Below are positions 1 through 64,000 of a stretch of DNA of 64,000 bases, one piece after another. This DNA comes from Sedimentibacter hydroxybenzoicus DSM 7310. GTDB lineage: Bacteria; Bacillota; Clostridia; Tissierellales; Sedimentibacteraceae. Below the pieces are notes generated by a model that saw nothing but the letters and a program-made list of their open reading frames with translations, had not been told where the DNA came from and ran no database searches. The stretch covers positions 1-64,000 of the forward strand of contig NZ_JACBNQ010000019.1 in assembly GCF_013403245.1 (NCBI RefSeq), given 5' to 3'. Position 1 is the stretch's first letter; each line of letters opens with the position of its first letter. A program made the position numbers and the translations under genes.

Positions 1-59
1 GTAATTCTTTGCGATTTTCTAGGTGCTTTTGGTCTCTTTCTTTTGACCTTGTTTTTCAT
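1..59 (-). CDS. possible 5' end of a gene leaving the window
   Basis: An ATG at position 59 on the minus strand opens a reading frame that stays open to the window edge (19 codons). The predicted start is very rich in lysine and arginine (MKNKVKRKRPKAPRKSQR). It lies 13 bases downstream of the stop of the TetR gene on the same strand, so it could be the next gene of that operon. The ribosome binding site is weak and nothing beyond the basic N-terminus can be seen, so it may equally be chance. Confidence 0.3.
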   Translation of the reverse strand, partial: MKNKVKRKRPKAPRKSQRI

Positions 60-72
60 AGACTACTTTACA

Positions 73-732
73 CTATCGCTTTGTTATAGTTTTTTCCAAT
101 TCTTCATCATCAGACAGCCATATTTTGCTGCTTTCTGTTCCCAAAACCCTTGCGAATACTTCTCTCAGAGAAACTGAATAATTGTGATGCTTTTCTTCGT
201 TCTCCATATATTCGCCGAAAAAACTGCTTTGAGGGAGAGAAGTGACGGCCCTCAGAAGGATATCAGCCGTTTCCAACGGATATTGGACATGAAAGACCCC
301 TTCTTTTGTTCCCTGTTCAATGATTCGGGCAAGGGGAGCAACATATTTCTGAGCAAGGGCGAGATAATATTTATAAAGCGTAAAATCCGATTTCATCACC
401 ATGCTTAAAAACCTTGCATATTCTTTTTTAGGCCGCTGGAAAGTCTCCTTTCTTTGCATAAAAAGCCTTAGTTTTTTCAGAGCATCCATTTCATGATCTT
501 CAACGATAGGCTCAAGTTCTACAAGAGAGGCTTCCATCAATCTGTTGATGCTTTCCGTCAGAACTTCTTCCTTTGATTTAAAATAATGATAAAAGCCTCC
601 CTTTGAGATTTTTGAAGCATTTAAAATATCCTCAATACTTGTTTCCTCGTAACCTTTTTCCAGAAACAGCTTTTCAGCAATCTCTACAAGCTCATTTTTT
701 TTCGTGTTGTAATGCTTTGCCGTTTTCGCCAT
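73..732 (-). CDS. TetR/AcrR family transcriptional regulator
   Basis: A 219-residue one-component repressor. Residues 10-60 form the TetR helix-turn-helix: an LFLEKGYEETSIEDI helix pair followed by the signature KGGFYHYFKSKEEVL. The remainder is an all-helical ligand-binding region with no recognisable ligand signature. The gene has its own promoter, and a perfect 24-base palindrome sits between the -10 box and the start codon, so autorepression is likely. It lies downstream of, and on the same strand as, the PEP-synthase-like gene. A possible further gene starts just after it and could be the true target. Assignment to the family is firm; the ligand is unknown. Confidence 0.93.
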   Translation of the reverse strand: MAKTAKHYNTKKNELVEIAEKLFLEKGYEETSIEDILNASKISKGGFYHYFKSKEEVLTESINRLMEASLVELEPIVEDHEMDALKKLRLFMQRKETFQRPKKEYARFLSMVMKSDFTLYKYYLALAQKYVAPLARIIEQGTKEGVFHVQYPLETADILLRAVTSLPQSSFFGEYMENEEKHHNYSVSLREVFARVLGTESSKIWLSDDEELEKTITKR

Positions 733-746
733 AATTACACCTCCAT

Positions 747-770
747 AAACAAACCGACGTCGGTTTGTTT
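747..770. promoter_or_regulatory. perfect 24-base palindrome, TetR operator
   Basis: Half-site AAACAAACCGAC at 747-758 is followed immediately by its exact reverse complement at 759-770. It lies between the -10 box and the start codon of the TetR gene that ends at 73, covering the expected transcription start. Position and perfect symmetry fit an autoregulatory TetR operator. Confidence 0.8.
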
Positions 771-772
771 GT

Positions 773-802
773 AGTATACTCCTATAGATATGGCATTGTC
801 AA
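773..802 (-). promoter_or_regulatory. sigma-A-type promoter of the first TetR gene
   Basis: On the minus strand, TTGACA (797-802) and TATACT (773-778) are separated by 18 bases. The 24-base palindrome begins 2 bases downstream of the -10 box. Confidence 0.65.
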
Positions 803-835
803 GTGCAATCTGCCAATATGGCATTTTTATCGGTA

Positions 836-3193
836 TTACATCAATATGTGCACAATGCCCTGACCACCGTCAACAACAACCTTATCTCCTGTTTTAAGTC
901 TCGAGGTTGCATCACCACATCCAACAACAGCCGGAATACCAAGTTCTCTGGCAACTATAGCAGCATGAGAAAGAGGTGCTCCTACATCGGTTATAATCGC
1001 TGCAGCTCTTGGAAATAGGGGAGTCCAGCCTACATTAGTCGTTGTTGCGACTAAAATTTCTCCCGGCTGAAGCTTTTCCCCTTCCTCAGGCGTTGACAAA
1101 ATGCGTACCGTTCCTTCTATTCTGCCTGCTGCCCCGGCAAAGCCCTTCAATGTTTCAGAATCCTGCACTACATCTGATGGCAGAGTCGAATCATAAAAGT
1201 CCATTCGTTTATTTGGATTGCTTGCCCATTCCGAAGGATTAAACCGACCTCTGATAATTGACGGAAATGGTGGCATTTCCTTATACTTTTCAAAGTTTTC
1301 TTTTCTTTTAGAGATATAATTTATATTAACAGTCCTGCCGGATAGCAATGCCTCCACCTCATTAATGTAAAGGAAAAATATATCATCTCCTATTCCTATA
1401 AGTTCACCTGCCTTGAGCGCGAATGTTCTGACCACTCTGAACACCCTTACAAACTCCGAGCGTGCCGCTTCGCGTATACGAGCCCCTTCAGATGCCTTTT
1501 CCATTTGCTTCTCCAGCCATTTTACTTTGCTCGGATATTGCTCTTTGAATCTTTTCCACGCATCCTCATATTGATTGTGCTGCTTTTTCAGAAGCTTATC
1601 TGCATCAATACCGGAATCCTTAAATTCTTTAATCTGCATTTCAAGCCAATTTTCATCCTCTGATGGGTCTTTCATGGATAATTCAAATTCGTGAGGTCCA
1701 CGATGACCATTTTTTCTGTAATACTCTTCCCGGTCCATCTCTCCTTTCAAAACCTTAGAAATTCCCATAACAGGACCGAGGCTTGCAAGTTCGGAGCTTC
1801 CCCTCAGATTGGACAACAGTGTATTGGCATCCTCAGTTCCCACAAGCTTTGTAAGCTTTTTGCCCAGGGTTAAGGCTAATACGGCCTTGGTTCCGCTTAC
1901 AATCAATCCCCACCATGCTTCTGTGTTGTATGGCTCCAGCTCGTTCTTCCACAGCTTCAAGAGTTCATCCTTATTGTTTATTTCCATAATCTCTTCCTTG
2001 GTCTTTCTGCACCAGTCAGGTGTTTTATTGACAAAACCCTGTAAGCTTCCCGCAACTTCTTTATTCTTTTTCAGATAATATTTTATTCCCGGAAGCATTG
2101 TTTTAAATAAATCCATTCTTGAAAATGGATAAAAGGGTATCGTCAACCCTTCAGGAATTTGTCCGAACACCTCTCCCAGCATTTTTAATCCTAATTTGGT
2201 GCTTCCATACAATGCACTTATAGCCGATAGTCTATGACCTATATTGGAGTATATCCTCCCGCAAATATTTCCCGACCACAAATAATATCCGGGAACAAAA
2301 CCGGATTCGATATCCAAAGCTCTCACTAAGCTCCATGTAAGCGGTGTCACAACATCGGGGATTGCCTCTCCTACATTTGTATTTACCCAAAGAGAATCTC
2401 TTATGAAGCTCTCATTTATTTCATAGGTATCAAGATTACCCGGAGACAAAGTTGTTATAGGTCTCGCCTGTAGAATATATAAATTACCCCTTGCCACCGA
2501 CCACTCGATATCCTGGGGACTTCCAAAATCTTTCTCAAGCTTAGCCGCATACTGATACAGTTTATCGGAATATTTTTTAAGCTCATCAGGTCCATTGTAT
2601 TTTCCTTTAGGTCTGCTGAGCTTAAAGTCATACGCATTTGCCTCTCCTGATACGAGCTGTTCTCCCAATCCATGTACATAATTACCAATCATGTCTTCAA
2701 AACTCCCCGATATGGGATCAGCGGTGAACAGAACTCCCGATATTTCAGACGGTACCATCAACTGTACAACCACAGCAATCTGATGAGCTTCTTCTATCCC
2801 CTGGACAGAGCTGTAAGCCTTAACTCTCTCTGAATGTCTTGATTTAAAGACCTCATATATGGCTTCCTGTATCTCTCTATCCGTATCCACATTGAGGACT
2901 GTTTCAAATTCTCCTGCAAATGAAGCCTTAGCGGAATCTTCGCTTAATGCAGAAGATCTGACTGCAAACAATGCTTCTTTATTGTTTTTTCTTATTGTAT
3001 TAAGATGGGTCAAAATCTCTTTCCATGCATTCTCATTCAGCTTTTCATCTTCAAAAGCCGAGGGTAAAATTACAAAGCCCTCAGGCACCGGATATCCCCC
3101 CTGAAGCATCCTTGCCAGCATGCTGCCTTTTCCTCCTGCATATTGTCGGAGCTCAGGAGTAAGCTCTTTAAAGCCTTTAACCATATTCATCAT
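836..3193 (-). CDS. rifampicin phosphotransferase-like / PEP-synthase-family protein
   Basis: A 785-residue dikinase-type phosphotransferase. Residues 1-310 match the PEP-synthase/PPDK ATP-grasp domain (GGKGSMLARM near residue 20, RSSALSEDSAKASFAGEFET near 100, GVLFTADPISGS near 155). The C-terminal 80 residues are the swivelling phosphohistidine domain (TNVGWTPLF, then GAPLSHAAIVARELGIPAVV) with the catalytic His at about 743. The order ATP-grasp, long middle region, His domain at the extreme C-terminus, with no TIM barrel, is that of rifampicin phosphotransferase rather than true PEP synthase. The start follows the upstream TetR gene by 10 bases, implying one operon. By family knowledge it would phosphorylate a small molecule using ATP. 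Rifampicin itself as substrate is inference, because the middle region varies widely in these proteins. Confidence 0.85.
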   Translation of the reverse strand: MMNMVKGFKELTPELRQYAGGKGSMLARMLQGGYPVPEGFVILPSAFEDEKLNENAWKEILTHLNTIRKNNKEALFAVRSSALSEDSAKASFAGEFETVLNVDTDREIQEAIYEVFKSRHSERVKAYSSVQGIEEAHQIAVVVQLMVPSEISGVLFTADPISGSFEDMIGNYVHGLGEQLVSGEANAYDFKLSRPKGKYNGPDELKKYSDKLYQYAAKLEKDFGSPQDIEWSVARGNLYILQARPITTLSPGNLDTYEINESFIRDSLWVNTNVGEAIPDVVTPLTWSLVRALDIESGFVPGYYLWSGNICGRIYSNIGHRLSAISALYGSTKLGLKMLGEVFGQIPEGLTIPFYPFSRMDLFKTMLPGIKYYLKKNKEVAGSLQGFVNKTPDWCRKTKEEIMEINNKDELLKLWKNELEPYNTEAWWGLIVSGTKAVLALTLGKKLTKLVGTEDANTLLSNLRGSSELASLGPVMGISKVLKGEMDREEYYRKNGHRGPHEFELSMKDPSEDENWLEMQIKEFKDSGIDADKLLKKQHNQYEDAWKRFKEQYPSKVKWLEKQMEKASEGARIREAARSEFVRVFRVVRTFALKAGELIGIGDDIFFLYINEVEALLSGRTVNINYISKRKENFEKYKEMPPFPSIIRGRFNPSEWASNPNKRMDFYDSTLPSDVVQDSETLKGFAGAAGRIEGTVRILSTPEEGEKLQPGEILVATTTNVGWTPLFPRAAAIITDVGAPLSHAAIVARELGIPAVVGCGDATSRLKTGDKVVVDGGQGIVHILM

Positions 3194-3203
3194 ATTTTAC
3201 CTC

Positions 3204-3815
3204 TCACCTTTCAATTCCAAATCGAATCATGGAAAGAAAACTGTTTCTTTCCGAAAGAAATTCATTGAGATACACTTCTTCAAAATCATTGTTATTTTCT
3301 AAGTCTGCCAGATACTTGTTATCAAAATAATCCAATGTAAGCATGACCAGCCTGAATGCCTGCTCACGGTTGACATTTTCTCTTAGATCAACCTTTTCGA
3401 ATAATTTCTTCCATGCTTTTTCATTTCCATCAAGCAGCATACCGTATTTGTTTTGAATTTCAGTTTTCAATTCAACAGGTGTTTCATAAAAAGCTTCCAT
3501 CATAACTTTCATTAATTTGGGATTTTTTTTATAATAATTAACTTTAATGATGCTGAATTTTTCTTTTGCTTCAAAAAAGTCCTGATTTTCTAATAATGTA
3601 TCAAATCCCATTTCAATTCTTCCCTTTTCGATACACCTGTCCAAAACACTGAGATACAAATCTTTCTTATTATTAAAATGATGAAAAATCAGTGCCTTAG
3701 ATATACCGGCTGCCTCCGCAAGCATTGTAGTCGAAGTATTTGCATATCCATGTATGGCAAACACTTCAAAGCAGGCATCCAAAATTTTATCTTTATCGTA
3801 TAGTTGTAAGGGCAT
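3204..3815 (-). CDS. TetR/AcrR family transcriptional regulator
   Basis: A 203-residue TetR-type repressor. The N-terminal DNA-binding domain is clear: ILDACFEVFAIHGYANTST, then AEAAGISKALIFHHFNNKKD. The C-terminal region is helical with no recognisable ligand motif. It is the first gene of an operon with the rifampicin-phosphotransferase-like enzyme 10 bases downstream. Two operator-like repeats flank its -10 box, so it probably controls both itself and that enzyme. The start ATG has a good AGGTAGCTATA leader. The family call is firm. Confidence 0.93.
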   Translation of the reverse strand: MPLQLYDKDKILDACFEVFAIHGYANTSTTMLAEAAGISKALIFHHFNNKKDLYLSVLDRCIEKGRIEMGFDTLLENQDFFEAKEKFSIIKVNYYKKNPKLMKVMMEAFYETPVELKTEIQNKYGMLLDGNEKAWKKLFEKVDLRENVNREQAFRLVMLTLDYFDNKYLADLENNNDFEEVYLNEFLSERNSFLSMIRFGIER

Positions 3816-3842
3816 TATAGCTACCTCCCCATAAATATTTTA

Positions 3843-3891
3843 ACTGACCATCGGTTAGTATCATTATAATACTATGCTGACCGTTAGTCAA
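3843..3891 (-). promoter_or_regulatory. promoter with two operator-like repeats for the TetR / phosphotransferase operon
   Basis: On the minus strand, TTGACT (3886-3891) and TATAAT (3863-3868) are 17 bases apart. ACTGACC-ATC-GGTTAGT (3843-3859, one mismatch between arms) lies just downstream of the -10 box, and a related TGACCGTTAGTCA lies over the -35 side. The arrangement fits TetR autorepression. Confidence 0.7.
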
Positions 3892-3900
3892 TAAAAGATT

Positions 3901-3935
3901 TTAAAAATGGGCAAGTCTTTTAAAAAACTTGCCCA
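3901..3935 (-). terminator. rho-independent terminator of the hydrolase operon
   Basis: A 9-base stem, TGGGCAAGT (3908-3916) with ACTTGCCCA (3927-3935), is followed on the minus strand by a T-rich run. It sits just after the stop of the alpha/beta hydrolase gene. Confidence 0.7.
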
Positions 3936-3957
3936 AAAATATTTATATAATACGTAT

Positions 3958-4821
3958 CTACGAGTTGCTTTCCATATGAGAAATTATTCTGATTATCAAG
4001 TCACTCATATTTGGCAGCGGAAATACGTGACCTGTATCCTCCAGCCAAATCCCCTGTGAACCGGGTATAGTTTCAGATAGTTTTTTCCCATGCTCAACAG
4101 GGATAACCTGATCATCTGTGCCATGTATTATAAGTGTAGGAATATCAAGATTCTTTAATTGCTCATAGCGGGATCCTGAGACAGTAACTGCCGCTTGGTG
4201 TTGAAATGCACCATTTATATTAATTCCTCTCCTGTTACGAAGATCATACAGCACTACCTCGGCAATTTCCTTAATGTCTAATTCGTCATATCCTATTACC
4301 TGAATATGCTTGGCTATTCGCTCCTTAATCAGATTTCTCTCTCCTCCCATAATTCGGTATCTCAAAAGAGGAATACCCTTTATGGATGAACCAATCAGAT
4401 AGCTTGACTTTAAACCCGGCAGTTCAGGATCACCTATATCGCCCGATGTCATCATTAATGTGAGTGAAACAACTCTTTCAGGGTGATTTATGGATATTTC
4501 CTGAGCTATCATTCCTCCCATTGAAAATCCTATTATATGAACGTCCTGTATTTCAAGCTTATCCAGCACTGCAACAGCATCTTCGGCCATGTACTTTACC
4601 GTATACGGATTTTTACGGTTCCAGTCATCTATCCAGTCAGACATACCCGTACCTCTCTGATCATATAGCACAACCCGATAGCCTTTATCAACAAACAGCT
4701 TAATATACTTGGGATGCCATATCAATGCATCTGCTCCGTTCCCCATAACAAGCAATACCGTACCCTTAGCCGCTGTTTCAGGAGCTTTGTCTGTCGGAAT
4801 TCTTAATTGAATAATATCCAA
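3958..4821 (-). CDS. alpha/beta hydrolase
   Basis: A 287-residue alpha/beta-fold hydrolase. The oxyanion region (VLLVMGNGADALIWHPKYI), the strand YRVVLYDQRGTGMSDW, the nucleophile elbow GFSMGG (Ser near residue 100), an acid region (LIIHGTDDQVIPVEHG) and the final EDTGHVFPL histidine make a complete triad. The substrate cannot be inferred. The start used is a TTG at 4821 inside the end of the upstream membrane-protein gene (44-base overlap). Nothing better is visible upstream without a longer overlap, and the first beta strands usual in the family look short, so the true N-terminus is uncertain. It appears co-transcribed with the membrane protein. Confidence 0.85.
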   Translation of the reverse strand: MDIIQLRIPTDKAPETAAKGTVLLVMGNGADALIWHPKYIKLFVDKGYRVVLYDQRGTGMSDWIDDWNRKNPYTVKYMAEDAVAVLDKLEIQDVHIIGFSMGGMIAQEISINHPERVVSLTLMMTSGDIGDPELPGLKSSYLIGSSIKGIPLLRYRIMGGERNLIKERIAKHIQVIGYDELDIKEIAEVVLYDLRNRRGININGAFQHQAAVTVSGSRYEQLKNLDIPTLIIHGTDDQVIPVEHGKKLSETIPGSQGIWLEDTGHVFPLPNMSDLIIRIISHMESNS

Positions 4822-5473
4822 TAACAGTTACCGCCATAGCACTTAGTGCATCCACTATCAGATCTTTCATGGTATCTCTCAGGGCGGCCTGACCTATCAG
4901 AACGGTCCCGTCAGCCAATATGAACTTTTGCATATTGGTACCAAACATGCTGTCAACTAAAAATTCATATATCTCCCATACCGCTCCGGCTGACAAAGCA
5001 AAGCAGAATGCAAACAATGCTACAAAAAAGGGGCTTAAGTGAGTTTCCAGCACTTCCATATCGTTGAAATAGCTTACAAGACCGAATCCCAATGCTCCCA
5101 GCATCGCTCCGCTGAATGCATGCAGTATTGAATCCCAGTAAGGTATTGTATAATAAAAATTTCTTACTTCTCCCAGATATATGGCACAGTAAAGGAAAAC
5201 AAAGTACATAACCTCCATTTTATTCGGGATGTCTATGCGCAGCCTGCGTTCAACCGCTGATGGAATAAACATAACGATAATTCCAAATATACACTGAAGC
5301 AGCATAAGTGCATAATCACTTTTCACCTTTTCATATACATCTTCGCTTATAACAGAGGGAGCATTAATCATTTTTATTATGATATAGACTATTGAGAAAG
5401 AAAGAACAATAAAAAGCAGTACGCCCGTAATCTTCTTCCAGTCTCTTTTTCCGGCATAATTTGTTTTTTTCAT
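4778..5473 (-). CDS. DUF2238/YjdF-like integral membrane protein
   Basis: A 231-residue membrane protein with about six hydrophobic segments after a short basic N-terminus. The pattern YWDSILHAFSGAMLGALGFG, then GAVWEIYEFLVD, then a C-terminal DTMKDLIVDALSA resembles the YjdF/DUF2238 family, with its conserved Asp/His in one helix, Glu/Trp in the next and a DxxxDLxxD ending. No biochemical role is established for that family. It overlaps the downstream hydrolase by 44 bases and follows the alarmone synthetase gene by about 40 bases, so it may be part of the same transcript. The family match was made by eye. Confidence 0.7.
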   Translation of the reverse strand: MKKTNYAGKRDWKKITGVLLFIVLSFSIVYIIIKMINAPSVISEDVYEKVKSDYALMLLQCIFGIIVMFIPSAVERRLRIDIPNKMEVMYFVFLYCAIYLGEVRNFYYTIPYWDSILHAFSGAMLGALGFGLVSYFNDMEVLETHLSPFFVALFAFCFALSAGAVWEIYEFLVDSMFGTNMQKFILADGTVLIGQAALRDTMKDLIVDALSAMAVTVIGYYSIKNSDRQSS

Positions 5474-5515
5474 TCCTTACCTCAAATACTTATTTTACTT
5501 TCCTTCTGTCATCAG

Positions 5516-6220
5516 TTAATCTAAATTAAGATACTGCGTAAGAAAAGCCTGCGGAATACTAAGCTCTTCATCATGCTCCGCTTCTTCTTTATATTGATTT
5601 ACCTGTCTGTGAATTTTCTCCATTTTATTGTCCAGCTCCGATACCGAATCAGCAGCTTCTTTTAATTCATCTATTAAGTGTGAAGGAACCTCTTTATCAT
5701 ACTTATAGTATATCTTATGCTCCAGACTCGCCCAAAAGTCCATGGCAATTGTTCTTATCTGAACCTCAACATAGACATCTTCCACTCTGTCGGACATAAA
5801 TATAGGAATTTGTATAATTAAATGCAAGCTCTTATAACCATTTGGTTTGGGGGTTTTTATGTAGTCCTTACTTTCAACCACCGTTATATCCTTCTGCCTT
5901 TGCAGCATTTCACTCACTTTATAAATATCCGATACAAAAGAGCAGGTAATTCTGACACCTGCAATATCCCTAACATTTTCTTTTATTGATGGCAAAGACA
6001 TTTCATATCCTCTTCTTTGGACCTTTTTCAGGATATTTTCCGGTGTCTTAAGACGTGATTTAACATGCTCAATAGGATTATAGTCATGGATATATTGAAA
6101 TTCCTGCATTAAAATATCAATCTTTGTATTCATCTCATTCAATGCAAATTTATAAGACATCATAAATCGGGTTAAATTCGTTTTAATTTCCTTTATATCT
6201 ATGCTTGGTTCAGAATTCAT
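5516..6220 (-). CDS. relP: small alarmone synthetase, RelP/YwaC type
   Basis: A 234-residue single-domain (p)ppGpp synthetase that transfers pyrophosphate from ATP to GDP or GTP. Motifs run in the expected order: NPIEHVKSRLKTPENILKK, DIAGVRITCSFVSDIY, VESKDYIKTPKPNGYKSLH, VEVQIRTIAMDFWASLEHKI. They match the B. subtilis YwaC pattern closely. There is no hydrolase (HD), TGS or ACT domain, so it cannot degrade the alarmone, and such proteins are usually controlled by expression. A strong AAAGGAG precedes the ATG. It sits between a GNAT gene (13 bases upstream) and the DUF2238-like gene, so it is probably operonic. Confidence 0.93.
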   Translation of the reverse strand: MNSEPSIDIKEIKTNLTRFMMSYKFALNEMNTKIDILMQEFQYIHDYNPIEHVKSRLKTPENILKKVQRRGYEMSLPSIKENVRDIAGVRITCSFVSDIYKVSEMLQRQKDITVVESKDYIKTPKPNGYKSLHLIIQIPIFMSDRVEDVYVEVQIRTIAMDFWASLEHKIYYKYDKEVPSHLIDELKEAADSVSELDNKMEKIHRQVNQYKEEAEHDEELSIPQAFLTQYLNLD

Positions 6221-6233
6221 ATTGCTTTCTCCT

Positions 6234-6788
6234 TTAGTCCTCAGTCTTCCATTCGTCTTTTAATATGGCATAAACGCAGTCATCGTACCACTTATCATTC
6301 ATGCGGTAGCTTTTAATAAAATGAGCTTCTTTTCTGAATCCAATTCTTTCAAGAAGCTTTACTGAGCTTAAATTATCCGGGTCGACGGAAGCGATAATTC
6401 TGTATTTTTTCAGCTCATTAAAAGCATAATCTATTATTGCCTTTACTGCTTCTGCAGCAAATCCCATGCCTTGATATTCGGGAGAAAGTGTATAACCTAT
6501 TTCAATCTGGTATTTGTCATCTATAAAATGAATGCCAATATCACCGATCATTTGCCCTTCTTTCAGACATACAGCAAGCTGCAGCCATGTGTCAGGCATA
6601 TTCAGATGAGCATTAGCATTTTTTTTAATGAATTCTTCAATTTCACTGATATTTTTTGGTCTCATTGATTGATACTTATATACTTCAGGCATGGAGCGAT
6701 ATTTATAGAAAGCTTCTTTATCTTTCATACTAAGTGTTCTTACCAACAAACGCCCGGTTTCTATGCTTATATCATCACATTTTGTCAT
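6234..6788 (-). CDS. GNAT family N-acetyltransferase (RimJ-like)
   Basis: A 184-residue acetyltransferase. The acetyl-CoA site is clear (IEIGYTLSPEYQGMGFAAEA, near residues 95-115), followed by the conserved VDPDNLSSVKLLERIGFRKEA segment. The N-terminal ISIETGRLLVRTLSMKDKEA is typical of the RimJ/RimL group that acetylates ribosomal proteins, but also of resistance and amino-acid acetyltransferases. GAGGAG precedes the start, and the alarmone synthetase gene follows after 13 bases. The substrate is unknown. Confidence 0.9.
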   Translation of the reverse strand: MTKCDDISIETGRLLVRTLSMKDKEAFYKYRSMPEVYKYQSMRPKNISEIEEFIKKNANAHLNMPDTWLQLAVCLKEGQMIGDIGIHFIDDKYQIEIGYTLSPEYQGMGFAAEAVKAIIDYAFNELKKYRIIASVDPDNLSSVKLLERIGFRKEAHFIKSYRMNDKWYDDCVYAILKDEWKTED

Positions 6789-6826
6789 ATAAAGCTCCTC
6801 GTCTCTAATCTTAAGAATTATACTAA

Positions 6827-7129
6827 TTATAATATCCTTTCCTTAATTGTAACTTTAACCCTGTCACCGGGCTGTTTATCTATTTTTGCCCTAATATCCT
6901 TGCGCAATCCTATAATGTAGCACACAGACCCGTCACTGTTCTTTATACCCATATTTACAATGCTTCCTTCATACGGCTCACCGTCAAAGGTTGCATGCAC
7001 CTTTACTCTTCCTTTGCCGAACTCTGCTCTTACATCATAAGGAAATTCAACATACGCACCGTCAATATCAGGAACTTTCTTGATTTCTGTTTCAAACTCA
7101 TACAATTTATTCATTTCATAATTACTCAT
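6827..7129 (-). CDS. DUF1905 domain protein
   Basis: A 100-residue single-domain protein. [20 protein letters not shown], the [20 protein letters not shown] strand pair, [13 protein letters not shown] and the ending [13 protein letters not shown]-like segment follow the DUF1905 pattern, a small beta-barrel domain of unknown function often found beside or fused to YdeI-type proteins. It begins about 25 bases after the stop of the HxlR regulator on the same strand and is probably co-transcribed with it. Confidence 0.85.
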
Positions 7130-7154
7130 ATTGCCTGCTCCAAATTACATAGGA

Positions 7155-7472
7155 TTATACTATTTTATGAGAATGCTGAAAATACTTTTCTTCTAAGTCT
7201 TCCAAGTGGTAGAAGATATGTACTAATTCATTTCCAAAATTAAGAAGAGAATAATATGTATTATCTCCTTCAACTGCCTTATCTATAACCTTTCTTTCTG
7301 TCAGTATAGATAATTTTCTATTTAGTTCCGTATGGCTCATATATGGAATACTCTCTAAAATATCGGTATATCGTTGATTTCCACTGTATATGGACTTTAA
7401 TATTTCAGGCACCCATCTTAATTTAATTAAATCTTGTACAATTTGAAATCCATTTGATACTTTGTTTTTCAT
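7155..7472 (-). CDS. HxlR family transcriptional regulator
   Basis: A 105-residue winged-helix regulator made only of the HxlR/MarR-like DNA-binding domain: a leading helix (LIKLRWVPEILKSIYSGNQR), the recognition region (YTDILESIPYMSHTELNRKL) and the wing (KVIDKAVEGDNTYYSL). Residue contacts for a ligand are not evident; members often respond to aldehydes, quinones or redox stress. It leads a small operon with the DUF1905 gene. A short ACAAATTTGT palindrome lies just upstream (about 7479-7488) and could be its operator. The Dps gene is divergent, so Dps is a possible target. Confidence 0.85.
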   Translation of the reverse strand: MKNKVSNGFQIVQDLIKLRWVPEILKSIYSGNQRYTDILESIPYMSHTELNRKLSILTERKVIDKAVEGDNTYYSLLNFGNELVHIFYHLEDLEEKYFQHSHKIV

Positions 7473-7582
7473 AGTTCACCTCTACGAACAAATTTGTGCC
7501 TTTTTATTTCCATTATTTTATCATATAATAAAGTAAATAGGAAATGATAATTAAAAAATAAAAACTTTGAGGAGATAATTTT

Positions 7583-8017
7583 ATGAAATATGCAGATTTA
7601 TTACAAAAATATTTATCAAATTTAGCAGTACTGAATGTAAAATTCCATAACATTCATTGGAACGTAATAGGCGGTCAATTCGTACAAGTTCATGTTTTTA
7701 CGGAAGAATTATATGATGCTTTATTTGAAAGCTACGACGAAGTAGCAGAGCTGTTAAAAATGAAAAATCTAACGCCCTTATCCACAATGGCAGAATATTT
7801 AGAAAAAACTGATATCGAAGAAATTAAAGCTAAAGATTTCTCTATTAAGGAAGCTTTGGAACTTGTTAAAAAAGATATTGAATTCATGAAGGAATCAGCA
7901 ACCAATATCAGAAATATGGCAGATGAAGAAGGAGACTTCGAAACTGTAGCTATATTTGAAGGCTATGTTGCAGCATTCAGCAAAAACATATGGTTCATAG
8001 GCTCTATGTTAAAATAA
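7583..8017 (+). CDS. dps: Dps family DNA-binding ferritin-like protein
   Basis: A 144-residue Dps, a dodecameric iron-oxidising and storage protein that protects DNA from peroxide. The inter-subunit ferroxidase ligands are in place: His25, His37, Asp52 and Glu56 within FHNIHWNV, QVHVFTEELYDA and SYDEVAELL, with the usual 12/15/4 spacing. There is no long basic N-terminal tail, so DNA binding may be weak. GAGGAG precedes the ATG and a strong hairpin follows the stop. It is a single-gene unit divergent from the HxlR gene. Confidence 0.93.
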   Translation: MKYADLLQKYLSNLAVLNVKFHNIHWNVIGGQFVQVHVFTEELYDALFESYDEVAELLKMKNLTPLSTMAEYLEKTDIEEIKAKDFSIKEALELVKKDIEFMKESATNIRNMADEEGDFETVAIFEGYVAAFSKNIWFIGSMLK

Positions 8018-8028
8018 GAAAGTTTTTT

Positions 8029-8065
8029 AAAGCATCCTTACAAAATTTAAGGATGCTTTTGTTTT
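8029..8065. terminator. bidirectional terminator between dps and a GNAT gene
   Basis: A 12-base stem, AAAGCATCCTTA (8029-8040) with TAAGGATGCTTT (8048-8059), is followed by TTGTTTTC on the plus strand and preceded by an A/T run on the other side. The two flanking genes converge here. Confidence 0.85.
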
Positions 8066-8565
8066 CACTGCATTATGTATCGCAGCTCTTTATCGTCACT
8101 GTCGGATATAATAAATGTGTTGTCATGCTTAAACCCCATTTTCTCGTAGAAACTTCTTGCACGCATATTTTCTTCCAACACCCAGAGTTCTATATTTTTA
8201 ATACCTGTCTTTCTTATTTCATTTATTCCCCATTCAATCAAATCCTTCGCAATCCCACTTCCCCAGAATTCACGGATTAAATAAACCCTCCAGATTTCTG
8301 TCCAGGACTCATCATTGTTTCCATACCTGCATTTGCCAAACGAAATCAATCCCGCCGGTTGGTCATTCTCAAAAGCAATGGCAGTCTTCGGTTCACCTAT
8401 GGATAATTCATTAATAAATCGATTTGTTCTTCTTTCCAATGAAAAAACATCATATAAAATATTATCCTCAATTATACCTTTAAAGCCTGCCTGTGATGAT
8501 TCTGAATGAATTTTCCCCAATGCTTCCACATCGTTCAAGTTTGCATAACGAATTAATCTGCTCAA
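8065..8565 (-). CDS. GNAT family N-acetyltransferase
   Basis: A GNAT enzyme of about 166 residues. Acetyl-CoA binding is marked by VYLIREFWGSGIAKDLIEWG, and the segment ELWVLEENMRARSFYEKMGF is the classic C-terminal motif. The TTG at 8565 is preferred because AGGGGG lies 7 bases before it. An ATG 18 bases upstream (8583) has no ribosome binding site and would put that AGGGGG inside the gene. The substrate is unknown. It follows the LUD-domain gene closely and may share its transcript. Confidence 0.88.
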   Translation of the reverse strand: MSRLIRYANLNDVEALGKIHSESSQAGFKGIIEDNILYDVFSLERRTNRFINELSIGEPKTAIAFENDQPAGLISFGKCRYGNNDESWTEIWRVYLIREFWGSGIAKDLIEWGINEIRKTGIKNIELWVLEENMRARSFYEKMGFKHDNTFIISDSDDKELRYIMQ

Positions 8566-8589
8566 AATTATTCCCCCTGACATGATTAT

Positions 8590-9207
8590 CTAAAATCCGC
8601 ATTCTTCATTTACTATACACAATTTCATCCTGTTCCCGTCTGTTTGACCCTCAACAATCGATAAGTAATTACATACTCTTTCTTTTGATGAACAATCAAC
8701 ACATTTATTTAATTCCACACATGGCGGGTTATACCCGGCACGCTTTGCATTTAAAGGACTTGCAATATTCTTAACTCTGTTTATACCCTCTTTAACCGTA
8801 TCAACAACCTTATTGACACCGACTACGATTATTACTTTATCGGGTCCGAAGGTAATTGCCGCTACTCTGTTTCCGCTGTGGTCAACATTGATAATCCGAC
8901 CGTCAACACTTACGGCATTTGAACCTGAAATATACCAATCGCTGAGCAGTGCTTCTTTTTTGATTGCTTTAGATTCATTTCTGTCTTTACCAAGTTCTTT
9001 ATCATACACAATATTTCCTCTCTGTATAAGTAACTCAGTTATATTCATTTTTTGAAGAGTACCGGAATGACCAATACCGACTTTGCAATCTAATGGTATT
9101 ACATCTAATAAATATAATTTAACGTCCTCTAAGGAATCAAAATACTCAACATCGATATTTCTGTTTTTAAAATTTTCCTTTAATTTATTAAATCTCTCAA
9201 TATTCAT
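8590..9207 (-). CDS. LUD-domain (LutC/YkgG-like) protein
   Basis: A 205-residue protein of the LUD superfamily, related to the lactate-utilisation protein LutC and the N-terminal part of LutB. DCKVGIGHSGTLQKM, LLSDWYISGSNAVSVDGRII and DKVIIVVGVNKVVDTV are the core motifs. The C-terminus carries a cysteine-rich stretch (CVELNKCVDCSSKERVCNYL) that may bind metal or a cluster. No lutA or lutB partner is nearby, so it is probably one of the stand-alone clostridial LUD proteins of unknown role. Confidence 0.85.
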   Translation of the reverse strand: MNIERFNKLKENFKNRNIDVEYFDSLEDVKLYLLDVIPLDCKVGIGHSGTLQKMNITELLIQRGNIVYDKELGKDRNESKAIKKEALLSDWYISGSNAVSVDGRIINVDHSGNRVAAITFGPDKVIIVVGVNKVVDTVKEGINRVKNIASPLNAKRAGYNPPCVELNKCVDCSSKERVCNYLSIVEGQTDGNRMKLCIVNEECGF

Positions 9208-9254
9208 CCGATATACCTGTCCTTTAATTTTTTATTTTAATTTATTATAACATT

Positions 9255-9698
9255 TTAATTTAAGTTGTAATAATTCATAAACTCCGCCATTTCAACCTCG
9301 GAGCTGTGGTGGAAGTATTCTGTAAATGATTTATTTTCAAATGGCTTTCTCGGTGTGAGCTCCAATGTTAATTGTCCGTCTCCTCCGCCTATTTTCAGAT
9401 TATGGTCAATCCTCGGATAGTACCCGTCTGCCGCAGTTATTATCGTGTATCCGTAAGGATATTTGTTCTTTTCAGTTGCTTTTTTGTATGGCATACTGAT
9501 TATATTGCTTTCTGAATTAACAGCAAATTCATCGCCTGTATCGGTTATAATTAACTTTCCTTCCTCAACAGCCTTTCCGTCTGCAATGTCAATAATTTTT
9601 ATTGTTATGCTTTCTTGCCCGGAATTGCTTTCATTTGCACAACTGGCAGATAAAATCAATATTGACATACAAAGACATATAAAGAATACTTTTTTCAA
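9255..9698 (-). CDS. hypothetical lipoprotein
   Basis: A 147-residue exported protein with a lipoprotein signal peptide (basic MKK start, hydrophobic core, lipobox LSASC with Cys20). The mature part looks like a small beta-sandwich resembling a carboxypeptidase-regulatory or prealbumin-like fold (ITIKIIDIADGKAVEEGKL, then GYYPRIDHNLKI), but no family is recognised with certainty. It follows the HlyD-type adaptor by 37 bases on the same strand, so it is probably the last gene of the export operon. Confidence 0.7.
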   Translation of the reverse strand: MKKVFFICLCMSILILSASCANESNSGQESITIKIIDIADGKAVEEGKLIITDTGDEFAVNSESNIISMPYKKATEKNKYPYGYTIITAADGYYPRIDHNLKIGGGDGQLTLELTPRKPFENKSFTEYFHHSSEVEMAEFMNYYNLN

Positions 9699-9735
9699 TC
9701 TACCACCTCATATCAAGATAGCCTAATTTTACTAC

Positions 9736-10923
9736 CTATCTCTGAAAATAAACATCTGCTGTAAATCCCGGCTTCAGTATATTGTTTGGATCATCGGGAT
9801 CTATGATTACGCGGACAACTCGTCTGCCGTCCTTTTCAACTGCCAGAGCAGGAATATGTGTCACGGTTCCCTCAAGTGATATATCCGGAGATAATGCCGG
9901 AACAATTTCAACTATATCTCCCACATGTACACTTCCTATGAATTCTTCATAGACCTCCGCACTGACAGTTATGGAATCCACATCAATTATCTGAAGTATT
10001 GATGTAGGTACGCCTTGTACACCGAGCCGGTTACCGTTGATGACTGCTATGTTCTTTATGATTCCGTTTTTCACATTTGAAACAATCTGATTGTCCTTGA
10101 TATAACCTTTTTCAAGCTTACCCTTCATAATATTCAAATCCACCTCTGTTGAGGAAACACTGCTTTCCTGCATTGCTACGTTTGTGCTGTTCCCGTCCTG
10201 AAGCTGTGAAAGCTGGATTTGTTTGGATTTGAGTGAAATATCAAGCATGTTAAGTTCATCTTTTAAAGCAGTCTTTGTTTTATGTATGCTTGCCTCTAAA
10301 TCGTCAACTGCTTTCTGACGCTGATTCAGCATGGTCTCATACTGATTAAGAATCGTCTTTGAAACAGCCCCTTCATTATACAATGATTGGTAATCCTGAA
10401 AATCAATCTTTGCATCCTCAAGCTCCTTCAGTGCAAGCTCCATGGAATTTTGCAGAAGCTTAATATCAGCGGCAGTGTCATTATTATACTCACCTGTTTT
10501 GCGTGCAATTTCGTCCCGTATACGGGTAATGTCTGCCTGAAGTGCGGAAATATCCTGAGGTGCAGAGTCCAGTGCCAATTGGTTTGCAATCATCTGCTTA
10601 TTCAATTTCTCGATACTTCCATTATACTCTGTAAGATCTATAATCACAAGGGATTGATTTAACGTAACACGTTCACCCTCCTTAACCTGCACATCAGTGA
10701 CAGTTGACGGGAAATCAATGCTTATGTTTTCAATGCGGCTGTACATCACTTCGCCCCACGCTTCTATTTCGTCAGTCCGGTTCAAAGTAACCATGGTATC
10801 TGCTGCTCTCATATCTTCAATACTTTTTTTCCTTTGAGCAAATACAGTAATTGCGATAACCAGTACCACAAGGACTATTACCGCTGCCGCAGTCTTTTTA
10901 TGGGATAAAATCAGATTTTTCAT
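9736..10923 (-). CDS. HlyD/MacA-type periplasmic-adaptor-like subunit of an ABC exporter
   Basis: A 395-residue membrane-fusion protein. One N-terminal transmembrane helix (residues 12-31) is followed by a lipoyl-like half (TVTDVQVKEGERVTLNQSLV), a long coiled-coil hairpin (about 90-260, many Glu, Lys and Leu heptads) and the second half of the lipoyl and beta-barrel domains (VSAEVYEEFIGSVHVGDIVE, then GTVTHIPALAV). In Gram-positive bacteria such proteins work with MacB-like ABC systems to export peptides or drugs. It lies 20 bases after the FtsX-type permease gene and completes the exporter with the ATPase upstream. Confidence 0.9.
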   Translation of the reverse strand: MKNLILSHKKTAAAVIVLVVLVIAITVFAQRKKSIEDMRAADTMVTLNRTDEIEAWGEVMYSRIENISIDFPSTVTDVQVKEGERVTLNQSLVIIDLTEYNGSIEKLNKQMIANQLALDSAPQDISALQADITRIRDEIARKTGEYNNDTAADIKLLQNSMELALKELEDAKIDFQDYQSLYNEGAVSKTILNQYETMLNQRQKAVDDLEASIHKTKTALKDELNMLDISLKSKQIQLSQLQDGNSTNVAMQESSVSSTEVDLNIMKGKLEKGYIKDNQIVSNVKNGIIKNIAVINGNRLGVQGVPTSILQIIDVDSITVSAEVYEEFIGSVHVGDIVEIVPALSPDISLEGTVTHIPALAVEKDGRRVVRVIIDPDDPNNILKPGFTADVYFQR

Positions 10924-10943
10924 GTATTTTCCTCCATCTGTTG

Positions 10944-13256
10944 CTATTCAACACTTTTTAACGCTTCAAATATATCAAGTTCTTTCATCTTGTGTGCTAT
11001 TACCTTGTTGACTATCCATGCAAATAACGCAGTCATTGCTCCGGCTATAAGCACATCCATCAGTTTAATATTACCTAAAAGATCCAGTCGTTCATCAATA
11101 GTGCTGGCTATTAACCAAGATATGAATCTCCCCACGGGTATGCCGGACAGCATCCCAAGCAATACCGAAAAATAATTTTCTATCAGTACAAGATATTGTA
11201 TTTCCCTGTTATGAAATCCAAGCACACGAAATGTTGCAAGGTCTCTGACCCGTTCCACATAGTTAAGCATGCCTGTGTTGTACAGCACCACAAATGCCAA
11301 TGACGAGCCTAAAACAATCAGAAATAAAACTGCCAGATTTACAACCCCCAGGCTGGAGGATAACCCATCCTGCATGCTTTCCCTGGTTGCCGAATCTGAT
11401 ACAATATCTCTGTCGAGGAACTTCTGATCAGGTTCACCGTTCCATCTGACCAGCAGTGCTGACGGCTTGAATGTTTCACCTAAAGACTCCCAATATGTGT
11501 CTGTCATATAAATTCCCTGACCGGAAGCAATGTATGCAATCTCCTCAATTGGAACGGCAGCGTAGCCCTTATCCTTAATCTTGATTTGTATAATATCACC
11601 TTTTTTTAAGCCTTTTTCTTTACAAAGCTTTCGGGTCATAAGAACCCCGTTTTCAGGAATTGAAACGGGATTACCGTCAATATCCTGCAAATATATCAAC
11701 GGACTTTCCTTGGTTGTGATGTTGGTCAGTTCCATCTTATAGCTTCCGTCCGGAAAAATTACCTGGACTGCAGTTTCTTCAATTTGCTGCGTTATACCAT
11801 CCAGCTCAAGGTTTTTAAGATATGTAGAATTGACCTTGGAAGTGTCCAGCACAATCTTCTGATTAAATGTAAATGTTGTTCCGTAGGTATAATCACTGAT
11901 GCCTGACAAAGTGCTGCGAACCGTAAGTGCGGAAATAATGACACCGGTGCAGCCCATAACACCTATTGTGCTCATTATGAGCCGACCCTTGTTTTTAACC
12001 ATATTTCGTGCTATAAGCTTGCTGCTGAACTTCATTTTTTCCCACACGGACGATATGGATTCCAGAAATATATGCTGTCCGCTTTTCGGAGGTTTATCAC
12101 GGAGAAGAAACGCCGGAGCATCACTCAGAAGTTTCCTGCATGCCAAAAACGAAACTCCTCCAGTGCATATAAGAATTAAAATTAACACAAACACAAAATG
12201 TAAATAATTTATTTTTAAGCTGTAGCTGTTTAACGTAAGATTAAGCTGGCGAACCATAATTCTCCCGAATATATTCGGTCCGGTGAGAAGACCTAAAACG
12301 GAGCCCAACACGCCGACCATTACGCCGTAGGATGTGTAATGCCACAATATGCTTCGCTTGCTGTAGCCCAGTGCTTTTAATATGCCTATCTGAGAGCGTT
12401 GGTTTTCTATCATGCGCACCATGGTGCTCTGTGTTATCAAAGCAGTAACCAACAGGAAAAGTATTGGGAAAACCACAGAAAGTGTTCTGAACTGCTGAAT
12501 ACGGGAATTTACACTGCTGACGCTTCCGTTGTCCTTTTGCAATGTAATACCGATTAAATTATTTCCAACAACAGCACCCACTTTTTGTACTAACTGTGGA
12601 ATATCGGAACCCGGTAAGGTTTTCACACTGATTTGATTATATATCTTCTGCCCGTAAATACTTTTCAATGCATCGGTATTGATTATAATAAAGCCGTATT
12701 CTGAGTGATTGGGAGCCAATGATGCAGAATTTTTGACGGCAAAAACATGCTCTCCGCTGAGAGCTAAGCCGTCAATTTTAAGACGCAGCCATCGGCTGTT
12801 TAATTTAATGGAAATGTAATCGCCTGTTTTTAGATTGTGAGCCTTTGCAAATGAGATGTCCAGCACGGCACCGCCGCTTTTACTGAATTTACCCTCATGA
12901 ATCTCGGGTTGATCGAGAGTGCTGCGTCCATCCAGCGCATAGACATGCAGAGTAGGACTGCCGGGTAAAGCAGTATCGGCATCCGCAGTGAATCTCTTTT
13001 CTGCCAGCTTCACACCGTCAAGCTTACTGATTCCCCATACCATCTGTTCTGATGGGTTGGGTACTGTCACCCACAGATCCGACATGTTTGCCGATCGGTA
13101 CATGGCATCCGCATGCTTTTCAACCGTAAACCATATGCTGTCAAGTCCTGTCATAATAAATACGGCAAGTGTTGCCATAATAAAAATTGAAATGAACTGC
13201 GCCTTTGACTTGCGCATGTCGCGCAGGGATTTTATAAACAGAGAGCCCCTTACCAT
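10944..13256 (-). CDS. FtsX-family ABC exporter permease
   Basis: A 770-residue permease built from two FtsX/MacB-like halves. One N-terminal helix (about 22-42) and a large extracellular region (45-250) are followed by three helices (255-375). A second extracellular domain (450-640) after another helix (about 420) precedes the last three helices (650-760). That gives about eight helices in all. The cytoplasmic loops GILKALGYSKRSILWHYTSY and FRVLGFHNREIQYLVLIENY are the coupling signatures. The start overlaps the stop of the ATPase gene by 7 bases. The substrate is unknown. Confidence 0.92.
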   Translation of the reverse strand: MVRGSLFIKSLRDMRKSKAQFISIFIMATLAVFIMTGLDSIWFTVEKHADAMYRSANMSDLWVTVPNPSEQMVWGISKLDGVKLAEKRFTADADTALPGSPTLHVYALDGRSTLDQPEIHEGKFSKSGGAVLDISFAKAHNLKTGDYISIKLNSRWLRLKIDGLALSGEHVFAVKNSASLAPNHSEYGFIIINTDALKSIYGQKIYNQISVKTLPGSDIPQLVQKVGAVVGNNLIGITLQKDNGSVSSVNSRIQQFRTLSVVFPILFLLVTALITQSTMVRMIENQRSQIGILKALGYSKRSILWHYTSYGVMVGVLGSVLGLLTGPNIFGRIMVRQLNLTLNSYSLKINYLHFVFVLILILICTGGVSFLACRKLLSDAPAFLLRDKPPKSGQHIFLESISSVWEKMKFSSKLIARNMVKNKGRLIMSTIGVMGCTGVIISALTVRSTLSGISDYTYGTTFTFNQKIVLDTSKVNSTYLKNLELDGITQQIEETAVQVIFPDGSYKMELTNITTKESPLIYLQDIDGNPVSIPENGVLMTRKLCKEKGLKKGDIIQIKIKDKGYAAVPIEEIAYIASGQGIYMTDTYWESLGETFKPSALLVRWNGEPDQKFLDRDIVSDSATRESMQDGLSSSLGVVNLAVLFLIVLGSSLAFVVLYNTGMLNYVERVRDLATFRVLGFHNREIQYLVLIENYFSVLLGMLSGIPVGRFISWLIASTIDERLDLLGNIKLMDVLIAGAMTALFAWIVNKVIAHKMKELDIFEALKSVE

Positions 13257-13951
13257 ACAATTTCCCCCACGTCCTTGAGATTATCATTGCATTGAACTCT
13301 CGCTATCTTGCCGTCTCTCATATGAAGCACCGTGTGTGCCATTTCTGATATCGAAGCGTTATGCGTTACTACAATCACTGTCTTACCGAGGTCATCTGAC
13401 ACCTCGCGTATGAGTCTCAGCACTTTACGGCCTGTTTCCGAATCCAATGCGCCGGTAGGCTCATCACACAGAACTATCTGAGGATTTTTTGCCAGTGCTC
13501 TGGCAATGGAAACCCGCTGCTGCTCACCGCCGGACAATTGACTCGGAAAATTATCCATCCTGCTTCCAAGACCGACGCGTTTCAGCATATCCCGTGCATC
13601 CAAAGGTTCAGGACATATTTCTTCTGCAAGCTGAACATTCTCCAGAGCAGTTAAATTCGGCACGAGATTGTAAAACTGAAACACAAATCCTATCTGAGTA
13701 CGGCGGTATTCTGTGAGATCATACTCAGACATACCAGAAATTTCTTTACTGTTTACGATTATCCTGCCCGAGGTAGGGGAGTCCATTCCTCCCAACAGAT
13801 TAAGAAGCGTGGTTTTTCCTGCGCCGCTCTGCCCGAGCACAACATTGAATGTGCCTTTTTGAAGCTTAAAGTTTATTCCGTCCACCGCTTTAATAACAGA
13901 ACTTCCGATACAATATTCTCTTTCCACATTTTCAAATGTAATAAAATCCAT
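13250..13951 (-). CDS. ABC exporter ATP-binding protein (MacB/LolD type)
   Basis: A 233-residue nucleotide-binding subunit. Walker A is GQSGAGKTT (near residue 40), Q-loop FVFQFYNLVPNLT, signature LSGGEQQR, Walker B IVLCDEPTGALD and the switch His in VVTHNASIS. The EPTGALD form and the short size are typical of MacB/LolD ATPases paired with FtsX permeases. It is the first gene of the four-gene export operon. A TetR regulator is transcribed divergently and is the probable controller. Confidence 0.95.
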   Translation of the reverse strand: MDFITFENVEREYCIGSSVIKAVDGINFKLQKGTFNVVLGQSGAGKTTLLNLLGGMDSPTSGRIIVNSKEISGMSEYDLTEYRRTQIGFVFQFYNLVPNLTALENVQLAEEICPEPLDARDMLKRVGLGSRMDNFPSQLSGGEQQRVSIARALAKNPQIVLCDEPTGALDSETGRKVLRLIREVSDDLGKTVIVVTHNASISEMAHTVLHMRDGKIARVQCNDNLKDVGEIVW

Positions 13952-13989
13952 GAATTCTCCTTTGCTGATTCATGATTATGTACTCGTTC

Positions 13990-14018
13990 TTGACTTTTAA
14001 CTAAGAATTAATTATAAT
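13990..14018 (+). promoter_or_regulatory. promoter of the divergent TetR gene
   Basis: TTGACT (13990-13995) and TATAAT (14013-14018) are 17 bases apart on the plus strand. This leaves a leader of about 130 bases before the TetR start. An imperfect TCTCA...TGAGA repeat at about 14081-14100 in this leader could be an operator. The ABC operon starts divergently from the same 200-base region. Confidence 0.6.
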
Positions 14019-14153
14019 GACACTGTGTTGATTTTGCAACCGTCAGATGTTTATTAATTGTAATATTTACAACAAAATATCTCTCAGATGTTGTCTTGAG
14101 AACAAAATTAACTAAATCTGTTATGTACGATAGAAAGGAGTGCTGTCAGGAAA

Positions 14154-14696
14154 ATGAAAGAAAGCAGAAAGACACGTTATACAAAGATGGTTTTACAGAA
14201 CAGTCTTTTTGAATTGTTGGAGGAAAAACCAATCTCAAAAATAACTATCAAGGAGCTGTGCGAGAATGCGGATATTAACCGTACTACCTTTTATGCTCAT
14301 TATACCGACCAGTACGACCTTCTTACTAAAATAGAAAATGAAACTCTGACCTGGGCTAAAGAGGCTGTTGCCAACCTTACCGACAAAAATGATAAATATG
14401 AAAATATTAAAATCATGGAAGAAATTTTTCAATATATCGTTGATAATGGAAAGAATCTAAAGATATTGATGAGTGAAAGAGGGGATATCAATTTCCAAAA
14501 GCAAATATTTACAATAATATATCAGCAATGCGGAATATACTTTTCGTCCGATGAAAACTCAAATATAAGAGATGAATACTTCATATTCGTTGTAAACGGA
14601 AGTATAGGTCTTTTGCAGCATTGGCTCAAAAATGGCATGAACAGATCTGCAAGGGAAATGGCTGAAATTATTTACAATATGGCTGTTCAGTCATAA
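14154..14696 (+). CDS. TetR/AcrR family transcriptional regulator
   Basis: A 180-residue regulator whose first 60 residues are a clear TetR domain (ISKITIKELCENADINRTTF, then YAHYTDQYDLLTKIE). The C-terminal part (IFQYIVDNGKNLKILMSERG, GSIGLLQHWLKNGMNRSARE) resembles the TetR_C_7/DhaS-like group common in Firmicutes. Its strong GAAAGGAGTG ribosome site is 13 bases before the ATG. Its divergent placement makes the exporter operon (13951-9255) the likely target. Confidence 0.93.
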   Translation: MKESRKTRYTKMVLQNSLFELLEEKPISKITIKELCENADINRTTFYAHYTDQYDLLTKIENETLTWAKEAVANLTDKNDKYENIKIMEEIFQYIVDNGKNLKILMSERGDINFQKQIFTIIYQQCGIYFSSDENSNIRDEYFIFVVNGSIGLLQHWLKNGMNRSAREMAEIIYNMAVQS

Positions 14697-14714
14697 AAGT
14701 CCCCCAAAAGTTGT

Positions 14715-15704
14715 TTATAAGCCTTCGCTTTTTGTTATTATAACTTGTGAATTTAAAATATGTGCTTCAGATGCATTTAAAAACTCTGAGAAAAAGCTCA
14801 AAGGAACGTAGGTTGTTCCATCTACTAAAATCGGAGCTGCATAAAGCTGAATGCCTGAAGTATCATCCATAGTATAATCGTCCTTGCCTATTTCAAAAGA
14901 AAGAAGCTCTCCTACAGTAACTTTTTGTTCTTCCTGATTCCATCCTACCTCATATCCCAGCTTTTCTGAAACAGCTCTCACCGGTGCCATTATAACACCA
15001 TCGTCATTTTGAACCGGCTTAACTCCTTCAAGTATTTCTCTATTCACTACAACTTCCATACCCTCAACATCTTCAATTATGCCAAGCTCATCCTCATCAA
15101 GAACTATTATTTTCGTCGGATTAGTCTGGGCAGGAATACTTTTTGTAGATACACCATATAAAACAACAAGCTTTCTGTTGTAAAGCTCTCCTTCAAACTT
15201 GCTTTCATCCTCTGATACAATTTCTGTTTCTTCTGAAACATTTAATTTAAGGAAGTTATCGGCGCTTATCAAATCATCGTTGAAAAGGTCAACCTTTATG
15301 TTTAAATCAATTTCTCCCACAATTGCGGCTTCAGCAGAAATCTGCGGAGGATATATTAAAATCATTGGCTTTTGTGCATCGTAAAATACTGTTAATGATT
15401 CTCCTGCCGCCAATTTATCTATGTTTATCACATATGTATCCTTTGTGATAATAATGTTTGAGGGAAGTTCATTTTCATCCTCTATGGCTACCATTTTAGC
15501 ACCATCTCCACCGTGGTAATCAGATATTTCCTTGATTACTCCTTTTATGGACATAAATCGTGACTTCAATTCTTTCTCCTCACTTACTTGATTGTCGGTG
15601 TCTGCCTCCGTGCTTTCATTAATTATATCAGCAAATGCCGTAAACATCGACATTGATAAAACCGCAACTGATAATGTTGCAGCAGCAATTTTTCTAATTT
15701 TCAT
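14715..15704 (-). CDS. secreted protein with copper amine oxidase N-terminal-like (stalk) domain
   Basis: A 329-residue protein with a typical signal peptide (residues 1-25, ending near FTAFA) and no lipobox. The middle region (about 50-210) is a beta-rich unknown part. Residues 215-325 match the copper-amine-oxidase N1 stalk domain: VVVNREILEGVKPVQNDDGV, MAPVRAVSEKLGYEVGWNQE, then YAAPILVDGTTYVPLSFFSE. This module is widespread in clostridial surface proteins and has no oxidase activity by itself. AGGAGG lies at an ideal distance from the ATG. It appears to be a single gene. Confidence 0.85.
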   Translation of the reverse strand: MKIRKIAAATLSVAVLSMSMFTAFADIINESTEADTDNQVSEEKELKSRFMSIKGVIKEISDYHGGDGAKMVAIEDENELPSNIIITKDTYVINIDKLAAGESLTVFYDAQKPMILIYPPQISAEAAIVGEIDLNIKVDLFNDDLISADNFLKLNVSEETEIVSEDESKFEGELYNRKLVVLYGVSTKSIPAQTNPTKIIVLDEDELGIIEDVEGMEVVVNREILEGVKPVQNDDGVIMAPVRAVSEKLGYEVGWNQEEQKVTVGELLSFEIGKDDYTMDDTSGIQLYAAPILVDGTTYVPLSFFSEFLNASEAHILNSQVIITKSEGL

Positions 15705-15790
15705 TTTATTTACCTCCTATCGTTTTTCAATTTATTAGACGGTAAAAATAAAATTATTGTTCCGGAAAATTAATTCCAAAATTTTCATTC

Positions 15791-16201
15791 TTAGTGATGG
15801 TTTCCTGTTTCATAGCACCATTTCGCTATTTCTGCAATAAGCTCAAGCGGTAACGGCTTACTGAAGGGAAGCTGTATGGCACCTTTGCTCGTTTTGTATT
15901 CAGTGAGCTTTTCCTTGAAATGCTCAACAGCCTTATCTCCCGGATACAATCCGATGTGCTTTTTAAATGCCGCAAAGTGTATAATGTTTTGTTTTTGCCA
16001 ATAGGTCGGCATACTCCACGATATACGCTCTTCCGCATGAGGAAGTACGGCACGTAGTGTATCACGAACTTGATTTAATAACGGCTGAACCTCCTCCGGT
16101 TGTGCATCAATATATGCATCAATCGTTTTCGGGGGTTCGCCGCAAAAATGATCCTGATTTGTGTTCTTAAATTCTCTTCCGCATTCCGGACATTTCCACA
16201 T
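15791..16201 (-). CDS. DUF1801 / YdhG-like protein with N-terminal zinc ribbon
   Basis: A 136-residue protein of the YdhG/DUF1801 family (frataxin-like fold; some members have been proposed as iron chaperones). The body carries IDAYIDAQPEEVQPLLNQVR, ERISWSMPTYWQKQNIIHFA and KKHIGLYPGDKAVEHF. It is preceded by a short CPECGREF...HFCG segment that may bind one zinc. That extension occurs in several clostridial homologues. There is no operon partner; an acetyltransferase gene lies upstream on the same strand. Confidence 0.85.
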   Translation of the reverse strand: MWKCPECGREFKNTNQDHFCGEPPKTIDAYIDAQPEEVQPLLNQVRDTLRAVLPHAEERISWSMPTYWQKQNIIHFAAFKKHIGLYPGDKAVEHFKEKLTEYKTSKGAIQLPFSKPLPLELIAEIAKWCYETGNHH

Positions 16202-16258
16202 ATTATTTTCCTCGCTTTTTATAATAGTTAAATTTATTGTAAATATCTTTTAATTTAA

Positions 16259-16753
16259 TTATATTGCAGGATTTGTAATTTCCATATTAATTGCTATCCA
16301 GCCATTTGCACGAACTTCCTGACTTGCAATTTTAAATCCTGTCTTTTCATAACACCTGATTGCAGATTTATTAAAATCAAATACCGACAACCATACTTTT
16401 TTAAGACCAAAATCATTAAAAGCAATGGATACTAATTCTTCTAATGCTTTAGATCCATAACCCCTTCCGGTTAATTCAGGATTTAGTAAATATCGCCCGA
16501 TTTTAGCTGTTTTATTTTCATCATCTATATTTATAACCTCAATGGTTCCTATCATATTATCTTCAAAAACTATTTTATAAATCTTATAGTTTGACGAGGC
16601 CATGGCTTCAATTCGATCAATGATTTGTTTTTCGGAAATTGGATATTCATAACCACCACCCGCCCACTGAAGTAAAAAGTCAGATGTTTTTTTATCATTC
16701 CACTTAACAATATATCCTGCGTCTGCTTTTTCTAAAGGCAGTATTTTTAACAT
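16259..16753 (-). CDS. GNAT family N-acetyltransferase
   Basis: A 164-residue acetyltransferase with the RimJ-like core: IGRYLLNPELTGRGYGSKAL near residue 95 and VFDFNKSAIRCYEKTGFKIA near 135. The start is placed at the ATG at 16753, because GGAGGTG lies 5 bases before it; a further ATG 30 bases upstream has no such site. The substrate is unknown. It stands alone between the DUF1801 gene and the HAD gene. Confidence 0.88.
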   Translation of the reverse strand: MLKILPLEKADAGYIVKWNDKKTSDFLLQWAGGGYEYPISEKQIIDRIEAMASSNYKIYKIVFEDNMIGTIEVINIDDENKTAKIGRYLLNPELTGRGYGSKALEELVSIAFNDFGLKKVWLSVFDFNKSAIRCYEKTGFKIASQEVRANGWIAINMEITNPAI

Positions 16754-16834
16754 AGACACCTCCGTAAAATGTAGTTGTATCAAAGATTATACTACGTTTC
16801 TTATAACTCCACACGATTTTTTTCATTGTTATCC

Positions 16835-17587
16835 TTATCTCTTCTTCAACTCAAATTGCTTACTCGTTAAAAGATTTGGCAATTCGTCAATAGCATTTAT
16901 ACTTGGATATTTACCGATGTCAATTATATTTTCAGAAAAACGCTGCCCGGGTATGATTGAATTGTTTCTTGATTTTATCAGGATACCATGTATGCCACAT
17001 ACGGCAGCACCATCTAAATTCGGCTCCCAGTCATCTACAAACACAGTTTGCTCCGGCGGAAGTCCCATTTGTTCAAGTGCGTGAAAATACATTTTCTCAT
17101 TAGGTTTCCATGTGCCAAGGTTGCAGCTATATGTCTTTGTGTCAAACAAATTATCCATTCCTCCGCTTTTCAGAATTCGCTCGGCAGACGGCCACGTGTC
17201 TGAAATAATACCTATCTTATATTTTTCTTTCAGTTCTAAAACCGTTTCCTTTGCTTTATCATAAAATATGAAGTTGCTTGTATCTGCAACCTTGAATTCA
17301 GCAATTTCTGCTGCTTGTTCAACCGAGATTCCAAGCTCAGGCAATTCATCGGCAACAATTTTATAAAACTCGGCAAATTGCTCAATTTCCTCCTCTTCAG
17401 AAAACAGAAGGTGATTATCGTCAAGATATTTTAAAGCTTTATTAAAAGCAGCATTTCTTTTTTCAAGCGGCAGGCTCTCAATAGTTTGCATAGACGTAAA
17501 TTCAAGCATCTTTTGGTTAATAAACCAGTTATCGTTTACCGGACGAAAAATCGTCCATCCTAAATCAAAAAATATCCCTTTAATCAT
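16835..17587 (-). CDS. HAD superfamily hydrolase
   Basis: A 250-residue HAD enzyme of subfamily IA, with a helical cap inserted after motif I. Motif I is FFDLGWTIF: the first Asp (nucleophile) is present, but the second position, Asp in most phosphatases, is Gly, as in haloacid-dehalogenase-like branches. Motif II is GIISDTWPS, the Lys is in CNLGTWKPNEKMY and motif IV is VFVDDWEPNLDGA. The start at 17587 is preferred over an ATG 36 bases upstream because only it has a GGAGAG site. The substrate is unknown. Confidence 0.87.
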   Translation of the reverse strand: MIKGIFFDLGWTIFRPVNDNWFINQKMLEFTSMQTIESLPLEKRNAAFNKALKYLDDNHLLFSEEEEIEQFAEFYKIVADELPELGISVEQAAEIAEFKVADTSNFIFYDKAKETVLELKEKYKIGIISDTWPSAERILKSGGMDNLFDTKTYSCNLGTWKPNEKMYFHALEQMGLPPEQTVFVDDWEPNLDGAAVCGIHGILIKSRNNSIIPGQRFSENIIDIGKYPSINAIDELPNLLTSKQFELKKR

Positions 17588-17659
17588 ATTTTCTCTCCGT
17601 TGTAAGAAATTTTCATTTTCCATTTATAAAAAAATTATACTACATTTCTCTCCATATCT

Positions 17660-17694
17660 CCATATAAAAAAATAAACCGCTCTCAATAAGAGCG
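17660..17694 (-). terminator. terminator of the ferritin-like gene
   Basis: Stem CGCTCT / AGAGCG (17678-17683 with 17689-17694) is followed on the minus strand by GTTTATTTTTTTATA. It overlaps the last codons of the ferritin-like gene. Confidence 0.65.
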
Positions 17695-18219
17695 ATTAAA
17701 TAGCTGCTGATACATTTCAGTGAAAATTTGTATATGGCGTTCTTCGTCAAGTATGATGCGATTCAGTATTTCTACTATATTTGGATCACAAATTGTGTGT
17801 GCCTGTCTGCTGTATTTGCAAATTGCTGCTTTTTCTGCTTCTATAGATTCTGCTATCAGTGCACTCAGCTCTTTAGGATAACCTATATAGGAAGGTGACC
17901 ACCAACGCTTACATGATCTTCCGCTCCACAGCCTCGGGTCTGCTCCAAGCAGAAAGGCAAGCTCAGCGAATATATTTAAATGATGCATTTCAACGATGCT
18001 GATATGATGAAAGCATGTTGATATTGAACTGAATTCCTTTCTCGTCACAACTGATATATAAAAGTATCGGGCAACATCGCTGATCTCGGAAACGACATCC
18101 CCTATGTTACTAAGCATTTCACAGGCATAAATGGGATTTGGACCGTCCACTTGTACTGTCGGATATGGTTTCCCTACAATATAGTTACACTCATTTGGGC
18201 TGTAATAGCTCACTTTCAT
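17683..18219 (-). CDS. ferritin-like (rubrerythrin-type) protein
   Basis: A 178-residue four-helix protein. Candidate diiron ligands are present: EISDVARYFY, ISIVEMHHLNIFAELAFLLG (E-x-x-H type), a helix with EAEKAAICKYSRQA, and DEERHIQIFTEMYQQL near the C-terminus. This spacing fits the ferritin-like/rubrerythrin fold. No rubredoxin zinc-ribbon is present. Related clostridial proteins occur among sporulation and coat genes, but a specific role cannot be read here. The N-terminal 30 residues are unusual (MKVSYYSPNECNYIVGKPYP). Confidence 0.75.
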   Translation of the reverse strand: MKVSYYSPNECNYIVGKPYPTVQVDGPNPIYACEMLSNIGDVVSEISDVARYFYISVVTRKEFSSISTCFHHISIVEMHHLNIFAELAFLLGADPRLWSGRSCKRWWSPSYIGYPKELSALIAESIEAEKAAICKYSRQAHTICDPNIVEILNRIILDEERHIQIFTEMYQQLFNRSY

Positions 18220-18303
18220 TCCTCCCCATAGTCAATATATTATATTTTATTCGTAAAAGCGGGAGAATATGATAGAGAAAGGTTAAAGTGCTAAAATTCC
18301 TGA

Positions 18304-18912
18304 CTACAACATTGACTCAATTTGCTTTTTTGATTTCTTATCCAATATTTCACCTGTAAGAGCTTTAAAAATATAATTCTCTATTTCATCGGTCGATTGT
18401 TGTTTTCTGACAATTGCAAGAATCTCTAATATATCGAGCAATATTAGCTTTCGCATTGTTTCTTTAACATCCATAATATTAACAGATATAAGATTATTTG
18501 CAATTTTAGAGTGAAGGTGACTCTTATAAGGTACTATATTATGTAATTCCTGAATACATTGGCGCACAGTTATTGGTTTTTCATCATTCAAAAGCGAGAG
18601 ATAATCATCTATCACATCGTCAATTCTATTGTCCTTATCCCATTTTGCATTATCTGCTATAAGCATGAGACCGATACTTCTCTGATAAGAATTTTCACTT
18701 TTCATTTTTTTGCAGAATATATCCCAAAATGGATACACATCATCGAAATATAAAGAGCGATTCCGCAGCATCAATAATGATTGATACCTGATTTTGTCAT
18801 CCTTTTCTGATAACCATTCAACAAGTTGTGATAAATCACTTTTATCAATGCCTTTTGAAGCTTCTTTTAAGTCGTTCTTATTAATTGACATAAGGCTTTC
18901 AACTGTAATCAT
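18304..18912 (-). CDS. hypothetical helical-repeat protein
   Basis: A 202-residue soluble helical protein with HEAT-like repeats (LVEWLSEKDDKIRYQSLLML, then SENSYQRSIGLMLIADNAKW and ITVRQCIQELHNIVPYKSHL). There is no signal peptide or catalytic motif. The repeat layout suggests a protein-protein interaction scaffold. It is preceded by GAGGATG and appears to be a single gene. Function is not recognised. Confidence 0.75.
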   Translation of the reverse strand: MITVESLMSINKNDLKEASKGIDKSDLSQLVEWLSEKDDKIRYQSLLMLRNRSLYFDDVYPFWDIFCKKMKSENSYQRSIGLMLIADNAKWDKDNRIDDVIDDYLSLLNDEKPITVRQCIQELHNIVPYKSHLHSKIANNLISVNIMDVKETMRKLILLDILEILAIVRKQQSTDEIENYIFKALTGEILDKKSKKQIESML

Positions 18913-19191
18913 TTTGAATCATCCTCCTTCATTTTGAGTATTGTTATACTCATGATAACACTATATAAGAGCTAAATATTTAAGTCAATATTTTAATTCT
19001 AATTTTTGGAAATATGCTTTTTGCAATTGATTTATAATAGTATCTGTACCGAGACTGTAATCTCTTCAAAAATCAACATAAAAAAATTATATTATTCTCT
19101 TCTGGCTTAACTTAAAACATAAAAATCCAGAATATAAATTAAAATATACGCAATAATAAAAATGCATAATAACTGAAAGGAGAAAAATCAT

Positions 19192-19377
19192 ATGTCAAAT
19201 TTAAATCAAATGGAATTACAGAACTTAAGGCATCTAATCGGTGCCCACGAAACTACGGCTAATAAATTAGACGCTATGGCACAGCAATGCCAGGATCCAC
19301 AGATTAGTCAAATGCTTAAAACCGACGCCAATGCTGCAAGACAAAGCAAACAAAAGTTAATGACATTTTTACAATAA
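19192..19377 (+). CDS. small spore-coat-like protein
   Basis: A 61-residue acid- and Gln-rich helical protein (MELQNLRHLIGAHETTANKL ... QISQMLKTDANAARQSKQKL). It directly precedes a CotF-domain gene (13 bases between stop and start) and has a strong AAAGGAG. Its helix pattern resembles one helical half of a CotF/ferritin-like coat protein. Together the two genes look like a split coat-protein pair, as seen in other Clostridia. Confidence 0.8.
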   Translation: MSNLNQMELQNLRHLIGAHETTANKLDAMAQQCQDPQISQMLKTDANAARQSKQKLMTFLQ

Positions 19378-19390
19378 GGAGGTAATTTAT

Positions 19391-19639
19391 ATGAACGAAA
19401 AAGATATTATGAATGATTGTTTATCAATGATTAAGGGGAGTTTGACAGGTTATGCGGCAATCATTTCCGAAACCGACAATCCTCAGTTACGCCAAACATT
19501 CCAGGAAATGAGAGATATGGATGAGCAACGTCAGTATGAGCTTTATCAGACTGCTAAGCAGAAAGGATATTATCAACCTGCTCAGCCTGCTTCGGAAAAT
19601 GACATAATGATGATCAAAAATCAATTATCACAAGGATAA
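19391..19639 (+). CDS. CotF-domain spore coat protein
   Basis: An 82-residue protein matching the coat F domain: IMNDCLSMIKGSLTGYAAII, then SETDNPQLRQTFQEMRDMDE and QRQYELYQTAKQKGYYQPAQ. Such small proteins assemble in the spore coat. It forms an operon with the 61-residue gene upstream, is preceded by AAGGAGG and is followed by a strong terminator. A sporulation-specific sigma factor would be expected, but no clear sigma-K or sigma-G promoter could be identified. Confidence 0.88.
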   Translation: MNEKDIMNDCLSMIKGSLTGYAAIISETDNPQLRQTFQEMRDMDEQRQYELYQTAKQKGYYQPAQPASENDIMMIKNQLSQG

Positions 19640-19644
19640 TATAC

Positions 19645-19680
19645 AAAAAATTGCCTCTATTTTATGAGGCAATTTTTTAT
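19645..19680 (+). terminator. terminator after the coat gene pair
   Basis: AAAAAATTGCCTC and GAGGCAATTTTTT form a 13-base stem with a short loop, ending in a T run. It also serves the converging gene on the other strand, whose stop is at 19723. Confidence 0.85.
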
Positions 19681-19722
19681 ACTATTTATATTCTAATGCA
19701 GTATTTTCATATTATTTGAACG

Positions 19723-20259
19723 CTAAACCATAACGTCTATGGAAGAACCGCTTCCTCCGGCAAAATTTGCAGTTGACATTTCAGATGTACCTGCATCTGT
19801 ATATGCCCTATAGTTTTCGGAATCTCCTATCTCTTTTTCTTCACAAACTGCAGCCCTTACCACATTTAAACGCTCAGATTGCTTTCTGTTATATACTTTC
19901 GATTTGTATCTCTTGCTTAAACACTGCTCTTCTTCTCTTTTTTCCGCACGTCTTTCCTGCTTAATACGTTCTTTCATTCGTTTTTCGTTATTAAGCTTGA
20001 TTATTTTTTCATCGGCCTTTCTCATGACATTTTTTATTCTTGCAATAGCAGCTTTTATCTGCGATTCATCTCCGCCGCTTTTACTGATTTTGTATATTTC
20101 TCTTCTGAGATTACTTTTTAGCATAATAATAGCACCTCTGGATTCTGCCGATGCTAACTTTGAAAGATATCGTGCAGAGGAAACATTTCCGGAAGCAAGT
20201 TTATTGTAATCTATGCCATTGCTATTAGAATATCCGAGACCTGAAAATTTGGTAATCAT
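19723..20259 (-). CDS. hypothetical protein
   Basis: A 178-residue protein, not recognised. It opens with MITKFSGLGYSNSNGIDYNK, has a helical middle (about 40-120) extremely rich in Lys, Arg and Glu (likely coiled coil) and a low-complexity Gly/Ser end (FAGGSGSSIDVMV). The start is set at 20259 because AGGAG lies 7 bases upstream; an in-frame upstream extension of 16 residues has no ribosome site. Its position beside the coat genes may hint at a spore role, but this is only neighbourhood. Confidence 0.7.
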   Translation of the reverse strand: MITKFSGLGYSNSNGIDYNKLASGNVSSARYLSKLASAESRGAIIMLKSNLRREIYKISKSGGDESQIKAAIARIKNVMRKADEKIIKLNNEKRMKERIKQERRAEKREEEQCLSKRYKSKVYNRKQSERLNVVRAAVCEEKEIGDSENYRAYTDAGTSEMSTANFAGGSGSSIDVMV

Positions 20260-20351
20260 TTTTTTCTCCTGATTATTACTGAATATATCCACAATGTATA
20301 TATTCAATATATATATCGGTATAATCTTAAAAAATTTTATGATAAATTATT

Positions 20352-20762
20352 TTAATCTATCTTTTCTTTTTTGTAACTAAGCAGTCTTTTTTCCAATGTA
20401 CCAGTATGAAGCTCGAAAAGGTGATTGTCATAATCATGAAAATATATTGATTTACCCTCTCCTTTGACCCTTTTTCTCCCTGTTTTCACCTCTAAGCCAA
20501 GATTTTCTATTTTTTTTAGATACTTTTCATAATCTGACTCATCTATTTTAAACGCTATATGATTATAGCTTTTTTCTGTTTCCTTCCCTTCCATAACCGC
20601 AATCCAAAGGTCATTTATCAAGAAAAATTTTTCTTTAGATACAGAAAATTCTTTGCCGTCGCTTGAATAAACTTCTTTGGCTTCAAAAATTTCTTTAAAG
20701 AATGTTGCTGCTTTATCTAAATTTTTTACAATAAAAGTAATATGACTAATTCCGGAAATCAA
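20352..20762 (-). CDS. fosX: FosX-type fosfomycin resistance hydrolase
   Basis: A 136-residue glyoxalase-fold enzyme that would open the epoxide of fosfomycin with water in an Mn-dependent reaction. ISGISHITFIVKNLDKAATF at the N-terminus, FSVSKEKFFLINDLWIAVME, NHIAFKIDESDYEKYLKKIE and SIYFHDYDNHLFELHTGTLE follow the Listeria FosX pattern. The metal ligands His (GISHITF), His (YNHIAF) and Glu (LFELHTG) are in place. The start at TTG 20762 is preferred because AAGGGG sits 8 bases before it and the protein then begins (M)ISGISH as in FosX; a GTG nine bases upstream overlaps that site. It follows the deacylase gene with almost no gap. Confidence 0.92.
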   Translation of the reverse strand: MISGISHITFIVKNLDKAATFFKEIFEAKEVYSSDGKEFSVSKEKFFLINDLWIAVMEGKETEKSYNHIAFKIDESDYEKYLKKIENLGLEVKTGRKRVKGEGKSIYFHDYDNHLFELHTGTLEKRLLSYKKEKID

Positions 20763-20774
20763 CTTATTCACCCC

Positions 20775-21728
20775 TTATAATTTAGATAGTAATTCGATAT
20801 CTTTCGGATTGCGGAGACGTTGATGCTTTAGAATCGGTACATTGTATTTTTCTCCAAGCGAACGTACAAGATTCTTATAACAGCCTTTCATTTTATCATG
20901 GAAGGCAATCATCTCGATACCATCTTTAATAGCTTCTGCCGCATTTGATGCAAAAGCAAGTCCATTTTCGCCTTCATATTCTCCGGATACGAGCCATTGA
21001 TTTGCAATTATATGGGATACACCGAATGCTTCTCCATCCCAATCTGCAAATACTGCCTCAGCAAAGTTAGGATCAAAATGAACGCCGCCGACACAAAGAA
21101 CGTTATGTATATTTTTCTCGTCATCGTTGAAAACTTCTGTCAGCGCATTTGCCAGTGCGGTACAGGCGGTACGGTCTGCCCAGCTTTCTTCTATACTCCC
21201 GACCTCAATATCCATCATAGGTACAGGATATTGGAGAATAAGCTGCGGTGAACTTTCCGTTGTTCCAGACCAATGGGTTGCTTCTGTCACAACCTTGTAC
21301 TCGTCAAGCTTAAGCTCCCTGCGGTTTCTCTCCAATCCAAGCAATAAATTTCTCATATACTTGGGATTTATGGGACCGTAAATGCCTGAATTGACATCCC
21401 CAATGGAATGAACCGTCAGAACCTTCGGCGGAGCACTTCCGCCTTCATGCCATGTTACCATTCCAGCTACATCGCAATCACCAAAATACTTATTCATCTC
21501 CGGAAGATATTTTACATAATTCAAGCAAACCGGAACCTCAGTGGGAACAAAATAATATATATTTTCCCCCTCATCCTTATGCATCATAACCTTACGTCCG
21601 TCAAATGTAATATCGGATGGAGCAATCATTCCTTTTTCATTTAATATCTCCCATACCATGCGAGAGACCAATCCTTTACGCTCTTCTTCATTGCAGATAT
21701 AGTACACTGCTTTTTTACCTGAAACCAT
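20775..21728 (-). CDS. archaeal/plant-type D-aminoacyl-tRNA deacylase (DTD2/GEK1-like)
   Basis: A 317-residue protein matching the DtdA/GEK1 family rather than the common bacterial DTD1. Ordered motifs are VLTVHSIGDVNSGIYGP, VVTEATHWSGTTESSPQL, MDIEVGSIEESWADRTACTA and VLCVGGVHFDPNFAEAV, which carry the His and Glu residues typical of the family. The known role is removing D-amino acids or aldehyde adducts from mischarged tRNA. DTD2 homologues are typical of Archaea and plants and infrequent in bacteria. It forms a two-gene unit with fosX. Some substitutions from the archaeal consensus mean the substrate should be treated as open. Confidence 0.8.
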   Translation of the reverse strand: MVSGKKAVYYICNEEERKGLVSRMVWEILNEKGMIAPSDITFDGRKVMMHKDEGENIYYFVPTEVPVCLNYVKYLPEMNKYFGDCDVAGMVTWHEGGSAPPKVLTVHSIGDVNSGIYGPINPKYMRNLLLGLERNRRELKLDEYKVVTEATHWSGTTESSPQLILQYPVPMMDIEVGSIEESWADRTACTALANALTEVFNDDEKNIHNVLCVGGVHFDPNFAEAVFADWDGEAFGVSHIIANQWLVSGEYEGENGLAFASNAAEAIKDGIEMIAFHDKMKGCYKNLVRSLGEKYNVPILKHQRLRNPKDIELLSKL

Positions 21729-21873
21729 AATATTTCTCCATTCGTATAAATTTGCATTGCATATAAGATCCTTATAATATGAAGCATGCTTGAAATACTC
21801 ATGCTTTTGATTTTTTAGGTATTATATAGCTAATTTACATCTGCGTCAATAGCAGCTTAAAATTAACACAAGA

Positions 21874-21913
21874 GCCCAGTTGATAACTTATTAACGCAGG
21901 TTATCAATTGGGC
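21874..21913. terminator. strong hairpin between the NhaC and deacylase genes
   Basis: A 14-base stem, GCCCAGTTGATAAC (21874-21887) with GTTATCAATTGGGC (21900-21913), has one G-U-type mismatch. It lies downstream of the NhaC gene on the minus strand and upstream of the deacylase gene. The T run is short on either side, so it may be a weak terminator or a processing structure. Confidence 0.55.
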
Positions 21914-21979
21914 CTTTATAAATATCTATTAACTTTTCACTATAACAAATCTAATTTTATAGTATTAGCACTTTTGCAT

Positions 21980-23509
21980 TTATTTAGAAGTAGCCTCATG
22001 TTCTGACGGCACCCACAGTTTGCTTTTACGTTGTACAAAGAGTATTAAAGATAGCAATCCAAAGGAGACAACAAGTGTAAGAATCAGATTACCTTTGGAG
22101 AAGCCTGCTGCAAAATATCCAATCACTGCACAAATACCACCAACAATGCAGTACGGCAATTGTGTTTCAACATGTTTGATGTGATCACATCCTGCTGATG
22201 CTGAAGCCAAAATAGTGGTGTCAGAAATAGGTGAGCAATGGTCCCCCCATACACTACCGCCCAAAACCGATGACATGCTTACTACTAAAAGTTCCGGAGC
22301 AGCCACTTCACAAATAGTAAATACTAACGGCATTAGAATACCAAATGTGCCCCAGCTGGTGCCGGTAGCAAAGCTTAGTGCCGCAGCAACCAAGAATATA
22401 ATTCCGGGTATAAGACCCAAAGGCATACCGCTTTCAGCAACCATATTTCCAACAAAGATGCCTGTGCCCAGCAAATGACGGCAGCAGCCTCCGATGGTCC
22501 ATGCCAAAATCAATATAATGCTGACTTCTACCATGCTTTTTGCACCATCATTAATACCCTTCATGAACTTACGAAAAGGTACTGTCTTTCGAGGTACAGT
22601 CATGACAAAAGCCACTATGAGAGCCACGAAGCAGCCGGCCTGCAGGGATACACTGGTTGAGCAATATGAAAAAGCCTCAATAAATCCACGACCATTCCAA
22701 AATCCGCCTGTATAAAGCATAAATACGAGCGTAACAAGAATCAGTACTGCTAGAGGCAGGAACATATCAATAATTCTGCCATTCTTATTTATCTCTGTGG
22801 GCTGATCTATAGATCCTAAATCTCCGGTTGTATCTGCTTTTAACTCTGAAAGATACATTGGTCCAAAGTCATTTTTAGGAAATGAAAAGTAAATTACCAG
22901 TACTATAGAAATAAAGCAATACAGATTGAAAGGTACCGTTGCAAGAAATGCTTCCATCGTACTATTGAATGTTGTATTCTCCGGTATTGTGGAGCTTATA
23001 CCTGCAACCCATATGCCCATTGGCACCAGACAACAAACAGGTGCTGCAGTTGCATCAAGAATATATGCCAGTTTAGCACGACTAAGCTTATTACCATCCG
23101 TGATTGGCTTCATTATAGCTCCTGTAGTTAAATTATGAAATGTATCACTGAGGAACAAAGAAGATCCAACGATTAATGTGGCAAGATTGGTACTGGTTTT
23201 TGTTTTGATACGATGCTGTGCCCAATCGCTTACAGCATGCTGACCTCCTGTAAGGGTAACTACTTCAATAACGGCACCCAACATACCAAGCACAATCAAC
23301 AGTCCAATGTCTACTTGATTCATAAGTAGATTGAAAGTAGTAATTATTGTACCCATAAATAAATTCTGACCTAAAGCTACTGTGTATATGACAGTCCCGG
23401 ACAAAATACCTATAACCAATGATAATATTACTTCTTTTGTAGCTAACGCAAGAGCTATTGCTACAATAGGCGGGATGATGGATAGCCATCCAACAGAAAC
23501 TAATTCCAT
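21980..23509 (-). CDS. NhaC family Na+/H+ antiporter-like transporter
   Basis: A 509-residue membrane protein with about twelve helices, of the NhaC superfamily (Na+/H+ or amino acid/H+ antiport). The start SVGWLSIIPPIVAIALALAT, GIFVGNMVAESGMPLGLIPG and SVLGGSVWGDHCSPISDTT are hallmark segments. In this operon, between an aminotransferase and downstream genes, a substrate such as an amino acid or keto-acid exchanged for Na+ or H+ is possible. AAGGAGG precedes the ATG. Confidence 0.9.
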   Translation of the reverse strand: MELVSVGWLSIIPPIVAIALALATKEVILSLVIGILSGTVIYTVALGQNLFMGTIITTFNLLMNQVDIGLLIVLGMLGAVIEVVTLTGGQHAVSDWAQHRIKTKTSTNLATLIVGSSLFLSDTFHNLTTGAIMKPITDGNKLSRAKLAYILDATAAPVCCLVPMGIWVAGISSTIPENTTFNSTMEAFLATVPFNLYCFISIVLVIYFSFPKNDFGPMYLSELKADTTGDLGSIDQPTEINKNGRIIDMFLPLAVLILVTLVFMLYTGGFWNGRGFIEAFSYCSTSVSLQAGCFVALIVAFVMTVPRKTVPFRKFMKGINDGAKSMVEVSIILILAWTIGGCCRHLLGTGIFVGNMVAESGMPLGLIPGIIFLVAAALSFATGTSWGTFGILMPLVFTICEVAAPELLVVSMSSVLGGSVWGDHCSPISDTTILASASAGCDHIKHVETQLPYCIVGGICAVIGYFAAGFSKGNLILTLVVSFGLLSLILFVQRKSKLWVPSEHEATSK

Positions 23510-23560
23510 ATAAATTCCTCCTTGTAATAGTTTTATTTACTTGTATTTAATAGCTTAATC

Positions 23561-24757
23561 TCATTGCTGTTTTGATAGCCATTTTGCCGCATATGTGCAT
23601 AGGGAATCGATACCCTGAATTATTTCTTCGTCACTGCTTGTGGAATAGCATACTCTCAATGTATTTCGTGGTTTATCCTGATCAATATAAAATCCGGCAC
23701 CCGGAATCACAGCAACACCATTATCGATGGCATTAAAAGCAAAGTCGTATGTATCGAAACCTTCAGGGAATGTTATTGTAATAAACAGCCCTCCTTCGGG
23801 ATGATTCCATGTCAATCCTTCAGGGGATTTTTCCTCAAGCTGTTGTATCATAACATCTCGTTTATGTTTATAAATATCCTGACATCTCTTCAGATGCTCT
23901 GAAAAATCACTTATCATGCAACGGTATGCAATATACTGGTTTATCATTCCTGCATGTACATCCGTAACTTGCTTAGCCACAGTTATTCTTGTTTCCAGTT
24001 CTTTATCAAAAATCAGGAAACCAATACGTAATCCCGGAGACACAGTCTTAGAAAAACTCCCCCCATACAGAACACGTCCATCTAAATCAAATGACTTAAT
24101 CGGTGGAATGTCCTCGCCATCAAAACGCAATTCACAGTATGGATCATCTTCAAATATGGCAAGGTTGTACTGCTTGGCAAGAGCATATACAGCTTTGCGT
24201 TTTTCCAGACTGTAGGTATAGCCGGTCGGGTTTTGAAAATTAGGTATCACATAGATGATCCTGGCATTGGGATTCTCCAAAATTGCTTTTTCTAGTTCTT
24301 CAATATTTAATCCGTCCTCTTCAAGAGTGACGCCTGCCAATGTACCATAGTATGACCGAAATGTATTGTAGCAGCTGGCAAAGCTTGGTTCTTCTGTAAT
24401 AATTACATCACCTTCGTCTAAAAGGACCTTGGTGGTATAATCACAGGTCTGCTGACCGCCTGCAGTAATCAGAACCTCATTTCTTGTAAAATCAATTTCC
24501 CATCGTTCAGACATATATGTTTTAATTGCATTCCGCAAAGGTTCGTACCCAAGAGAATTTCCGTATTTACAAAGTGTCAAAGGTTCTTCAGCAAAACCTT
24601 CCGCAACAAATTTGGCAAATAGTTCCGGCCTATACGTTTCATTACCTGGATTCCCGTTGGCAAAAGAAATAATTCCGGGCTTGTTAGATGCCTCAGCAAT
24701 ACCTCTTATGAGGGACCTTTGTACCTCAACCATTCTTTTTGCAACATGTAAAGACAT
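23561..24757 (-). CDS. PLP-dependent aminotransferase (aminoadipate/MocR-like class I)
   Basis: A 398-residue fold-type-I aminotransferase. Cofactor residues include the YGNSLGYEPLRNAIKTYMSE start region, the Asn in IPNFQNPTGYTYSLEKRKAV, Asp in FEDDPYCELRF and the Schiff-base Lys in YGGSFSKTVSPGLRIGFLIF. The group includes 2-aminoadipate and branched-chain or aromatic transaminases and the catalytic part of MocR regulators; no HTH is present. It lies between the DapA-type gene (22 bases upstream) and the NhaC gene, so the three probably act together. Confidence 0.9.
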   Translation of the reverse strand: MSLHVAKRMVEVQRSLIRGIAEASNKPGIISFANGNPGNETYRPELFAKFVAEGFAEEPLTLCKYGNSLGYEPLRNAIKTYMSERWEIDFTRNEVLITAGGQQTCDYTTKVLLDEGDVIITEEPSFASCYNTFRSYYGTLAGVTLEEDGLNIEELEKAILENPNARIIYVIPNFQNPTGYTYSLEKRKAVYALAKQYNLAIFEDDPYCELRFDGEDIPPIKSFDLDGRVLYGGSFSKTVSPGLRIGFLIFDKELETRITVAKQVTDVHAGMINQYIAYRCMISDFSEHLKRCQDIYKHKRDVMIQQLEEKSPEGLTWNHPEGGLFITITFPEGFDTYDFAFNAIDNGVAVIPGAGFYIDQDKPRNTLRVCYSTSSDEEIIQGIDSLCTYAAKWLSKQQ

Positions 24758-24778
24758 TAAAATTCCTCCCTATTGACA

Positions 24779-25663
24779 CTACTTTATGATTCCTAAGTTT
24801 GTGAGTTCTCTTTTGAGTTCTTTCTTAAGTTTGTCAGAGGGTTCGTGAAGTGGTGAGGCAACCGGTCCACAGTCAAGACCAATTATGCTCAAAGCATATT
24901 TCAGCGGACCTGGATTAATCTCCTTAAACAACAATTTGAACAGAGGGTAATACTTCATCAAAACTTCTGTTGCCTCGTTGTTTTTACCAACCGAAGCCTT
25001 TTTATAAATTTCGACCCATACATCCGGGACAAGATTTGCAGATGCCATTATACCACCTTTCATTCCCAATAGAATTTCCGAAGTGCACAGAAATTCCTCG
25101 CCGCTCAGCACTGTAATACGATCACCACATGTACGAATCAAATCAATTGCTTGACCTAGATTTGGAGAACACTCTTTTATACCAATGATATTCGGGCAAG
25201 CATCTGCTAAAGCTTTAACCGCTTCCGGTTGGATATTAACGTAGGTTCTATAAGGAATATTGTATATAAGCATCGGCATATTAACAGCAGCATCAAGCCG
25301 CTTATACCAATCAATCATCCCTTCCTGATCTGGGTGAATGTAATATGGCGTCACCACAAGAATTGCATCAGCACCAGCTGCCTTTGCCTTGAGAGCAAAT
25401 TTAGTTGCTTCTCCAATACCCGGCTCCAAGACACCTACAATCACGGGGATACGCCCATTGGAATATTTCACTGCTGATAAAACAGCCTGCTCCCGTACTT
25501 CCATAGTTAATGCTGAGTATTCCCCTGTACCACCAAGAACCAACAAACTGTTAATCCCGCGCTCAATCTGAAAATCTATTAACCTTTTCATGGCTGACTC
25601 ATCAATGGTGTATGCCTCAGTAAGAGGAGTGACAATTGCAGACATAATACCTGTTAAATTCAT
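24779..25663 (-). CDS. DapA-family (dihydrodipicolinate synthase/N-acetylneuraminate lyase superfamily) aldolase
   Basis: A 294-residue class I aldolase. Characteristic segments are LLVLGGTGEYSALTMEVREQ, NIPYRTYVNIQPEAV with the catalytic Tyr, and IIGIKECSPN with the Schiff-base Lys. The substrate-specificity loop differs from canonical DapA. Genomic context (aminotransferase, transporter, LysR regulator) argues for a catabolic lyase of a keto-acid rather than lysine synthesis. Which substrate is not decided by the sequence. Confidence 0.9.
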   Translation of the reverse strand: MNLTGIMSAIVTPLTEAYTIDESAMKRLIDFQIERGINSLLVLGGTGEYSALTMEVREQAVLSAVKYSNGRIPVIVGVLEPGIGEATKFALKAKAAGADAILVVTPYYIHPDQEGMIDWYKRLDAAVNMPMLIYNIPYRTYVNIQPEAVKALADACPNIIGIKECSPNLGQAIDLIRTCGDRITVLSGEEFLCTSEILLGMKGGIMASANLVPDVWVEIYKKASVGKNNEATEVLMKYYPLFKLLFKEINPGPLKYALSIIGLDCGPVASPLHEPSDKLKKELKRELTNLGIIK

Positions 25664-25721
25664 TTTTTGACCTCCACTTTTAAATTCTTTATATTTATTT
25701 TAATTTTGCCATTATGTTAGC

Positions 25722-25750
25722 TTGACATCATTTAGAAACGTTTCTATAAT
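25722..25750 (+). promoter_or_regulatory. promoter of the LysR gene with palindrome in the spacer
   Basis: TTGACA (25722-25727) and TATAAT (25745-25750) are 17 bases apart. The spacer contains AGAAACGTTTCT (25734-25745), a perfect 12-base palindrome suited to be a regulator site. It lies between the divergent LysR and DapA-family genes. Confidence 0.7.
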
Positions 25751-25843
25751 TATTATACTAGAGCCTTGCATATTTAAGAAGAAAGAAGTATTAATAATGA
25801 AATTAAGTATTTCTAATGACCGTATTTTTTGTGGAGGAATACA

Positions 25844-26758
25844 ATGAAATTATCTAAATATGAAGTGTTTATAAAAGTTGTAGAGCTAGGAAGTATATCC
25901 AAAGCTGCTGATTACTGTATGTATACTCAATCTGCAGTAAGCCAGATAATATCCGGCATTGAATCTGAACTGAATATTATCTTACTTAACCGGAGTCATG
26001 CAGGTGTTTCACTTACTACAGAAGGTATGCAGATTTTCCCATTCATAAAAGAAATAGGATTAGCTTATAACGAACTATCTGATAAGGTGTTTAATTTACT
26101 TGGTACTGAAAGCGGCATGATCCGCATTGGATCTTACTCCAGTATTTCTTGTCACCTTCTTTCACCCATAATTAAAGCTTTTTGTAAAGAGTATCCGAAT
26201 ATTAAATTTGAAATACTGCAGGGAGATTATCGAAAAAATGAAAACTGGATTTCAGATGGTACTGTTGATATAGGCTTTGTCGCATTGCCTACAAGAAGTG
26301 AATTTGATATTACTCCATTTATTTCTGACATGATGCTTGCTTTATTACCAAAGGACCATCATATGTCTGAATATGACCGTATACCTCTGTCTATCTTTGC
26401 TGAGGAGCCTTTCGTTTATTTACATCAAGGTACGCAAAAAGAAGTGATAGAAGCCTTTAAAGCTAATAATATAACTCCACGAATTGAATACAGGACAGAA
26501 GATGATTATGTGGCAATGTCAATGGTAGAATCCGGATTAGGGATAAGCATTTTGTCTGAGCTTGTTCTCTATCGGACACCTTATAATATTGTAATAAAAG
26601 AAACGGACCCTCCCCTTTATAGAAATTTGGCAGTAGCAAAAAACTCCAAAAGGAAAACCGCTCTGATTGTTCAGTATTTTTTAGATTTTTTAAAAGAGTA
26701 TCCATATACGAAGACAATAGAAAGCATACTCGCTTCACGCTTGAACATTGCCCAATAA
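25844..26758 (+). CDS. LysR family transcriptional regulator
   Basis: A 304-residue LysR regulator. The HTH (FIKVVELGSISKAADYCMYT, QSAVSQIISGIESELNIILL) is followed by the two-lobed substrate-binding domain (IRIGSYSSISCHLLSPIIKA, VDIGFVALPTR). The ATG at 25844 with GGAGGA five bases before it is the start. It is transcribed away from the DapA-aminotransferase-NhaC operon and, as is usual for the family, should activate or repress that operon in response to a pathway metabolite. Confidence 0.93.
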   Translation: MKLSKYEVFIKVVELGSISKAADYCMYTQSAVSQIISGIESELNIILLNRSHAGVSLTTEGMQIFPFIKEIGLAYNELSDKVFNLLGTESGMIRIGSYSSISCHLLSPIIKAFCKEYPNIKFEILQGDYRKNENWISDGTVDIGFVALPTRSEFDITPFISDMMLALLPKDHHMSEYDRIPLSIFAEEPFVYLHQGTQKEVIEAFKANNITPRIEYRTEDDYVAMSMVESGLGISILSELVLYRTPYNIVIKETDPPLYRNLAVAKNSKRKTALIVQYFLDFLKEYPYTKTIESILASRLNIAQ

Positions 26759-26934
26759 TGTTTTGGAGGGTTTAATTTTAAGAAAATATATTTTATTCCC
26801 TTGAATGGAAAGTTTAAGAGACTTTAAACACTACGATTGCTTTCTGCTATATAATTCAAAGGATATCTAAATTTCTACCAAAACTTGTATTTTGCTACAA
26901 ATGTTTCAAACAAAGGGTCAATAGGGTTGTGTTT

Positions 26935-27405
26935 TTATAAGGTTTTTTTCATATACAGCATACCCGGAGCATACCCAAGTTTTTTATTTAAGGCAATCAT
27001 ATTGCTATTGCTATAATGAACTGTTGTTTCCACGGTCTTTATACCTTCAAATCTACACCATTCTTCCAATAAGTTTTTCAGGTTTGTTGCTATCCCTTGT
27101 CCTCTGCAGTCTTCTGCTGTATACAAAGATAAAATCATAACACTGTCCTGAACTTTTTCTTGTTTATATGCCCATATAAATCCATGTATATTATTTTGAT
27201 CATCTTCAGCAACTGCAAGAAACAAGTCTTTATTACGAGTATTTTTAATTCTTCTTACAGTTTCATCAATATCTGTATTTGAAGCTTTATAATTATTTAT
27301 CCATAATTTTGGTGTAAGATTATGCCATTTTGCAATTTTTATCAGAAGTAAGTCTAATTTATCGTCTTCATTAATGCCGTCAACTTCAATCTTTCCATAA
27401 TTCAT
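26935..27405 (-). CDS. GNAT family N-acetyltransferase
   Basis: A 156-residue acetyltransferase. SLYTAEDCRGQGIATNLKNL is the acetyl-CoA motif and TTVHYSNSNMIALNKKLGYA is the C-terminal motif B. AGGAG precedes the ATG. It lies 33 bases after the DUF4180 gene in the same direction. The acetyl acceptor is unknown. Confidence 0.88.
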   Translation of the reverse strand: MNYGKIEVDGINEDDKLDLLLIKIAKWHNLTPKLWINNYKASNTDIDETVRRIKNTRNKDLFLAVAEDDQNNIHGFIWAYKQEKVQDSVMILSLYTAEDCRGQGIATNLKNLLEEWCRFEGIKTVETTVHYSNSNMIALNKKLGYAPGMLYMKKTL

Positions 27406-27438
27406 TCTAAATTTCTCCTAGTTAAATTATTAATAATG

Positions 27439-27804
27439 TTAACGAGCCGAATCCAGCTTATCTACTGCCTGCTGCAAGTTGTCTGCAAAAAAAATATCAT
27501 TACCTCTGTTGCACTCATAAATAAAATCACGCAATGATTTACTTGTATACTTGCTGTAGTCACCAATTATAGCCAGCTTAAACTTATAGTTTACAATTTT
27601 TTGACAAATCTCACCTGCAATACCACTGCTGAGTATAAAGAATTCTTCGTTTATAGCCTTTTTATCTAAAATAATTCTATTGCAGTCTTTTTCATAGTTA
27701 ATCGTCGCCATAAAATCCAGAGCTGATTGCGCGTCGTATATTAAGATATCTTCGCTCTCAATATATAAAAGGGAATTATTTTTCCCTAAAAATGTGTATT
27801 TCAT
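27439..27804 (-). CDS. DUF4180 protein
   Basis: A 121-residue protein that fits DUF4180: ALDFMATINYEKDCNRIILD, KKAINEEFFILSSGIAGEIC, QKIVNYKFKLAIIGDYSKYT and SKSLRDFIYECNRGNDIFFA. The role of this family is not known. The start ATG follows GGAG and lies 6 bases after the PadR stop, so it is in the PadR operon. Confidence 0.85.
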   Translation of the reverse strand: MKYTFLGKNNSLLYIESEDILIYDAQSALDFMATINYEKDCNRIILDKKAINEEFFILSSGIAGEICQKIVNYKFKLAIIGDYSKYTSKSLRDFIYECNRGNDIFFADNLQQAVDKLDSAR

Positions 27805-27810
27805 TATTGA

Positions 27811-28365
27811 TTATCTCCTTTCATCAGTAATATCAGCGATAGCTTTTCTCAAATCTTGAATCCATCTAAGTTCATTTTCGTATTCTCTTCGAATATTGTC
27901 GTTGATAAAACTCCATATAATTGTTTCCACGGGAGTAGATTTGTTAAATAAAATATTTGGATTCTGCTTTTGATTTTCCTCCATTAACAACTGTATCCTT
28001 ACTTGATTTTCATATCCATCAAGCATCATGTTCAATTCATCCGTATTAAGTTGCTTAGACCACGCAAGTTGAACAAGAAAAGGCTTCTTTATTTCAATGG
28101 GTTCAGATGGTGAAAGCATCCATTCTTTTAAAGCAGCGAGTCCTTCTCCGCTTATTATATAAATTTTTTTTGTCGGTGAGCCTTCCTGATGCTTGACTAC
28201 ATTGGTTACCAAGCCTTTATTAAGCAGCTCCGTTAATGATTTATATACTTGATTATTATTTCCAGACCAATACAAGAACGTTGAATTTTGAATGACCTTT
28301 TTTATATCGTACCCTGTCATTGACTTGTAGCTTAATATACCTAAAATTGCATAATTAATTGACAT
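27811..28365 (-). CDS. PadR family transcriptional regulator
   Basis: A 184-residue PadR regulator of the longer Vir-like type. The winged helix (AILGILSYKSMTGYDIKKVI, NNNQVYKSLTELLNKGLVTN, PTKKIYIISGEGLAALKEWM) is followed by a helical dimerisation arm (MMLDGYENQVRIQLLMEENQ). It leads an operon with DUF4180 and possibly the GNAT gene. A long palindrome containing the classical PadR motif ATGT-N8-ACAT lies just upstream, consistent with autorepression. Confidence 0.93.
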   Translation of the reverse strand: MSINYAILGILSYKSMTGYDIKKVIQNSTFLYWSGNNNQVYKSLTELLNKGLVTNVVKHQEGSPTKKIYIISGEGLAALKEWMLSPSEPIEIKKPFLVQLAWSKQLNTDELNMMLDGYENQVRIQLLMEENQKQNPNILFNKSTPVETIIWSFINDNIRREYENELRWIQDLRKAIADITDERR

Positions 28366-28378
28366 ATTGCACCTCTTC

Positions 28379-28418
28379 TCTCGATATCATATGTTAACAA
28401 TAACATATGATATCGAGA
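28379..28418. promoter_or_regulatory. PadR operator: 18-base inverted repeat containing ATGT-N8-ACAT
   Basis: Left arm 28379-28396 and right arm 28401-28418 are perfect inverted copies separated by four bases. The centre reads ATGT (28391-28394), 8 bases, ACAT (28403-28406), the known PadR consensus. It lies 14 bases upstream of the PadR start. Confidence 0.85.
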
Positions 28419-28511
28419 AAGTCAATAAATAAAAACAAGTTTATTGTAATCAGCCGAACAAATTGCATGAAATTTATGCTAAACGAATTTTTTATAATAT
28501 ATTGGTTATAG

Positions 28512-28721
28512 TTCCCAATAAGAATTTTACAGATTTCTCCCGAGGGTATAGTCGGAGATTATCCGGTAGATTATGACGAATTAGTAATAATTAAAAACGA
28601 TGGAACAAATATAATAATTGATGTTAACAGTGAGAAAACAGATATCAAAACTGTTTATCTGTCAAGATTAATCAGACAGGATGATACAGGAATCTGGACA
28701 GTGACAGGATATGATAAATAA
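28512..28721 (+). pseudogene. 3' remnant of an exported or sensor-like gene
   Basis: A 69-codon frame opened only by a stop (TAG at 28509-28511) and lacking an ATG reads FPIRILQISPEGIVG, then DYPVDYDELVIIKNDGTNI and ends TGIWTVTGYDK. The ending, with its D-x-x-GIWTVxGYD pattern, resembles the C-termini of clostridial lipoproteins and BlaR-like sensors. No ribosome site or start is visible. It is most likely the tail of a deleted gene. The hairpin ACCCACC...GGTGGGT (about 28728-28759) downstream may be its old terminator. Confidence 0.5.
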
Positions 28722-28842
28722 AAAAACACCCACCGCGAAATTGTAGATTTCTGGTGGGTTCGGGAATCTTAATCTAAAATAAAACGGTTATAGGCAATCT
28801 TTTTTCCTGTAGCCGTTTTAAAATTTTCATCTATGAATTCTC

Positions 28843-29919
28843 TTATTTAATCTCAAATTCTTCCGTTGACTGCAAGCCATTCCAAATACGCCCATCAGAT
28901 CGATAATATAATCTGTTTACAGAACCGTCCGTCTTTGTAATATCTATAACAAAAACCTGACCTTCCTCTATCAGCATAGGGTATTCGTCATAAGGCAGCA
29001 CATCACCTGTTTTCTCATTATCCTTAAAATCTTCATAGGCATTTTCCAACCGCCAGAATTCACGATATGCATAATCTTTAAATCCTGTTAAATCTTGTTT
29101 GCCAAAATAGGATGCTTCATAATTTTTTTGATTAATTGTAAATGTATCTGTTCGGGAAGGCTCAATATCTTTAGCTAACCAAGATAAATCTTCGGAATAT
29201 ATGTTGTCGCCGTAACGTTCCTTTAATTGACTTGCCATGTTGGGTACAGATTTAGTCATATAGTCCATTGCACCAAAATCTGTATGAGCACCGCCATAAA
29301 TACCCATAACATTTTCATCCTTCAGCTTGTCAAATTCACGTATAAAATTCTCCGCCATCTTGTTTTCGCGATATACATCATCTGAGTGCTTGTAAAAATA
29401 CCTGCCTTGCTTGATAGCTTCCTGCGTCAATAAATATTGCTCGGTGTTTTCTAATTTATTTTCTTTAAGATACTTTAAAGCTCTCTGCCCTGTAGTATTG
29501 TACTGGTGACCTACATCTGTACCGTGAAAAATCGTTTCGGGATACTGACTTTTTATTTTCTTATAAAATTCCTTAACATACGGATTATGTGCCGCTGATC
29601 CTTCCCAATCATTATATATTTCCTCAAGTATATCATCACCGTCAGACTGCATCCACAAATTTAAAAGCTCTGCGGTATAATAGGGATATTCGATAAATAA
29701 ATGCCGCATATTATCCTTATGATAATATTCACCCCATATCTCTAATTCTTTTTCCAATATTTTTTCAACACCGTGGTGCTCTCCATACAGGTAAATCAGA
29801 CCTTCTGATTTATCCAAAGGTGTTACTGCATCTACCGGTTCATTGCTGACAGGACAAGCGGTCAATACCGACAGTATAATTAATACAAAGACAAACTTAA
29901 AGATTCTTATATTTTTCAT
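28843..29919 (-). CDS. EreA/ChaN/TraB-like lipoprotein
   Basis: A 358-residue putative lipoprotein: MKNIRIFKF signal start, lipobox near LSVLTAC (Cys22). The mature protein shows YLYGEHHGVEKILEKELEIW, HLFIEYPYYTAELL, TIFHGTDVGHQYNTTGQRAL and MGIYGGAHTDFGAM, the His/Glu pattern of the erythromycin-esterase, ChaN and TraB superfamily of possible metal-dependent hydrolases. The start at 29919 has GGGGGAG nine bases upstream; a longer in-frame extension (32 residues) lacks one. The true substrate cannot be named and no direct resistance role should be assumed. Confidence 0.75.
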   Translation of the reverse strand: MKNIRIFKFVFVLIILSVLTACPVSNEPVDAVTPLDKSEGLIYLYGEHHGVEKILEKELEIWGEYYHKDNMRHLFIEYPYYTAELLNLWMQSDGDDILEEIYNDWEGSAAHNPYVKEFYKKIKSQYPETIFHGTDVGHQYNTTGQRALKYLKENKLENTEQYLLTQEAIKQGRYFYKHSDDVYRENKMAENFIREFDKLKDENVMGIYGGAHTDFGAMDYMTKSVPNMASQLKERYGDNIYSEDLSWLAKDIEPSRTDTFTINQKNYEASYFGKQDLTGFKDYAYREFWRLENAYEDFKDNEKTGDVLPYDEYPMLIEEGQVFVIDITKTDGSVNRLYYRSDGRIWNGLQSTEEFEIK

Positions 29920-30044
29920 AAGCTCCCCCATAAATATTTTAGTATACTTAATACATCTCAAAATATACCAATTAATAATATTAGTATATATCAAAGACAT
30001 TTGAATTTCCACCACAACTTGTAATTAATCCTCTAGTAAATCAT

Positions 30045-30087
30045 ATGAGCCGCTTGCTTTATCATACAGATCAAGCAGGCGGCTCAT
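30045..30087. terminator. long hairpin downstream of the collagen-like gene
   Basis: A 15-base stem, ATGAGCCGCTTGCTT (30045-30059) and AAGCAGGCGGCTCAT (30073-30087), has one G-U pair. It lies about 70 bases past the collagen-like gene stop and may stop transcription from either side. Confidence 0.55.
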
Positions 30088-30153
30088 CAATGGTTGTAAC
30101 AAATTAATATCAGCTGTTTTGTAAAAAATCTATCTCTCTTTAATTTCCAGCGT

Positions 30154-31302
30154 CTATACTGTCAGTTGAATAATAGTCAGGTTTGCCTGAACAGGACTGT
30201 TTCCATAAAACACTTCAAAATTACTTCGATTAACAAGTGAAAATACTGTTGGTATTGTGGAAGCTATAATCAAGGCACTTCCATTCAGCTGAAGATTCGT
30301 AACAGGAAGAGGAGACTGTGCCGGTATTACCGGACCGCCTTGAACCTCTATATTGAAAGCAACCATGGGTTCAGGACCTGCGCCACCCGAACTAATCCAC
30401 CATGAAAGATAATAGTTTCCCAATGCTGCGAGTGTGAATTCTCCGGTAACGGAATCATAGCTTATATCGGTACTAGAATCGCTCAAAACCGTATCAAATA
30501 TAACATTTGCACCGTCAGCAACAGTTCCGTCAATGGAGCCTGTTAGCTGAACCTGCATCCCGGCCAACTGCCTGGGAGGACCAGGTTCTCCCTGCGGTCC
30601 CTCTGGACCCTGTGCTCCTGTGGCACCCGTTGCCCCGACTTCTCCCTGGGGACCTTCCGGTCCTATGGGTCCTATTGGGCCTTGTGGACCCGTTTCTCCT
30701 ACCGGACCTTGGAGTCCTTGCGGGCCTTGTGGACCTTCTGGACCTGTTTCTCCTGCCGGACCCGGCAAACCTGTTGGACCTTGCGGACCTGCCGGACCTA
30801 TTGGGCCTGTTGGACCTTGGGGGCCTACCGGTCCTGTCTGACCTGTTTGACCCGCCGGACCTTGGGGACCTACCGGGCCTGTCTGACCTGCTTGACCCGC
30901 CGGACCTTGGGGACCTACCGGACCTGTTTGACCTGTTTGACCCGCCGGACCTTGGGGGCCTGCCGGGCCTGTTTGGCCTATCGGTCCCGCTGGACCTGCT
31001 GGGCCTTGCGGACCTGTCAGACCTTGCGGACCTGCCGGACCTGTTTGACCTACTGATCCCGCTGGACCTGCCGGACCTTGCGAACCTGTTTCTCCTGCCG
31101 GACCAGGTGAACCTGTTGGACCTTGCGGACCTGTTGGTCCAGGTGGGCAGACACAAAAACATGGTTGATGCAGGCATTTTGGACAAGGATTCTGGGGACA
31201 AGGTCTCCTGTATATATCTGAATATTGATATTGTTGTTCGTTATAAAAATTTTTCGGTATCATATATGAATTATATTTATTTTCTTCACTATTATTATCC
31301 AT
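30154..31302 (-). CDS. collagen-like exosporium/coat surface protein (BclA-like)
   Basis: A 382-residue protein in three parts. The N-terminus (1-54) is Asn/Tyr rich and ends in a cysteine cluster ([20 protein letters not shown]). Residues 55-243 are about 63 uninterrupted Gly-X-Y triplets dominated by GPA, GPQ, GPT and QTG. Residues 250-382 form a beta-rich domain with a TNF-like BclA_C pattern ([20 protein letters not shown], then [19 protein letters not shown]). BclA-type proteins trimerise as hair-like filaments on spores. Thr and Pro in the repeats suggest glycosylation. No cleavable signal peptide is seen. Expression in sporulation is expected from family knowledge. Confidence 0.9.
30817..30951 (-). 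repeat. three 45-base direct repeats within the collagen region
   Basis: The 15-residue unit [15 protein letters not shown] occurs three times in tandem with one variant residue (GQA). Units of this kind are prone to gain or loss by slippage, so repeat number may vary between strains. Confidence 0.75.
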
Positions 31303-31567
31303 ATTTGCACGCTCCTTTTAATTATTTAATTTTATATTTTAAAATAATACTAATTTTTAACAGGACTTTTGCCCAAATTATAATTTTAGTTTCCAATAAT
31401 AGTGTATGCCCCAATGATTCAGGATGTGTATACAAGCTACACTTTTTCTTTAACAAAGACTGTATTCTAATAATATTTTTTTATGAAGTTATAAAAATTC
31501 ATTAAATTAATATTGACTATTGCAACAAATAGCAGTAGAATTTTAAAAATCACATAGGGGGATAATT

Positions 31568-32371
31568 ATGGAAGACTGCATACGTATTGTTCGGGAACAT
31601 TATGACAGTGATGTGCAATATGAGTGGGACAGACTCGAAAGGCATCCTTTTGAATTTGCAATAACTACAAAAATGATGGACAGATATATTAAGCCCGGTG
31701 ACAGAATTTTGGATATAGGCGGCGGACCGGGACGATATTCAATTTATTATGCCAAAAATGGCTGCGACGTAACTCTCGTTGATTTATCTGAAGAAAATAT
31801 AAAATTTGCACTTGAAAAATCTAAAGAAACGAATGTGAATATTAAAGCTGTTTCAGGCGATGCAAGAGAAGTAAGCAAATTTATAAAGGGAGAATTTGAC
31901 CATATATTTGTTATGGGACCCATGTATCATCTGCTTGAAGAAAAGGATAGAATCAAAGCTTTAAACGAAGCCATGTCCTTGCTGAAAAACGGAGGACTGA
32001 TATACGTTTCTTTTATTCTTATGTTTGCCGGTATGATTTTTTATATGAAAAGCACTCCTGAAATGCTGCTCTTGGAAAGCGAGCAAATTTTTATTGATTC
32101 TGTCTTAAGAGGAAACTCCTATGCCGGGGATGCATTTACAAAAGCTTTTTTCATTGACCAAAAAAGTATTATTCCGTTTATGGATAAGTTTAATCTTGAA
32201 AAGAAGCATCTTTTCGGTCAGGAAGGCATTCTTGCTCCATGCGAAATAAATTTACTTAATCAATCTCAGGAAGCAATAGATAAATGGACGGCAATTGCGG
32301 AACAATTATGTGAAAGAGATGAATTGTTAAGTTATTCCGAGCATGCAATGTATATTGGGAAGAAAATTTAA
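31568..32371 (+). CDS. class I SAM-dependent methyltransferase
   Basis: A 267-residue methyltransferase. SAM motif I is RILDIGGGPGRYSIYYAKNG, motif II VTLVDLSEENIKFALEKSKE, motif IV is GEFDHIFVMGPMYHLLEEKD, and ALNEAMSLLKNGGLIYVSFI is the post-motif region. The substrate is not identified. It has a good AGGGGG site and is followed 32 bases later by a P-loop gene with a nearly identical leader, indicating an operon. Confidence 0.9.
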   Translation: MEDCIRIVREHYDSDVQYEWDRLERHPFEFAITTKMMDRYIKPGDRILDIGGGPGRYSIYYAKNGCDVTLVDLSEENIKFALEKSKETNVNIKAVSGDAREVSKFIKGEFDHIFVMGPMYHLLEEKDRIKALNEAMSLLKNGGLIYVSFILMFAGMIFYMKSTPEMLLLESEQIFIDSVLRGNSYAGDAFTKAFFIDQKSIIPFMDKFNLEKKHLFGQEGILAPCEINLLNQSQEAIDKWTAIAEQLCERDELLSYSEHAMYIGKKI

Positions 32372-32403
32372 TAATAAATATAAAATAACTATAGGGGGAT
32401 TAT

Positions 32404-32964
32404 ATGAAACTAATAATTATCTTCGGACCACATGCGGTAGGCAAAATGACGGTAGGTCAGGAGCTTTCAAAAATTACTGATCTGAAATTATTTCATAACC
32501 ATATGACAATAGACATCGTGAATGATTTGTTTGAAAATTTGCCTGAAGAAAAAAGCAGATTGATTAATTTATTCAGAAAAGAAATATTTGAAGCGTTTTC
32601 AGGCAGTAAAGAATATGGAATGATTTTTACATACATGTGGGCATTTGACAGACAGGAAGATTGGAATTATATTAATTATGTTGAAGAACTATTTGCTTCC
32701 AAAGGCGCAGAAGTATATTTCGTCGAGTTAGAGGCAGATTATGAACTGCGAATAGAAAGAAATAAAACTGAAAATCGTCTGCTCAACAAACCTACGAAAA
32801 GGAACTTGGAAAAATCAGAAGCTATATTCAGAAGCTTAGAATCAACATACCGCCTGAATTCATATGAAGGTGAAATAAAAAAAATAAATTATATTAAAAT
32901 AAATAATACAAATTTTTCACCGGAAGAAGCAGCTTTGATTATTAAAAATAAATTTTCTTTATGA
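32404..32964 (+). CDS. P-loop NTPase, AAA/kinase-like
   Basis: A 186-residue small P-loop protein. The P-loop GPHAVGKMTVGQELSK has Met then Thr after the Lys, an arrangement seen in a family of small ATP-binding proteins related to shikimate or nucleoside kinases. The rest (FHNHMTIDIVNDLF, YFVELEADYELRIERNK, ERNKTENRLLNKPTKRNLEK) shows a lid-like basic region. It may phosphorylate a small molecule. It is paired with the preceding methyltransferase. Confidence 0.8.
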   Translation: MKLIIIFGPHAVGKMTVGQELSKITDLKLFHNHMTIDIVNDLFENLPEEKSRLINLFRKEIFEAFSGSKEYGMIFTYMWAFDRQEDWNYINYVEELFASKGAEVYFVELEADYELRIERNKTENRLLNKPTKRNLEKSEAIFRSLESTYRLNSYEGEIKKINYIKINNTNFSPEEAALIIKNKFSL

Positions 32965-33052
32965 AAAATTTGAGAGATAAAATCAGAGAGGGATCAGAGA
33001 GTACGTTTCGAGACCGGCGAAAAAGCAGTTCCTGCCGGCCTTTTTCGTCTCT

Positions 33053-33088
33053 GCCCTGCCTGCATCTATGCGGGCAGGGCTTTCAATC
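33053..33088. terminator. strong terminator between convergent genes
   Basis: GCCCTGCCTGCAT (33053-33065) pairs with ATGCGGGCAGGGC (33068-33080), including one G-U, and is followed by TTTCAATCTTTT. A second G+C-rich repeat with CGAAAAA/TTTTTCG arms lies just before it (about 33011-33050). The two serve the P-loop gene and the converging methyltransferase. Confidence 0.75.
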
Positions 33089-33126
33089 TTTTATCCCTCA
33101 ATATGTGTTTTTAAAATTTAATATAA

Positions 33127-33756
33127 TTACTTATCTGTAACTGTCAGTATTCCTGCACAATGCGATATTTTAATATATGTGCAATAACACGTATCATTAA
33201 GACTTTTCATTACTTCATCTGCAATAAAGTAAACCTCATCGTTATCCCAACTATTTTTATATCTGTTTTTACCTTCTTCTAATTCTTCCCTTGTTTCAAA
33301 AGAAACATCTCCGATTAATATTTCTCCATTTGTATTTAACAAATTTGACAGAGATTTTATAAATTTTATTTTTTCTTCATCCGTTAAGTGGTGTATTGCA
33401 TATGTACTGATTATATAATCAAATTTATGATTTTTAATTTCGTCAGGCAAACCCTTTATAAAATCCCAATTAATCAATAACGCATCGGGCATTTTCTTTT
33501 TTGCTATATCTATCATATTACTTGAAAAATCAATACCCGTAACATTACATCCAACATTATATAATTGAGTTGTTAATATGCCTGTACCAAATCCTATATC
33601 TAAAATACCGGGATTATTCTGTTTCATTACCCGGTTATAAATATAGTTTAATACATCCTTATAGCCTGCAAACGGATATTCATTGTTTTCCTCACTAATA
33701 TTTACAGTCTTATCATAATCATCAGCCCATAAATCAAAACCTTGATTATCTAACAT
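33127..33756 (-). CDS. class I SAM-dependent methyltransferase
   Basis: A 209-residue methyltransferase with motif I GILDIGFGTGILTTQLYNVG, motif II VTGIDFSSNMIDIAKKKMPD, motif IV FDYIISTYAIHHLTDEEKIK and LLNTNGEILIGDVSFETREE. The N-terminal FDLWADDYDKTVNISEENNE is common in YrrT/AdeI-like methyltransferases. It may share a promoter with the XRE gene 54 bases upstream. The substrate is unknown. Confidence 0.9.
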   Translation of the reverse strand: MLDNQGFDLWADDYDKTVNISEENNEYPFAGYKDVLNYIYNRVMKQNNPGILDIGFGTGILTTQLYNVGCNVTGIDFSSNMIDIAKKKMPDALLINWDFIKGLPDEIKNHKFDYIISTYAIHHLTDEEKIKFIKSLSNLLNTNGEILIGDVSFETREELEEGKNRYKNSWDNDEVYFIADEVMKSLNDTCYCTYIKISHCAGILTVTDK

Positions 33757-33809
33757 TTTATTTTTCTCCTCATTTTAAATTTGAATCATTGATTCGTTAT
33801 ATACTGCTG

Positions 33810-34400
33810 TTACCCGACAAATGGATATACCGATAAACCATGTTTAATACAATAAGCATACAGTTTACCGCCTATAGATATCGGAATCCTGCATGTTGGA
33901 CTTTGTTCAGGATACAAACGATTTAAAAATACTCTGTCACTTTTAACACAGGCAACAAAGGATATATAATGCTCCTTGGTCATGGGATGTTCAAATGTAA
34001 CAAAGTAATCGGTGTCCATTTCTTCTGCTGTTATTTCAGGTGCATCGGACGTATCCCCCGGCAAGAGATATTCTAATTTTCTGCCGCAGCAAAAGATGGA
34101 TGCACTTCCTGTGCTGACTAAGATATTTCCGCAGGAAGGACATACATAAAAACGCACTTTGTCAATGTTGCCGCTGTCCGGCTTGTTTGGTGTAATTTCA
34201 CCTTCCATCATCTGTTTCATGTCAACGCCCAAAATAGCAGATAATTCCGGCCATAGGGACAAGTCGGGACACCCTGAACCGCATTCCCATTTTGAAACAG
34301 TTTTATTTTGAATACCCAACGCATCTGCAATGTTTTTTTGTGTAAGGTTTTTTTCTTTCCGCAGTTTGGCAATCAATCTGCCTACTTTCACACAATCCAT
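33810..34400 (-). CDS. XRE-type HTH protein fused to desulfoferrodoxin-like domain
   Basis: A 196-residue two-part protein. Residues 5-62 are a Cro/C1 HTH (GRLIAKLRKEKNLTQKNIAD, IQNKTVSKWECGSGCPDLSL). The C-terminal part has FYVCPSCGNIL and CCGRKLEYL, four cysteines like a desulforedoxin-type metal site, and then FEHPMTKEHYISFVACVKSD with YAYCIKHGLS. These carry the His and Cys that bind Fe in superoxide reductases. A redox- or iron-sensing regulator is therefore plausible, but enzyme activity is unproven. The gene starts at 34400 with GGAGGTGGAGAC. Confidence 0.85.
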   Translation of the reverse strand: MDCVKVGRLIAKLRKEKNLTQKNIADALGIQNKTVSKWECGSGCPDLSLWPELSAILGVDMKQMMEGEITPNKPDSGNIDKVRFYVCPSCGNILVSTGSASIFCCGRKLEYLLPGDTSDAPEITAEEMDTDYFVTFEHPMTKEHYISFVACVKSDRVFLNRLYPEQSPTCRIPISIGGKLYAYCIKHGLSVYPFVG

Positions 34401-34423
34401 GTCTCCACCTCCATTCTGCTTAT

Positions 34424-34490
34424 TATATCATATCTGAGCCGAGTGCAGCGCAAGCTCGCTTGCATTGCCGAGGCGATGGTATGATATATG
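34424..34490. repeat. long imperfect inverted repeat before the XRE gene
   Basis: Outer arms TATATCATAT / TATGATATAT, then G+C-rich inner arms centred on GCAAGC-TC-GCTTGC (about 34450-34463), can fold into a stem of about 65 bases. It separates the AAA/VWA operon from the XRE gene. It could be a terminator, a regulator target or a small mobile hairpin element. No copy elsewhere in the window was noticed. Confidence 0.5.
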
Positions 34491-34505
34491 TATTATAACA
34501 TATAC

Positions 34506-36545
34506 TTACAGGAATCTTGCGATAATTTGTACCAATCTTGCCGGAAGCTGCTTCAAATCAGTTATATCCAATGTATTTTCAGCTCCGTAAAGCTCACGGA
34601 TATCCTCTTTATCCTGTCCGATGGCTGCGGCAAGGAACTGAATTCCTTTTCGCCTGAATTCCTGCAATGTATCTTTCATATCACGAGCCGCTTTTTCTCC
34701 AGAGTAATCGGGCATTGCCTTTGGCTGACCGTCGCTGATACTGATTACTAATTTTGTTTTTTGCGGTGCTTTAATCAATCTGTCGCTGATAATGCGCAGT
34801 GCCATGCCATCCCGGTTGTTGCTGCGGGCTTGAATGTTCATAAGAGCATATTTTTCGTCCGCATCCTTACTTTCAAAGTCTACATATGCATAGATGGACA
34901 TTTGTTCCAGCTTGGAGCGGTCTGCCGTATCTCCGTAAACCATTATGGGAATACCGCAGCCTGTGCAAAATTCATATAAAGCTACGGCTGCCTGTTTTGC
35001 TGCATCCAAGCGACCGAAGGCTGACATGGATGCTGATTCGTCAATCCTGAGAGCAACCGCAAGAGAGGGTTCTTCCTCAGGCGGGCGCTTGCGGGCAAAT
35101 ACGCGAAAATCCATGGAAGCAGCTTTATCGGCACAAAATTTTGTGCCATAAAGCTGAGACTTAGCAAACTCAGAGGAAACCTCATGCTCTAAAAGCGGAT
35201 TTGTTTTACGGATCAATTCCCGAATTACCAGCATCAATTCAGAAGACATGCTGTTATATTCTTCCCTGTCTTGAGCTGCAGCTTCCGGACGATGTACAAT
35301 AAGCTTAATTTCTTCATGGCAGCTGCCCTGAACACTTTTTCGGGCTTCTTTATTTAATTGTTTGCGAAACTCTCTTTTTTGTTCGTTTGTAACGGGTTTA
35401 TCGAGCTCATGATAAAACGGGGTGCCGTTTTCTCCATTATCATTGCTTGAAACATCAGTATTTTTATCGCTGCTCGCATCCGAATGACCCTCACTGTCTG
35501 CTGATTTTCTCAGACGGATTGCATTCTTGCCGGCTTTATCTGTTTCTGCAGAGTATTCTCCATTTTCGGAAATCTGAAGCTCCATTACTTCCGGATTTTC
35601 TCCTTCCGAATGGGAATGGCACATATTATCTAATTCTTCCAGCTTATCTTTCAAACCATGACTTACCAGTGCCTGCTCTAAAATAGCAAGTTCCTGCGAG
35701 TCAGTTGTAATCTTGTAGAGTACTTTATAGTACAAGGAGTGACCTATGGATGCACCGCCGGCAACCGTATCAACCCAAAAGATATATGACCGCATACCGG
35801 CAACACCCTTAATTGCATTGGCCCGCGCTGTCTCATCCAGCAGAATAATCGTATCAGCTAAAATAGAAAGTACATTTTCGGATTGATATCCCGTCTTGGC
35901 TTGGGCTCGTTCCATCATAACTTCCTTTGGCGGTAAGTCTAATTTTTCAGCATGCTGAACTCTGTCACGCAAAGCTTCATTTAAAGGGCGGTATCCGTTG
36001 TAGCCGCGGTTTGTTGTAATAACAGCAATAAAATCCGGATGCCTGCGTATGACACGCGTCGGTAGGTTTAAACTTCCGTCCGGCTCTAATGCGGAATTCA
36101 GAGCCATTAAAACAGCGGCATCACGAATAACCGTCGGTTCCTGAATTTCCAGCAACCATCCGTTTTCATATGCACGGACAATTTCCGATGGATAATACTT
36201 GTATTCAACAGTATTTGATTCTGATTCATCCTTTTCGGACAATACCGGCAATATGGAGCCTAACACATCAGATTTATCCATATCTGCAAAGCAAGTTACC
36301 TTTGTATATGGCAGATTAAAATTAGAAGAGAGCGCTTTGGCAATTTGGGTTTTACCCGATCCTGCGTCTCCTTCCAATAAAATTGTACTGATTTTCATTT
36401 CACCGCGATTCCAGTTCTTTACTACTTCATGATATATACGTTTTTCTGCTTCACTATCAATGTGTGAAGGCGGTTTTTGCCACACGAATGACTGCTCTAT
36501 ATCTGTCAGCTTTCTTTCAGGTGACAAAATACAATTTTGTTTCAT
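34506..36545 (-). CDS. MoxR-type AAA ATPase with C-terminal VWA domain
   Basis: A 679-residue fusion. Residues 30-280 are an AAA+ module: Walker A LLEGDAGSGKTQIAKALSSN, Walker-B-like region NGWLLEIQEPTVI, sensor region FIAVITTNRGYNG. A charged linker (about 300-400) is followed by a von Willebrand A-like domain with a complete MIDAS (ALRIDESASMSAFGRLDAAK, DxSxS; KLVISISDGQPKAM). Such pairs usually act as metal-dependent chaperones (NorQ/NorD, CoxD/CoxE). Here both parts lie in one chain. Its ATG follows the stop of the upstream gene with no gap, so translation is coupled. Confidence 0.88.
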   Translation of the reverse strand: MKQNCILSPERKLTDIEQSFVWQKPPSHIDSEAEKRIYHEVVKNWNRGEMKISTILLEGDAGSGKTQIAKALSSNFNLPYTKVTCFADMDKSDVLGSILPVLSEKDESESNTVEYKYYPSEIVRAYENGWLLEIQEPTVIRDAAVLMALNSALEPDGSLNLPTRVIRRHPDFIAVITTNRGYNGYRPLNEALRDRVQHAEKLDLPPKEVMMERAQAKTGYQSENVLSILADTIILLDETARANAIKGVAGMRSYIFWVDTVAGGASIGHSLYYKVLYKITTDSQELAILEQALVSHGLKDKLEELDNMCHSHSEGENPEVMELQISENGEYSAETDKAGKNAIRLRKSADSEGHSDASSDKNTDVSSNDNGENGTPFYHELDKPVTNEQKREFRKQLNKEARKSVQGSCHEEIKLIVHRPEAAAQDREEYNSMSSELMLVIRELIRKTNPLLEHEVSSEFAKSQLYGTKFCADKAASMDFRVFARKRPPEEEPSLAVALRIDESASMSAFGRLDAAKQAAVALYEFCTGCGIPIMVYGDTADRSKLEQMSIYAYVDFESKDADEKYALMNIQARSNNRDGMALRIISDRLIKAPQKTKLVISISDGQPKAMPDYSGEKAARDMKDTLQEFRRKGIQFLAAAIGQDKEDIRELYGAENTLDITDLKQLPARLVQIIARFL

Positions 36546-37016
36546 TTAATACAACTCCAATTCATTTAAGATGCGGATTAGTGTCCGCTGGCGCTCGCCG
36601 ATTAATTCTCCTAAATCATTCAGGCTCTGTGCAAATTTCTTGATGTCATCATTGATATTTTGATTGTCTACACAAACCTCTACCGGCAGCACCCCGCCCT
36701 GTACTCCAATTCGTTCAATTGTTGGTTTTTCGGGGTCATATAAAAGAGGGAACCTGTATGCCTCCTTGAAGTAAAGCAGTGTCTTAGATAATAATATCAT
36801 CAGGTCAAAAACCTGATGGATTGGCAGCTCCTCCGCCAAAATCAATTCGCCGTCTTTATCTGTTTTCCATATCTGAGTGGCAATCTCCATTTTTTTATTT
36901 TCTTCCAGCACAGGCTCACCTAATGTTAAGCGTTTTATATCAGATTGGTAAGCATTTCTTCCGTCTATACGGTCATAGCCGTTTGATGCAATAACTATTT
37001 TCTCATTCATTTCCAT
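36546..37016 (-). CDS. DUF6530-like protein
   Basis: A 156-residue soluble protein (YDRIDGRNAYQSDIKRLTLG, VFDLMILLSKTLLYFKEAYR, LGELIGERQRTLIRILNELE). It resembles clostridial proteins described as DUF6530, but the family name is given from memory and the role is unknown. It overlaps the GIY-YIG-like gene by 10 bases and abuts the AAA/VWA gene directly, so the three form one transcript. Confidence 0.65.
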   Translation of the reverse strand: MEMNEKIVIASNGYDRIDGRNAYQSDIKRLTLGEPVLEENKKMEIATQIWKTDKDGELILAEELPIHQVFDLMILLSKTLLYFKEAYRFPLLYDPEKPTIERIGVQGGVLPVEVCVDNQNINDDIKKFAQSLNDLGELIGERQRTLIRILNELELY

Positions 37017-37351
37017 ATCCTCCTTGCCCTTGGATCAGAAGCGAGGCATTCTTCTCTTAATTTTTCTAATTCCTCTGTATGATCTTCGTTTGGATCATCA
37101 TATTTTAGTACCTTTATAACTGATATTTCAAAGCTTTCACGACCATATTTATTCCAAAGCTCCTGCAATTGCTTATTTGGATGCATATTTGATGACAATT
37201 TTGCATTAGCACTGTTAAAATCCGCTCTTGTATCCTTAGATATGCCTAAAAATACATCACCCGTATCCTTGCATCGGTAAGAGAACACTCCCATTTCCGG
37301 CTTCCTGTTTTTATACATTTCCAAAAGTTCTTTTTTTCTTTTTATATCCAT
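37007..37351 (-). CDS. GIY-YIG-like small protein
   Basis: A 114-residue protein that resembles a divergent GIY-YIG nuclease-domain family: GVFSYRCKDTGDVFLGISKD followed by KLSSNMHPNKQLQELWNKYG and FEISVIKVLKYDD. The catalytic Arg and Glu positions are not clearly preserved (a final GRESFEISVI may supply a Glu), so activity is doubtful. The start is placed at the ATG at 37351 with AGGTGAAAAC. It is the first gene of the three-gene AAA/VWA operon. Confidence 0.65.
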   Translation of the reverse strand: MDIKRKKELLEMYKNRKPEMGVFSYRCKDTGDVFLGISKDTRADFNSANAKLSSNMHPNKQLQELWNKYGRESFEISVIKVLKYDDPNEDHTEELEKLREECLASDPRARRIWK

Positions 37352-37448
37352 TGTTTTCACCTCGGCATTATTATATACTAAATTACTCAAAAAAAATAAT
37401 CCACGCTCCGTAGACTAAGTTAAAGTATTTGTTTGTTTTTATAGCAAT

Positions 37449-37486
37449 GGCCCCTCAATATGTTCCATTAACAATATAGAGGGGTC
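37449..37486. terminator. terminator-like hairpin between the MATE and GIY-YIG genes
   Basis: CCCCTCAATATGTT and AACAATATAGAGGGG can pair with one bulge. The hairpin is downstream of neither neighbour in an ideal place, since both run on the minus strand, so it may instead be a leader structure of the MATE gene. Confidence 0.4.
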
Positions 37487-37509
37487 GTTATAATCCGCCT
37501 GACATGGGG

Positions 37510-38871
37510 TTATTCTTCAGATAATCTTTTTCTCTTCCATCCAATAGTTTTATAAACAAACAACCCATAAATACATACTATTAAATTACTGACGCTCATT
37601 GAAAACCAAATACCTGTCGGTCCAAAAGCAGTGTAATTTTTAAATATCAATATCATGGGCAGCCTGACAGCCCACAACCTTCCTATCTCCATGTACATGG
37701 AATATTTAGTATTTCCCGAGCCTTGGAATATTCCCTGGAACACACTGAACATTCCCATTAAGGGCATTGAAAATGCAACGTATTTCATATAATTTATACT
37801 TTGAATTATAACTTCGGGCTCATCTTTAGACTGAATAAAAAAATTCACAATTGGCTTATTGAAAATAAATATTATCACACCACCAATAACCCCGATAAAC
37901 AGGGCAATCTTTGAGCTTTTTATAAAGCTTTCCGTCGCTCTGTCAAGTCGTCCGGCTCCCAGGTTTTGACCTACTACTGCTGTCAGGGCTGCACCTACGC
38001 CCATGGCAGGCTGCATTACCAGACTTGTTATTCTGTTTACCATACCAAATGCAGCCAATGTAGCAGTTCCATAGGATACAATAAAGCCATTAAGAAACAT
38101 AAATCCGGTTGAAGCACCTGCTTGCCCAATCGATGCAGGTAACCCAACTCTTACAATTTCCTGTAATATATTTTTATCAGCTTTAAATCCTCTGAAATCA
38201 GGTTTTAAATTATTGCCTTCTTTGAATACAATTATAAATCCTGATAATGTCAACACAATTCTTGATATTACTGTAGCCCATGCCGCCCCTGCTATTCCCA
38301 TATTGAACGTAAATATTAACACAGGATCTAATACCACATTTATTAATGCGGATATAGCGCTCAATATTGTTGGGGTTACAGTATTGCCCTGGGCATTCAT
38401 CATGGAATTTATATTGAAAAATAAAAACATAAATGGCAAATCCAAAAATGATATTCTCAAATAAGTGTTTGCTAAATTAGCAAAATATCCTTCACCGCCC
38501 ATAAGCTTAATTATATATGGACTTAAAATAACACCCAGTAATGTAAATACAATTGATAATATTAATGATGCTGCCATTAATTGAGAAGAGTATTTCCTTG
38601 CTTCTTTATATTTATCCGCCCCCAACAGTTGAGAAAGAAGTGAGGTTCCTGCAACCGACAGTCCAATCCCTAAAGCAACGAAAAGAAAGTTTATCGGCCA
38701 AACAAAAGAAGTAGCTGCAAAGTGAACAGAAGAAATCTTACTGACCCAAATTCCATCTGCCAAGTTATACAATGTTTGTATTATACTGTTAATCATAATG
38801 GGAATAGATAAGGTCAACAACACCTTATACATATCGCCCTTTTGTATTAATTCTGATTTATTCTGTGTCAC
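37510..38871 (-). CDS. MATE family multidrug efflux transporter
   Basis: A 453-residue transporter with twelve helices of the MATE family (DinF/NorM type), probably Na+ or H+ driven. SIPIMINSIIQTLYNLADGI, then SVAGTSLLSQLLGADKYKEA, and a second half with GLPASIGQAGASTGFMFLNG and ALTAVVGQNLGAGRLDRATE are characteristic. The start is a GTG at 38871, with AAAGGTGAC nine bases upstream. It is a single gene by orientation and spacing. The substrate is unknown. Confidence 0.92.
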   Translation of the reverse strand: MTQNKSELIQKGDMYKVLLTLSIPIMINSIIQTLYNLADGIWVSKISSVHFAATSFVWPINFLFVALGIGLSVAGTSLLSQLLGADKYKEARKYSSQLMAASLILSIVFTLLGVILSPYIIKLMGGEGYFANLANTYLRISFLDLPFMFLFFNINSMMNAQGNTVTPTILSAISALINVVLDPVLIFTFNMGIAGAAWATVISRIVLTLSGFIIVFKEGNNLKPDFRGFKADKNILQEIVRVGLPASIGQAGASTGFMFLNGFIVSYGTATLAAFGMVNRITSLVMQPAMGVGAALTAVVGQNLGAGRLDRATESFIKSSKIALFIGVIGGVIIFIFNKPIVNFFIQSKDEPEVIIQSINYMKYVAFSMPLMGMFSVFQGIFQGSGNTKYSMYMEIGRLWAVRLPMILIFKNYTAFGPTGIWFSMSVSNLIVCIYGLFVYKTIGWKRKRLSEE

Positions 38872-38991
38872 AGACAGTCACCTTTCCAACGTCAAACAAC
38901 AAATTAGTTCTATAGTTATATATATGTTTCATTTTATCATTATACTAATAACTATAACAATTTACAACTATAAAACCCCCTCGCTTCATTA

Positions 38992-39165
38992 TCACCTTGC
39001 TTCTATATCCAAGATATAATCAATAAAATACAGTCCAATTTCCGTCATACGTTCATCATTTAGTAATTTTATATTGCTTTCAAGGTGGTATATACCTATC
39101 CCTACTGAACCTAGTCCAAGATATGTTGCAGCAATTAATATGTTTCCTATAGCTGCACTGCAACC
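38992..39165 (-). pseudogene. remnant of a nitroreductase
   Basis: A 57-codon frame bounded by a stop on both sides. It starts CSAAIGNILIAATYLGLGS (as in the conserved C-terminal helix of nitroreductases) and continues VGIGIYH, then ends in an altered tail. The N-terminal FMN-binding two-thirds is missing and no ribosome site exists. It lies in the 307-base gap between metG and the MATE gene, which otherwise holds nothing recognised. Confidence 0.55.
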
Positions 39166-39178
39166 TTAAACACTACGA

Positions 39179-40798
39179 TTATTTTATCAATTTATTTAAC
39201 TCATCTTCCACTATACTTTTATCTAATCTTTCGAATAAAATTTCTGTTTTTGGAAGGATATATTCGTTATCAATTGATTGCAATTTCCATTCATATTTTA
39301 AATTTAACCAATCTGTAACTTTTTCAGATGAAAATGGAATAAAGGGTGAAAGAAGGACGGCTAAATTTGCTATCAACTGAACACAATTGAAAATTGTGTT
39401 TTCACATGATGTGACATCACCTTTTCTTGTTTCCCATGGTTTTTCTGTATCAAAGTACTTATTACCATATCTTACAAGTTCAAATATTTCATCCAGAGCA
39501 TCTCGCAAATTTGTATTTTCAATTTTATTTCCAATGCTTTCGAATGCTTCAGATATTTTTTGTGAGATATCACTTGTAATTGTGCCATTAGGTACTTTAC
39601 TTTCGAAATACTTTTCAATAAAGACAAAATTGCGATTTACAAAATTGCCATATGCGCCTAGCAGCTCACTATTATGATTATTAAGATATTCAAGCCATGA
39701 AAAGTCTGCATCTCTTTTTTCAGGACCATTAGCAATAAAAAAATATCTCAGTGAATCAGGGTTATATTTGTTCACAATATCCTTAACCCAAATTGCCCAA
39801 TTATTGCTTGTGGATATTTTTCTGCCTTCAAGGGTTAGATATTCGCTTGAAACAATTTCATCCGGCAGATGCCAGTTACCGCCGTTTGCAAATAAAAGCG
39901 AAGGCAAAATAATTGTGTGAAAGGGTATGTTGTCTTTACCATGAACATAATAATGCTTAGCATTTTCTCCCCATAGTTCTTCAAAACTTGTATTTCGATT
40001 TTTACATACTTCAAAGCTTTGGGACAAATAGCCTAATACATTTTCTGCCCAAATATATATTTTCTTATCCTCGTAACCCTCTTTAGGAACATCAATGCCC
40101 CAGTCAAGGTCACGGGTAATAGCTCTGTCCCGAAGTCCCTCGTTTATATATCTGTTAGAAAAAGCTGTTGCATTTTTTCTCCAATTAGAATGACTGTTCA
40201 CATATGCCTTAAGTTTATCTTCGAGTTTTGAAATCGATATAAACAAATGCTTTGTTTCTTTAAATATGGGAGTACTTCCGCATACTGAGCAAGTTGGGTT
40301 AATAAGTGCTTCAGGCTCCAGCACTTTTCCACAAGCATCACATTGGTCACCCCTAGCATTTTTTCCGCAAGACGGACAAGCACCTTTTACAAATCTGTCA
40401 GCGAGAAATGTTTTACATTCCTGGCAGTATGCCTGAGGAACAGATTTTTCATAAATATATGGACTTTCATACATTTTTTCATGAAATTCTCTAACAAAGC
40501 TCTGATGCTCTTCACTTGAAGTCTTCCCATATAAATCATAACTGAATCCTAACTTTTGAAAGCATTCACAAAATTCATCATGATAAAAATCGCTGATTTC
40601 TTTTGGAGTCCTATTTTCCTGTTTTGCCCTGATTGCAACAGGTGTTCCAAAACAATCACTACCTGAAACAAAATACACGTCGTCACCTTTCAACCTATGA
40701 TAACGAGCAATTATGTCAGATGACAAAAGCCCAGCCAAATGACCTACGTGCAAAGAACCATTTGCATATGGCCATGCACTTCCAACTAAAATTTTCAT
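39179..40798 (-). CDS. metG: methionyl-tRNA synthetase
   Basis: A 539-residue class I synthetase charging tRNA-Met. The HIGH signature appears as PYANGSLHVGHLAG (near residue 20) and the KMSKS motif as GRKISTS (near 335). The connective peptide carries two zinc-knuckle pairs (CQECKTF, CPSCGKNARGDQCDACGK, CSVCG). The tRNA-binding anticodon domain follows (about 380-530). The C-terminal EMAP/dimer domain seen in longer MetRS is absent. A T-box leader upstream shows regulation by uncharged tRNA-Met. The ATG is preceded by GAGGT. Confidence 0.93.
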   Translation of the reverse strand: MKILVGSAWPYANGSLHVGHLAGLLSSDIIARYHRLKGDDVYFVSGSDCFGTPVAIRAKQENRTPKEISDFYHDEFCECFQKLGFSYDLYGKTSSEEHQSFVREFHEKMYESPYIYEKSVPQAYCQECKTFLADRFVKGACPSCGKNARGDQCDACGKVLEPEALINPTCSVCGSTPIFKETKHLFISISKLEDKLKAYVNSHSNWRKNATAFSNRYINEGLRDRAITRDLDWGIDVPKEGYEDKKIYIWAENVLGYLSQSFEVCKNRNTSFEELWGENAKHYYVHGKDNIPFHTIILPSLLFANGGNWHLPDEIVSSEYLTLEGRKISTSNNWAIWVKDIVNKYNPDSLRYFFIANGPEKRDADFSWLEYLNNHNSELLGAYGNFVNRNFVFIEKYFESKVPNGTITSDISQKISEAFESIGNKIENTNLRDALDEIFELVRYGNKYFDTEKPWETRKGDVTSCENTIFNCVQLIANLAVLLSPFIPFSSEKVTDWLNLKYEWKLQSIDNEYILPKTEILFERLDKSIVEDELNKLIK

Positions 40799-40854
40799 AA
40801 GTCTACCTCATTTCTTTTTTTGTTTGGATAACTTTAAAGTTAAAAAATTATAAA

Positions 40855-41135
40855 AAAACAGCCCTCCCTCCGAAAAATTACTTTTTCGGGGACGAGAGCC
40901 TATACAGTCTTGCAATGCAAGCTATAACTTCGTGTTACCACCCCAGATTCGCCTATACCTCACGATATAGACCTCATCAGCTGCAGGCAAGAAATGATTT
41001 GCCGAGAGCTTAACACTATTACGGGTGTACCCGTCGCAGCCTATAAGTTAAACTTAGTCGGTACGCAGCTCCAAGACCATGTTCAGCAAATTCTGACTTT
41101 ACCCTTTCTCATCTACCTGGGTTCTCTGTAAAAGC
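40855..41135 (-). promoter_or_regulatory. T-box leader (Met specifier) controlling metG
   Basis: Read on the minus strand: AGAGAA (41122-41127) of Stem I, a specifier region reading GAACATGGTCTTGGAG with ATG at 41079-41081, and the T-box proper GGGGTGGTAACACG (40931-40944). A terminator follows (about 40865-40892), formed by CCCCGAAAAA with TTTTTCGGAGG and a final T run. The Met codon agrees with metG 60 bases downstream. The antiterminator would use the CTCGTCCCC segment. Confidence 0.88.
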
Positions 41136-41317
41136 ATATTTTGCTTACTCTTCTCTTCATTGCCTTTTGGATATTGAATTTGATATATTATAGTATATTC
41201 TAATATAAGAATCAAGGTTTTATACTTAATAGAATAAATAATTTCTGAATGCAAGAAAACAAGACCATCTGTTTTATAAGTAACTTTCTTAGCAATCTGT
41301 TGAATAGTCATTATTGA

Positions 41318-41545
41318 TTATTCAACATTAATAATTTCATTATACCTTTGTATTAATTTCTCCCAATCAGAATTTTGTTTGTCATAAGTGCTAAGTATTT
41401 CTTTAATCTTTCCGCTGATTCTTTCATCAATTATTTTATTTCTTTGTAAATTAATATCCAATGCAACTAACAGTATTTTAACCATGTCTAATTCACTAAC
41501 TTTAATTTTGACCAGGTAATTAGGAAACAAATTCGAGGGATACAT
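41318..41545 (-). CDS. hypothetical small protein, doubtful
   Basis: A 75-codon frame whose C-terminal half looks like a real helix (ISGKIKEILSTYDKQNSDWE, then KLIQRYNEIINVE). There is no ribosome binding site near its ATG and the N-terminal part looks random, so it may be the remnant of a longer gene. It lies between the T-box leader and the anti-sigma gene. Confidence 0.3.
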   Translation of the reverse strand: MYPSNLFPNYLVKIKVSELDMVKILLVALDINLQRNKIIDERISGKIKEILSTYDKQNSDWEKLIQRYNEIINVE

Positions 41546-41585
41546 TCATTTTATAATTTATGCAAAAAACTTGAATTAAATGAAA

Positions 41586-41610
41586 CCCTCCGCCTATAGA
41601 GGCGGAAGGC
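41586..41610 (-). terminator. hairpin after the anti-sigma gene
   Basis: Seven-base stem TCCGCCT (41589-41595) / AGGCGGA (41600-41606) with a four-base loop. On the minus strand it is followed by AGGGTTTCATTT. It ends the sigma / anti-sigma operon. Confidence 0.6.
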
Positions 41611-41668
41611 ATAACAATTTAATTATATTGTCTTGGCACTTGTTGCATCTCATGCTTTGCTTGAATGA

Positions 41669-42922
41669 TCAATCCAGTTCTATACTCCAATCTCCAAAAA
41701 GTACAGACGTCGGTGATTCAAAATATATTGAGAATCTTTTGCTCACATCTTCTGCACTCGTTCTCAGTTCTGTATAGCCGGTATCCTCATTCGGACCCAG
41801 ACTATAGCCTGAAATTCCGCTCACGCTTACACCTTCTAAAAATTCATCCTCCGGTGAAATGCATTTTAAATTGATTATCAATTCATTTCCCTCGCGCCTT
41901 ATGTCAACTACATGCATCTCAAAATTTCCTAAGTGTAATATTTTGTCAATATTTTGTGTCTCCCCATCCTGTGGCTTAGTAATCCTTAGTTTTTCTGTTT
42001 TTACATTGGGATATTTTACATTTACATATGGCAATACAAGTTTCAATCCTTCCTTATCCAATGTATCAAAATATATGTCTGACATTGATCCTCTGTACGA
42101 TGATGGCAAATCCGGATATATTTTATTACCCGTGCTGTCAGTCAGGTACATGCTTATCTCTGCGTCGGGTGCAGAAAACCATGGACTTTGCAGCAGGCCT
42201 CTTCCCATAGGATATCCCTCTAATATTTTATCATCAGACCGATTCAGCAAGCTTATCATCAGTCTGTCTTCCATAGGTTTTTTTATGGCAACTATATCTA
42301 TACCCTTATCACTGGCATGATTGCCCATCTGTAAAAAGTCTTCAACCTCAGTTGTTTTTTCCAAGGTAAAAGGAATCTCCAGCTCTCCAAGCAGCATGGA
42401 ATATTTTACTGAGTCACTTTCTGTCTCGAAATAATAATCTGCATTCCAAAGCTCGGATCCATGACCTATGACCCAATGTCCCGGTGATGTAACATTTCCT
42501 TCTTCATCCTTTAACAGCATTTCATATCCTTTGTCAGCTACATAGTTACCCTGGACAGAAATGCTGAAAAGTTTGCCGGCTTTGGATGCCGCTTCTATTT
42601 TTACAAATTTGTTGCCTTCCTCATACAAAACAGGCTCCTGAAGTGCCAGCACACTTCCTTCTTCCTTGTCTATCAATACATTGTATCCGGGAACGTATTG
42701 CAATGCCCGTTTGATAGCAGCATCAACCTTATCCGGTCCAACTATGATTATTGAACTCATAATTATAACCAGAGAGGCAGCAACTGCTGTAAATATTTTT
42801 AAACGCTTGCTCTTTTTCGAGCCATGTTGTATTTTAGCCTTTTCAAATCCTGATTCTATGCTTTCGTCCAATCCTTCAGGGATGGGAATACTATTCAACA
42901 TATCATTGAGTTTATCTGTCAT
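41669..42922 (-). CDS. DUF4179-like anti-sigma factor
   Basis: A 417-residue protein with a short cytoplasmic N-terminus (about 40 residues, Lys/Arg rich) and one transmembrane helix (residues 44-62). A large outer region opens with VDAAIKRALQYVPGYNVLID, the DUF4179 start. Such proteins bind the partner sigma factor inside and sense a signal outside. Its ATG overlaps the sigma gene stop (ATGA), the classic pairing. It has no zinc-binding HxxxCxxC motif, so the anti-sigma domain is not of the ZAS type. The anti-sigma role is inferred from pairing. Confidence 0.85.
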   Translation of the reverse strand: MTDKLNDMLNSIPIPEGLDESIESGFEKAKIQHGSKKSKRLKIFTAVAASLVIIMSSIIIVGPDKVDAAIKRALQYVPGYNVLIDKEEGSVLALQEPVLYEEGNKFVKIEAASKAGKLFSISVQGNYVADKGYEMLLKDEEGNVTSPGHWVIGHGSELWNADYYFETESDSVKYSMLLGELEIPFTLEKTTEVEDFLQMGNHASDKGIDIVAIKKPMEDRLMISLLNRSDDKILEGYPMGRGLLQSPWFSAPDAEISMYLTDSTGNKIYPDLPSSYRGSMSDIYFDTLDKEGLKLVLPYVNVKYPNVKTEKLRITKPQDGETQNIDKILHLGNFEMHVVDIRREGNELIINLKCISPEDEFLEGVSVSGISGYSLGPNEDTGYTELRTSAEDVSKRFSIYFESPTSVLFGDWSIELD

Positions 42923-43395
42923 ACTAATCCCTCCTCTATTTTCAGCTTTTCCAATGCCCTGTAATACTTGCTTTTAACTGTGCTTTCAGGAATTTTCAGA
43001 TTATCGGAAATCATTTCAAATGTGTACTCAAAATAAACCTTGAGAACAATGACATTCTTTTCGTCCATGGACAGAGATTTTAAGTTATCCATGAAAATAT
43101 TCATGCTCTCCTTATCCTCAGCTTGCATTGTAATGACATTTGATAAGTCTTCCAACGAAATCAATTTATTTTTCCTCAGCAAATCCTTCGATTTATTTAC
43201 AGCAATTTTTAATATCCATGACTTGAATTTATCCTTGTCCCGTATTTTATCCTTTGAAATATACGCCTGATATGCACTTTCCTGCACTATATCCAAAGCA
43301 TCAGCCTCATTGTTGACATAGGTATAAGCTATCCTGTAAATATCATTTTTGTATTGTTTGAACAGCGCCTCAAACTCTTTTTCACTTATTTTAAT
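42919..43395 (-). CDS. ECF-like sigma-70 family RNA polymerase sigma factor, apparent ATT start
   Basis: A sigma factor of about 158 residues. Region 2 is in KISEKEFEALFKQYKNDIYR ... LDIVQESAYQAY, and region 4 is in SLSMDEKNVIVLKVYFEYTF, then MISDNLKIPESTVKSKYYRA. An ATG/GTG/TTG search finds only a TTG at 43296, deep inside region 2. The reading frame continues upstream for 33 codons of good sigma-70 homology to an ATT at 43395, which has a perfect AGGAGG (43405-43410) nine bases before it. ATT initiation is known for infC but rare. The downstream anti-sigma gene overlaps by four bases. Confidence 0.85.
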   Translation of the reverse strand: MKISEKEFEALFKQYKNDIYRIAYTYVNNEADALDIVQESAYQAYISKDKIRDKDKFKSWILKIAVNKSKDLLRKNKLISLEDLSNVITMQAEDKESMNIFMDNLKSLSMDEKNVIVLKVYFEYTFEMISDNLKIPESTVKSKYYRALEKLKIEEGLV

Positions 43396-43460
43396 TTTGC
43401 TGCACCTCCTGTCTGAGAAGTCCTTCTATACATAAGACGAAATAAAATCAAAAATAGTCT

Positions 43461-43739
43461 CAAATAAATTTAAACCAGAATATTACACCGTCTTCTTCAT
43501 TTTTTACACCGTAGGTAAATCTGTGCAGCTCTAAAATCGTACGCACAATGGAAAGCCCTATACCTGTTAATTATCTTTATGCTTATATCATTTAAAGACG
43601 CATCTTCAATATTGATTTCAAAGGAAGCAGAAGACAGCTTTGACATTTCCAGCATCTTTTTTATCTTTTCTGTAAAATAATCTGAAATGATTTCCTTTAT
43701 TTCCGGATCATCCTCAACTAAAAGAAGTTTAAATACCAT
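43461..43739 (-). pseudogene. chimeric remnant of a two-component system
   Basis: The 5' part (MVFKLLLVEDDPEIKEIISD, then YFTEK) is the start of a response-regulator receiver domain with its acidic pair. It runs in frame into a histidine-kinase segment (KIKKMLEMSKLSSASFEINI). A different frame then resumes near 43566 with TGIGLSIVRTILELHRFTYG and ends FWFKFI, the kinase ATP-binding C-terminus (G2 box). At least one deletion and one frameshift are needed to explain it. No function is expected. Confidence 0.8.
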
Positions 43740-43799
43740 ATTTTCACCTCCGTGTACATAATACCATACAAATATATCCTTTTTGTATCCAAAATAAAA

Positions 43800-43835
43800 G
43801 AACCATGCTTACATAACTGCATGTAAACACGGTTC
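43800..43835 (-). terminator. terminator of the YhdH-type gene
   Basis: GAACCATGCTTACA (43800-43813) pairs with TGTAAACACGGTTC (43822-43835), with G-U pairs, and on the minus strand continues into TTTTATTTT. It lies just past the stop at 43850. Confidence 0.75.
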
Positions 43836-43849
43836 TCATAAAACAATTC

Positions 43850-44860
43850 TTATTTATTCAGATTAATTACAGTACGCCCTTTCAACTGACCCTTCAGCAT
43901 AAGATCAACATTATCGCTTACTTCGTCCAAGGATATTTCTCTCGAATTATCCTCAAGATTTTCAGGCTTCCACTGACCGGCCATTTTTTCCCATATACCA
44001 GTTCTTATATCCATGGGGCACTCTACGGAATCAACTCCCAACAGAGCAACACCTCTCAAAATAAACGGATAAACGGTAACGGATATGGATGCAGATGCCA
44101 CATTGCCGCAGCAGGTTACGCAGCCTGAATATTTTGTGGACTTTATGACCGCCTCTAAAATATTTCCTCCCACCGTGTCTATGACCCCTGCCCATTGTTC
44201 CTTGAGCATTGCTTTGTGAGAATTTTCAAGCAGTGCTTCTCTTGATATAATGTCCTTTGCTCCGGATTTTATCAGCATATCCCTTGCCTGTTCCTTTCCG
44301 GTCAAGGCTATTACGCTGTAGCCTAACCTGCTGAGAATGGAAACAGCCACACTGCCTACGCCGCCTGTGGCACCGGTCACCAATATTGGTCCGTCCTCAG
44401 GCTTTACTCCGTAATTAACAAGCTTATTAACGGATAATGCGGCAGTGAAGCCCGCCGTACCGTAAATCATGCTTTCCTTTAATGTAAGTGTGTCCGGAAG
44501 CGGTACAATCCATTTTGCAGGTACTCTTATGTATTCTCCGAAGCCGCCGTGAGTATTCATCCCAAAATCATAGCCTGTGATAATAACCTGCTGCCCCGGT
44601 TTAAATTGTCCTGATGTGTCGCTTACCACAATACCTGCCGCATCGATACCGGGTGTGTGAGGATACTTTCTTGTTACGCCTCTGTTGCCTGTTGAAGAAA
44701 GAGCATCCTTATAGTTCAGGCTTGAATATTCTACCTTTATGATAACCTCGCCCTCAGGCAGTGAGGAAGCTTCTGCATTTTCGATGCTTCTTTGAAAAGA
44801 ACCGTCGCTCTGCTCTCTGACAACTATAGCTCTGAATGTTTCTTTCATTTTTAACTCCAT
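43850..44860 (-). CDS. YhdH/YhfP-type quinone oxidoreductase (acryloyl-CoA reductase-like)
   Basis: A 336-residue medium-chain dehydrogenase/reductase lacking the zinc ligands of alcohol dehydrogenases. YSSLNYKDALSSTGNRGVTR, HTPGIDAAGIVV, and the NADP loop VTGATGGVGSVAVSILSRLG are signatures of YhdH/YhfP. Such enzymes reduce acryloyl-CoA or quinone-like enones with NADPH. The start at 44860 has GGAGG six bases upstream, though an in-frame extension reaches further. It is divergent from a MarR gene, with two palindromes between them. Confidence 0.9.
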   Translation of the reverse strand: MELKMKETFRAIVVREQSDGSFQRSIENAEASSLPEGEVIIKVEYSSLNYKDALSSTGNRGVTRKYPHTPGIDAAGIVVSDTSGQFKPGQQVIITGYDFGMNTHGGFGEYIRVPAKWIVPLPDTLTLKESMIYGTAGFTAALSVNKLVNYGVKPEDGPILVTGATGGVGSVAVSILSRLGYSVIALTGKEQARDMLIKSGAKDIISREALLENSHKAMLKEQWAGVIDTVGGNILEAVIKSTKYSGCVTCCGNVASASISVTVYPFILRGVALLGVDSVECPMDIRTGIWEKMAGQWKPENLEDNSREISLDEVSDNVDLMLKGQLKGRTVINLNK

Positions 44861-44880
44861 ACATTCCTCCGATTTTAAAA

Positions 44881-44928
44881 AGTTTGATATCAAACTAATT
44901 GTAGCATTTATTCTGTTTGATGTCAAAC
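44881..44928. promoter_or_regulatory. two MarR-type operator palindromes
   Basis: AGTTTGATATCAAACT (44881-44896) is a perfect 16-base palindrome. GTTTGATGTCAAAC (44915-44928) is a second copy with one central mismatch. They lie between the divergent YhdH-type and MarR genes, so both promoters can be repressed together. Confidence 0.85.
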
Positions 44929-44982
44929 CATATTGTTTTTTATAGTATAATCATATATAATTTATTTATTGGAGGAATTATC

Positions 44983-45426
44983 ATGAACGACAAATATATA
45001 ATATACTTTATAAGCAGAACACGAAAAAAGATGCTGAAATTCCTTGAGCGCAAGCTTACAGAACATAACATGAACGATATTATCACCTCTCACGGTAATA
45101 TTCTTACCGCCTTGTATAATAACGGAGGTAAGCTTGCTATGAACAAAATCGCCAAGCTGATAGGCAAGGATAAATCCACCGTTACCCCCTTAATCAATAA
45201 GTTATTGCAGCTCGGATATATTGAAAAAATTCAAGATGAAACGGATAAACGGATTACGTATATTGTTTTATCAGAGCAGGGTCATCAGCTAAAGCCAAAG
45301 TTTGACGCAATTTCGACCCAGATATATGAAACAGCATATAAGGGATTTACCAAAGAAGAAAAAGAAACCTTTTTGCGATTGTTAAAAAAGCTGAATATGA
45401 ATTTTACCGAGCTGCCTGATGCATAA
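44983..45426 (+). CDS. MarR family transcriptional regulator
   Basis: A 147-residue MarR repressor. The winged helix is clear: GNILTALYNNGGKLAMNKIA, LIGKDKSTVTPLINKLLQLG and the wing YIEKIQDETDKRITYIVLSE. The start at 44983 with GGAGG is preferred over an upstream in-frame extension of 22 codons that runs through the operator region. It is divergent from the oxidoreductase gene and almost certainly represses it. Confidence 0.93.
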   Translation: MNDKYIIYFISRTRKKMLKFLERKLTEHNMNDIITSHGNILTALYNNGGKLAMNKIAKLIGKDKSTVTPLINKLLQLGYIEKIQDETDKRITYIVLSEQGHQLKPKFDAISTQIYETAYKGFTKEEKETFLRLLKKLNMNFTELPDA

Positions 45427-45427
45427 G

Positions 45428-47434
45428 CTAAGATATTGTCTTCAGATATTTTTCCAACCACATAAGAATTTCTTTAAGCCGCCGTATTTTGTGCTTAGGT
45501 GCACCTGAACGAGATAATTCATGACCTTCATTTTTGAATAAACACATTCTGCTTGGAACTCTCCTGCTTTGCAATGTCGAGAATAATTGCATGGCACCAT
45601 GGATTGAGCATCTGTGATCTTCAAAGGAATGTAAAATAAGTGTCGGTGTTTTAATATTCAAAGCATATTTGAACGGAGACTGCTCCCACACATTTTCTCT
45701 GTTGCTCCAGGGATTTCCGCCATATGCTCCTATTGTACTCCATATGCTGAAGTCCGTTGCACCGAAGGATCCGTTTACATCAACAATTGATCTCATCGTG
45801 ACGGCAGCCTTAAATCTGTTCGTGTGACCTATAATCCAATTAGTCAGATATCCCCCGTAGGAACCGCCCATAACTGCCAGTCTCTCTGAATCTATTTGAG
45901 GATAAAGGGATAAAATATAATCCGTGAATTCCATTACATCGGTATAATCGACAGTTCCTCTTCTGCCGTTTATATCAGCAAACCTTTCTCCTCTTCCTGA
46001 CGAGCCTCTTGGATTGCAATAAAAAACAAAATACCCCTCAGAAGCAAGCAGCTGCATTTCATGACTGTATACGTATGAATAGCTGGTTCTCGGTCCTCCA
46101 TGTATCTCCAACACTCCCGGATATCTTTTATTTTCATTGCAGTCACGGGGCTTTATTACAAAGCCGTCAATTCTTATGCCATCTGAATTTATAAATGAAT
46201 GGGGTACAGGAGTAACCGCGTCTATATTTGTATCATTAAAATTACTCAATTTTTTCACTTCACCCGTTATCTCATCAAGCCTGTAAAGCTCTTGCAGATT
46301 ATTTTCCAGCAGACCTGTTAAAAACACAGTTTTTTTGTTGGCTGCAAAGCAGTCAGCGGATATATTGCTTTTAGATAATCTCTCTTTATTTCTTCCGTTC
46401 CATACATTTATATAGCTTGTTTGCTCATATGTGGTCAAATAATATAATTTATCTCCGGACACCTTAAAGGTTGTTCCTCCGTTAATTCTGACATCGCTTG
46501 ATATTTTTGCTCCGAAATCCTCGTCGTCATGTGAATAAGCCAGCTTCATTTCTCCGGTCCTTATATTAATAACATATAAATTATGGTTTGGAAAAGGACT
46601 GTATCCGTCCCAGGGATGTGCTGCAGCTATTAAGCTGTCTTCATAAAAATCAAGACCCATTATTTGATATTTGCCCCGTTCCAGAATGCAGGCTGTTTCG
46701 TCTTTTTCTATATCGTAAACGTAAATTCCATGCGATCTGTCATAAATCTGTTTATAGCATGAGCCTGAGAATGCAATACGCTTACCGTCCTCACTTATTG
46801 CGCTGTGGGAGGTCTCAAACAGAGAGTCTGTAATATTCTTCAGCTCATCGGTGCTTATCCTGTATAAGTATAATGAATTTCTTTTCTTGTTTACATATCC
46901 TCGAGAGTCAATGAAAAACGGAAGCTCGTCACACACCTCGTAATCTTGTTCCTCTTTGTATTCCATCAATCCCTTACGCTTATCATCTCCGGACATCCCT
47001 TCAAAATCAGGTCTGTAATTATCCCTGACGGAAGATATAAGTAATAAATCTCTGTCAACCTGCTTAGCTCTTGCATTATGTAAGGGAAGCTCAAACAATC
47101 TTTTCCTCTCGTCATAGCCGTTCAAAACTCCCTGTTTGTAAAATACCGTTAAGTATTCTCCCGATTTTACTCTTTCAACATCGGAAGGCTCACTGATTTC
47201 AGCATATATTACCGCATCACCTGAAATAAACGAAGCACTTTTCACCTTACCCGAATTCGTAAGCCGTTCCACACTATTACCGGCTGCATCGTACCTCCAT
47301 ATGTCAGATAAATAATTGTTATCTGACATATTCGGCTCTGTTACACAAAACACTACACAGCTGCCATCATCGTTAACCTCCAACGAGGACAGAGACTTAT
47401 AATTTTTAAAATCATCAATCTTTATTTTATTCAT
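45428..47434 (-). CDS. S9 family prolyl-oligopeptidase-type peptidase
   Basis: A 668-residue serine peptidase. A beta-propeller region (about 1-400) is followed by the alpha/beta-hydrolase catalytic domain (about 410-668). The nucleophile is in LAVMGGSYGGYLTNWIIGH, the Asp is near HSFEDHRCSIHGAMQLFST, and the His is in NEGHELSRSG. Acylaminoacyl-peptidase-like enzymes of this kind cleave short or blocked peptides. The start at 47434 is chosen over a longer in-frame extension (21 residues) on homology. It lies 2 bases from the converging MarR stop and is followed, in the other direction, by RidA and the peptide-binding lipoprotein. Confidence 0.9.
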   Translation of the reverse strand: MNKIKIDDFKNYKSLSSLEVNDDGSCVVFCVTEPNMSDNNYLSDIWRYDAAGNSVERLTNSGKVKSASFISGDAVIYAEISEPSDVERVKSGEYLTVFYKQGVLNGYDERKRLFELPLHNARAKQVDRDLLLISSVRDNYRPDFEGMSGDDKRKGLMEYKEEQDYEVCDELPFFIDSRGYVNKKRNSLYLYRISTDELKNITDSLFETSHSAISEDGKRIAFSGSCYKQIYDRSHGIYVYDIEKDETACILERGKYQIMGLDFYEDSLIAAAHPWDGYSPFPNHNLYVINIRTGEMKLAYSHDDEDFGAKISSDVRINGGTTFKVSGDKLYYLTTYEQTSYINVWNGRNKERLSKSNISADCFAANKKTVFLTGLLENNLQELYRLDEITGEVKKLSNFNDTNIDAVTPVPHSFINSDGIRIDGFVIKPRDCNENKRYPGVLEIHGGPRTSYSYVYSHEMQLLASEGYFVFYCNPRGSSGRGERFADINGRRGTVDYTDVMEFTDYILSLYPQIDSERLAVMGGSYGGYLTNWIIGHTNRFKAAVTMRSIVDVNGSFGATDFSIWSTIGAYGGNPWSNRENVWEQSPFKYALNIKTPTLILHSFEDHRCSIHGAMQLFSTLQSRRVPSRMCLFKNEGHELSRSGAPKHKIRRLKEILMWLEKYLKTIS

Positions 47435-47527
47435 AACACACCCTGTCTTTCTTTTGTTTATATTTGATTTATATTTATATATTATATAAGCCGCCAATTT
47501 TTAATTTCAGCGGCTTATACTATTAAT

Positions 47528-47887
47528 TTATTTTAAAGCAGCAGTCATTACGATTCCTACAAGGAAGCATTCCGGTGCCGTCATTCCTGTTGAGGTAGCA
47601 CGTGCAGGCTGAAATCCATCCTCAACCCATTCTTCCCATGCCTTGTTAAAGTCATCTATCATTGATGCTTCTCTTATAAAAATGTCTGCTCTAAGTATAT
47701 GTTTCTTATCCGAATCAAATTGCTCCAACAGCTCATCGTACCTGCAAAGCAGTGCCCTTGCCTGCTCATACATGGTCATCGGTTCTTTTTGAGCAGCTGC
47801 GGCTACGTGTATCTCGAAGTATAATACTCCATTACACTCAACTACTCTGCTGGCCCTCTTTTTTACATCATATCTGTTAATTATCAC
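47528..47887 (-). CDS. RidA family protein
   Basis: A 119-residue trimeric RidA/YjgF-type protein, which clears reactive enamine/imine intermediates from amino acid breakdown. Segments include VVECNGVLYFEIHVAAAAQK, a cluster KHILRADIFIREASMIDDFN and PARATSTGMTAPECFLVGIV, where the Arg that contacts the substrate carboxylate is expected. The start is a GTG with AGGAG. The gene lies between the peptide-binding protein and the peptidase, so release of amino acids from peptides could be linked to removal of toxic by-products. Confidence 0.88.
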   Translation of the reverse strand: MIINRYDVKKRASRVVECNGVLYFEIHVAAAAQKEPMTMYEQARALLCRYDELLEQFDSDKKHILRADIFIREASMIDDFNKAWEEWVEDGFQPARATSTGMTAPECFLVGIVMTAALK

Positions 47888-47934
47888 GTTAAATCTCCTG
47901 TTGTCTTCTATATTTTACATGATTACATGTTTTA

Positions 47935-49530
47935 TTATTCTGCAAAGTAGCATGCAGCATAATTTTGATAATTCATCGGGAACTCCATGGTATACCCTCT
48001 CAGTGTACTTGTGGTTCCTATACATACCTTCGCGCTGTACAACGGTATCCACACGGTATCTTCGTACATCAGTTCCTGAATTTCATCATACAATTCAACA
48101 CGTTTGTCCCAATCACTTTCAGATGATGCTCTGTTTAACAAATCATCCATCTCAGGGTTATTGTAGTTAACTCTGTTTCCTCCTACACCTTGAGCATCCG
48201 AATACAATTTACTCAATGTATAGTTAGGATCACGCAGTGTATTGTTGAGTGTAGTAATTGCGGCAAATTGCTCTCTTGAATTTAAGAAAGGAGTATAAGT
48301 GGATGTTTCCATTTCAGAAAGCTCCAAATCTATGTTTGCTTCCTTCAGCATTGCCTGAAGAACCTCTCCAACCCTTCGGTTGTCAGAAGACTGATAAAAT
48401 GCCAACGGAAAAGAAATACCATCTGGATATCCGGCTTCTGCCAACAAGCTCTTTGCTTTTTCTACATCATACCCAAAAGCAGCAGTGTCTGCCTTATATC
48501 CGGGTACGGTGCTTGGGAGAAAGCTGTTAGCTGTTAACGCAGCATCCATTAAGCAAGCCTTTCTCAATGCATCATTATCAATTGCGTGAGCTATAGCTCT
48601 TCTTATTTTTGTGTTACTGAGCAATTCACGGTCAAAATTTAATGCCAGAAATGTAACTGCAACAGATTCATTGGTATATAATGAGAGCTCAGGATTGCTT
48701 TCAACCTGCTCTAATGAGATTCCCGGAACATCCTGCATTATATCTATTCCGCCTGTCTCCAGCTCAAGTAAACGGCTGTTAGCTTCAGGAATCAAACGAA
48801 TGTTTATTGTTTTAAGCTTTGCTTTTTCTCCGTGATAATCATCAAATCTTTCTATCTCAATGTTTGCTCCTTGATTCCATTCAACAAATTTAAACGGTCC
48901 CGTACCACATGCAACCATATCTATGTTATCCACGTTTTCGTTATAAAATTTTTCATTGAATATGCCTAAGTTTACATTGCATATAGATCTTATGAACGGG
49001 GCAAAGGGAGTCGATGTTCTAAGTATAAGTGTATAGTCGTCTATTATTTCGAAATTATCGGGATCGAACCCTATTGTATTTGATTTTGTTCTCGGATTTT
49101 CACAAAAATGCTTCATTGAGAAAACCACATCACTCGCTTTTAATTCTTCTCCGTTGTGAAATTTGACACCCTTTTTCAAAACAAATTTATAGGACAGATC
49201 ATCTATCTGCTCGTAGGTTTCTGCTAAAACAGGATAAATGTTACCTTCCTTATCCATCTGTACCAGGGTTTCATATACGTTTGCCGCGAACTGAGCTCCC
49301 GGTACCTTACCGTCATTAGCAGGGAATAATGATTGCGCTTCGCCGAAGGCCCCAATTGTCAGAGTATCCTTTGATGAAACCTTTTCATCACCGGAATTAT
49401 TTACTTCTTCATTATTGCCACCGTCATTCTTTGGTTCATCGGAGCTGCCATTACTGCATCCCGCCAATAGTGTCAATACAAGAATCAACGCCAAAATACT
49501 CATAAATAGTTTTTTTGCTTTTGTTTTCAT
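47935..49530 (-). CDS. oligopeptide/dipeptide ABC substrate-binding lipoprotein (family 5)
   Basis: A 531-residue secreted receptor. The lipoprotein signal ends at LLAGCSNGSS (Cys near 25). The family-5 body includes LTIGAFGEAQSLFPANDGKV, KFVLKKGVKFHNGEELKASD, VVFSMKHFCENPRTKSNTIG and a C-terminal dipeptide-binding fold. The transporter genes themselves are 4 kb away on the other strand across the shared promoter region, an unusual split of a peptide ABC system. The start at 49530 uses AAGGATG. Confidence 0.92.
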   Translation of the reverse strand: MKTKAKKLFMSILALILVLTLLAGCSNGSSDEPKNDGGNNEEVNNSGDEKVSSKDTLTIGAFGEAQSLFPANDGKVPGAQFAANVYETLVQMDKEGNIYPVLAETYEQIDDLSYKFVLKKGVKFHNGEELKASDVVFSMKHFCENPRTKSNTIGFDPDNFEIIDDYTLILRTSTPFAPFIRSICNVNLGIFNEKFYNENVDNIDMVACGTGPFKFVEWNQGANIEIERFDDYHGEKAKLKTINIRLIPEANSRLLELETGGIDIMQDVPGISLEQVESNPELSLYTNESVAVTFLALNFDRELLSNTKIRRAIAHAIDNDALRKACLMDAALTANSFLPSTVPGYKADTAAFGYDVEKAKSLLAEAGYPDGISFPLAFYQSSDNRRVGEVLQAMLKEANIDLELSEMETSTYTPFLNSREQFAAITTLNNTLRDPNYTLSKLYSDAQGVGGNRVNYNNPEMDDLLNRASSESDWDKRVELYDEIQELMYEDTVWIPLYSAKVCIGTTSTLRGYTMEFPMNYQNYAACYFAE

Positions 49531-49577
49531 AACGTCACATCCTTCAAAATTATTCACCTTAATAAGTGTTAGCAATT

Positions 49578-49606
49578 ATATTACAACAAACGTTATGCTA
49601 TGTCAA
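49578..49606 (-). promoter_or_regulatory. promoter for the peptide-binding / RidA / peptidase operon
   Basis: On the minus strand, TTGACA (49601-49606) and TAATAT (49578-49583) are 17 bases apart, about 50 bases before the start of the binding-protein gene. Confidence 0.75.
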
Positions 49607-49790
49607 CATTTTTTCATATGCAACTTTTTTATCACCAAATAGCTTGGTGACAAAATACACCTTTCACTCTCCACGTCTTTATTATTATATATTTATCTTG
49701 AAATTTACCAATATTCTTATATTTTTCCATGTTATACATTTGTTTTCGGCATTATGTTTTTGTAATAATTTTTTATCATATAAAAATTTA

Positions 49791-49819
49791 TTGACATATT
49801 TTATGCTGCAAGGTATAAT
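49791..49819 (+). promoter_or_regulatory. consensus promoter for the regulator / TPR / Dpp operon
   Basis: A perfect TTGACA (49791-49796) and TATAAT (49814-49819) are 17 bases apart on the plus strand. This is the strongest promoter seen in the window. Between the two divergent promoters (49607-49790) no gene is seen; the A+T-rich stretch may hold regulator sites. Confidence 0.8.
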
Positions 49820-49863
49820 AAAAACAATTTTAATATACTATAAAAAGGAAAGGGGATAATATT

Positions 49864-50568
49864 TTGTTAGAAGAAAACATTTCTACACTAACAGATTTCT
49901 TATCGGACAGCCTTGGAAGCAAGTATGAAATAACCGTATACGAGATAGGTTTATCAGATGATGCAAAGGTAATCGATATCAGAAACAGACATATCAGCAA
50001 GCAGTCCTTGAACTCAGCACTTCCAAAATTTATTTCGGATGCCATTAAAGAAAATCATTTTGCAAAAAAACCATACAAGGAATTCTTAATTTCATCAAAC
50101 AAGGAAGGCACAATAATCAAAACCTCGGTATTGTACATTAAAGGAACCAATCTCTCTGATTATCTGTTGAGCATAAGCAGTTACCATAACATAAGCTATG
50201 ATTTTGACGGTGCCTTTAACAGCAAAGAGGAGTCAAAGCTCAACGCGCAAGTCCCGGCTGCTATGAAACAAAATGTACAAGCCCATGCAGCAGATAATGA
50301 ATTTTCGTCAAGCATGACTCTTGATGATATCATTAAAACGAAGGTGGAGGAAATATTGTATGACATGGATATAACATCATCAAATTTAACCTTCAAGCAA
50401 AAGACAGATATAATTGAAAAGCTTTACGAGGCTGATATTTTTAAGGTAAAGGGTTCCGTGCCATTGGCAGCGGACTATTTAAAAAGCTCTGAATCCTCAG
50501 TGTATAGATATATACGTCAACACGAAATTAAATTAATGGAAGACAACACTGATAACTTTTTAATGTAA
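49864..50568 (+). CDS. YheO/DauR-type transcriptional regulator
   Basis: A 234-residue regulator. The N-terminal part (10-120) resembles the YheO PAS-like domain (YEITVYEIGLSDDAKVIDIR; GTIIKTSVLYIKGTNLSDYL). The C-terminal part is a DauR-like HTH (QKTDIIEKLYEADIFKVKGS, VPLAADYLKSSESSVYRYIR). DauR itself controls D-arginine use in Pseudomonas. The start is a TTG at 49864 with AAAGGAAAGGGG. It is the first gene of the TPR / Dpp operon and probably controls it and the divergent binding-protein genes. Confidence 0.88.
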   Translation: MLEENISTLTDFLSDSLGSKYEITVYEIGLSDDAKVIDIRNRHISKQSLNSALPKFISDAIKENHFAKKPYKEFLISSNKEGTIIKTSVLYIKGTNLSDYLLSISSYHNISYDFDGAFNSKEESKLNAQVPAAMKQNVQAHAADNEFSSSMTLDDIIKTKVEEILYDMDITSSNLTFKQKTDIIEKLYEADIFKVKGSVPLAADYLKSSESSVYRYIRQHEIKLMEDNTDNFLM

Positions 50569-50578
50569 GGGGGCAATT

Positions 50579-51433
50579 ATGCATACCATCAAGGAAAGAA
50601 TAATAACACAAGCTGTAGAAAGAACAGACGTTGCAACACTCAATCAGCAATTATACACCATTAATTCCGATATTGAATTTTCAGATATTTTAAAATCATC
50701 CTGGAAAAGTCTTCAGAGAAACACCGATGACCCTGAAAAATGGATAGAAACAGGCAGAAACTTCAAGCGTCAAAATCTTCACAGAGAAGCAATCGAAGCT
50801 TTTTCTCAGGGTATAACGAATGATTGTTTCAATTATTTGTTGTTCCGACACAGGGCACATTCATATCTGAATATATGCAGATATAAGGAAGCTGTGGCAG
50901 ATTTCAAATTATCCGTACGCATGAATCCCTTCCATTTTGACAGCTGGTACCTGATGGGAATTTCATATTATTTAATGCAAAGATACGAAGAAGCTTCGGA
51001 TATATTTAAGCAGGCACTGATCATTGCCGACAGTGATGCGGAAATGGTTTGTACGGTTTACTGGAGGTGGTTTTCTTTAATGCTTATTAACAATAAGCAG
51101 GAGGCAGACGAGCTTTTAGAGAGGGTGAAACCTAATCTGAAATTAGTTTCATGTGAAGCTTTTTATAAGGTTCTGCTTATATGCAAGGGACTGCTGACTC
51201 CCGAGCAGGTTTTAAATATTCCCGACAATTCTTACACAAACGCTCACTCTATTATGTTTTACGGAGTGGCACAATATTATTATTTAAATGGTGACATAGA
51301 AAAGGGTAATCAGGTAATTGAAGATTTACTCCGAAACGAAGAGGAAAGAAGATGGGCAGGCTTTGCTTATCAGGCGGCAATTTTAGAAAAAAACCGAAAT
51401 TTTAATTCGAAAGGTGCAAGCTATGAAAATTAG
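50579..51433 (+). CDS. TPR protein 1 of 4
   Basis: A 284-residue protein with tetratricopeptide repeats: HREAIEAFSQGITNDCFNYL, CRYKEAVADFKLSVRMNPFH and QRYEEASDIFKQALIIADSD. There is no signal peptide or transmembrane segment, so it is cytoplasmic. The N-terminal 50 residues are not repeat-like. AAGGGG precedes the ATG. It is the first of four consecutive TPR genes between the regulator and the peptide transporter and is the most divergent. The role is not recognised. Confidence 0.85.
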   Translation: MHTIKERIITQAVERTDVATLNQQLYTINSDIEFSDILKSSWKSLQRNTDDPEKWIETGRNFKRQNLHREAIEAFSQGITNDCFNYLLFRHRAHSYLNICRYKEAVADFKLSVRMNPFHFDSWYLMGISYYLMQRYEEASDIFKQALIIADSDAEMVCTVYWRWFSLMLINNKQEADELLERVKPNLKLVSCEAFYKVLLICKGLLTPEQVLNIPDNSYTNAHSIMFYGVAQYYYLNGDIEKGNQVIEDLLRNEEERRWAGFAYQAAILEKNRNFNSKGASYEN

Positions 51434-52241
51434 GAATGAATCTTTATTTGAAGTTTTAGCCGACAAAAATTCTCAGCTCATTTTGAACAGAACTCCCTGC
51501 GACAAATACAGCAGTGAAATAATTCAAATCATTGATGATATAAAAAACGACGGACCTTCAGAAGAAAAATACATAAGTCTGATAAATGAATTTCACAGAA
51601 TAGGCTTGTTCAGAGAAGCAGTTGAGGTTAGCTGTGAAGCAATATCAACCGATCCCTTTAACTGGGGTTTTCATTTGTTGAGAGGCTATAACAATCTGCA
51701 CATTGAGCAAATTGCCGAAGCAGCTGCAAATCTTGAATTTGCATCAAGAATGAACCCCGAGTCCTTTGAAGCTCAATTATACGGCGGTATTGCGCACTTT
51801 TTGGCAGAAAATTATTCTAAATCAAATTATTTCTTTAATCAGGCATTGGAGCTAAGCAATACATTCAAGGATAAGTGCGACGTAATCCTTTGGTATTGGA
51901 TTTTTTCTTCTAAACAGGAAAACGGAGAACAAATGAAAGAAATTTTATCTTCAATTGATTTCTCTGAGGATGCAAGCGATAATTCTGATTTTTCGTCCAT
52001 TGATATGTGCAAATTGTACAAAACCAATGAATTGAATATACTGACAAAAATCAAAACAAAGGAACAAATGGATAAATATAAATACTTCATTGCATGGTAT
52101 GAGATTATCACAGGTAATCGTGACAAGGGATATTCATTGCTGAATGATTGTTCAGAAAATAGTATTTTTTCAATCCAATCTGTTGCAGCAAGGAAGGATC
52201 TTAAGAAAATATTCATACGATGGACTCCGGATGAGTTTTAG
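51423..52241 (+). CDS. TPR protein 2 of 4
   Basis: A 272-residue cytoplasmic TPR protein (GLFREAVEVSCEAISTDPFN, then AEAAANLEFASRMNPESFEA and HFLAENYSKSNYFFNQALEL). The start overlaps the stop of the preceding gene by 11 bases, so expression is coupled. AAAGGTG precedes the ATG. It shares the FNxGFHLLRGYNNL-type first repeat with the first gene (N-[CP]-F-N near the repeat end) and is probably an ancient paralogue of it. Confidence 0.85.
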   Translation: MKIRNESLFEVLADKNSQLILNRTPCDKYSSEIIQIIDDIKNDGPSEEKYISLINEFHRIGLFREAVEVSCEAISTDPFNWGFHLLRGYNNLHIEQIAEAAANLEFASRMNPESFEAQLYGGIAHFLAENYSKSNYFFNQALELSNTFKDKCDVILWYWIFSSKQENGEQMKEILSSIDFSEDASDNSDFSSIDMCKLYKTNELNILTKIKTKEQMDKYKYFIAWYEIITGNRDKGYSLLNDCSENSIFSIQSVAARKDLKKIFIRWTPDEF

Positions 52242-52268
52242 AACAATGAAATACAGGAGGAAAAAGCA

Positions 52269-53075
52269 ATGGTAAAGGAATCACAGATTAAAATAATGAA
52301 GGAAGGTCTTGCCACTAAGGGTCCCATCGAAATGGACAAGGATATGCTTAAGGAGGTTGAAGAGCAACTTAAGGACAATCCTTACGATTTTTTAGCGCAT
52401 TGTGCGAGAGGAGTTTTATACTTCAATTATGACTTTGAAAAAGCTATTGAAAGCTTCTCTGATGCTTTGGCAATAAATCCTTTTGATTCCAATCAATATT
52501 ATAACAGAGGCAGGAAATTTTTATCTCTGGATAAATACAGTCAGGCGTTATCTGATTTGACAGTTGCAGTCAGAATAGACGATAAGGACAGCTGGAAGTG
52601 GCATTTTTTAGGAGTTGCATATTTTGGTCTGAACAGATTCAAGGATGCAATAGACTGTTTCTTCAAATCTATAGATCTACACTTCATTAACAAGACAAAC
52701 AATATACCACCCGAGGTGGAATGGATCTGGTTATCCTATGTGCAGCTTGGAGAATTTGACAAGGCAAACGAAGCCTTAAAGCTTGTGGACGAGGATACAC
52801 CGGTTCAGGGCGGTGATATCAGCTATAAAAGAAGGATATTGTTAAAAAGAAATATCATATCCGCCTGCGAATTTGAATCAAGTATTAATTATGAAAGTGA
52901 CAGCCACGCTGCAACAGAGCTGTACGGTCTGGCAAACTACTATCAGCATATAGAAAAGAACCAGAAGAGGGTTATTGAAATTTTAGAAAAAATATTAAGC
53001 ATTAAGACAAGTCACCACGCTTTTGCATATAAAATGGCAAAGCATGATTATTCGTTATTAGTCAGCTTAGATTAA
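52269..53075 (+). CDS. TPR protein 3 of 4
   Basis: A 268-residue TPR protein with the N-terminal motif IKIMKEGLATKGPIEMDKDM, then FEKAIESFSDALAINPFDSN and YNRGRKFLSLDKYSQALSDL. It is a close duplicate of the next gene. A 3' part TNNIPPEVEWIWLSYVQL is also shared. AGGAGG lies before the ATG. The shared KGPIEMD segment is not a standard TPR element and may be a paralogue-specific interaction site. Confidence 0.88.
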   Translation: MVKESQIKIMKEGLATKGPIEMDKDMLKEVEEQLKDNPYDFLAHCARGVLYFNYDFEKAIESFSDALAINPFDSNQYYNRGRKFLSLDKYSQALSDLTVAVRIDDKDSWKWHFLGVAYFGLNRFKDAIDCFFKSIDLHFINKTNNIPPEVEWIWLSYVQLGEFDKANEALKLVDEDTPVQGGDISYKRRILLKRNIISACEFESSINYESDSHAATELYGLANYYQHIEKNQKRVIEILEKILSIKTSHHAFAYKMAKHDYSLLVSLD

Positions 53076-53113
53076 TATAAACACAACATTAAATATTATC
53101 GGAGGAATTTTTT

Positions 53114-53926
53114 ATGAGTAAAATCGGAGAAAGACAAATCAATATTATGAAGAAAGGATTGGCAGCTAAGGGTCCGATAGAAATGGATTGGGATATGCTG
53201 AAAGAGGTTGAAGAAAAGCTTGCTGAAAATCCTAGTGATTTTTACGGCTGGGCCGCAAGAGGTATACTGTATTTCAACGAGGATTTTGAAAAGGCTATAG
53301 AAAGTATATCACAGGCACTTGCATTGCAACCCTTTAATGCAGATCAATACTACAACAGAGCAAGAAAATTCCTGTCTCAGGACAAATATGTACAAGCTAT
53401 GTCCGATGGAGTTATGGCAACAAGGATTGATACGAAGGATGCATGGAAATGGCACTTTTTAGGTGTGGCATACTTTTTCTTAGACAGATACGAGGATGCC
53501 GTTGAATGCTTTAAGAAATCCATAGCTCTTCATGTTGAAAACGGTACTAACAATACACCTCCCGAGGTTGACTGGATATGGATGGCGTATATGCGAAGCA
53601 ACCAGGTTGAAAAAGCTCGCGAGTCACTTGATTTGATGAAGTCGGATACGGAAGTTGAACGCGGAGATTTGATGTATAAAAAAAGAGTGTTGCTTTACAA
53701 AGGAGAAATGACATTAGAGGAATTCGATAAGCAGGTAGAAAGAGATTATCCAAAGAGAGCTATTACGGAGCTTTACGGAGCTGCCGCATACTGTCACTAT
53801 ATATTGAAGGATAATAAGAAGGCTGTTGAATATTTAGATGAACTGCTTGCTTATGATACTTCACATCATGCCTTCGGATATAAAATGGCTCTTGAGGAAA
53901 GAGACCTGTGGTCTAAAGAAATATAG
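53114..53926 (+). CDS. TPR protein 4 of 4
   Basis: A 270-residue TPR protein, a close paralogue of the previous gene: INIMKKGLAAKGPIEMDWDM, then FEKAIESISQALALQPFNAD, YNRARKFLSQDKYVQAMSDG and TNNTPPEVDWIWMAYMRS. It is the last of the four and ends 45 bases before dppB. A recent duplication of genes 3 and 4 is evident. The role is unknown; it may modulate peptide transport or the regulator. Confidence 0.88.
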   Translation: MSKIGERQINIMKKGLAAKGPIEMDWDMLKEVEEKLAENPSDFYGWAARGILYFNEDFEKAIESISQALALQPFNADQYYNRARKFLSQDKYVQAMSDGVMATRIDTKDAWKWHFLGVAYFFLDRYEDAVECFKKSIALHVENGTNNTPPEVDWIWMAYMRSNQVEKARESLDLMKSDTEVERGDLMYKKRVLLYKGEMTLEEFDKQVERDYPKRAITELYGAAAYCHYILKDNKKAVEYLDELLAYDTSHHAFGYKMALEERDLWSKEI

Positions 53927-53970
53927 CACAAATAAATTATTCAACAAACTACCAATGGGGGTTGTAAAAT

Positions 53971-54909
53971 ATGCTAAAATATATCATTCGTCGTATTATT
54001 ATGATGATACCTGTAATGTTGGGCGTTACATTTGTAGTTTTTACGATGCTGTACATAACGCCCGGTGATCCGGCCCAAACGATTTTAGGCGAAAATGCAA
54101 CAGAAGAAACAATTGCCGAGCTGCGTGAGGAAATGGGGCTGGACAGACCGTTCATAATTCAATATTTTGATTATGTGTGGAAAATAGTTACAAAAGGTGA
54201 TTTCGGAAGGTCTTATACTAACCAGCAACCGGTTATAAATGCACTCATTGACAGATTTCCAAATACTATAATACTTGCGGTCTCGTCGGCAGCCATAGCT
54301 GTCATACTGGGATTGATTTTGGGAGTAGTATCTGCCGTTAAGCAGTACTCAATTTTTGATAACTTTTCAATGACCCTTGCATTGATAGGTCTTTCTATGC
54401 CAAACTTCTGGCAGGGTTTATTGTTAATGCTTCTGTTTTCTTTAAAGTTAGGCTGGTTCCCCGTATCAGGCTTTACAACATGGAAACACTTGATTTTACC
54501 TGCTTTAACGGTCGGTACCAGTTCGTGTGCCATTATTGCAAGGATGACACGTTCAAGTATGCTGGAAGTTGTTCGTCAGGATTATGTTGATTCAGCAAGG
54601 GCAAAAGGACAAAAAGAATACATTGTAATAATCAAACACGCTTTAAGAAATGCCATGATCCCGATTATTACTGCAGTCGGTCTGCAGTTTGGGGCTATGC
54701 TCGGCGGCTCTGTAATAACCGAGTCCGTATTTTCAATACCCGGGATCGGAAAATTAATGGTTGATTCAATCAAGGCGCGTGATTATCCGTCTGTGCAAGC
54801 AGGCGTGCTGTTAATAGCTCTTTCATTCTGCGTTGTTAATTTGCTTGTTGATTTACTTTATGCGGCTACCGATCCTCGGATGAAATCAAACATTGAAGGT
54901 AAAGCATAG
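53971..54909 (+). CDS. dppB: peptide ABC transporter permease (DppB/OppB type)
   Basis: A 312-residue permease with six helices. MLKYIIRRIIMMIPVMLGV and YITPGDPAQTILGENATEET are typical, and the EAA loop (VVRQDYVDSARAKGQKEYIV, then HALRNAMIPIITAVGLQFGA) contacts the ATPases. It is the first of four genes dppBCDF, which form one transporter whose binding protein is encoded on the opposite strand. Confidence 0.92.
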   Translation: MLKYIIRRIIMMIPVMLGVTFVVFTMLYITPGDPAQTILGENATEETIAELREEMGLDRPFIIQYFDYVWKIVTKGDFGRSYTNQQPVINALIDRFPNTIILAVSSAAIAVILGLILGVVSAVKQYSIFDNFSMTLALIGLSMPNFWQGLLLMLLFSLKLGWFPVSGFTTWKHLILPALTVGTSSCAIIARMTRSSMLEVVRQDYVDSARAKGQKEYIVIIKHALRNAMIPIITAVGLQFGAMLGGSVITESVFSIPGIGKLMVDSIKARDYPSVQAGVLLIALSFCVVNLLVDLLYAATDPRMKSNIEGKA

Positions 54910-54925
54910 GATAAGGAGGAAAATT

Positions 54926-55813
54926 ATGTCTGCTGTTAATAACACTGCAACCACACGTGTTCAGTATAAAAAAAGAAGTCAAACAAAAGAAATCTGGCGT
55001 AGATTCAGAAAGAATAAAAGCTCTATTATTGGTATGATCATCATTGCAATATTAATAATATGTGCAATATTTGCAGAAAATATCGCACCCTATGACCCTG
55101 TTAAGCAAGACTATGCTCACACGTTAGAACATCCAAGCAAGGAGCATATATTCGGCACAGATGAGTTTGGAAGAGATATTTTCAGCAGAATTATATTCGG
55201 TGCACGAACATCTCTGTCAGTAGGTCTGATTTCAGTTTCCATATCCTGCATAGTAGGTGGAGTTATAGGTGCCATATCAGGATACTTCGGAGGAAGGATA
55301 GATACATTCATAATGAGATGCATGGACGTCTTTTTAGCAATTCCAAGTATATTGTTTAACATTTCCATCATAGCGGCTTTAGGACCGGGAATAGTGAATA
55401 TGATGATTGCCGTAGGAGTTTCTAACATTCCGAGATACTGCAGAATTATGAGAGCCTCCGTGCTTCAGATAAAAAACCAGGAATTTATTGAAGCGGCAAA
55501 GGCAGGAGGCGCTTTAGATTTCTTCATAATCACATTCCATGTAGTACCGAATTCCTTGGCGCCCATAATTGTGCAAGCTACCTTGAATGTCGGCTCGGCA
55601 ATCATTGCCTGCGCCGGATTAAGCTTCATAGGTGTCGGTATCAGTCCTCCAACTCCCGAATGGGGCGCCATGTTGTCAAACGGTCGTGATTTATTGCGTA
55701 ATTATTCATATATAACTGCATTTCCGGGTCTGGCAATTATGATTACTGTACTGTCCCTGAACTTAATGGGTGACGGACTGAGAGATGCGTTCGATCCTAA
55801 ACTCAAGAGATAG
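54926..55813 (+). CDS. dppC: peptide ABC transporter permease (DppC/OppC type)
   Basis: A 295-residue second permease subunit with a cytoplasmic N-terminus (IWRRFRKNKSSIIGMIIIA), FGTDEFGRDIFSRIIFGART, and the EAA motif NQEFIEAAKAGGALDFFIIT, then GVGISPPTPEWGAMLSNGRD. The start at 54926 has AAGGAGGAAAATT. It overlaps neither neighbour and lies 16 bases after dppB. Confidence 0.92.
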   Translation: MSAVNNTATTRVQYKKRSQTKEIWRRFRKNKSSIIGMIIIAILIICAIFAENIAPYDPVKQDYAHTLEHPSKEHIFGTDEFGRDIFSRIIFGARTSLSVGLISVSISCIVGGVIGAISGYFGGRIDTFIMRCMDVFLAIPSILFNISIIAALGPGIVNMMIAVGVSNIPRYCRIMRASVLQIKNQEFIEAAKAGGALDFFIITFHVVPNSLAPIIVQATLNVGSAIIACAGLSFIGVGISPPTPEWGAMLSNGRDLLRNYSYITAFPGLAIMITVLSLNLMGDGLRDAFDPKLKR

Positions 55814-55832
55814 CAGCATGCGGAGGTATAAA

Positions 55833-56804
55833 ATGAAAAATGATTACATTTTGGAAATTGAGGATTTAACCGTAAAATATATTACGGAAGACAGCATAGT
55901 AAGTGCTGTTAACAATATGAGTTTAAAATTGGAGCGAGGAAATACTCTTGGTTTTGTCGGTGAAACAGGTGCGGGTAAAACTACAACCGCAAAGTCAATA
56001 ATGCGGTTATTACCTGAACCTCCGACTAAAATAGAGTCCGGTAAAATCATTTTTAACGGTGAAAATATCCTCGAAAAAAGCATCAAGCATATGCAATCAA
56101 TTCGCGGAAACAAGATTTCAATGATATTTCAGGATCCCATGACAGCTCTTAACCCTGTTATTCCCATAATCGATCAGATCGCAGAGGTTATACTTTTACA
56201 TCAAACAAAGGATAGAAAAGCTGCATACAAAAGAGCCGAGGAAATGTTAGAAATAGTCGAGATAAAAAAGGAACGCGGAGAGGAATATCCTCATCAGTTT
56301 TCAGGAGGAATGAAGCAAAGAGTTGTTATTGCCATTGCTCTGGCATGCACACCCGACTTGCTGATAGCTGATGAACCTACTACAGCACTGGATGTTACAA
56401 TACAAGCTCAAGTTCTTAAATTAATGCATGATATTAAGGAAAGCAATAATACCTCAATGATAATGATTACTCACGATTTAGGCATAGTTGCCGAAGCATG
56501 TGATAATGTTGCCGTTATTTATGCAGGGAGTATTGTCGAGTACGGAACGAAGGAAGATATATTTAACAGTCATGCTCATCCTTATACAGAGGGATTGTTT
56601 AATTGTATACCGGATTTATCAAAAACAGAAAGCGAATTAATTCCTATTAAGGGAATTATGCCGGATCCAAGCGACCTTCCCACAGGGTGCAAATTTCATC
56701 CGCGCTGCCCCTATGCTGTAGACCGCTGTTCCAAAGAAGAACCCGAATCAAAGGAAATTTCTGACGGTCACATGGTAAAATGCTTCCTGGAGCACCGCAA
56801 ATAG
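55833..56804 (+). CDS. dppD: peptide ABC transporter ATP-binding protein (DppD/OppD type)
   Basis: A 323-residue ATPase. Walker [11 protein letters not shown], signature [20 protein letters not shown], Walker [21 protein letters not shown] and switch His [10 protein letters not shown]. The C-terminal oligopeptide-transport domain with [14 protein letters not shown] carries the cysteines that in some family members bind an iron-sulfur cluster. The start at 55833 uses CGGAGGTATAAA. DppD and DppF form a heterodimer. Confidence 0.92.
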
Positions 56805-56842
56805 TTTTATTATCTTGGCTAATGTATTAAGGAGTGAGGCTT

Positions 56843-57790
56843 ATGACACAAAAGTTATTGGAAGTAAATAATTTAAAAAAATATTTTGATACTAAAAGAG
56901 GCAAATTACATGCTGTTGACGACGTGAGCTTTTATATATACAAGGGTGAAACCTTAGGAGTCGTAGGCGAAAGCGGCTGCGGCAAATCAACTACCGGCAG
57001 AACAGTTCTGAGACTTATTGAGCCTACCGAAGGAGAAATCTTTTTTGACGGCATCGATATCAACTCTCTTTCTCAAGAGGTTATGAGGAAAAAAAGAAAG
57101 GAAATGCAAATAGTGTTCCAAGACCCCTATTCCTCCTTGGACAGCAGAAGAACCGTGTATGAAAGTATTGAAGAACCTCTCAGAGTTAATAAAATTTTTA
57201 ATAACAGAACTGATTTATCAAACAGAGTATTTGAACTTATGAATACAGTGGGATTGGCAGAACGTCTCGTTAATTCATATCCTCATGAATTAGACGGAGG
57301 GCGCCGTCAGCGCGTTGGGATAGCAAGGGCTTTAGCATTAAATCCCTCCTTTATAGTGCTTGATGAACCCGTTTCCGCATTGGACGTGTCTATACAGGCG
57401 CAAATTTTAAATCTTATGGAAAGGCTGCAGGATAATCTGAATCTGACATATATGTTTATATCACACAACTTGAGTGTTGTAAGACATATAAGTGACCGGG
57501 TTGCTGTTATGTATTTAGGAAAAATTGTAGAGTTAGCCAGTTATAAAAATATATTTATCAATCCTCAGCATCCATATACTAAAGCTTTGCTGTCTGCAGT
57601 TCCTCTGCCGAGAATAGACTTGAAATTAGACAGGATTATTCTTGAAGGAGATGTTCCCAGTCCCATAAATCCGGTCCCGAGATGCAGGTTCTACGGAAGA
57701 TGCCCCGAAAGAAAGGAAGTATGCAAGGGAGATTTGCCTGAGCTTAGAGAAATAGAAGCTGAACACTTTGTTGCATGTCATTTAATCTGA
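56843..57790 (+). CDS. dppF: peptide ABC transporter ATP-binding protein (DppF/OppF type)
   Basis: A 315-residue ATPase. Walker [13 protein letters not shown], signature [19 protein letters not shown] (the DGG variant of LSGGQ common in this subunit), Walker [21 protein letters not shown], switch His [10 protein letters not shown]. The C-terminus has [14 protein letters not shown], again four cysteines. The start at 56843 uses AAGGAGTGAGG. A clear terminator follows. Confidence 0.92.
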
Positions 57791-57802
57791 ATGGATTTAT
57801 TA

Positions 57803-57840
57803 AAATCCTCAAAAACTTGATTTTTGAGGATTTTGCTTTG
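57803..57840 (+). terminator. terminator of the dpp operon
   Basis: AAAATCCTCAAAAA pairs with TTTTTGAGGATTTT, a 14-base stem with a short loop and a final T-rich run. It is the clear end of the 8 kb operon. Confidence 0.85.
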
Positions 57841-57862
57841 CAAATATAAATTAATTTTACTA

Positions 57863-58147
57863 TTAATGTTTAGTTCTTTTCTTATAAACAATATCTAAAA
57901 TAATCGAGCATATAAGAGACGGTAAGCTCGCAGCAAATAGGAGCAATCCCATTACAAATCTTCCTAATGCCTCAAAGCCTTCAGTAGGGGCACTGTACGC
58001 AGTAATGAAATTATATAGCATAAACGGAAACATTACTATTACAGGAATATACTTAATATATCTTTTCTTCTTAAATATATAATTTAAAATAAGTGTCACT
58101 AAAATTGAAACTATTACTACAATAATTAAAACAACATCTATTTCCAT
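57863..58147 (-). CDS. small hypothetical membrane protein
   Basis: A 94-residue protein with three hydrophobic helices (about 5-25, 36-54 and 64-86) and a basic C-terminus. No family is recognised. AAAGGAGG precedes the ATG. It lies after the VOC gene on the same strand (13 bases from its stop) and may be co-transcribed. Confidence 0.65.
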   Translation of the reverse strand: MEIDVVLIIVVIVSILVTLILNYIFKKKRYIKYIPVIVMFPFMLYNFITAYSAPTEGFEALGRFVMGLLLFAASLPSLICSIILDIVYKKRTKH

Positions 58148-58160
58148 AAAAATACCTCCT

Positions 58161-58637
58161 TTATGTCAAATTTGCTCCTGCTTCCTCAAGCTCCTTAATA
58201 ATTATCTTTTTCATTTTCATCATCGCTTGTATTTGAGCATCCGTCTTAACCAGCTCCACCATGTTATGAGGCACTATCTGCCAGAAAAGACCGAACCTAT
58301 CCTTAGCCCAGCCACATTGCTCCGCCTCTTTGACATGTGACAACTTATCCCAGAAGTAATCAATCTCATCTTGTCCTTCACATTCTATTGTCATTGATAT
58401 AGCTTCATTGAAGTGAAAGTACGGACCGCCGTCTAATGCAAGATACCTTTGTCCGTTTAGTATAAATTCAGCAGTAATTATTTTGCCGGACATACCTTTA
58501 AAATGCTCATCAAGATTTTCATCAGGATACTTTACAATATTCTGTATTTCAGAATTGGGAAATACATTCACATAATAATTTATTGCTTCTTCACAATTAT
58601 TATCACCAAACCATAATGATGGTACTATATTTTTCAT
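58161..58637 (-). CDS. VOC family protein (PhnB/YjdN-like)
   Basis: A 158-residue PhnB-type protein of the vicinal-oxygen-chelate superfamily. IVPSLWFGDNNCEEAINYYV, GKIITAEFILNGQRYLALDG, EAISMTIECEGQDEIDYFWD and GWAKDRFGLFWQIVPHNMVE are hallmark segments. Members are often mislabelled as ubiquinone methyltransferases; the true reaction is unknown. AAAGGAG precedes the ATG. Confidence 0.88.
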   Translation of the reverse strand: MKNIVPSLWFGDNNCEEAINYYVNVFPNSEIQNIVKYPDENLDEHFKGMSGKIITAEFILNGQRYLALDGGPYFHFNEAISMTIECEGQDEIDYFWDKLSHVKEAEQCGWAKDRFGLFWQIVPHNMVELVKTDAQIQAMMKMKKIIIKELEEAGANLT

Positions 58638-58797
58638 TTTTTCTCCTTTTCAATGCATCAACCTGCATATACATTTGTAATTATTATACCAAAACAATTA
58701 CAATTCAAACAGATTTAGAGAATAAATTTATTGATTTGATTATGATGGATTGCAAAGACCTTATAAAAAACTCCATTAAAATAACATTTATTTTTGT

Positions 58798-59595
58798 TTA
58801 TGACTTTGTTAAAACATTCCTGTTTCTGAATCCCCAAAGTCCAATCGCAGTAAGTATAGAAAAAAGGCAAAGGAGTAAAAATAGTGGAATCAGCGGCAAA
58901 TTTGTAATATCAATAGTATAGTGAGTATATGCAAAAGGAGATATCTGCATTATCGACCAATCAATAATCTGACCTTCCCATGCCAGCTCCAGCATAACAG
59001 ATGACAGCCAGATTACCCACCCAAGTGCCATTATTTTAGGACAGAAGCCATATAACAGCGCTGTTATACCCAGAAATATAAGTACAGGAGGGAGCTTTGA
59101 AACGCTCATAGTCAAAATAGACCAAAATCCACCACTTACATCTCCGGCAGCAATTCCATAAAACAAACCTCCCGCAATACCCATAACCAACAGCAATGCT
59201 GCAGAGCATAAAGCGGCTACAATTAAATGACTGCTCATCCAGCGAATTCGACTGACTGGCTTATCCAAGAGCATTTCTACCCTTCCTTCGGTTTCTTCTT
59301 TTTTAAGGCGTGACACAGAGGTCATAGCATAGGCAGCCACAAAAATCGACATCAGATAAATGCTGACACTAATAAATACATAACCTAACCCCGCTTCCTC
59401 CGACCAGCTTGTGCCTCCTAAACTTGACAGCCAATTACTCATTCCGCCATCATTAGATAAGGCGGGCGAAATGGCTGCAAACACGGAAATATACAGCACT
59501 ATTCCCACCATCCAGCCGATAAAGCTTTTTTGGTGTAATCTCCACGCTAAAGCCAGGGGGCTGGAAAAGTGCGGATTTGCTTCCGGCAATCCCGG
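58798..59595 (-). pseudogene. C-terminal half of an ABC-2-type exporter permease
   Basis: About 265 codons encode six helices matching the second half of large (about 530 residue) tetronasin-type ABC permeases: LPEANPHFSSPLALAWRLHQ, KSFIGWMVGIVLYISVFAAI, then RLKKEETEGRVEMLLDKPVS. No ATG with a ribosome site exists; the apparent TTG start (59589) is internal. The N-terminal half is absent, because the frame ends at the junction with the truncated TetR gene near 59595. A deletion is the simplest cause. Confidence 0.8.
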
Positions 59596-60093
59596 TTTAA
59601 TGAAATCGCTAAAAGAGCAGGTGTTGCATCTGCCAGTATTTATAATTATTTTGGAAGCAAGGAAGGTCTTATAAAGGAAACTGTCTTAAATATCCTTGAA
59701 AGCAGTTGGAAAGAAAGAAAGGAACTATGGGAAACTGATCTGCCTTTTCCTGAATTGCTAAAACGTACTTTGACAATGAAGGATAATTTCATTGATCAAA
59801 CTAATCCGGAGCTTTTAAACATATTTGGTACTGATACCGAGATTAAAAAGCTGATAGATAACTTTCATAAAACCAGATACCCTCATATTGTCGGATTATT
59901 TCTTGAAAAAGGCCGCAAGGAAGGATATATACAAAGAGAACTCTCCCTTGAAGCTGCCATGCTTTATCTGAAAATGTATCAAAATCTGGCTAAAGAGCAT
60001 GAAATATTAAAAAGCGGAAATAAGGATTTGCTGAAAGAGGTATTTGACTTAATGATATATGGACTGATAGGAAAGCCTATTAAATCAGAGTAA
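59596..60093 (+). pseudogene. N-terminally truncated TetR family regulator
   Basis: From 59596 the reading frame gives FNEIAKRAGVASASIYNYFG, the second half of a TetR helix-turn-helix, and a good C-terminal ligand domain (IERQLSLEAAMLYLKMYQNL-like). The first helix and any start codon are missing: the sequence before 59596 belongs to the truncated permease on the other strand. An ATG at 59569 reads through permease sequence, so it does not rescue the protein. It probably once controlled the exporter. Confidence 0.8.
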
Positions 60094-60126
60094 TCCGAGC
60101 TTTACCTTTATTCAATTTTGTCTAAG

Positions 60127-60170
60127 AAAAAAAGCCTTGGATCAATTTTCATTAATTTAAGGCTTTTTAG
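60127..60170. terminator. terminator after the truncated TetR gene
   Basis: AAAAAGCCTT (60129-60138) pairs with AAGGCTTTTT (60159-60168). It could also terminate transcription from the other side. Confidence 0.7.
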
Positions 60171-60236
60171 TAGTATTCGGGTAATTAATCACACTTTATT
60201 TTAATGGAGTATATCACTTAAATATTTATATATAAA

Positions 60237-60608
60237 TTATTCAATAATGTTTAATTCTTTTAAATACATGAGGACTATTTCTTTTCTATATTCAGCATCT
60301 GAATTTTGACGAATGTCTAAATTGCATGCAAAGAACCATGTGTCCTTAGCTGTTTCTACATATCCGACATGCCATCCGATTTGAGGGTTAATCCGCTGAG
60401 CCCATCCTGTTTTCCCGCTAAGGGTATACTCTGAATTTTTTTCTTCAACCATAAGGTCTTTCAGAATCTTGTAATAATCCTCTTTAAAATTATATTCTTC
60501 ATTGTAAACTTTTTTTAAAAAATCTATCTGCTCTTTGGCAGATATTCTGATATCACCTTCAAGCCAAAAATTATCAGCACTTGTTCGCACCATTTTATTT
60601 AAATTCAT
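60237..60608 (-). pseudogene. C-terminal part of a class D beta-lactamase/BlaR1-type sensor
   Basis: 123 codons: DNFWLEGDIRISAKEQIDFL, then a KTG box in TLSGKTGWAQRINPQIGWHV and GYVETAKDTWFFACNLDIRQ. These are the last three conserved blocks of class D beta-lactamases and of the outer sensor domain of BlaR1. The active-site STFK and SxV motifs and the N-terminal half are absent, so no activity is expected. The neighbouring membrane fragment upstream is from the other end of a BlaR1-like protein but lies in a different frame. Confidence 0.8.
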
Positions 60609-60622
60609 ATTTTATCTGTAAA

Positions 60623-61165
60623 TCATTTTACAACAGAGCTCTTACTCTCATCCAGCTTTGCTTCATTAATTTTGTTATTAACAATGCTGAGCTTGTAATA
60701 ATCCGCTAACTCATGCTTTTTATTGTTATTGTCCACATATGTGTATGATACTTTGTAATCCTTAATTATTCCGTACGCTACAAGTGCTATAACTCCCAAG
60801 ATCCATATAACAGTACCTGTTTCTATCACAAATTCCATAGGATTTATAACTTCCGGAGTATCCACAGGAATCAGTGTTGCTTCAATAGTCCGGTTGACTG
60901 AATTGCTTATGATGTTATTAGTGCTGTTTATTGCAGGTGACTGGGTGTTAACTATATTAACAGGTATGGGATTATGATTTGACGGCATAATGCTTAAAGC
61001 ACTTTCCAATGTAAAGGGACAAACTAACCGAAACAAAACAACTGACCAAAGAGTATAAGAAAAAATCTTAGGAGCTTTGTTTAATAACAGTCTGGCAATT
61101 ATAACTGCAAAAACAGCAAAGCTTAGCAAACATCCTTGTGATCTATATTTCTTCTCTGTCAACAT
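60623..61165 (-). pseudogene. N-terminal fragment of a BlaR1/M56-family membrane protein
   Basis: The first 60 residues (AVFAVIIARLLLNKAPKIF, SYTLWSVVLFRLVCPF) are the N-terminal helices of BlaR1. Another helix follows near 125-145, then a tail with YKVSYTYVDNNNKKHELADY that does not look like M56. The zinc-peptidase HExxH region is missing. The start overlaps the toxin gene end by 23 bases. The composition suggests one deletion linking parts of two genes. Confidence 0.7.
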
Positions 61166-61472
61166 TTATTCCAAACAATTGCTTCAAATAATCCTGTCTT
61201 TCATTTATAACCCTAATTATTAAAATTTTATCAGATTCTAAGCGATAAAATATATAATTTCTTTCCGAAAATATATATCGATAATTAGTTGTAGTGTTAA
61301 TAATTTTGCCAAGATTTACACCTGAAAAAGGGTATCGTTCTAACCTTCTTATTTCAGATGTAATCTTCTTTAAAATTTTATTTGCAGTATTCTCTCCCCA
61401 GTTAGTTGATAAATATACTTGTATACGCTGCAAATCTTCTAAAGCTCGTGGAGTATATTCAACATTTAGCAT
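61143..61472 (-). CDS. RelE/ParE-type toxin
   Basis: A 109-residue toxin-like protein. VEYTPRALEDLQRIQVYLST, then RLERYPFSGVNLGKIINTTT, YRYIFSERNYIFYRLESDKI and LIIRVINERQDYLKQLF follow the ParE/RelE fold. In this family the target is either ribosome-bound mRNA or gyrase. The antitoxin gene ends just 2 bases upstream, the usual order. The toxin and BlaR1-fragment genes overlap by 23 bases, hinting at a past insertion or deletion here. Confidence 0.88.
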   Translation of the reverse strand: MLNVEYTPRALEDLQRIQVYLSTNWGENTANKILKKITSEIRRLERYPFSGVNLGKIINTTTNYRYIFSERNYIFYRLESDKILIIRVINERQDYLKQLFGINVDREEI

Positions 61473-61474
61473 TC

Positions 61475-61720
61475 TTACAATCCTAAAATAGCTTCAACAT
61501 CTTCCGCCGCAAGCCACCCTTTCTCTCTCGCTGACTTTTCTCCATCTTCTATGTCAGACAACAGTCTAATCGCAGCCTTCAACTTTTCTAACTCTGATAT
61601 TTTTACGATTGCATATTCGCCTCTGCCATTTCTTGTTAAATAAACTGGGTTGCCTTCATGAACTTCATTAAGAACCTCTGTATAATTCCTTAAATCCGAA
61701 ACCGGTTTAATATTTGGCAT
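61475..61720 (-). CDS. Phd/YefM-type antitoxin
   Basis: An 81-residue antitoxin with the Phd/YefM N-terminal DNA-binding part (IKPVSDLRNYTEVLNEVHEG, NPVYLTRNGRGEYAIVKISE) and a C-terminal toxin-binding helix (ARYxxEKGWLAAED-like end). It should bind the toxin and repress its own operon. An AGGAG-type site precedes the ATG. It starts the two-gene operon. Confidence 0.88.
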   Translation of the reverse strand: MPNIKPVSDLRNYTEVLNEVHEGNPVYLTRNGRGEYAIVKISELEKLKAAIRLLSDIEDGEKSAREKGWLAAEDVEAILGL

Positions 61721-61783
61721 AATAATTCATCTCCTTTAAACATTATTATACTCTTTATGCTGTGTAATATCAAGACAAATTAA

Positions 61784-61870
61784 CGTGTTAATTTGCAGCA
61801 TCCGGGTTGCATTCCGCCCAGTCCAAGCAAGAAGGATATGATTTGTGAAGACTTAGACATAGAATATTAA
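61784..61870 (+). pseudogene. short unrecognised 3' gene remnant
   Basis: A stop-bounded frame of 28 codons reads VNLQHPGCIPPSPSKKDM, then ICEDLDIEY and a stop. It has no start codon with a ribosome site and sits in the 229-base gap between the antitoxin and bcp genes. Its regular composition suggests a gene tail, but the family is not recognised. Confidence 0.25.
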
Positions 61871-61949
61871 AAAAGATGATGGATTAATATAATGTTTTGC
61901 TTTGTATTTTTGAGATGATTAAAAAAATTACATAAATTATAATTGTGAA

Positions 61950-62420
61950 TCATGTTTGTTGTTGTTTTCTTAAATAATTGAGCACATCTGCTGCATTGGT
62001 ATCCGTCTTTACCTTTGGCATTACCTCTTCTATAATTCCGTTTTCATCTATAACATATGTCGTCCTTACTACACCCATGCCTGTCTTTCCATAAAGCTTC
62101 TTTTCCTTCCATACATCGTAAGCCTTGATAACTATAAGCTCCGGATCTGAAAGCAGAATAAAAGGCAGATTATATTTTTCTGCGAACCTCTGGTGAGATG
62201 CCGAGCTGTCCTTGCTCACTCCTATAACAGCTACATCCATTTCGATAAATTCATCATACATACCCGCAAAACCGCAAGCCTGCTTTGTACATCCAGGGGT
62301 GCTGTCCTTTGGATAAAAATACAGCACAACCTTTTTACCTGCGAAGTCTGACAAAGATACTTCATTTCCATCCTTATCCTTAAGTACAAATTCCGGTGCC
62401 TTCATTCCCTTTTCCAGCAT
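61950..62420 (-). CDS. bcp: thioredoxin-dependent peroxiredoxin, Bcp/PrxQ type
   Basis: A 156-residue peroxiredoxin. The peroxidatic Cys44 is in DSTPGCTKQACGF, with a resolving Cys at 49, as in Bcp proteins. MKAPEFVLKDKDGNEVSLSD and GVVRTTYVIDENGIIEEVMP are the other conserved blocks. It reduces peroxides with thioredoxin. The stop of the yaaA gene lies one base from its start, so they share a transcript. Confidence 0.93.
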   Translation of the reverse strand: MLEKGMKAPEFVLKDKDGNEVSLSDFAGKKVVLYFYPKDSTPGCTKQACGFAGMYDEFIEMDVAVIGVSKDSSASHQRFAEKYNLPFILLSDPELIVIKAYDVWKEKKLYGKTGMGVVRTTYVIDENGIIEEVMPKVKTDTNAADVLNYLRKQQQT

Positions 62421-62421
62421 G

Positions 62422-63171
62422 TTATTTTCCTCCCTTTATAAAAACATATGTGTAATCATCTGACAAGTTATCATCATAAATATAGCCTAGTCTGTCAAAC
62501 AATTTAATTTTTTCTGCATTCTTTATTTTATTTTCAGCCATGAAGCGTATCATTTCTCCTCTGGCCATTTTTACCTGTGTTCCCTTTTCAATGACCTTTT
62601 CACCTTTCATTTCCCCGAAAACACAGCTTATGAATTTTATGCCGTCATCAATATACTCGGAAATACACCTGCTGTATTCCTTTGATGCAAGATTTATAAT
62701 ACAATCACTCTGAGAAAATATCTCCTCAGCCAGTCTTTTACCCCAAAAATCATAGAGCGAATCAAATTCTCCTATCTGAAGCTTTGCCTGCATTTCAAGC
62801 CTGTAAGGCGTAACACCGTCAAATGGCTTAAGCATCCCGTAAAATCCTGACAAAATGCGCAGATGCTCCTCTATATATTCAAACTCCGATCTTTTAAACA
62901 CTCCCGGCCCCATGTACTGATACTGTATACCCTCATAAGAAAGCACTGCCGGTGTCAGATTCGTATATAAATCCATTCTTTGTATTCTTTCATAATTCAG
63001 ATTTGCAATACTATCATTGCATTTCCATACACCCTTTGCTTCCTCATAGCACATACCTCTCAGGTACTCCAAAAGCACCTCTGTCTGTTCCATAAACTTA
63101 GGTGTGCTAACATCCAACGGTGAGTCTGTATCTATTTTCATCTTTTTTGCCGGTGAAATAATGATTCTCAT
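62422..63171 (-). CDS. yaaA: YaaA family peroxide stress protein
   Basis: A 249-residue YaaA/DUF328 protein, which in E. coli limits free iron during peroxide stress. MRIIISPAKKMKIDTDSPLD, RLEMQAKLQIGEFDSLYDFW, then INLASKEYSRCIS and ARGEMIRFMAENKIKNAEK match the family. The start is set at 63171, where homology begins; an in-frame extension of 29 residues is not supported. It sits in an operon with bcp, a fitting stress pair. Confidence 0.92.
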   Translation of the reverse strand: MRIIISPAKKMKIDTDSPLDVSTPKFMEQTEVLLEYLRGMCYEEAKGVWKCNDSIANLNYERIQRMDLYTNLTPAVLSYEGIQYQYMGPGVFKRSEFEYIEEHLRILSGFYGMLKPFDGVTPYRLEMQAKLQIGEFDSLYDFWGKRLAEEIFSQSDCIINLASKEYSRCISEYIDDGIKFISCVFGEMKGEKVIEKGTQVKMARGEMIRFMAENKIKNAEKIKLFDRLGYIYDDNLSDDYTYVFIKGGK

Positions 63172-63214
63172 GTTTATCGCTCGCTTTAAATTGCTGATTT
63201 TTATTTGTAAAACC

Positions 63215-63361
63215 TTAATTACTGATTGATACCTTGTTACGTCCTGCCTGCTTTGCATAATACATATACTTGTCTGCTCTGTTCATCAATGTTTCAATGG
63301 TATCGTCATGCTTTGATTCTGCCAGCCCTATACTGACAGTTACAGTTATATAACTCCTATA
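63215..63361 (-). pseudogene. C-terminal remnant of a GGDEF-domain gene
   Basis: A stop-bounded frame of 48 codons reads YITVTVSIGLAESKHDDTI, then MNRADKYMYYAKQAGRNKV and a stop. This is the last conserved block of diguanylate cyclase domains. The catalytic GGDEF part is missing. It is the only feature in the gap between yaaA and the helicase-like gene. Confidence 0.75.
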
Positions 63362-63472
63362 TTACATTTTATCTTACACTATATATCAGTTCCGTCATAT
63401 ATTATTATAGCAAATAAAATCAAATTTTCATAAGAATAAAATAAAAAGCGGAACGGCAATACCCTTAAACTA

Positions 63473-64000
63473 TCAATGGCTTCCTTCAAAATAGTTTATC
63501 AGTATATCCTTAATATAATTATATCTCCTTGCATAGGAGTTTTCTATCCTGATTAATTCGAAACCGTGTTTTTTGCATATTGCATTCTTTTTTTCATCTC
63601 TTTTTCTTACGACATCATCCTCCATATGCTCCTTGCCGTCTAATTCTATTGCAAGTATGGGAATTTCTCTTTTACCGTATTCCTTTTCATCTCCCTGAAA
63701 AGCATGAACCGTACCGCATGTTACATCATTAATTCCTTTTTCCTGCAGCAGGGTTTCAATATATTTTTTCTGATTTACGAATGGAGTTATTATCCCGATT
63801 TTTTTATCCCTGTTTTCCTCAACAAATTTAACTATCTTATTTGCTTCTGTCGGTGATGTATTTTTTATATCTGTATTGTTATCTTCAACATCTATAAAAA
63901 CAAGAGGCTTTTCGTTATTTATACTGCTCTTTATATTCAGTTTTCCGTTATAATATTTTTTATTATTAAACTCAATAATCTTTTTGTGGCATCTGTAATG
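63473..64000 (-). pseudogene. 3' end of a UvrD/Upf1-like superfamily I helicase with apparent internal deletion and DUF2726-like tail
   Basis: The gene runs off the window's right edge. The 176 visible codons read HYRCHKKIIEFNNKKYYNGK, ..., IGIITPFVNQKKYIETLLQE and VTCGTVHAFQGDEKE, motifs IV to VI of Upf1/Dna2-like helicases. The text then jumps directly to YGKREIPILAIELDGKEHME and KNAICKKHGFELIRIE, a restriction-endonuclease-like DUF2726 end. Intact family members have a long stretch between these blocks, so an in-frame deletion is likely. A shorter architecture of a rare subtype cannot be ruled out because the 5' part is outside. Confidence 0.7.

Follow-up and report, generated by a model that had tools for sequence, protein, structure and literature searches.

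A run of four tetratricopeptide-repeat genes in a Dpp-type importer locus of Sedimentibacter hydroxybenzoicus: possible scaffolds between peptide uptake and hydrolysis

A Dpp-type importer locus of Sedimentibacter hydroxybenzoicus DSM 7310 carries four tandem genes for tetratricopeptide-repeat (TPR) proteins between a YheO/DauR-like regulator gene and dppBCDF; the window in which it lies is the whole 64,000-nucleotide stretch analysed (contig NZ_JACBNQ010000019.1, positions 1 to 64,000). All four TPR genes are members of a single definable family, whose representatives co-occur with importer genes in several lineages, beside regulators that change from locus to locus. The best reading of the TPR proteins, with a probability of about 0.45, is a cytosolic scaffold that links importer and peptidase. 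The locus as a whole would then be a patchily distributed peptide-scavenging module made up of a lipoprotein substrate-binding protein (SBP), DppBCDF, an S9 peptidase, a RidA-like protein, and a local regulator.

Organization of the locus

The run on the + strand consists, tightly packed, of a promoter, the regulator gene, the four TPR genes, dppBCDF, and a terminator-like hairpin. The sigma-70-type promoter (49791-49819) matches the consensus at 12/12 positions with a 17-nt spacer; the window holds two exact consensus sites, whereas 30 first-order Markov simulations gave 0.03 on average. The regulator (49864-50568) contains both PAS_6 (PF08348; E 2.6e-10) and HTH_22 (PF13309; E 4.4e-15) above cut-off, as expected of a YheO/DauR-like protein, and is the only PF08348 match in the genome. 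DauR controls D-arginine use, whereas the regulator of the window accompanies genes for peptide uptake and TPR proteins. It is followed by TPR1 (50579-51433), TPR2 (51423-52241), TPR3 (52269-53075), and TPR4 (53114-53926); the best start of TPR2 by eye is the ATG at 51423, not the GTG at 51414, and overlaps the end of TPR1 by 11 nt. Successive spacings from the regulator to dppB are 10 nt, this overlap, 27, 38, and 44 nt, which suggests that the regulator, TPR, and dpp genes form one transcript.

The importer genes are dppB (53971-54909), dppC (54893-55813, starting at or after 54893), dppD (55785-56804, starting at or after 55785), and dppF (56834-57790), all on the + strand. Both permeases contain BPD_transp_1 together with an OppB/OppC-type N-domain (BPD_transp_1_N in DppB, OppC_N in DppC), and both ATPases contain ABC_tran with oligo_HPY; all of these, and the SBP_bac_5 domain of the SBP, are above the Pfam cut-off. 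Opp2B, an NCBIfam model described as a nickel transporter permease, exceeds its cut-off for DppB (358 against 350), and none of the other NCBIfam models listed for DppB, DppC, and the SBP reaches its own. The peptidase neighbours point to peptides as the substrate. At the end of the run, a hairpin lies at about 57803-57840 (+ strand); the segment 57791-57860 has a folding energy of -16.4 kcal/mol (z -4.1; 0/200 shuffles as stable). An earlier note on this DNA had described the gene order, its coordinates, and the consensus promoter, which the ORF positions and the 12/12 match bear out; the terminator that it placed at 57803-57840 is a real hairpin, though the terminator scan missed it. Rfam at gathering scores gave no match between 45000 and 58500.

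Divergent from this run, on the - strand, are three genes that are absent from the earlier note. They encode a peptide-binding lipoprotein of SBP family 5, DppA/OppA type (47935-49530; SBP_bac_5 E 2.7e-81), a RidA/YjgF-like protein (47528-47887; Ribonuc_L-PSP E 3.9e-10), and an S9 prolyl-oligopeptidase-type peptidase (45428-47434, searched as 45431-47431; Peptidase_S9 E 4.9e-54). The SBP has a hydrophobic N-terminus with, by eye, a lipobox-like LLAGC stretch; the S9 peptidase, whose start was placed by choice at an internal Met of an ORF that extends at its longest to 47497, has no hydrophobic N-terminus (N-terminal hydropathy 0.73). A promoter-like site for the SBP genes (49578-49606, - strand; TTGACA-17-TAATAT) matches the consensus at 10/12 positions. 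Between the two promoters is an inverted repeat (49627-49655; 12-nt arms, 92% complementary, 5-nt spacer) that may serve as an operator; with up to 2 mismatches allowed, its core pattern has a single occurrence in the window, where 0.33 would be expected by chance, which is weak evidence alone.

The locus resembles known Dpp/Opp importers (DppABCDF) in its family 5 SBP, two permeases, and two ATPases with oligo_HPY tails, and differs from them in its four TPR genes. In P. aeruginosa, the putative regulator PsdR and the metallo-dipeptidase gene mdpA are described upstream of dppBCDF, and the accessible part of that account mentions no TPR protein (PMC4206461). A full-text literature search, judged by titles and the starts of abstracts, returned no publication apparently about the TPR family of the window and nothing on tetratricopeptide together with dppBCDF.

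The TPR protein family

TPR1 to TPR4 are 268-284 aa long. Pfam TPR models are above cut-off in TPR1 (TPR_2, E 7e-13), TPR3 (TPR_1, E 1.8e-14), and TPR4 (TPR_2, E 4.4e-16); TPR2, the most divergent member, has a sub-threshold TPR_16 match only. The family profile, which includes TPR2 among its rows, covers TPR2 at near full length, and TPR2 matches the TPR proteins of two relatives' loci, L011 and L012, at a BLAST E of 7e-22. TPR1 is nearest to the L011/L012 type (32% identical to both). TPR3 and TPR4 are of a KGPIEMD subtype, and the four genes apparently fall into two subtypes; the (K)GLA-x-KGPIEMD motif and TNN-x-PPEV segment that had been reported for TPR3 and TPR4 are present in both. Their description as recent duplicates is rejected on their 56% identity and on the tree, in which TPR4 groups with the TPR protein of another organism and TPR3 falls outside, the support of 94/88 being just below the tool's bar of 95/80. 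The TPR protein of locus L005, from a distant MAG, is 58% identical to TPR4 and 50% to TPR3.

None of the four has a hydrophobic N-terminus (best N-terminal hydropathy -0.25 to 0.26), and all are predicted to be soluble cytosolic proteins with neither export signal nor membrane segment. AlphaFold predicts a TPR solenoid for TPR4 (pLDDT 89.4, pTM 0.85) and a helical TPR solenoid for TPR2 (pLDDT 84.3). In TPR solenoids the A-helix positions face the groove; of the 34 positions listed as most conserved in the family, many are aromatic, His, or Arg residues on A helices. An anti-phage function was considered and rejected, the only match being a weak one to PDC-M16B over the TPR repeats (TPR3, 27 bits; TPR4, 24 bits).

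Distribution and gene neighbourhoods

Relatives of the family are rare and patchy. In the order to which S. hydroxybenzoicus belongs, the family was found in 1/243 genomes, its own; searches of 11, 25, and 14 genomes around three carriers matched the carrier alone each time, and in the order of genome G262, full-length matches occurred in 3 of 20. The two genome samples searched for relatives overlap, and their matches are not independent. A plasmid search with TPR4 gave no match, and L006, a locus in a Bacteroidia MAG with a partial TPR match of 27%, was counted neither as a family member nor in any total. Four TPR copies were seen only at the window locus; other hosts have one TPR gene.

Genes for SBP, DppB, and DppC are present within the fetched stretch at 5 of the 10 family loci, two of the remaining five being contigs of 3.5 and 5.1 kb, and at none of 15 generic-TPR control loci (Fisher p 0.005); the controls are 14 loci of 13 genomes with weaker matches (49-61 bits, partial coverage) plus G551, treated as generic TPR. 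In L005 the whole set recurs as SBP-RidA-S9-TPR-dppBCDF, with identities to the window of 60% for DppB, 63% for DppC, 61% for RidA, 50% for the SBP, 47% for S9, 43% for DppD, and 51% for DppF, so that the TPR protein is conserved nearly as well as the permeases. A transporter or peptidase gene directly adjoins the TPR gene in L005, L011, L012, L043, and L044; in L011, one deacylase gene stands between the TPR and SBP genes. Peptidase genes were recognised in the stretch at 7 of the 10 family loci: S9 in L005, M19 in L011 and L044 by Pfam and in L012 and L046 by likeness, M24 in L011 and L043 by Pfam and in L012 by likeness, and M28 in L041. The corresponding control count is 0/15 for S9, and because the control loci were scanned for S9 alone among peptidases (not M19, M24, or M28), the peptidase link is without a full control. 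Of 22 S9 matches outside the organism's own genome, 12, from 11 genomes, were retrieved for inspection.

The full-length members L041 and L042 and the distant L058, whose TPR gene adjoins lar-like genes, have no SBP or DppBC in longer stretches, and at L099, a locus from the same genus, the stretch contains dpp genes (DppD 58% identical) but lacks a TPR gene. The family thus does not always sit between a YheO-type regulator and dppBCDF, a question that the earlier note had raised; that arrangement was found only in the window.

Possible functions of the TPR proteins

Of the three roles first proposed for the TPR proteins, the coupling of a peptidase to peptide uptake has the best support, because SBP-DppBC genes accompany the family (5/10 against 0/15) and peptidase genes recur (7/10). 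The TPR proteins would act as soluble cytosolic adaptors, the groove holding a partner or a peptide and docking the peptidase near the DppD/DppF ATPases, such that imported peptides would be hydrolysed at the membrane. Other hosts, with a single TPR gene, would rely on different peptidases (M19, M24), and the four TPR proteins of the window could form a hetero-oligomeric scaffold.

A peptidase adaptor of similar architecture is NlpI, which is described as binding the protease Prc, docking its substrate, and scaffolding endopeptidases (PMC5686067, PMC7049810). Among the Foldseek matches listed, the best natural one over the full length is NlpI, both for the model of TPR4 (TM 0.60-0.69) and for that of TPR2 (TM 0.64-0.71), a match of low specificity, as TPR solenoids match one another broadly; for TPR4, the top-ranking matches are designed consensus TPR proteins. 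NlpI is an outer-membrane lipoprotein (PMC7049810), whereas the TPR proteins of the window lack a hydrophobic N-terminus and share 12-19% identity with it. The NCBIfam NlpI model (NF008391, cut-off 250 bits) gives 16.5 bits for TPR1, 18.0 for TPR3, and 12.9 for TPR4, and TPR2 is not listed.

Against the scaffold stand the separate, divergent transcript of the S9 gene in the window, the TPR loci with no SBP or DppBC, and the dpp genes of L099 with no TPR gene; the peptidase class differs between loci, therefore the scaffold's partner would have to differ too. More tentatively, the TPR proteins may constitute an accessory class, not yet described, that is dedicated to Dpp-type importers: a cytosolic and here multi-copy scaffold that would bind the ATPases and channel peptides into a docked peptidase as a peptide-uptake metabolon.

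It is rather unlikely that the TPR proteins are instead cytosolic peptide-binding sensors that, on filling of the groove by an imported peptide, gate the transporter at DppD/DppF. In favour of such sensors, five lineages including that of the window have TPR genes next to transporter genes (with the deacylase gene intervening in L011), aromatic, His, and Arg residues are conserved on the A helices, and the Foldseek match at rank 34 for TPR4 is YrrB, whose entry title names an unusual peptide-binding site; yet a pure gate would have no need of the recurring peptidase genes, and its ligand and contact are both hypothetical. Modulation of the YheO-like regulator by the TPR proteins, relaying peptide supply to transcription, is improbable. 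In its favour, the regulator gene opens the run that contains the TPR genes, 10 nt upstream of TPR1, and the divergent promoters flank the operator-like repeat, but the regulator is not conserved with the family (LysR in L005, PrpR-type sigma-54 in L011, GntR-FCD in L044). Because the nearby regulator changes between loci, the TPR proteins are unlikely partners of the YheO protein, and this part of the original proposal is disfavoured and was set aside.

There is very little likelihood that the TPR genes are unrelated passengers, placed beside dpp by chance: 3 of the 10 family loci, on longer stretches, do lack SBP and DppBC, but the contrast with the control loci, the overlaps and short gaps of the run, and the 58% TPR identity across the set common to L005 argue otherwise. 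Least probable, and rejected, is a parallel with RRNPP-type receptors of imported signalling peptides (Rap, NprR, PlcR, PrgX), which the TPR proteins resemble as cytosolic TPR proteins beside a peptide importer and within the 250-500 aa given for such receptors (PMC10075063), but from which they differ in that the gaps of 10-44 nt between regulator and dppB (window only) hold no propeptide gene (10-100 aa) and leave no room for one beside any of the four, and in that no Rap/PlcR-type family appears among the Pfam and NCBIfam matches, the 50 Foldseek matches listed per model, or the 60 of 155 sequence matches listed.

An SBP, permeases, and ATPases are usually taken to make up the whole of a peptide importer. 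The recurrence of a TPR gene alongside importer and peptidase genes would offer a direct way to ask whether uptake and hydrolysis are physically coupled, and the four-copy run of S. hydroxybenzoicus is the richest case among the genomes searched.

Gene run and control region

The run of genes claimed in the earlier note is real: a promoter at 49791-49819, an exact 12/12 match, is followed by a gene for a PAS_6-HTH_22 regulator, the four TPR genes (TPR1-TPR4), and dppBCDF, and a strong hairpin (z -4.1) near 57803-57840 ends the run. From the regulator to dppB the spacings are, in order, 10 nt, an 11-nt overlap (presuming that TPR2 starts at the ATG at 51423), 27, 38, and 44 nt. A nickel-type model is over its cut-off for DppB of this putative peptide importer.

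A divergent promoter (49606-49578, 10/12 match) precedes, on the opposite strand, the gene for the peptide-binding lipoprotein of family 5 (SBP), which is accompanied by genes for a RidA-like protein and for an S9 peptidase. The 12-nt inverted repeat between the two promoters, outside either likely transcript, is a candidate operator; the rarity of its pattern within the window is weak evidence for this role. The same intergenic region, with promoter and inverted repeat, is crossed by an AT-rich ORF of 97 aa (49566-49859, forward strand) that is probably not a gene.

One TPR family and its fold

Pfam TPR models detect TPR1, TPR3, and TPR4, with TPR2 below the cut-off; a single family profile, whose alignment included all four as rows, is matched by each of them over nearly its entire length. 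In a tree of 13 proteins (its root serves drawing only), TPR3, TPR4, and the protein of L005, a locus from the MAG of an uncultured bacterium, form one group (100/100), and TPR1 and TPR2 group weakly (64/89) with the L041, L042, and L011/L012 proteins; TPR2 and L058 have long branches. TPR4 pairs with the L005 protein (94/88, slightly under the tool's star), so TPR3 and TPR4 appear unlike the recent duplicates they had been taken for; judged from the tree, their split seems older than that from the L005 lineage. Four copies are present in the window's genome; at the thresholds used, each of nine further genomes that match the family has one, the generic match of G551 being set aside.

The TPR gene is rare and patchy among the genomes searched. 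With TPR4 as query it was found in 1/27 genomes of the same family and 1/243 of the order, the window's own both times. Two profile searches of the class matched 3/391 and 4/391 genomes, and one of the phylum matched 19/398 at a laxer limit, six of these strongly, and the same 6/398 at a stricter limit, own genome counted throughout; in the order of G262, 4/20 matched, one of the four generic. Two short motifs, run against genome contigs, picked up a single close relative (L005) and a single match of generic TPR type.

AlphaFold models from 12 sequences (TPR4, pLDDT 89.4, pTM 0.85; TPR2, pLDDT 84.3, pTM 0.82) are all-helical solenoids with low-confidence N-termini. The TPR proteins have no Pfam match to an HTH family and no strongly hydrophobic N-terminus. 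In Foldseek, NlpI entries take places 1-12 for TPR2; for TPR4 they rank highest among natural proteins matched at full length, behind designed consensus TPR proteins. The resemblance to this TPR lipoprotein adaptor is of low specificity. It is one of architecture and not of membership in the NlpI family: the TPR proteins show no sign of export and fall short of the NCBIfam NlpI cut-off. Two reports describe NlpI as a scaffold for endopeptidases that binds the protease Prc (PMC5686067, PMC7049810).

Neighbourhoods in other genomes

SBP, DppB, and DppC genes occur together at 5/10 loci of the family vs 0/15 control loci with generic TPR matches (Fisher p 0.005), or at 4/6 vs 0/14 by lineage (p 0.003; L011 and L012 merged; L045, L046, L058, and one short control dropped); this sample of ten fetched loci is small, and a number of the contigs are short. 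An ABC-ATPase match to DppD was the sole importer match at 6/15 control loci. Peptidase genes were recognised at 7/10 family loci, and there was no S9 match at the 15 controls, where S9 was the sole class scanned.

L005 has genes for SBP, RidA, S9 peptidase, TPR, and dppBCDF in the same direction throughout, with a divergent LysR gene. In L011 (G262; genes assigned by Pfam) and L012 (G567; by likeness) the genes run from M19 dipeptidase through TPR, SBP, and dppBCDF to M24 peptidase; these are followed by genes for a phosphotransacylase, an acid kinase, and a PrpR-type sigma-54 activator. Only in L011 does an AstE/AspA-type deacylase gene lie between TPR and SBP. These genes belong to a long cluster around the single-copy TPR gene (L011:73-19930, L012:1499-19932) that by eye includes an amidohydrolase, a ferredoxin-like protein, and a large oxidoreductase-like protein, with further oxidoreductase-like genes in L011; from its gene content it looks like amino-acid fermentation linked to peptide uptake. 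L043 (G814) has TPR, SBP, and dppBCD, with an M24 gene on the opposite strand, and L044 (G831) has SBP, dppB, dppC, TPR, a GntR-FCD regulator, M19, and a DppD-like match in order.

SBP and DppBC are absent from the fetched stretch in L041, L042, L045, L046, and the distant L058. An M28-type peptidase gene lies 1.7 kb from TPR in L041 (G721), and L045 is a contig of 3.5 kb. In L042 (G909; 9614-11420) a full-length family member, away from dpp, adjoins ABC-type proteins and a GRDB-like fragment from a glycine/betaine-reductase-type protein. The L046 sequence (G617:C135) stops 262 bases beyond the TPR frame, with an M19-like gene on the other side; one TGA inside the frame (263-934) is a sequencing error or marks a broken gene. 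The distant relative in L058 (G306; 6120-9713; 91 bits) overlaps the end of a larC-like gene, preceded by what we take to be larE- and larB-like genes, presumably for nickel-pincer cofactor synthesis.

Identities between L005 and the window are 61% for RidA, 50% for SBP, 47% for S9, 58% for TPR4, 60% for DppB, 63% for DppC, 43% for DppD, and 51% for DppF; the window's DppD (48%) and DppF (55-56%) are closer to L011/L012 than to L005. All 22 S9 matches from the window's own taxonomic family are 30-46% identical (46% and 43% being over partial stretches). The S9 homologues at the 12 fetched loci (11 genomes) are 33-40% identical, and none of these loci has a RidA or TPR match within the stretch. 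One of them, L099, has SBP (32%), DppB (50%), DppC (47%), and DppD (58%) at a distance of about 5 kb from the S9 gene; a genus-mate thus encodes a comparable importer, with no TPR match in the fetched stretch. By these identities the history of the gene set is mixed, and joint transfer of the entire set is possible.

Predicted role of the TPR proteins

The pattern to explain is a soluble TPR protein often beside a peptide importer and a peptidase, with regulator and peptidase class varying. A scaffold that would dock peptidases at the cytosolic face of the importer fits best as the predicted role; almost as good a fit is a sensor that, filled with peptide, would act on the transporter. In P. 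aeruginosa, according to passages of one report, the region upstream of dppBCDF contains a dipeptidase gene and the gene for a putative regulator, and hydrolysis of imported peptides is ascribed to membrane-associated peptidases (PMC4206461); coupling of uptake to hydrolysis, as a docking scaffold would provide, is therefore not far-fetched.
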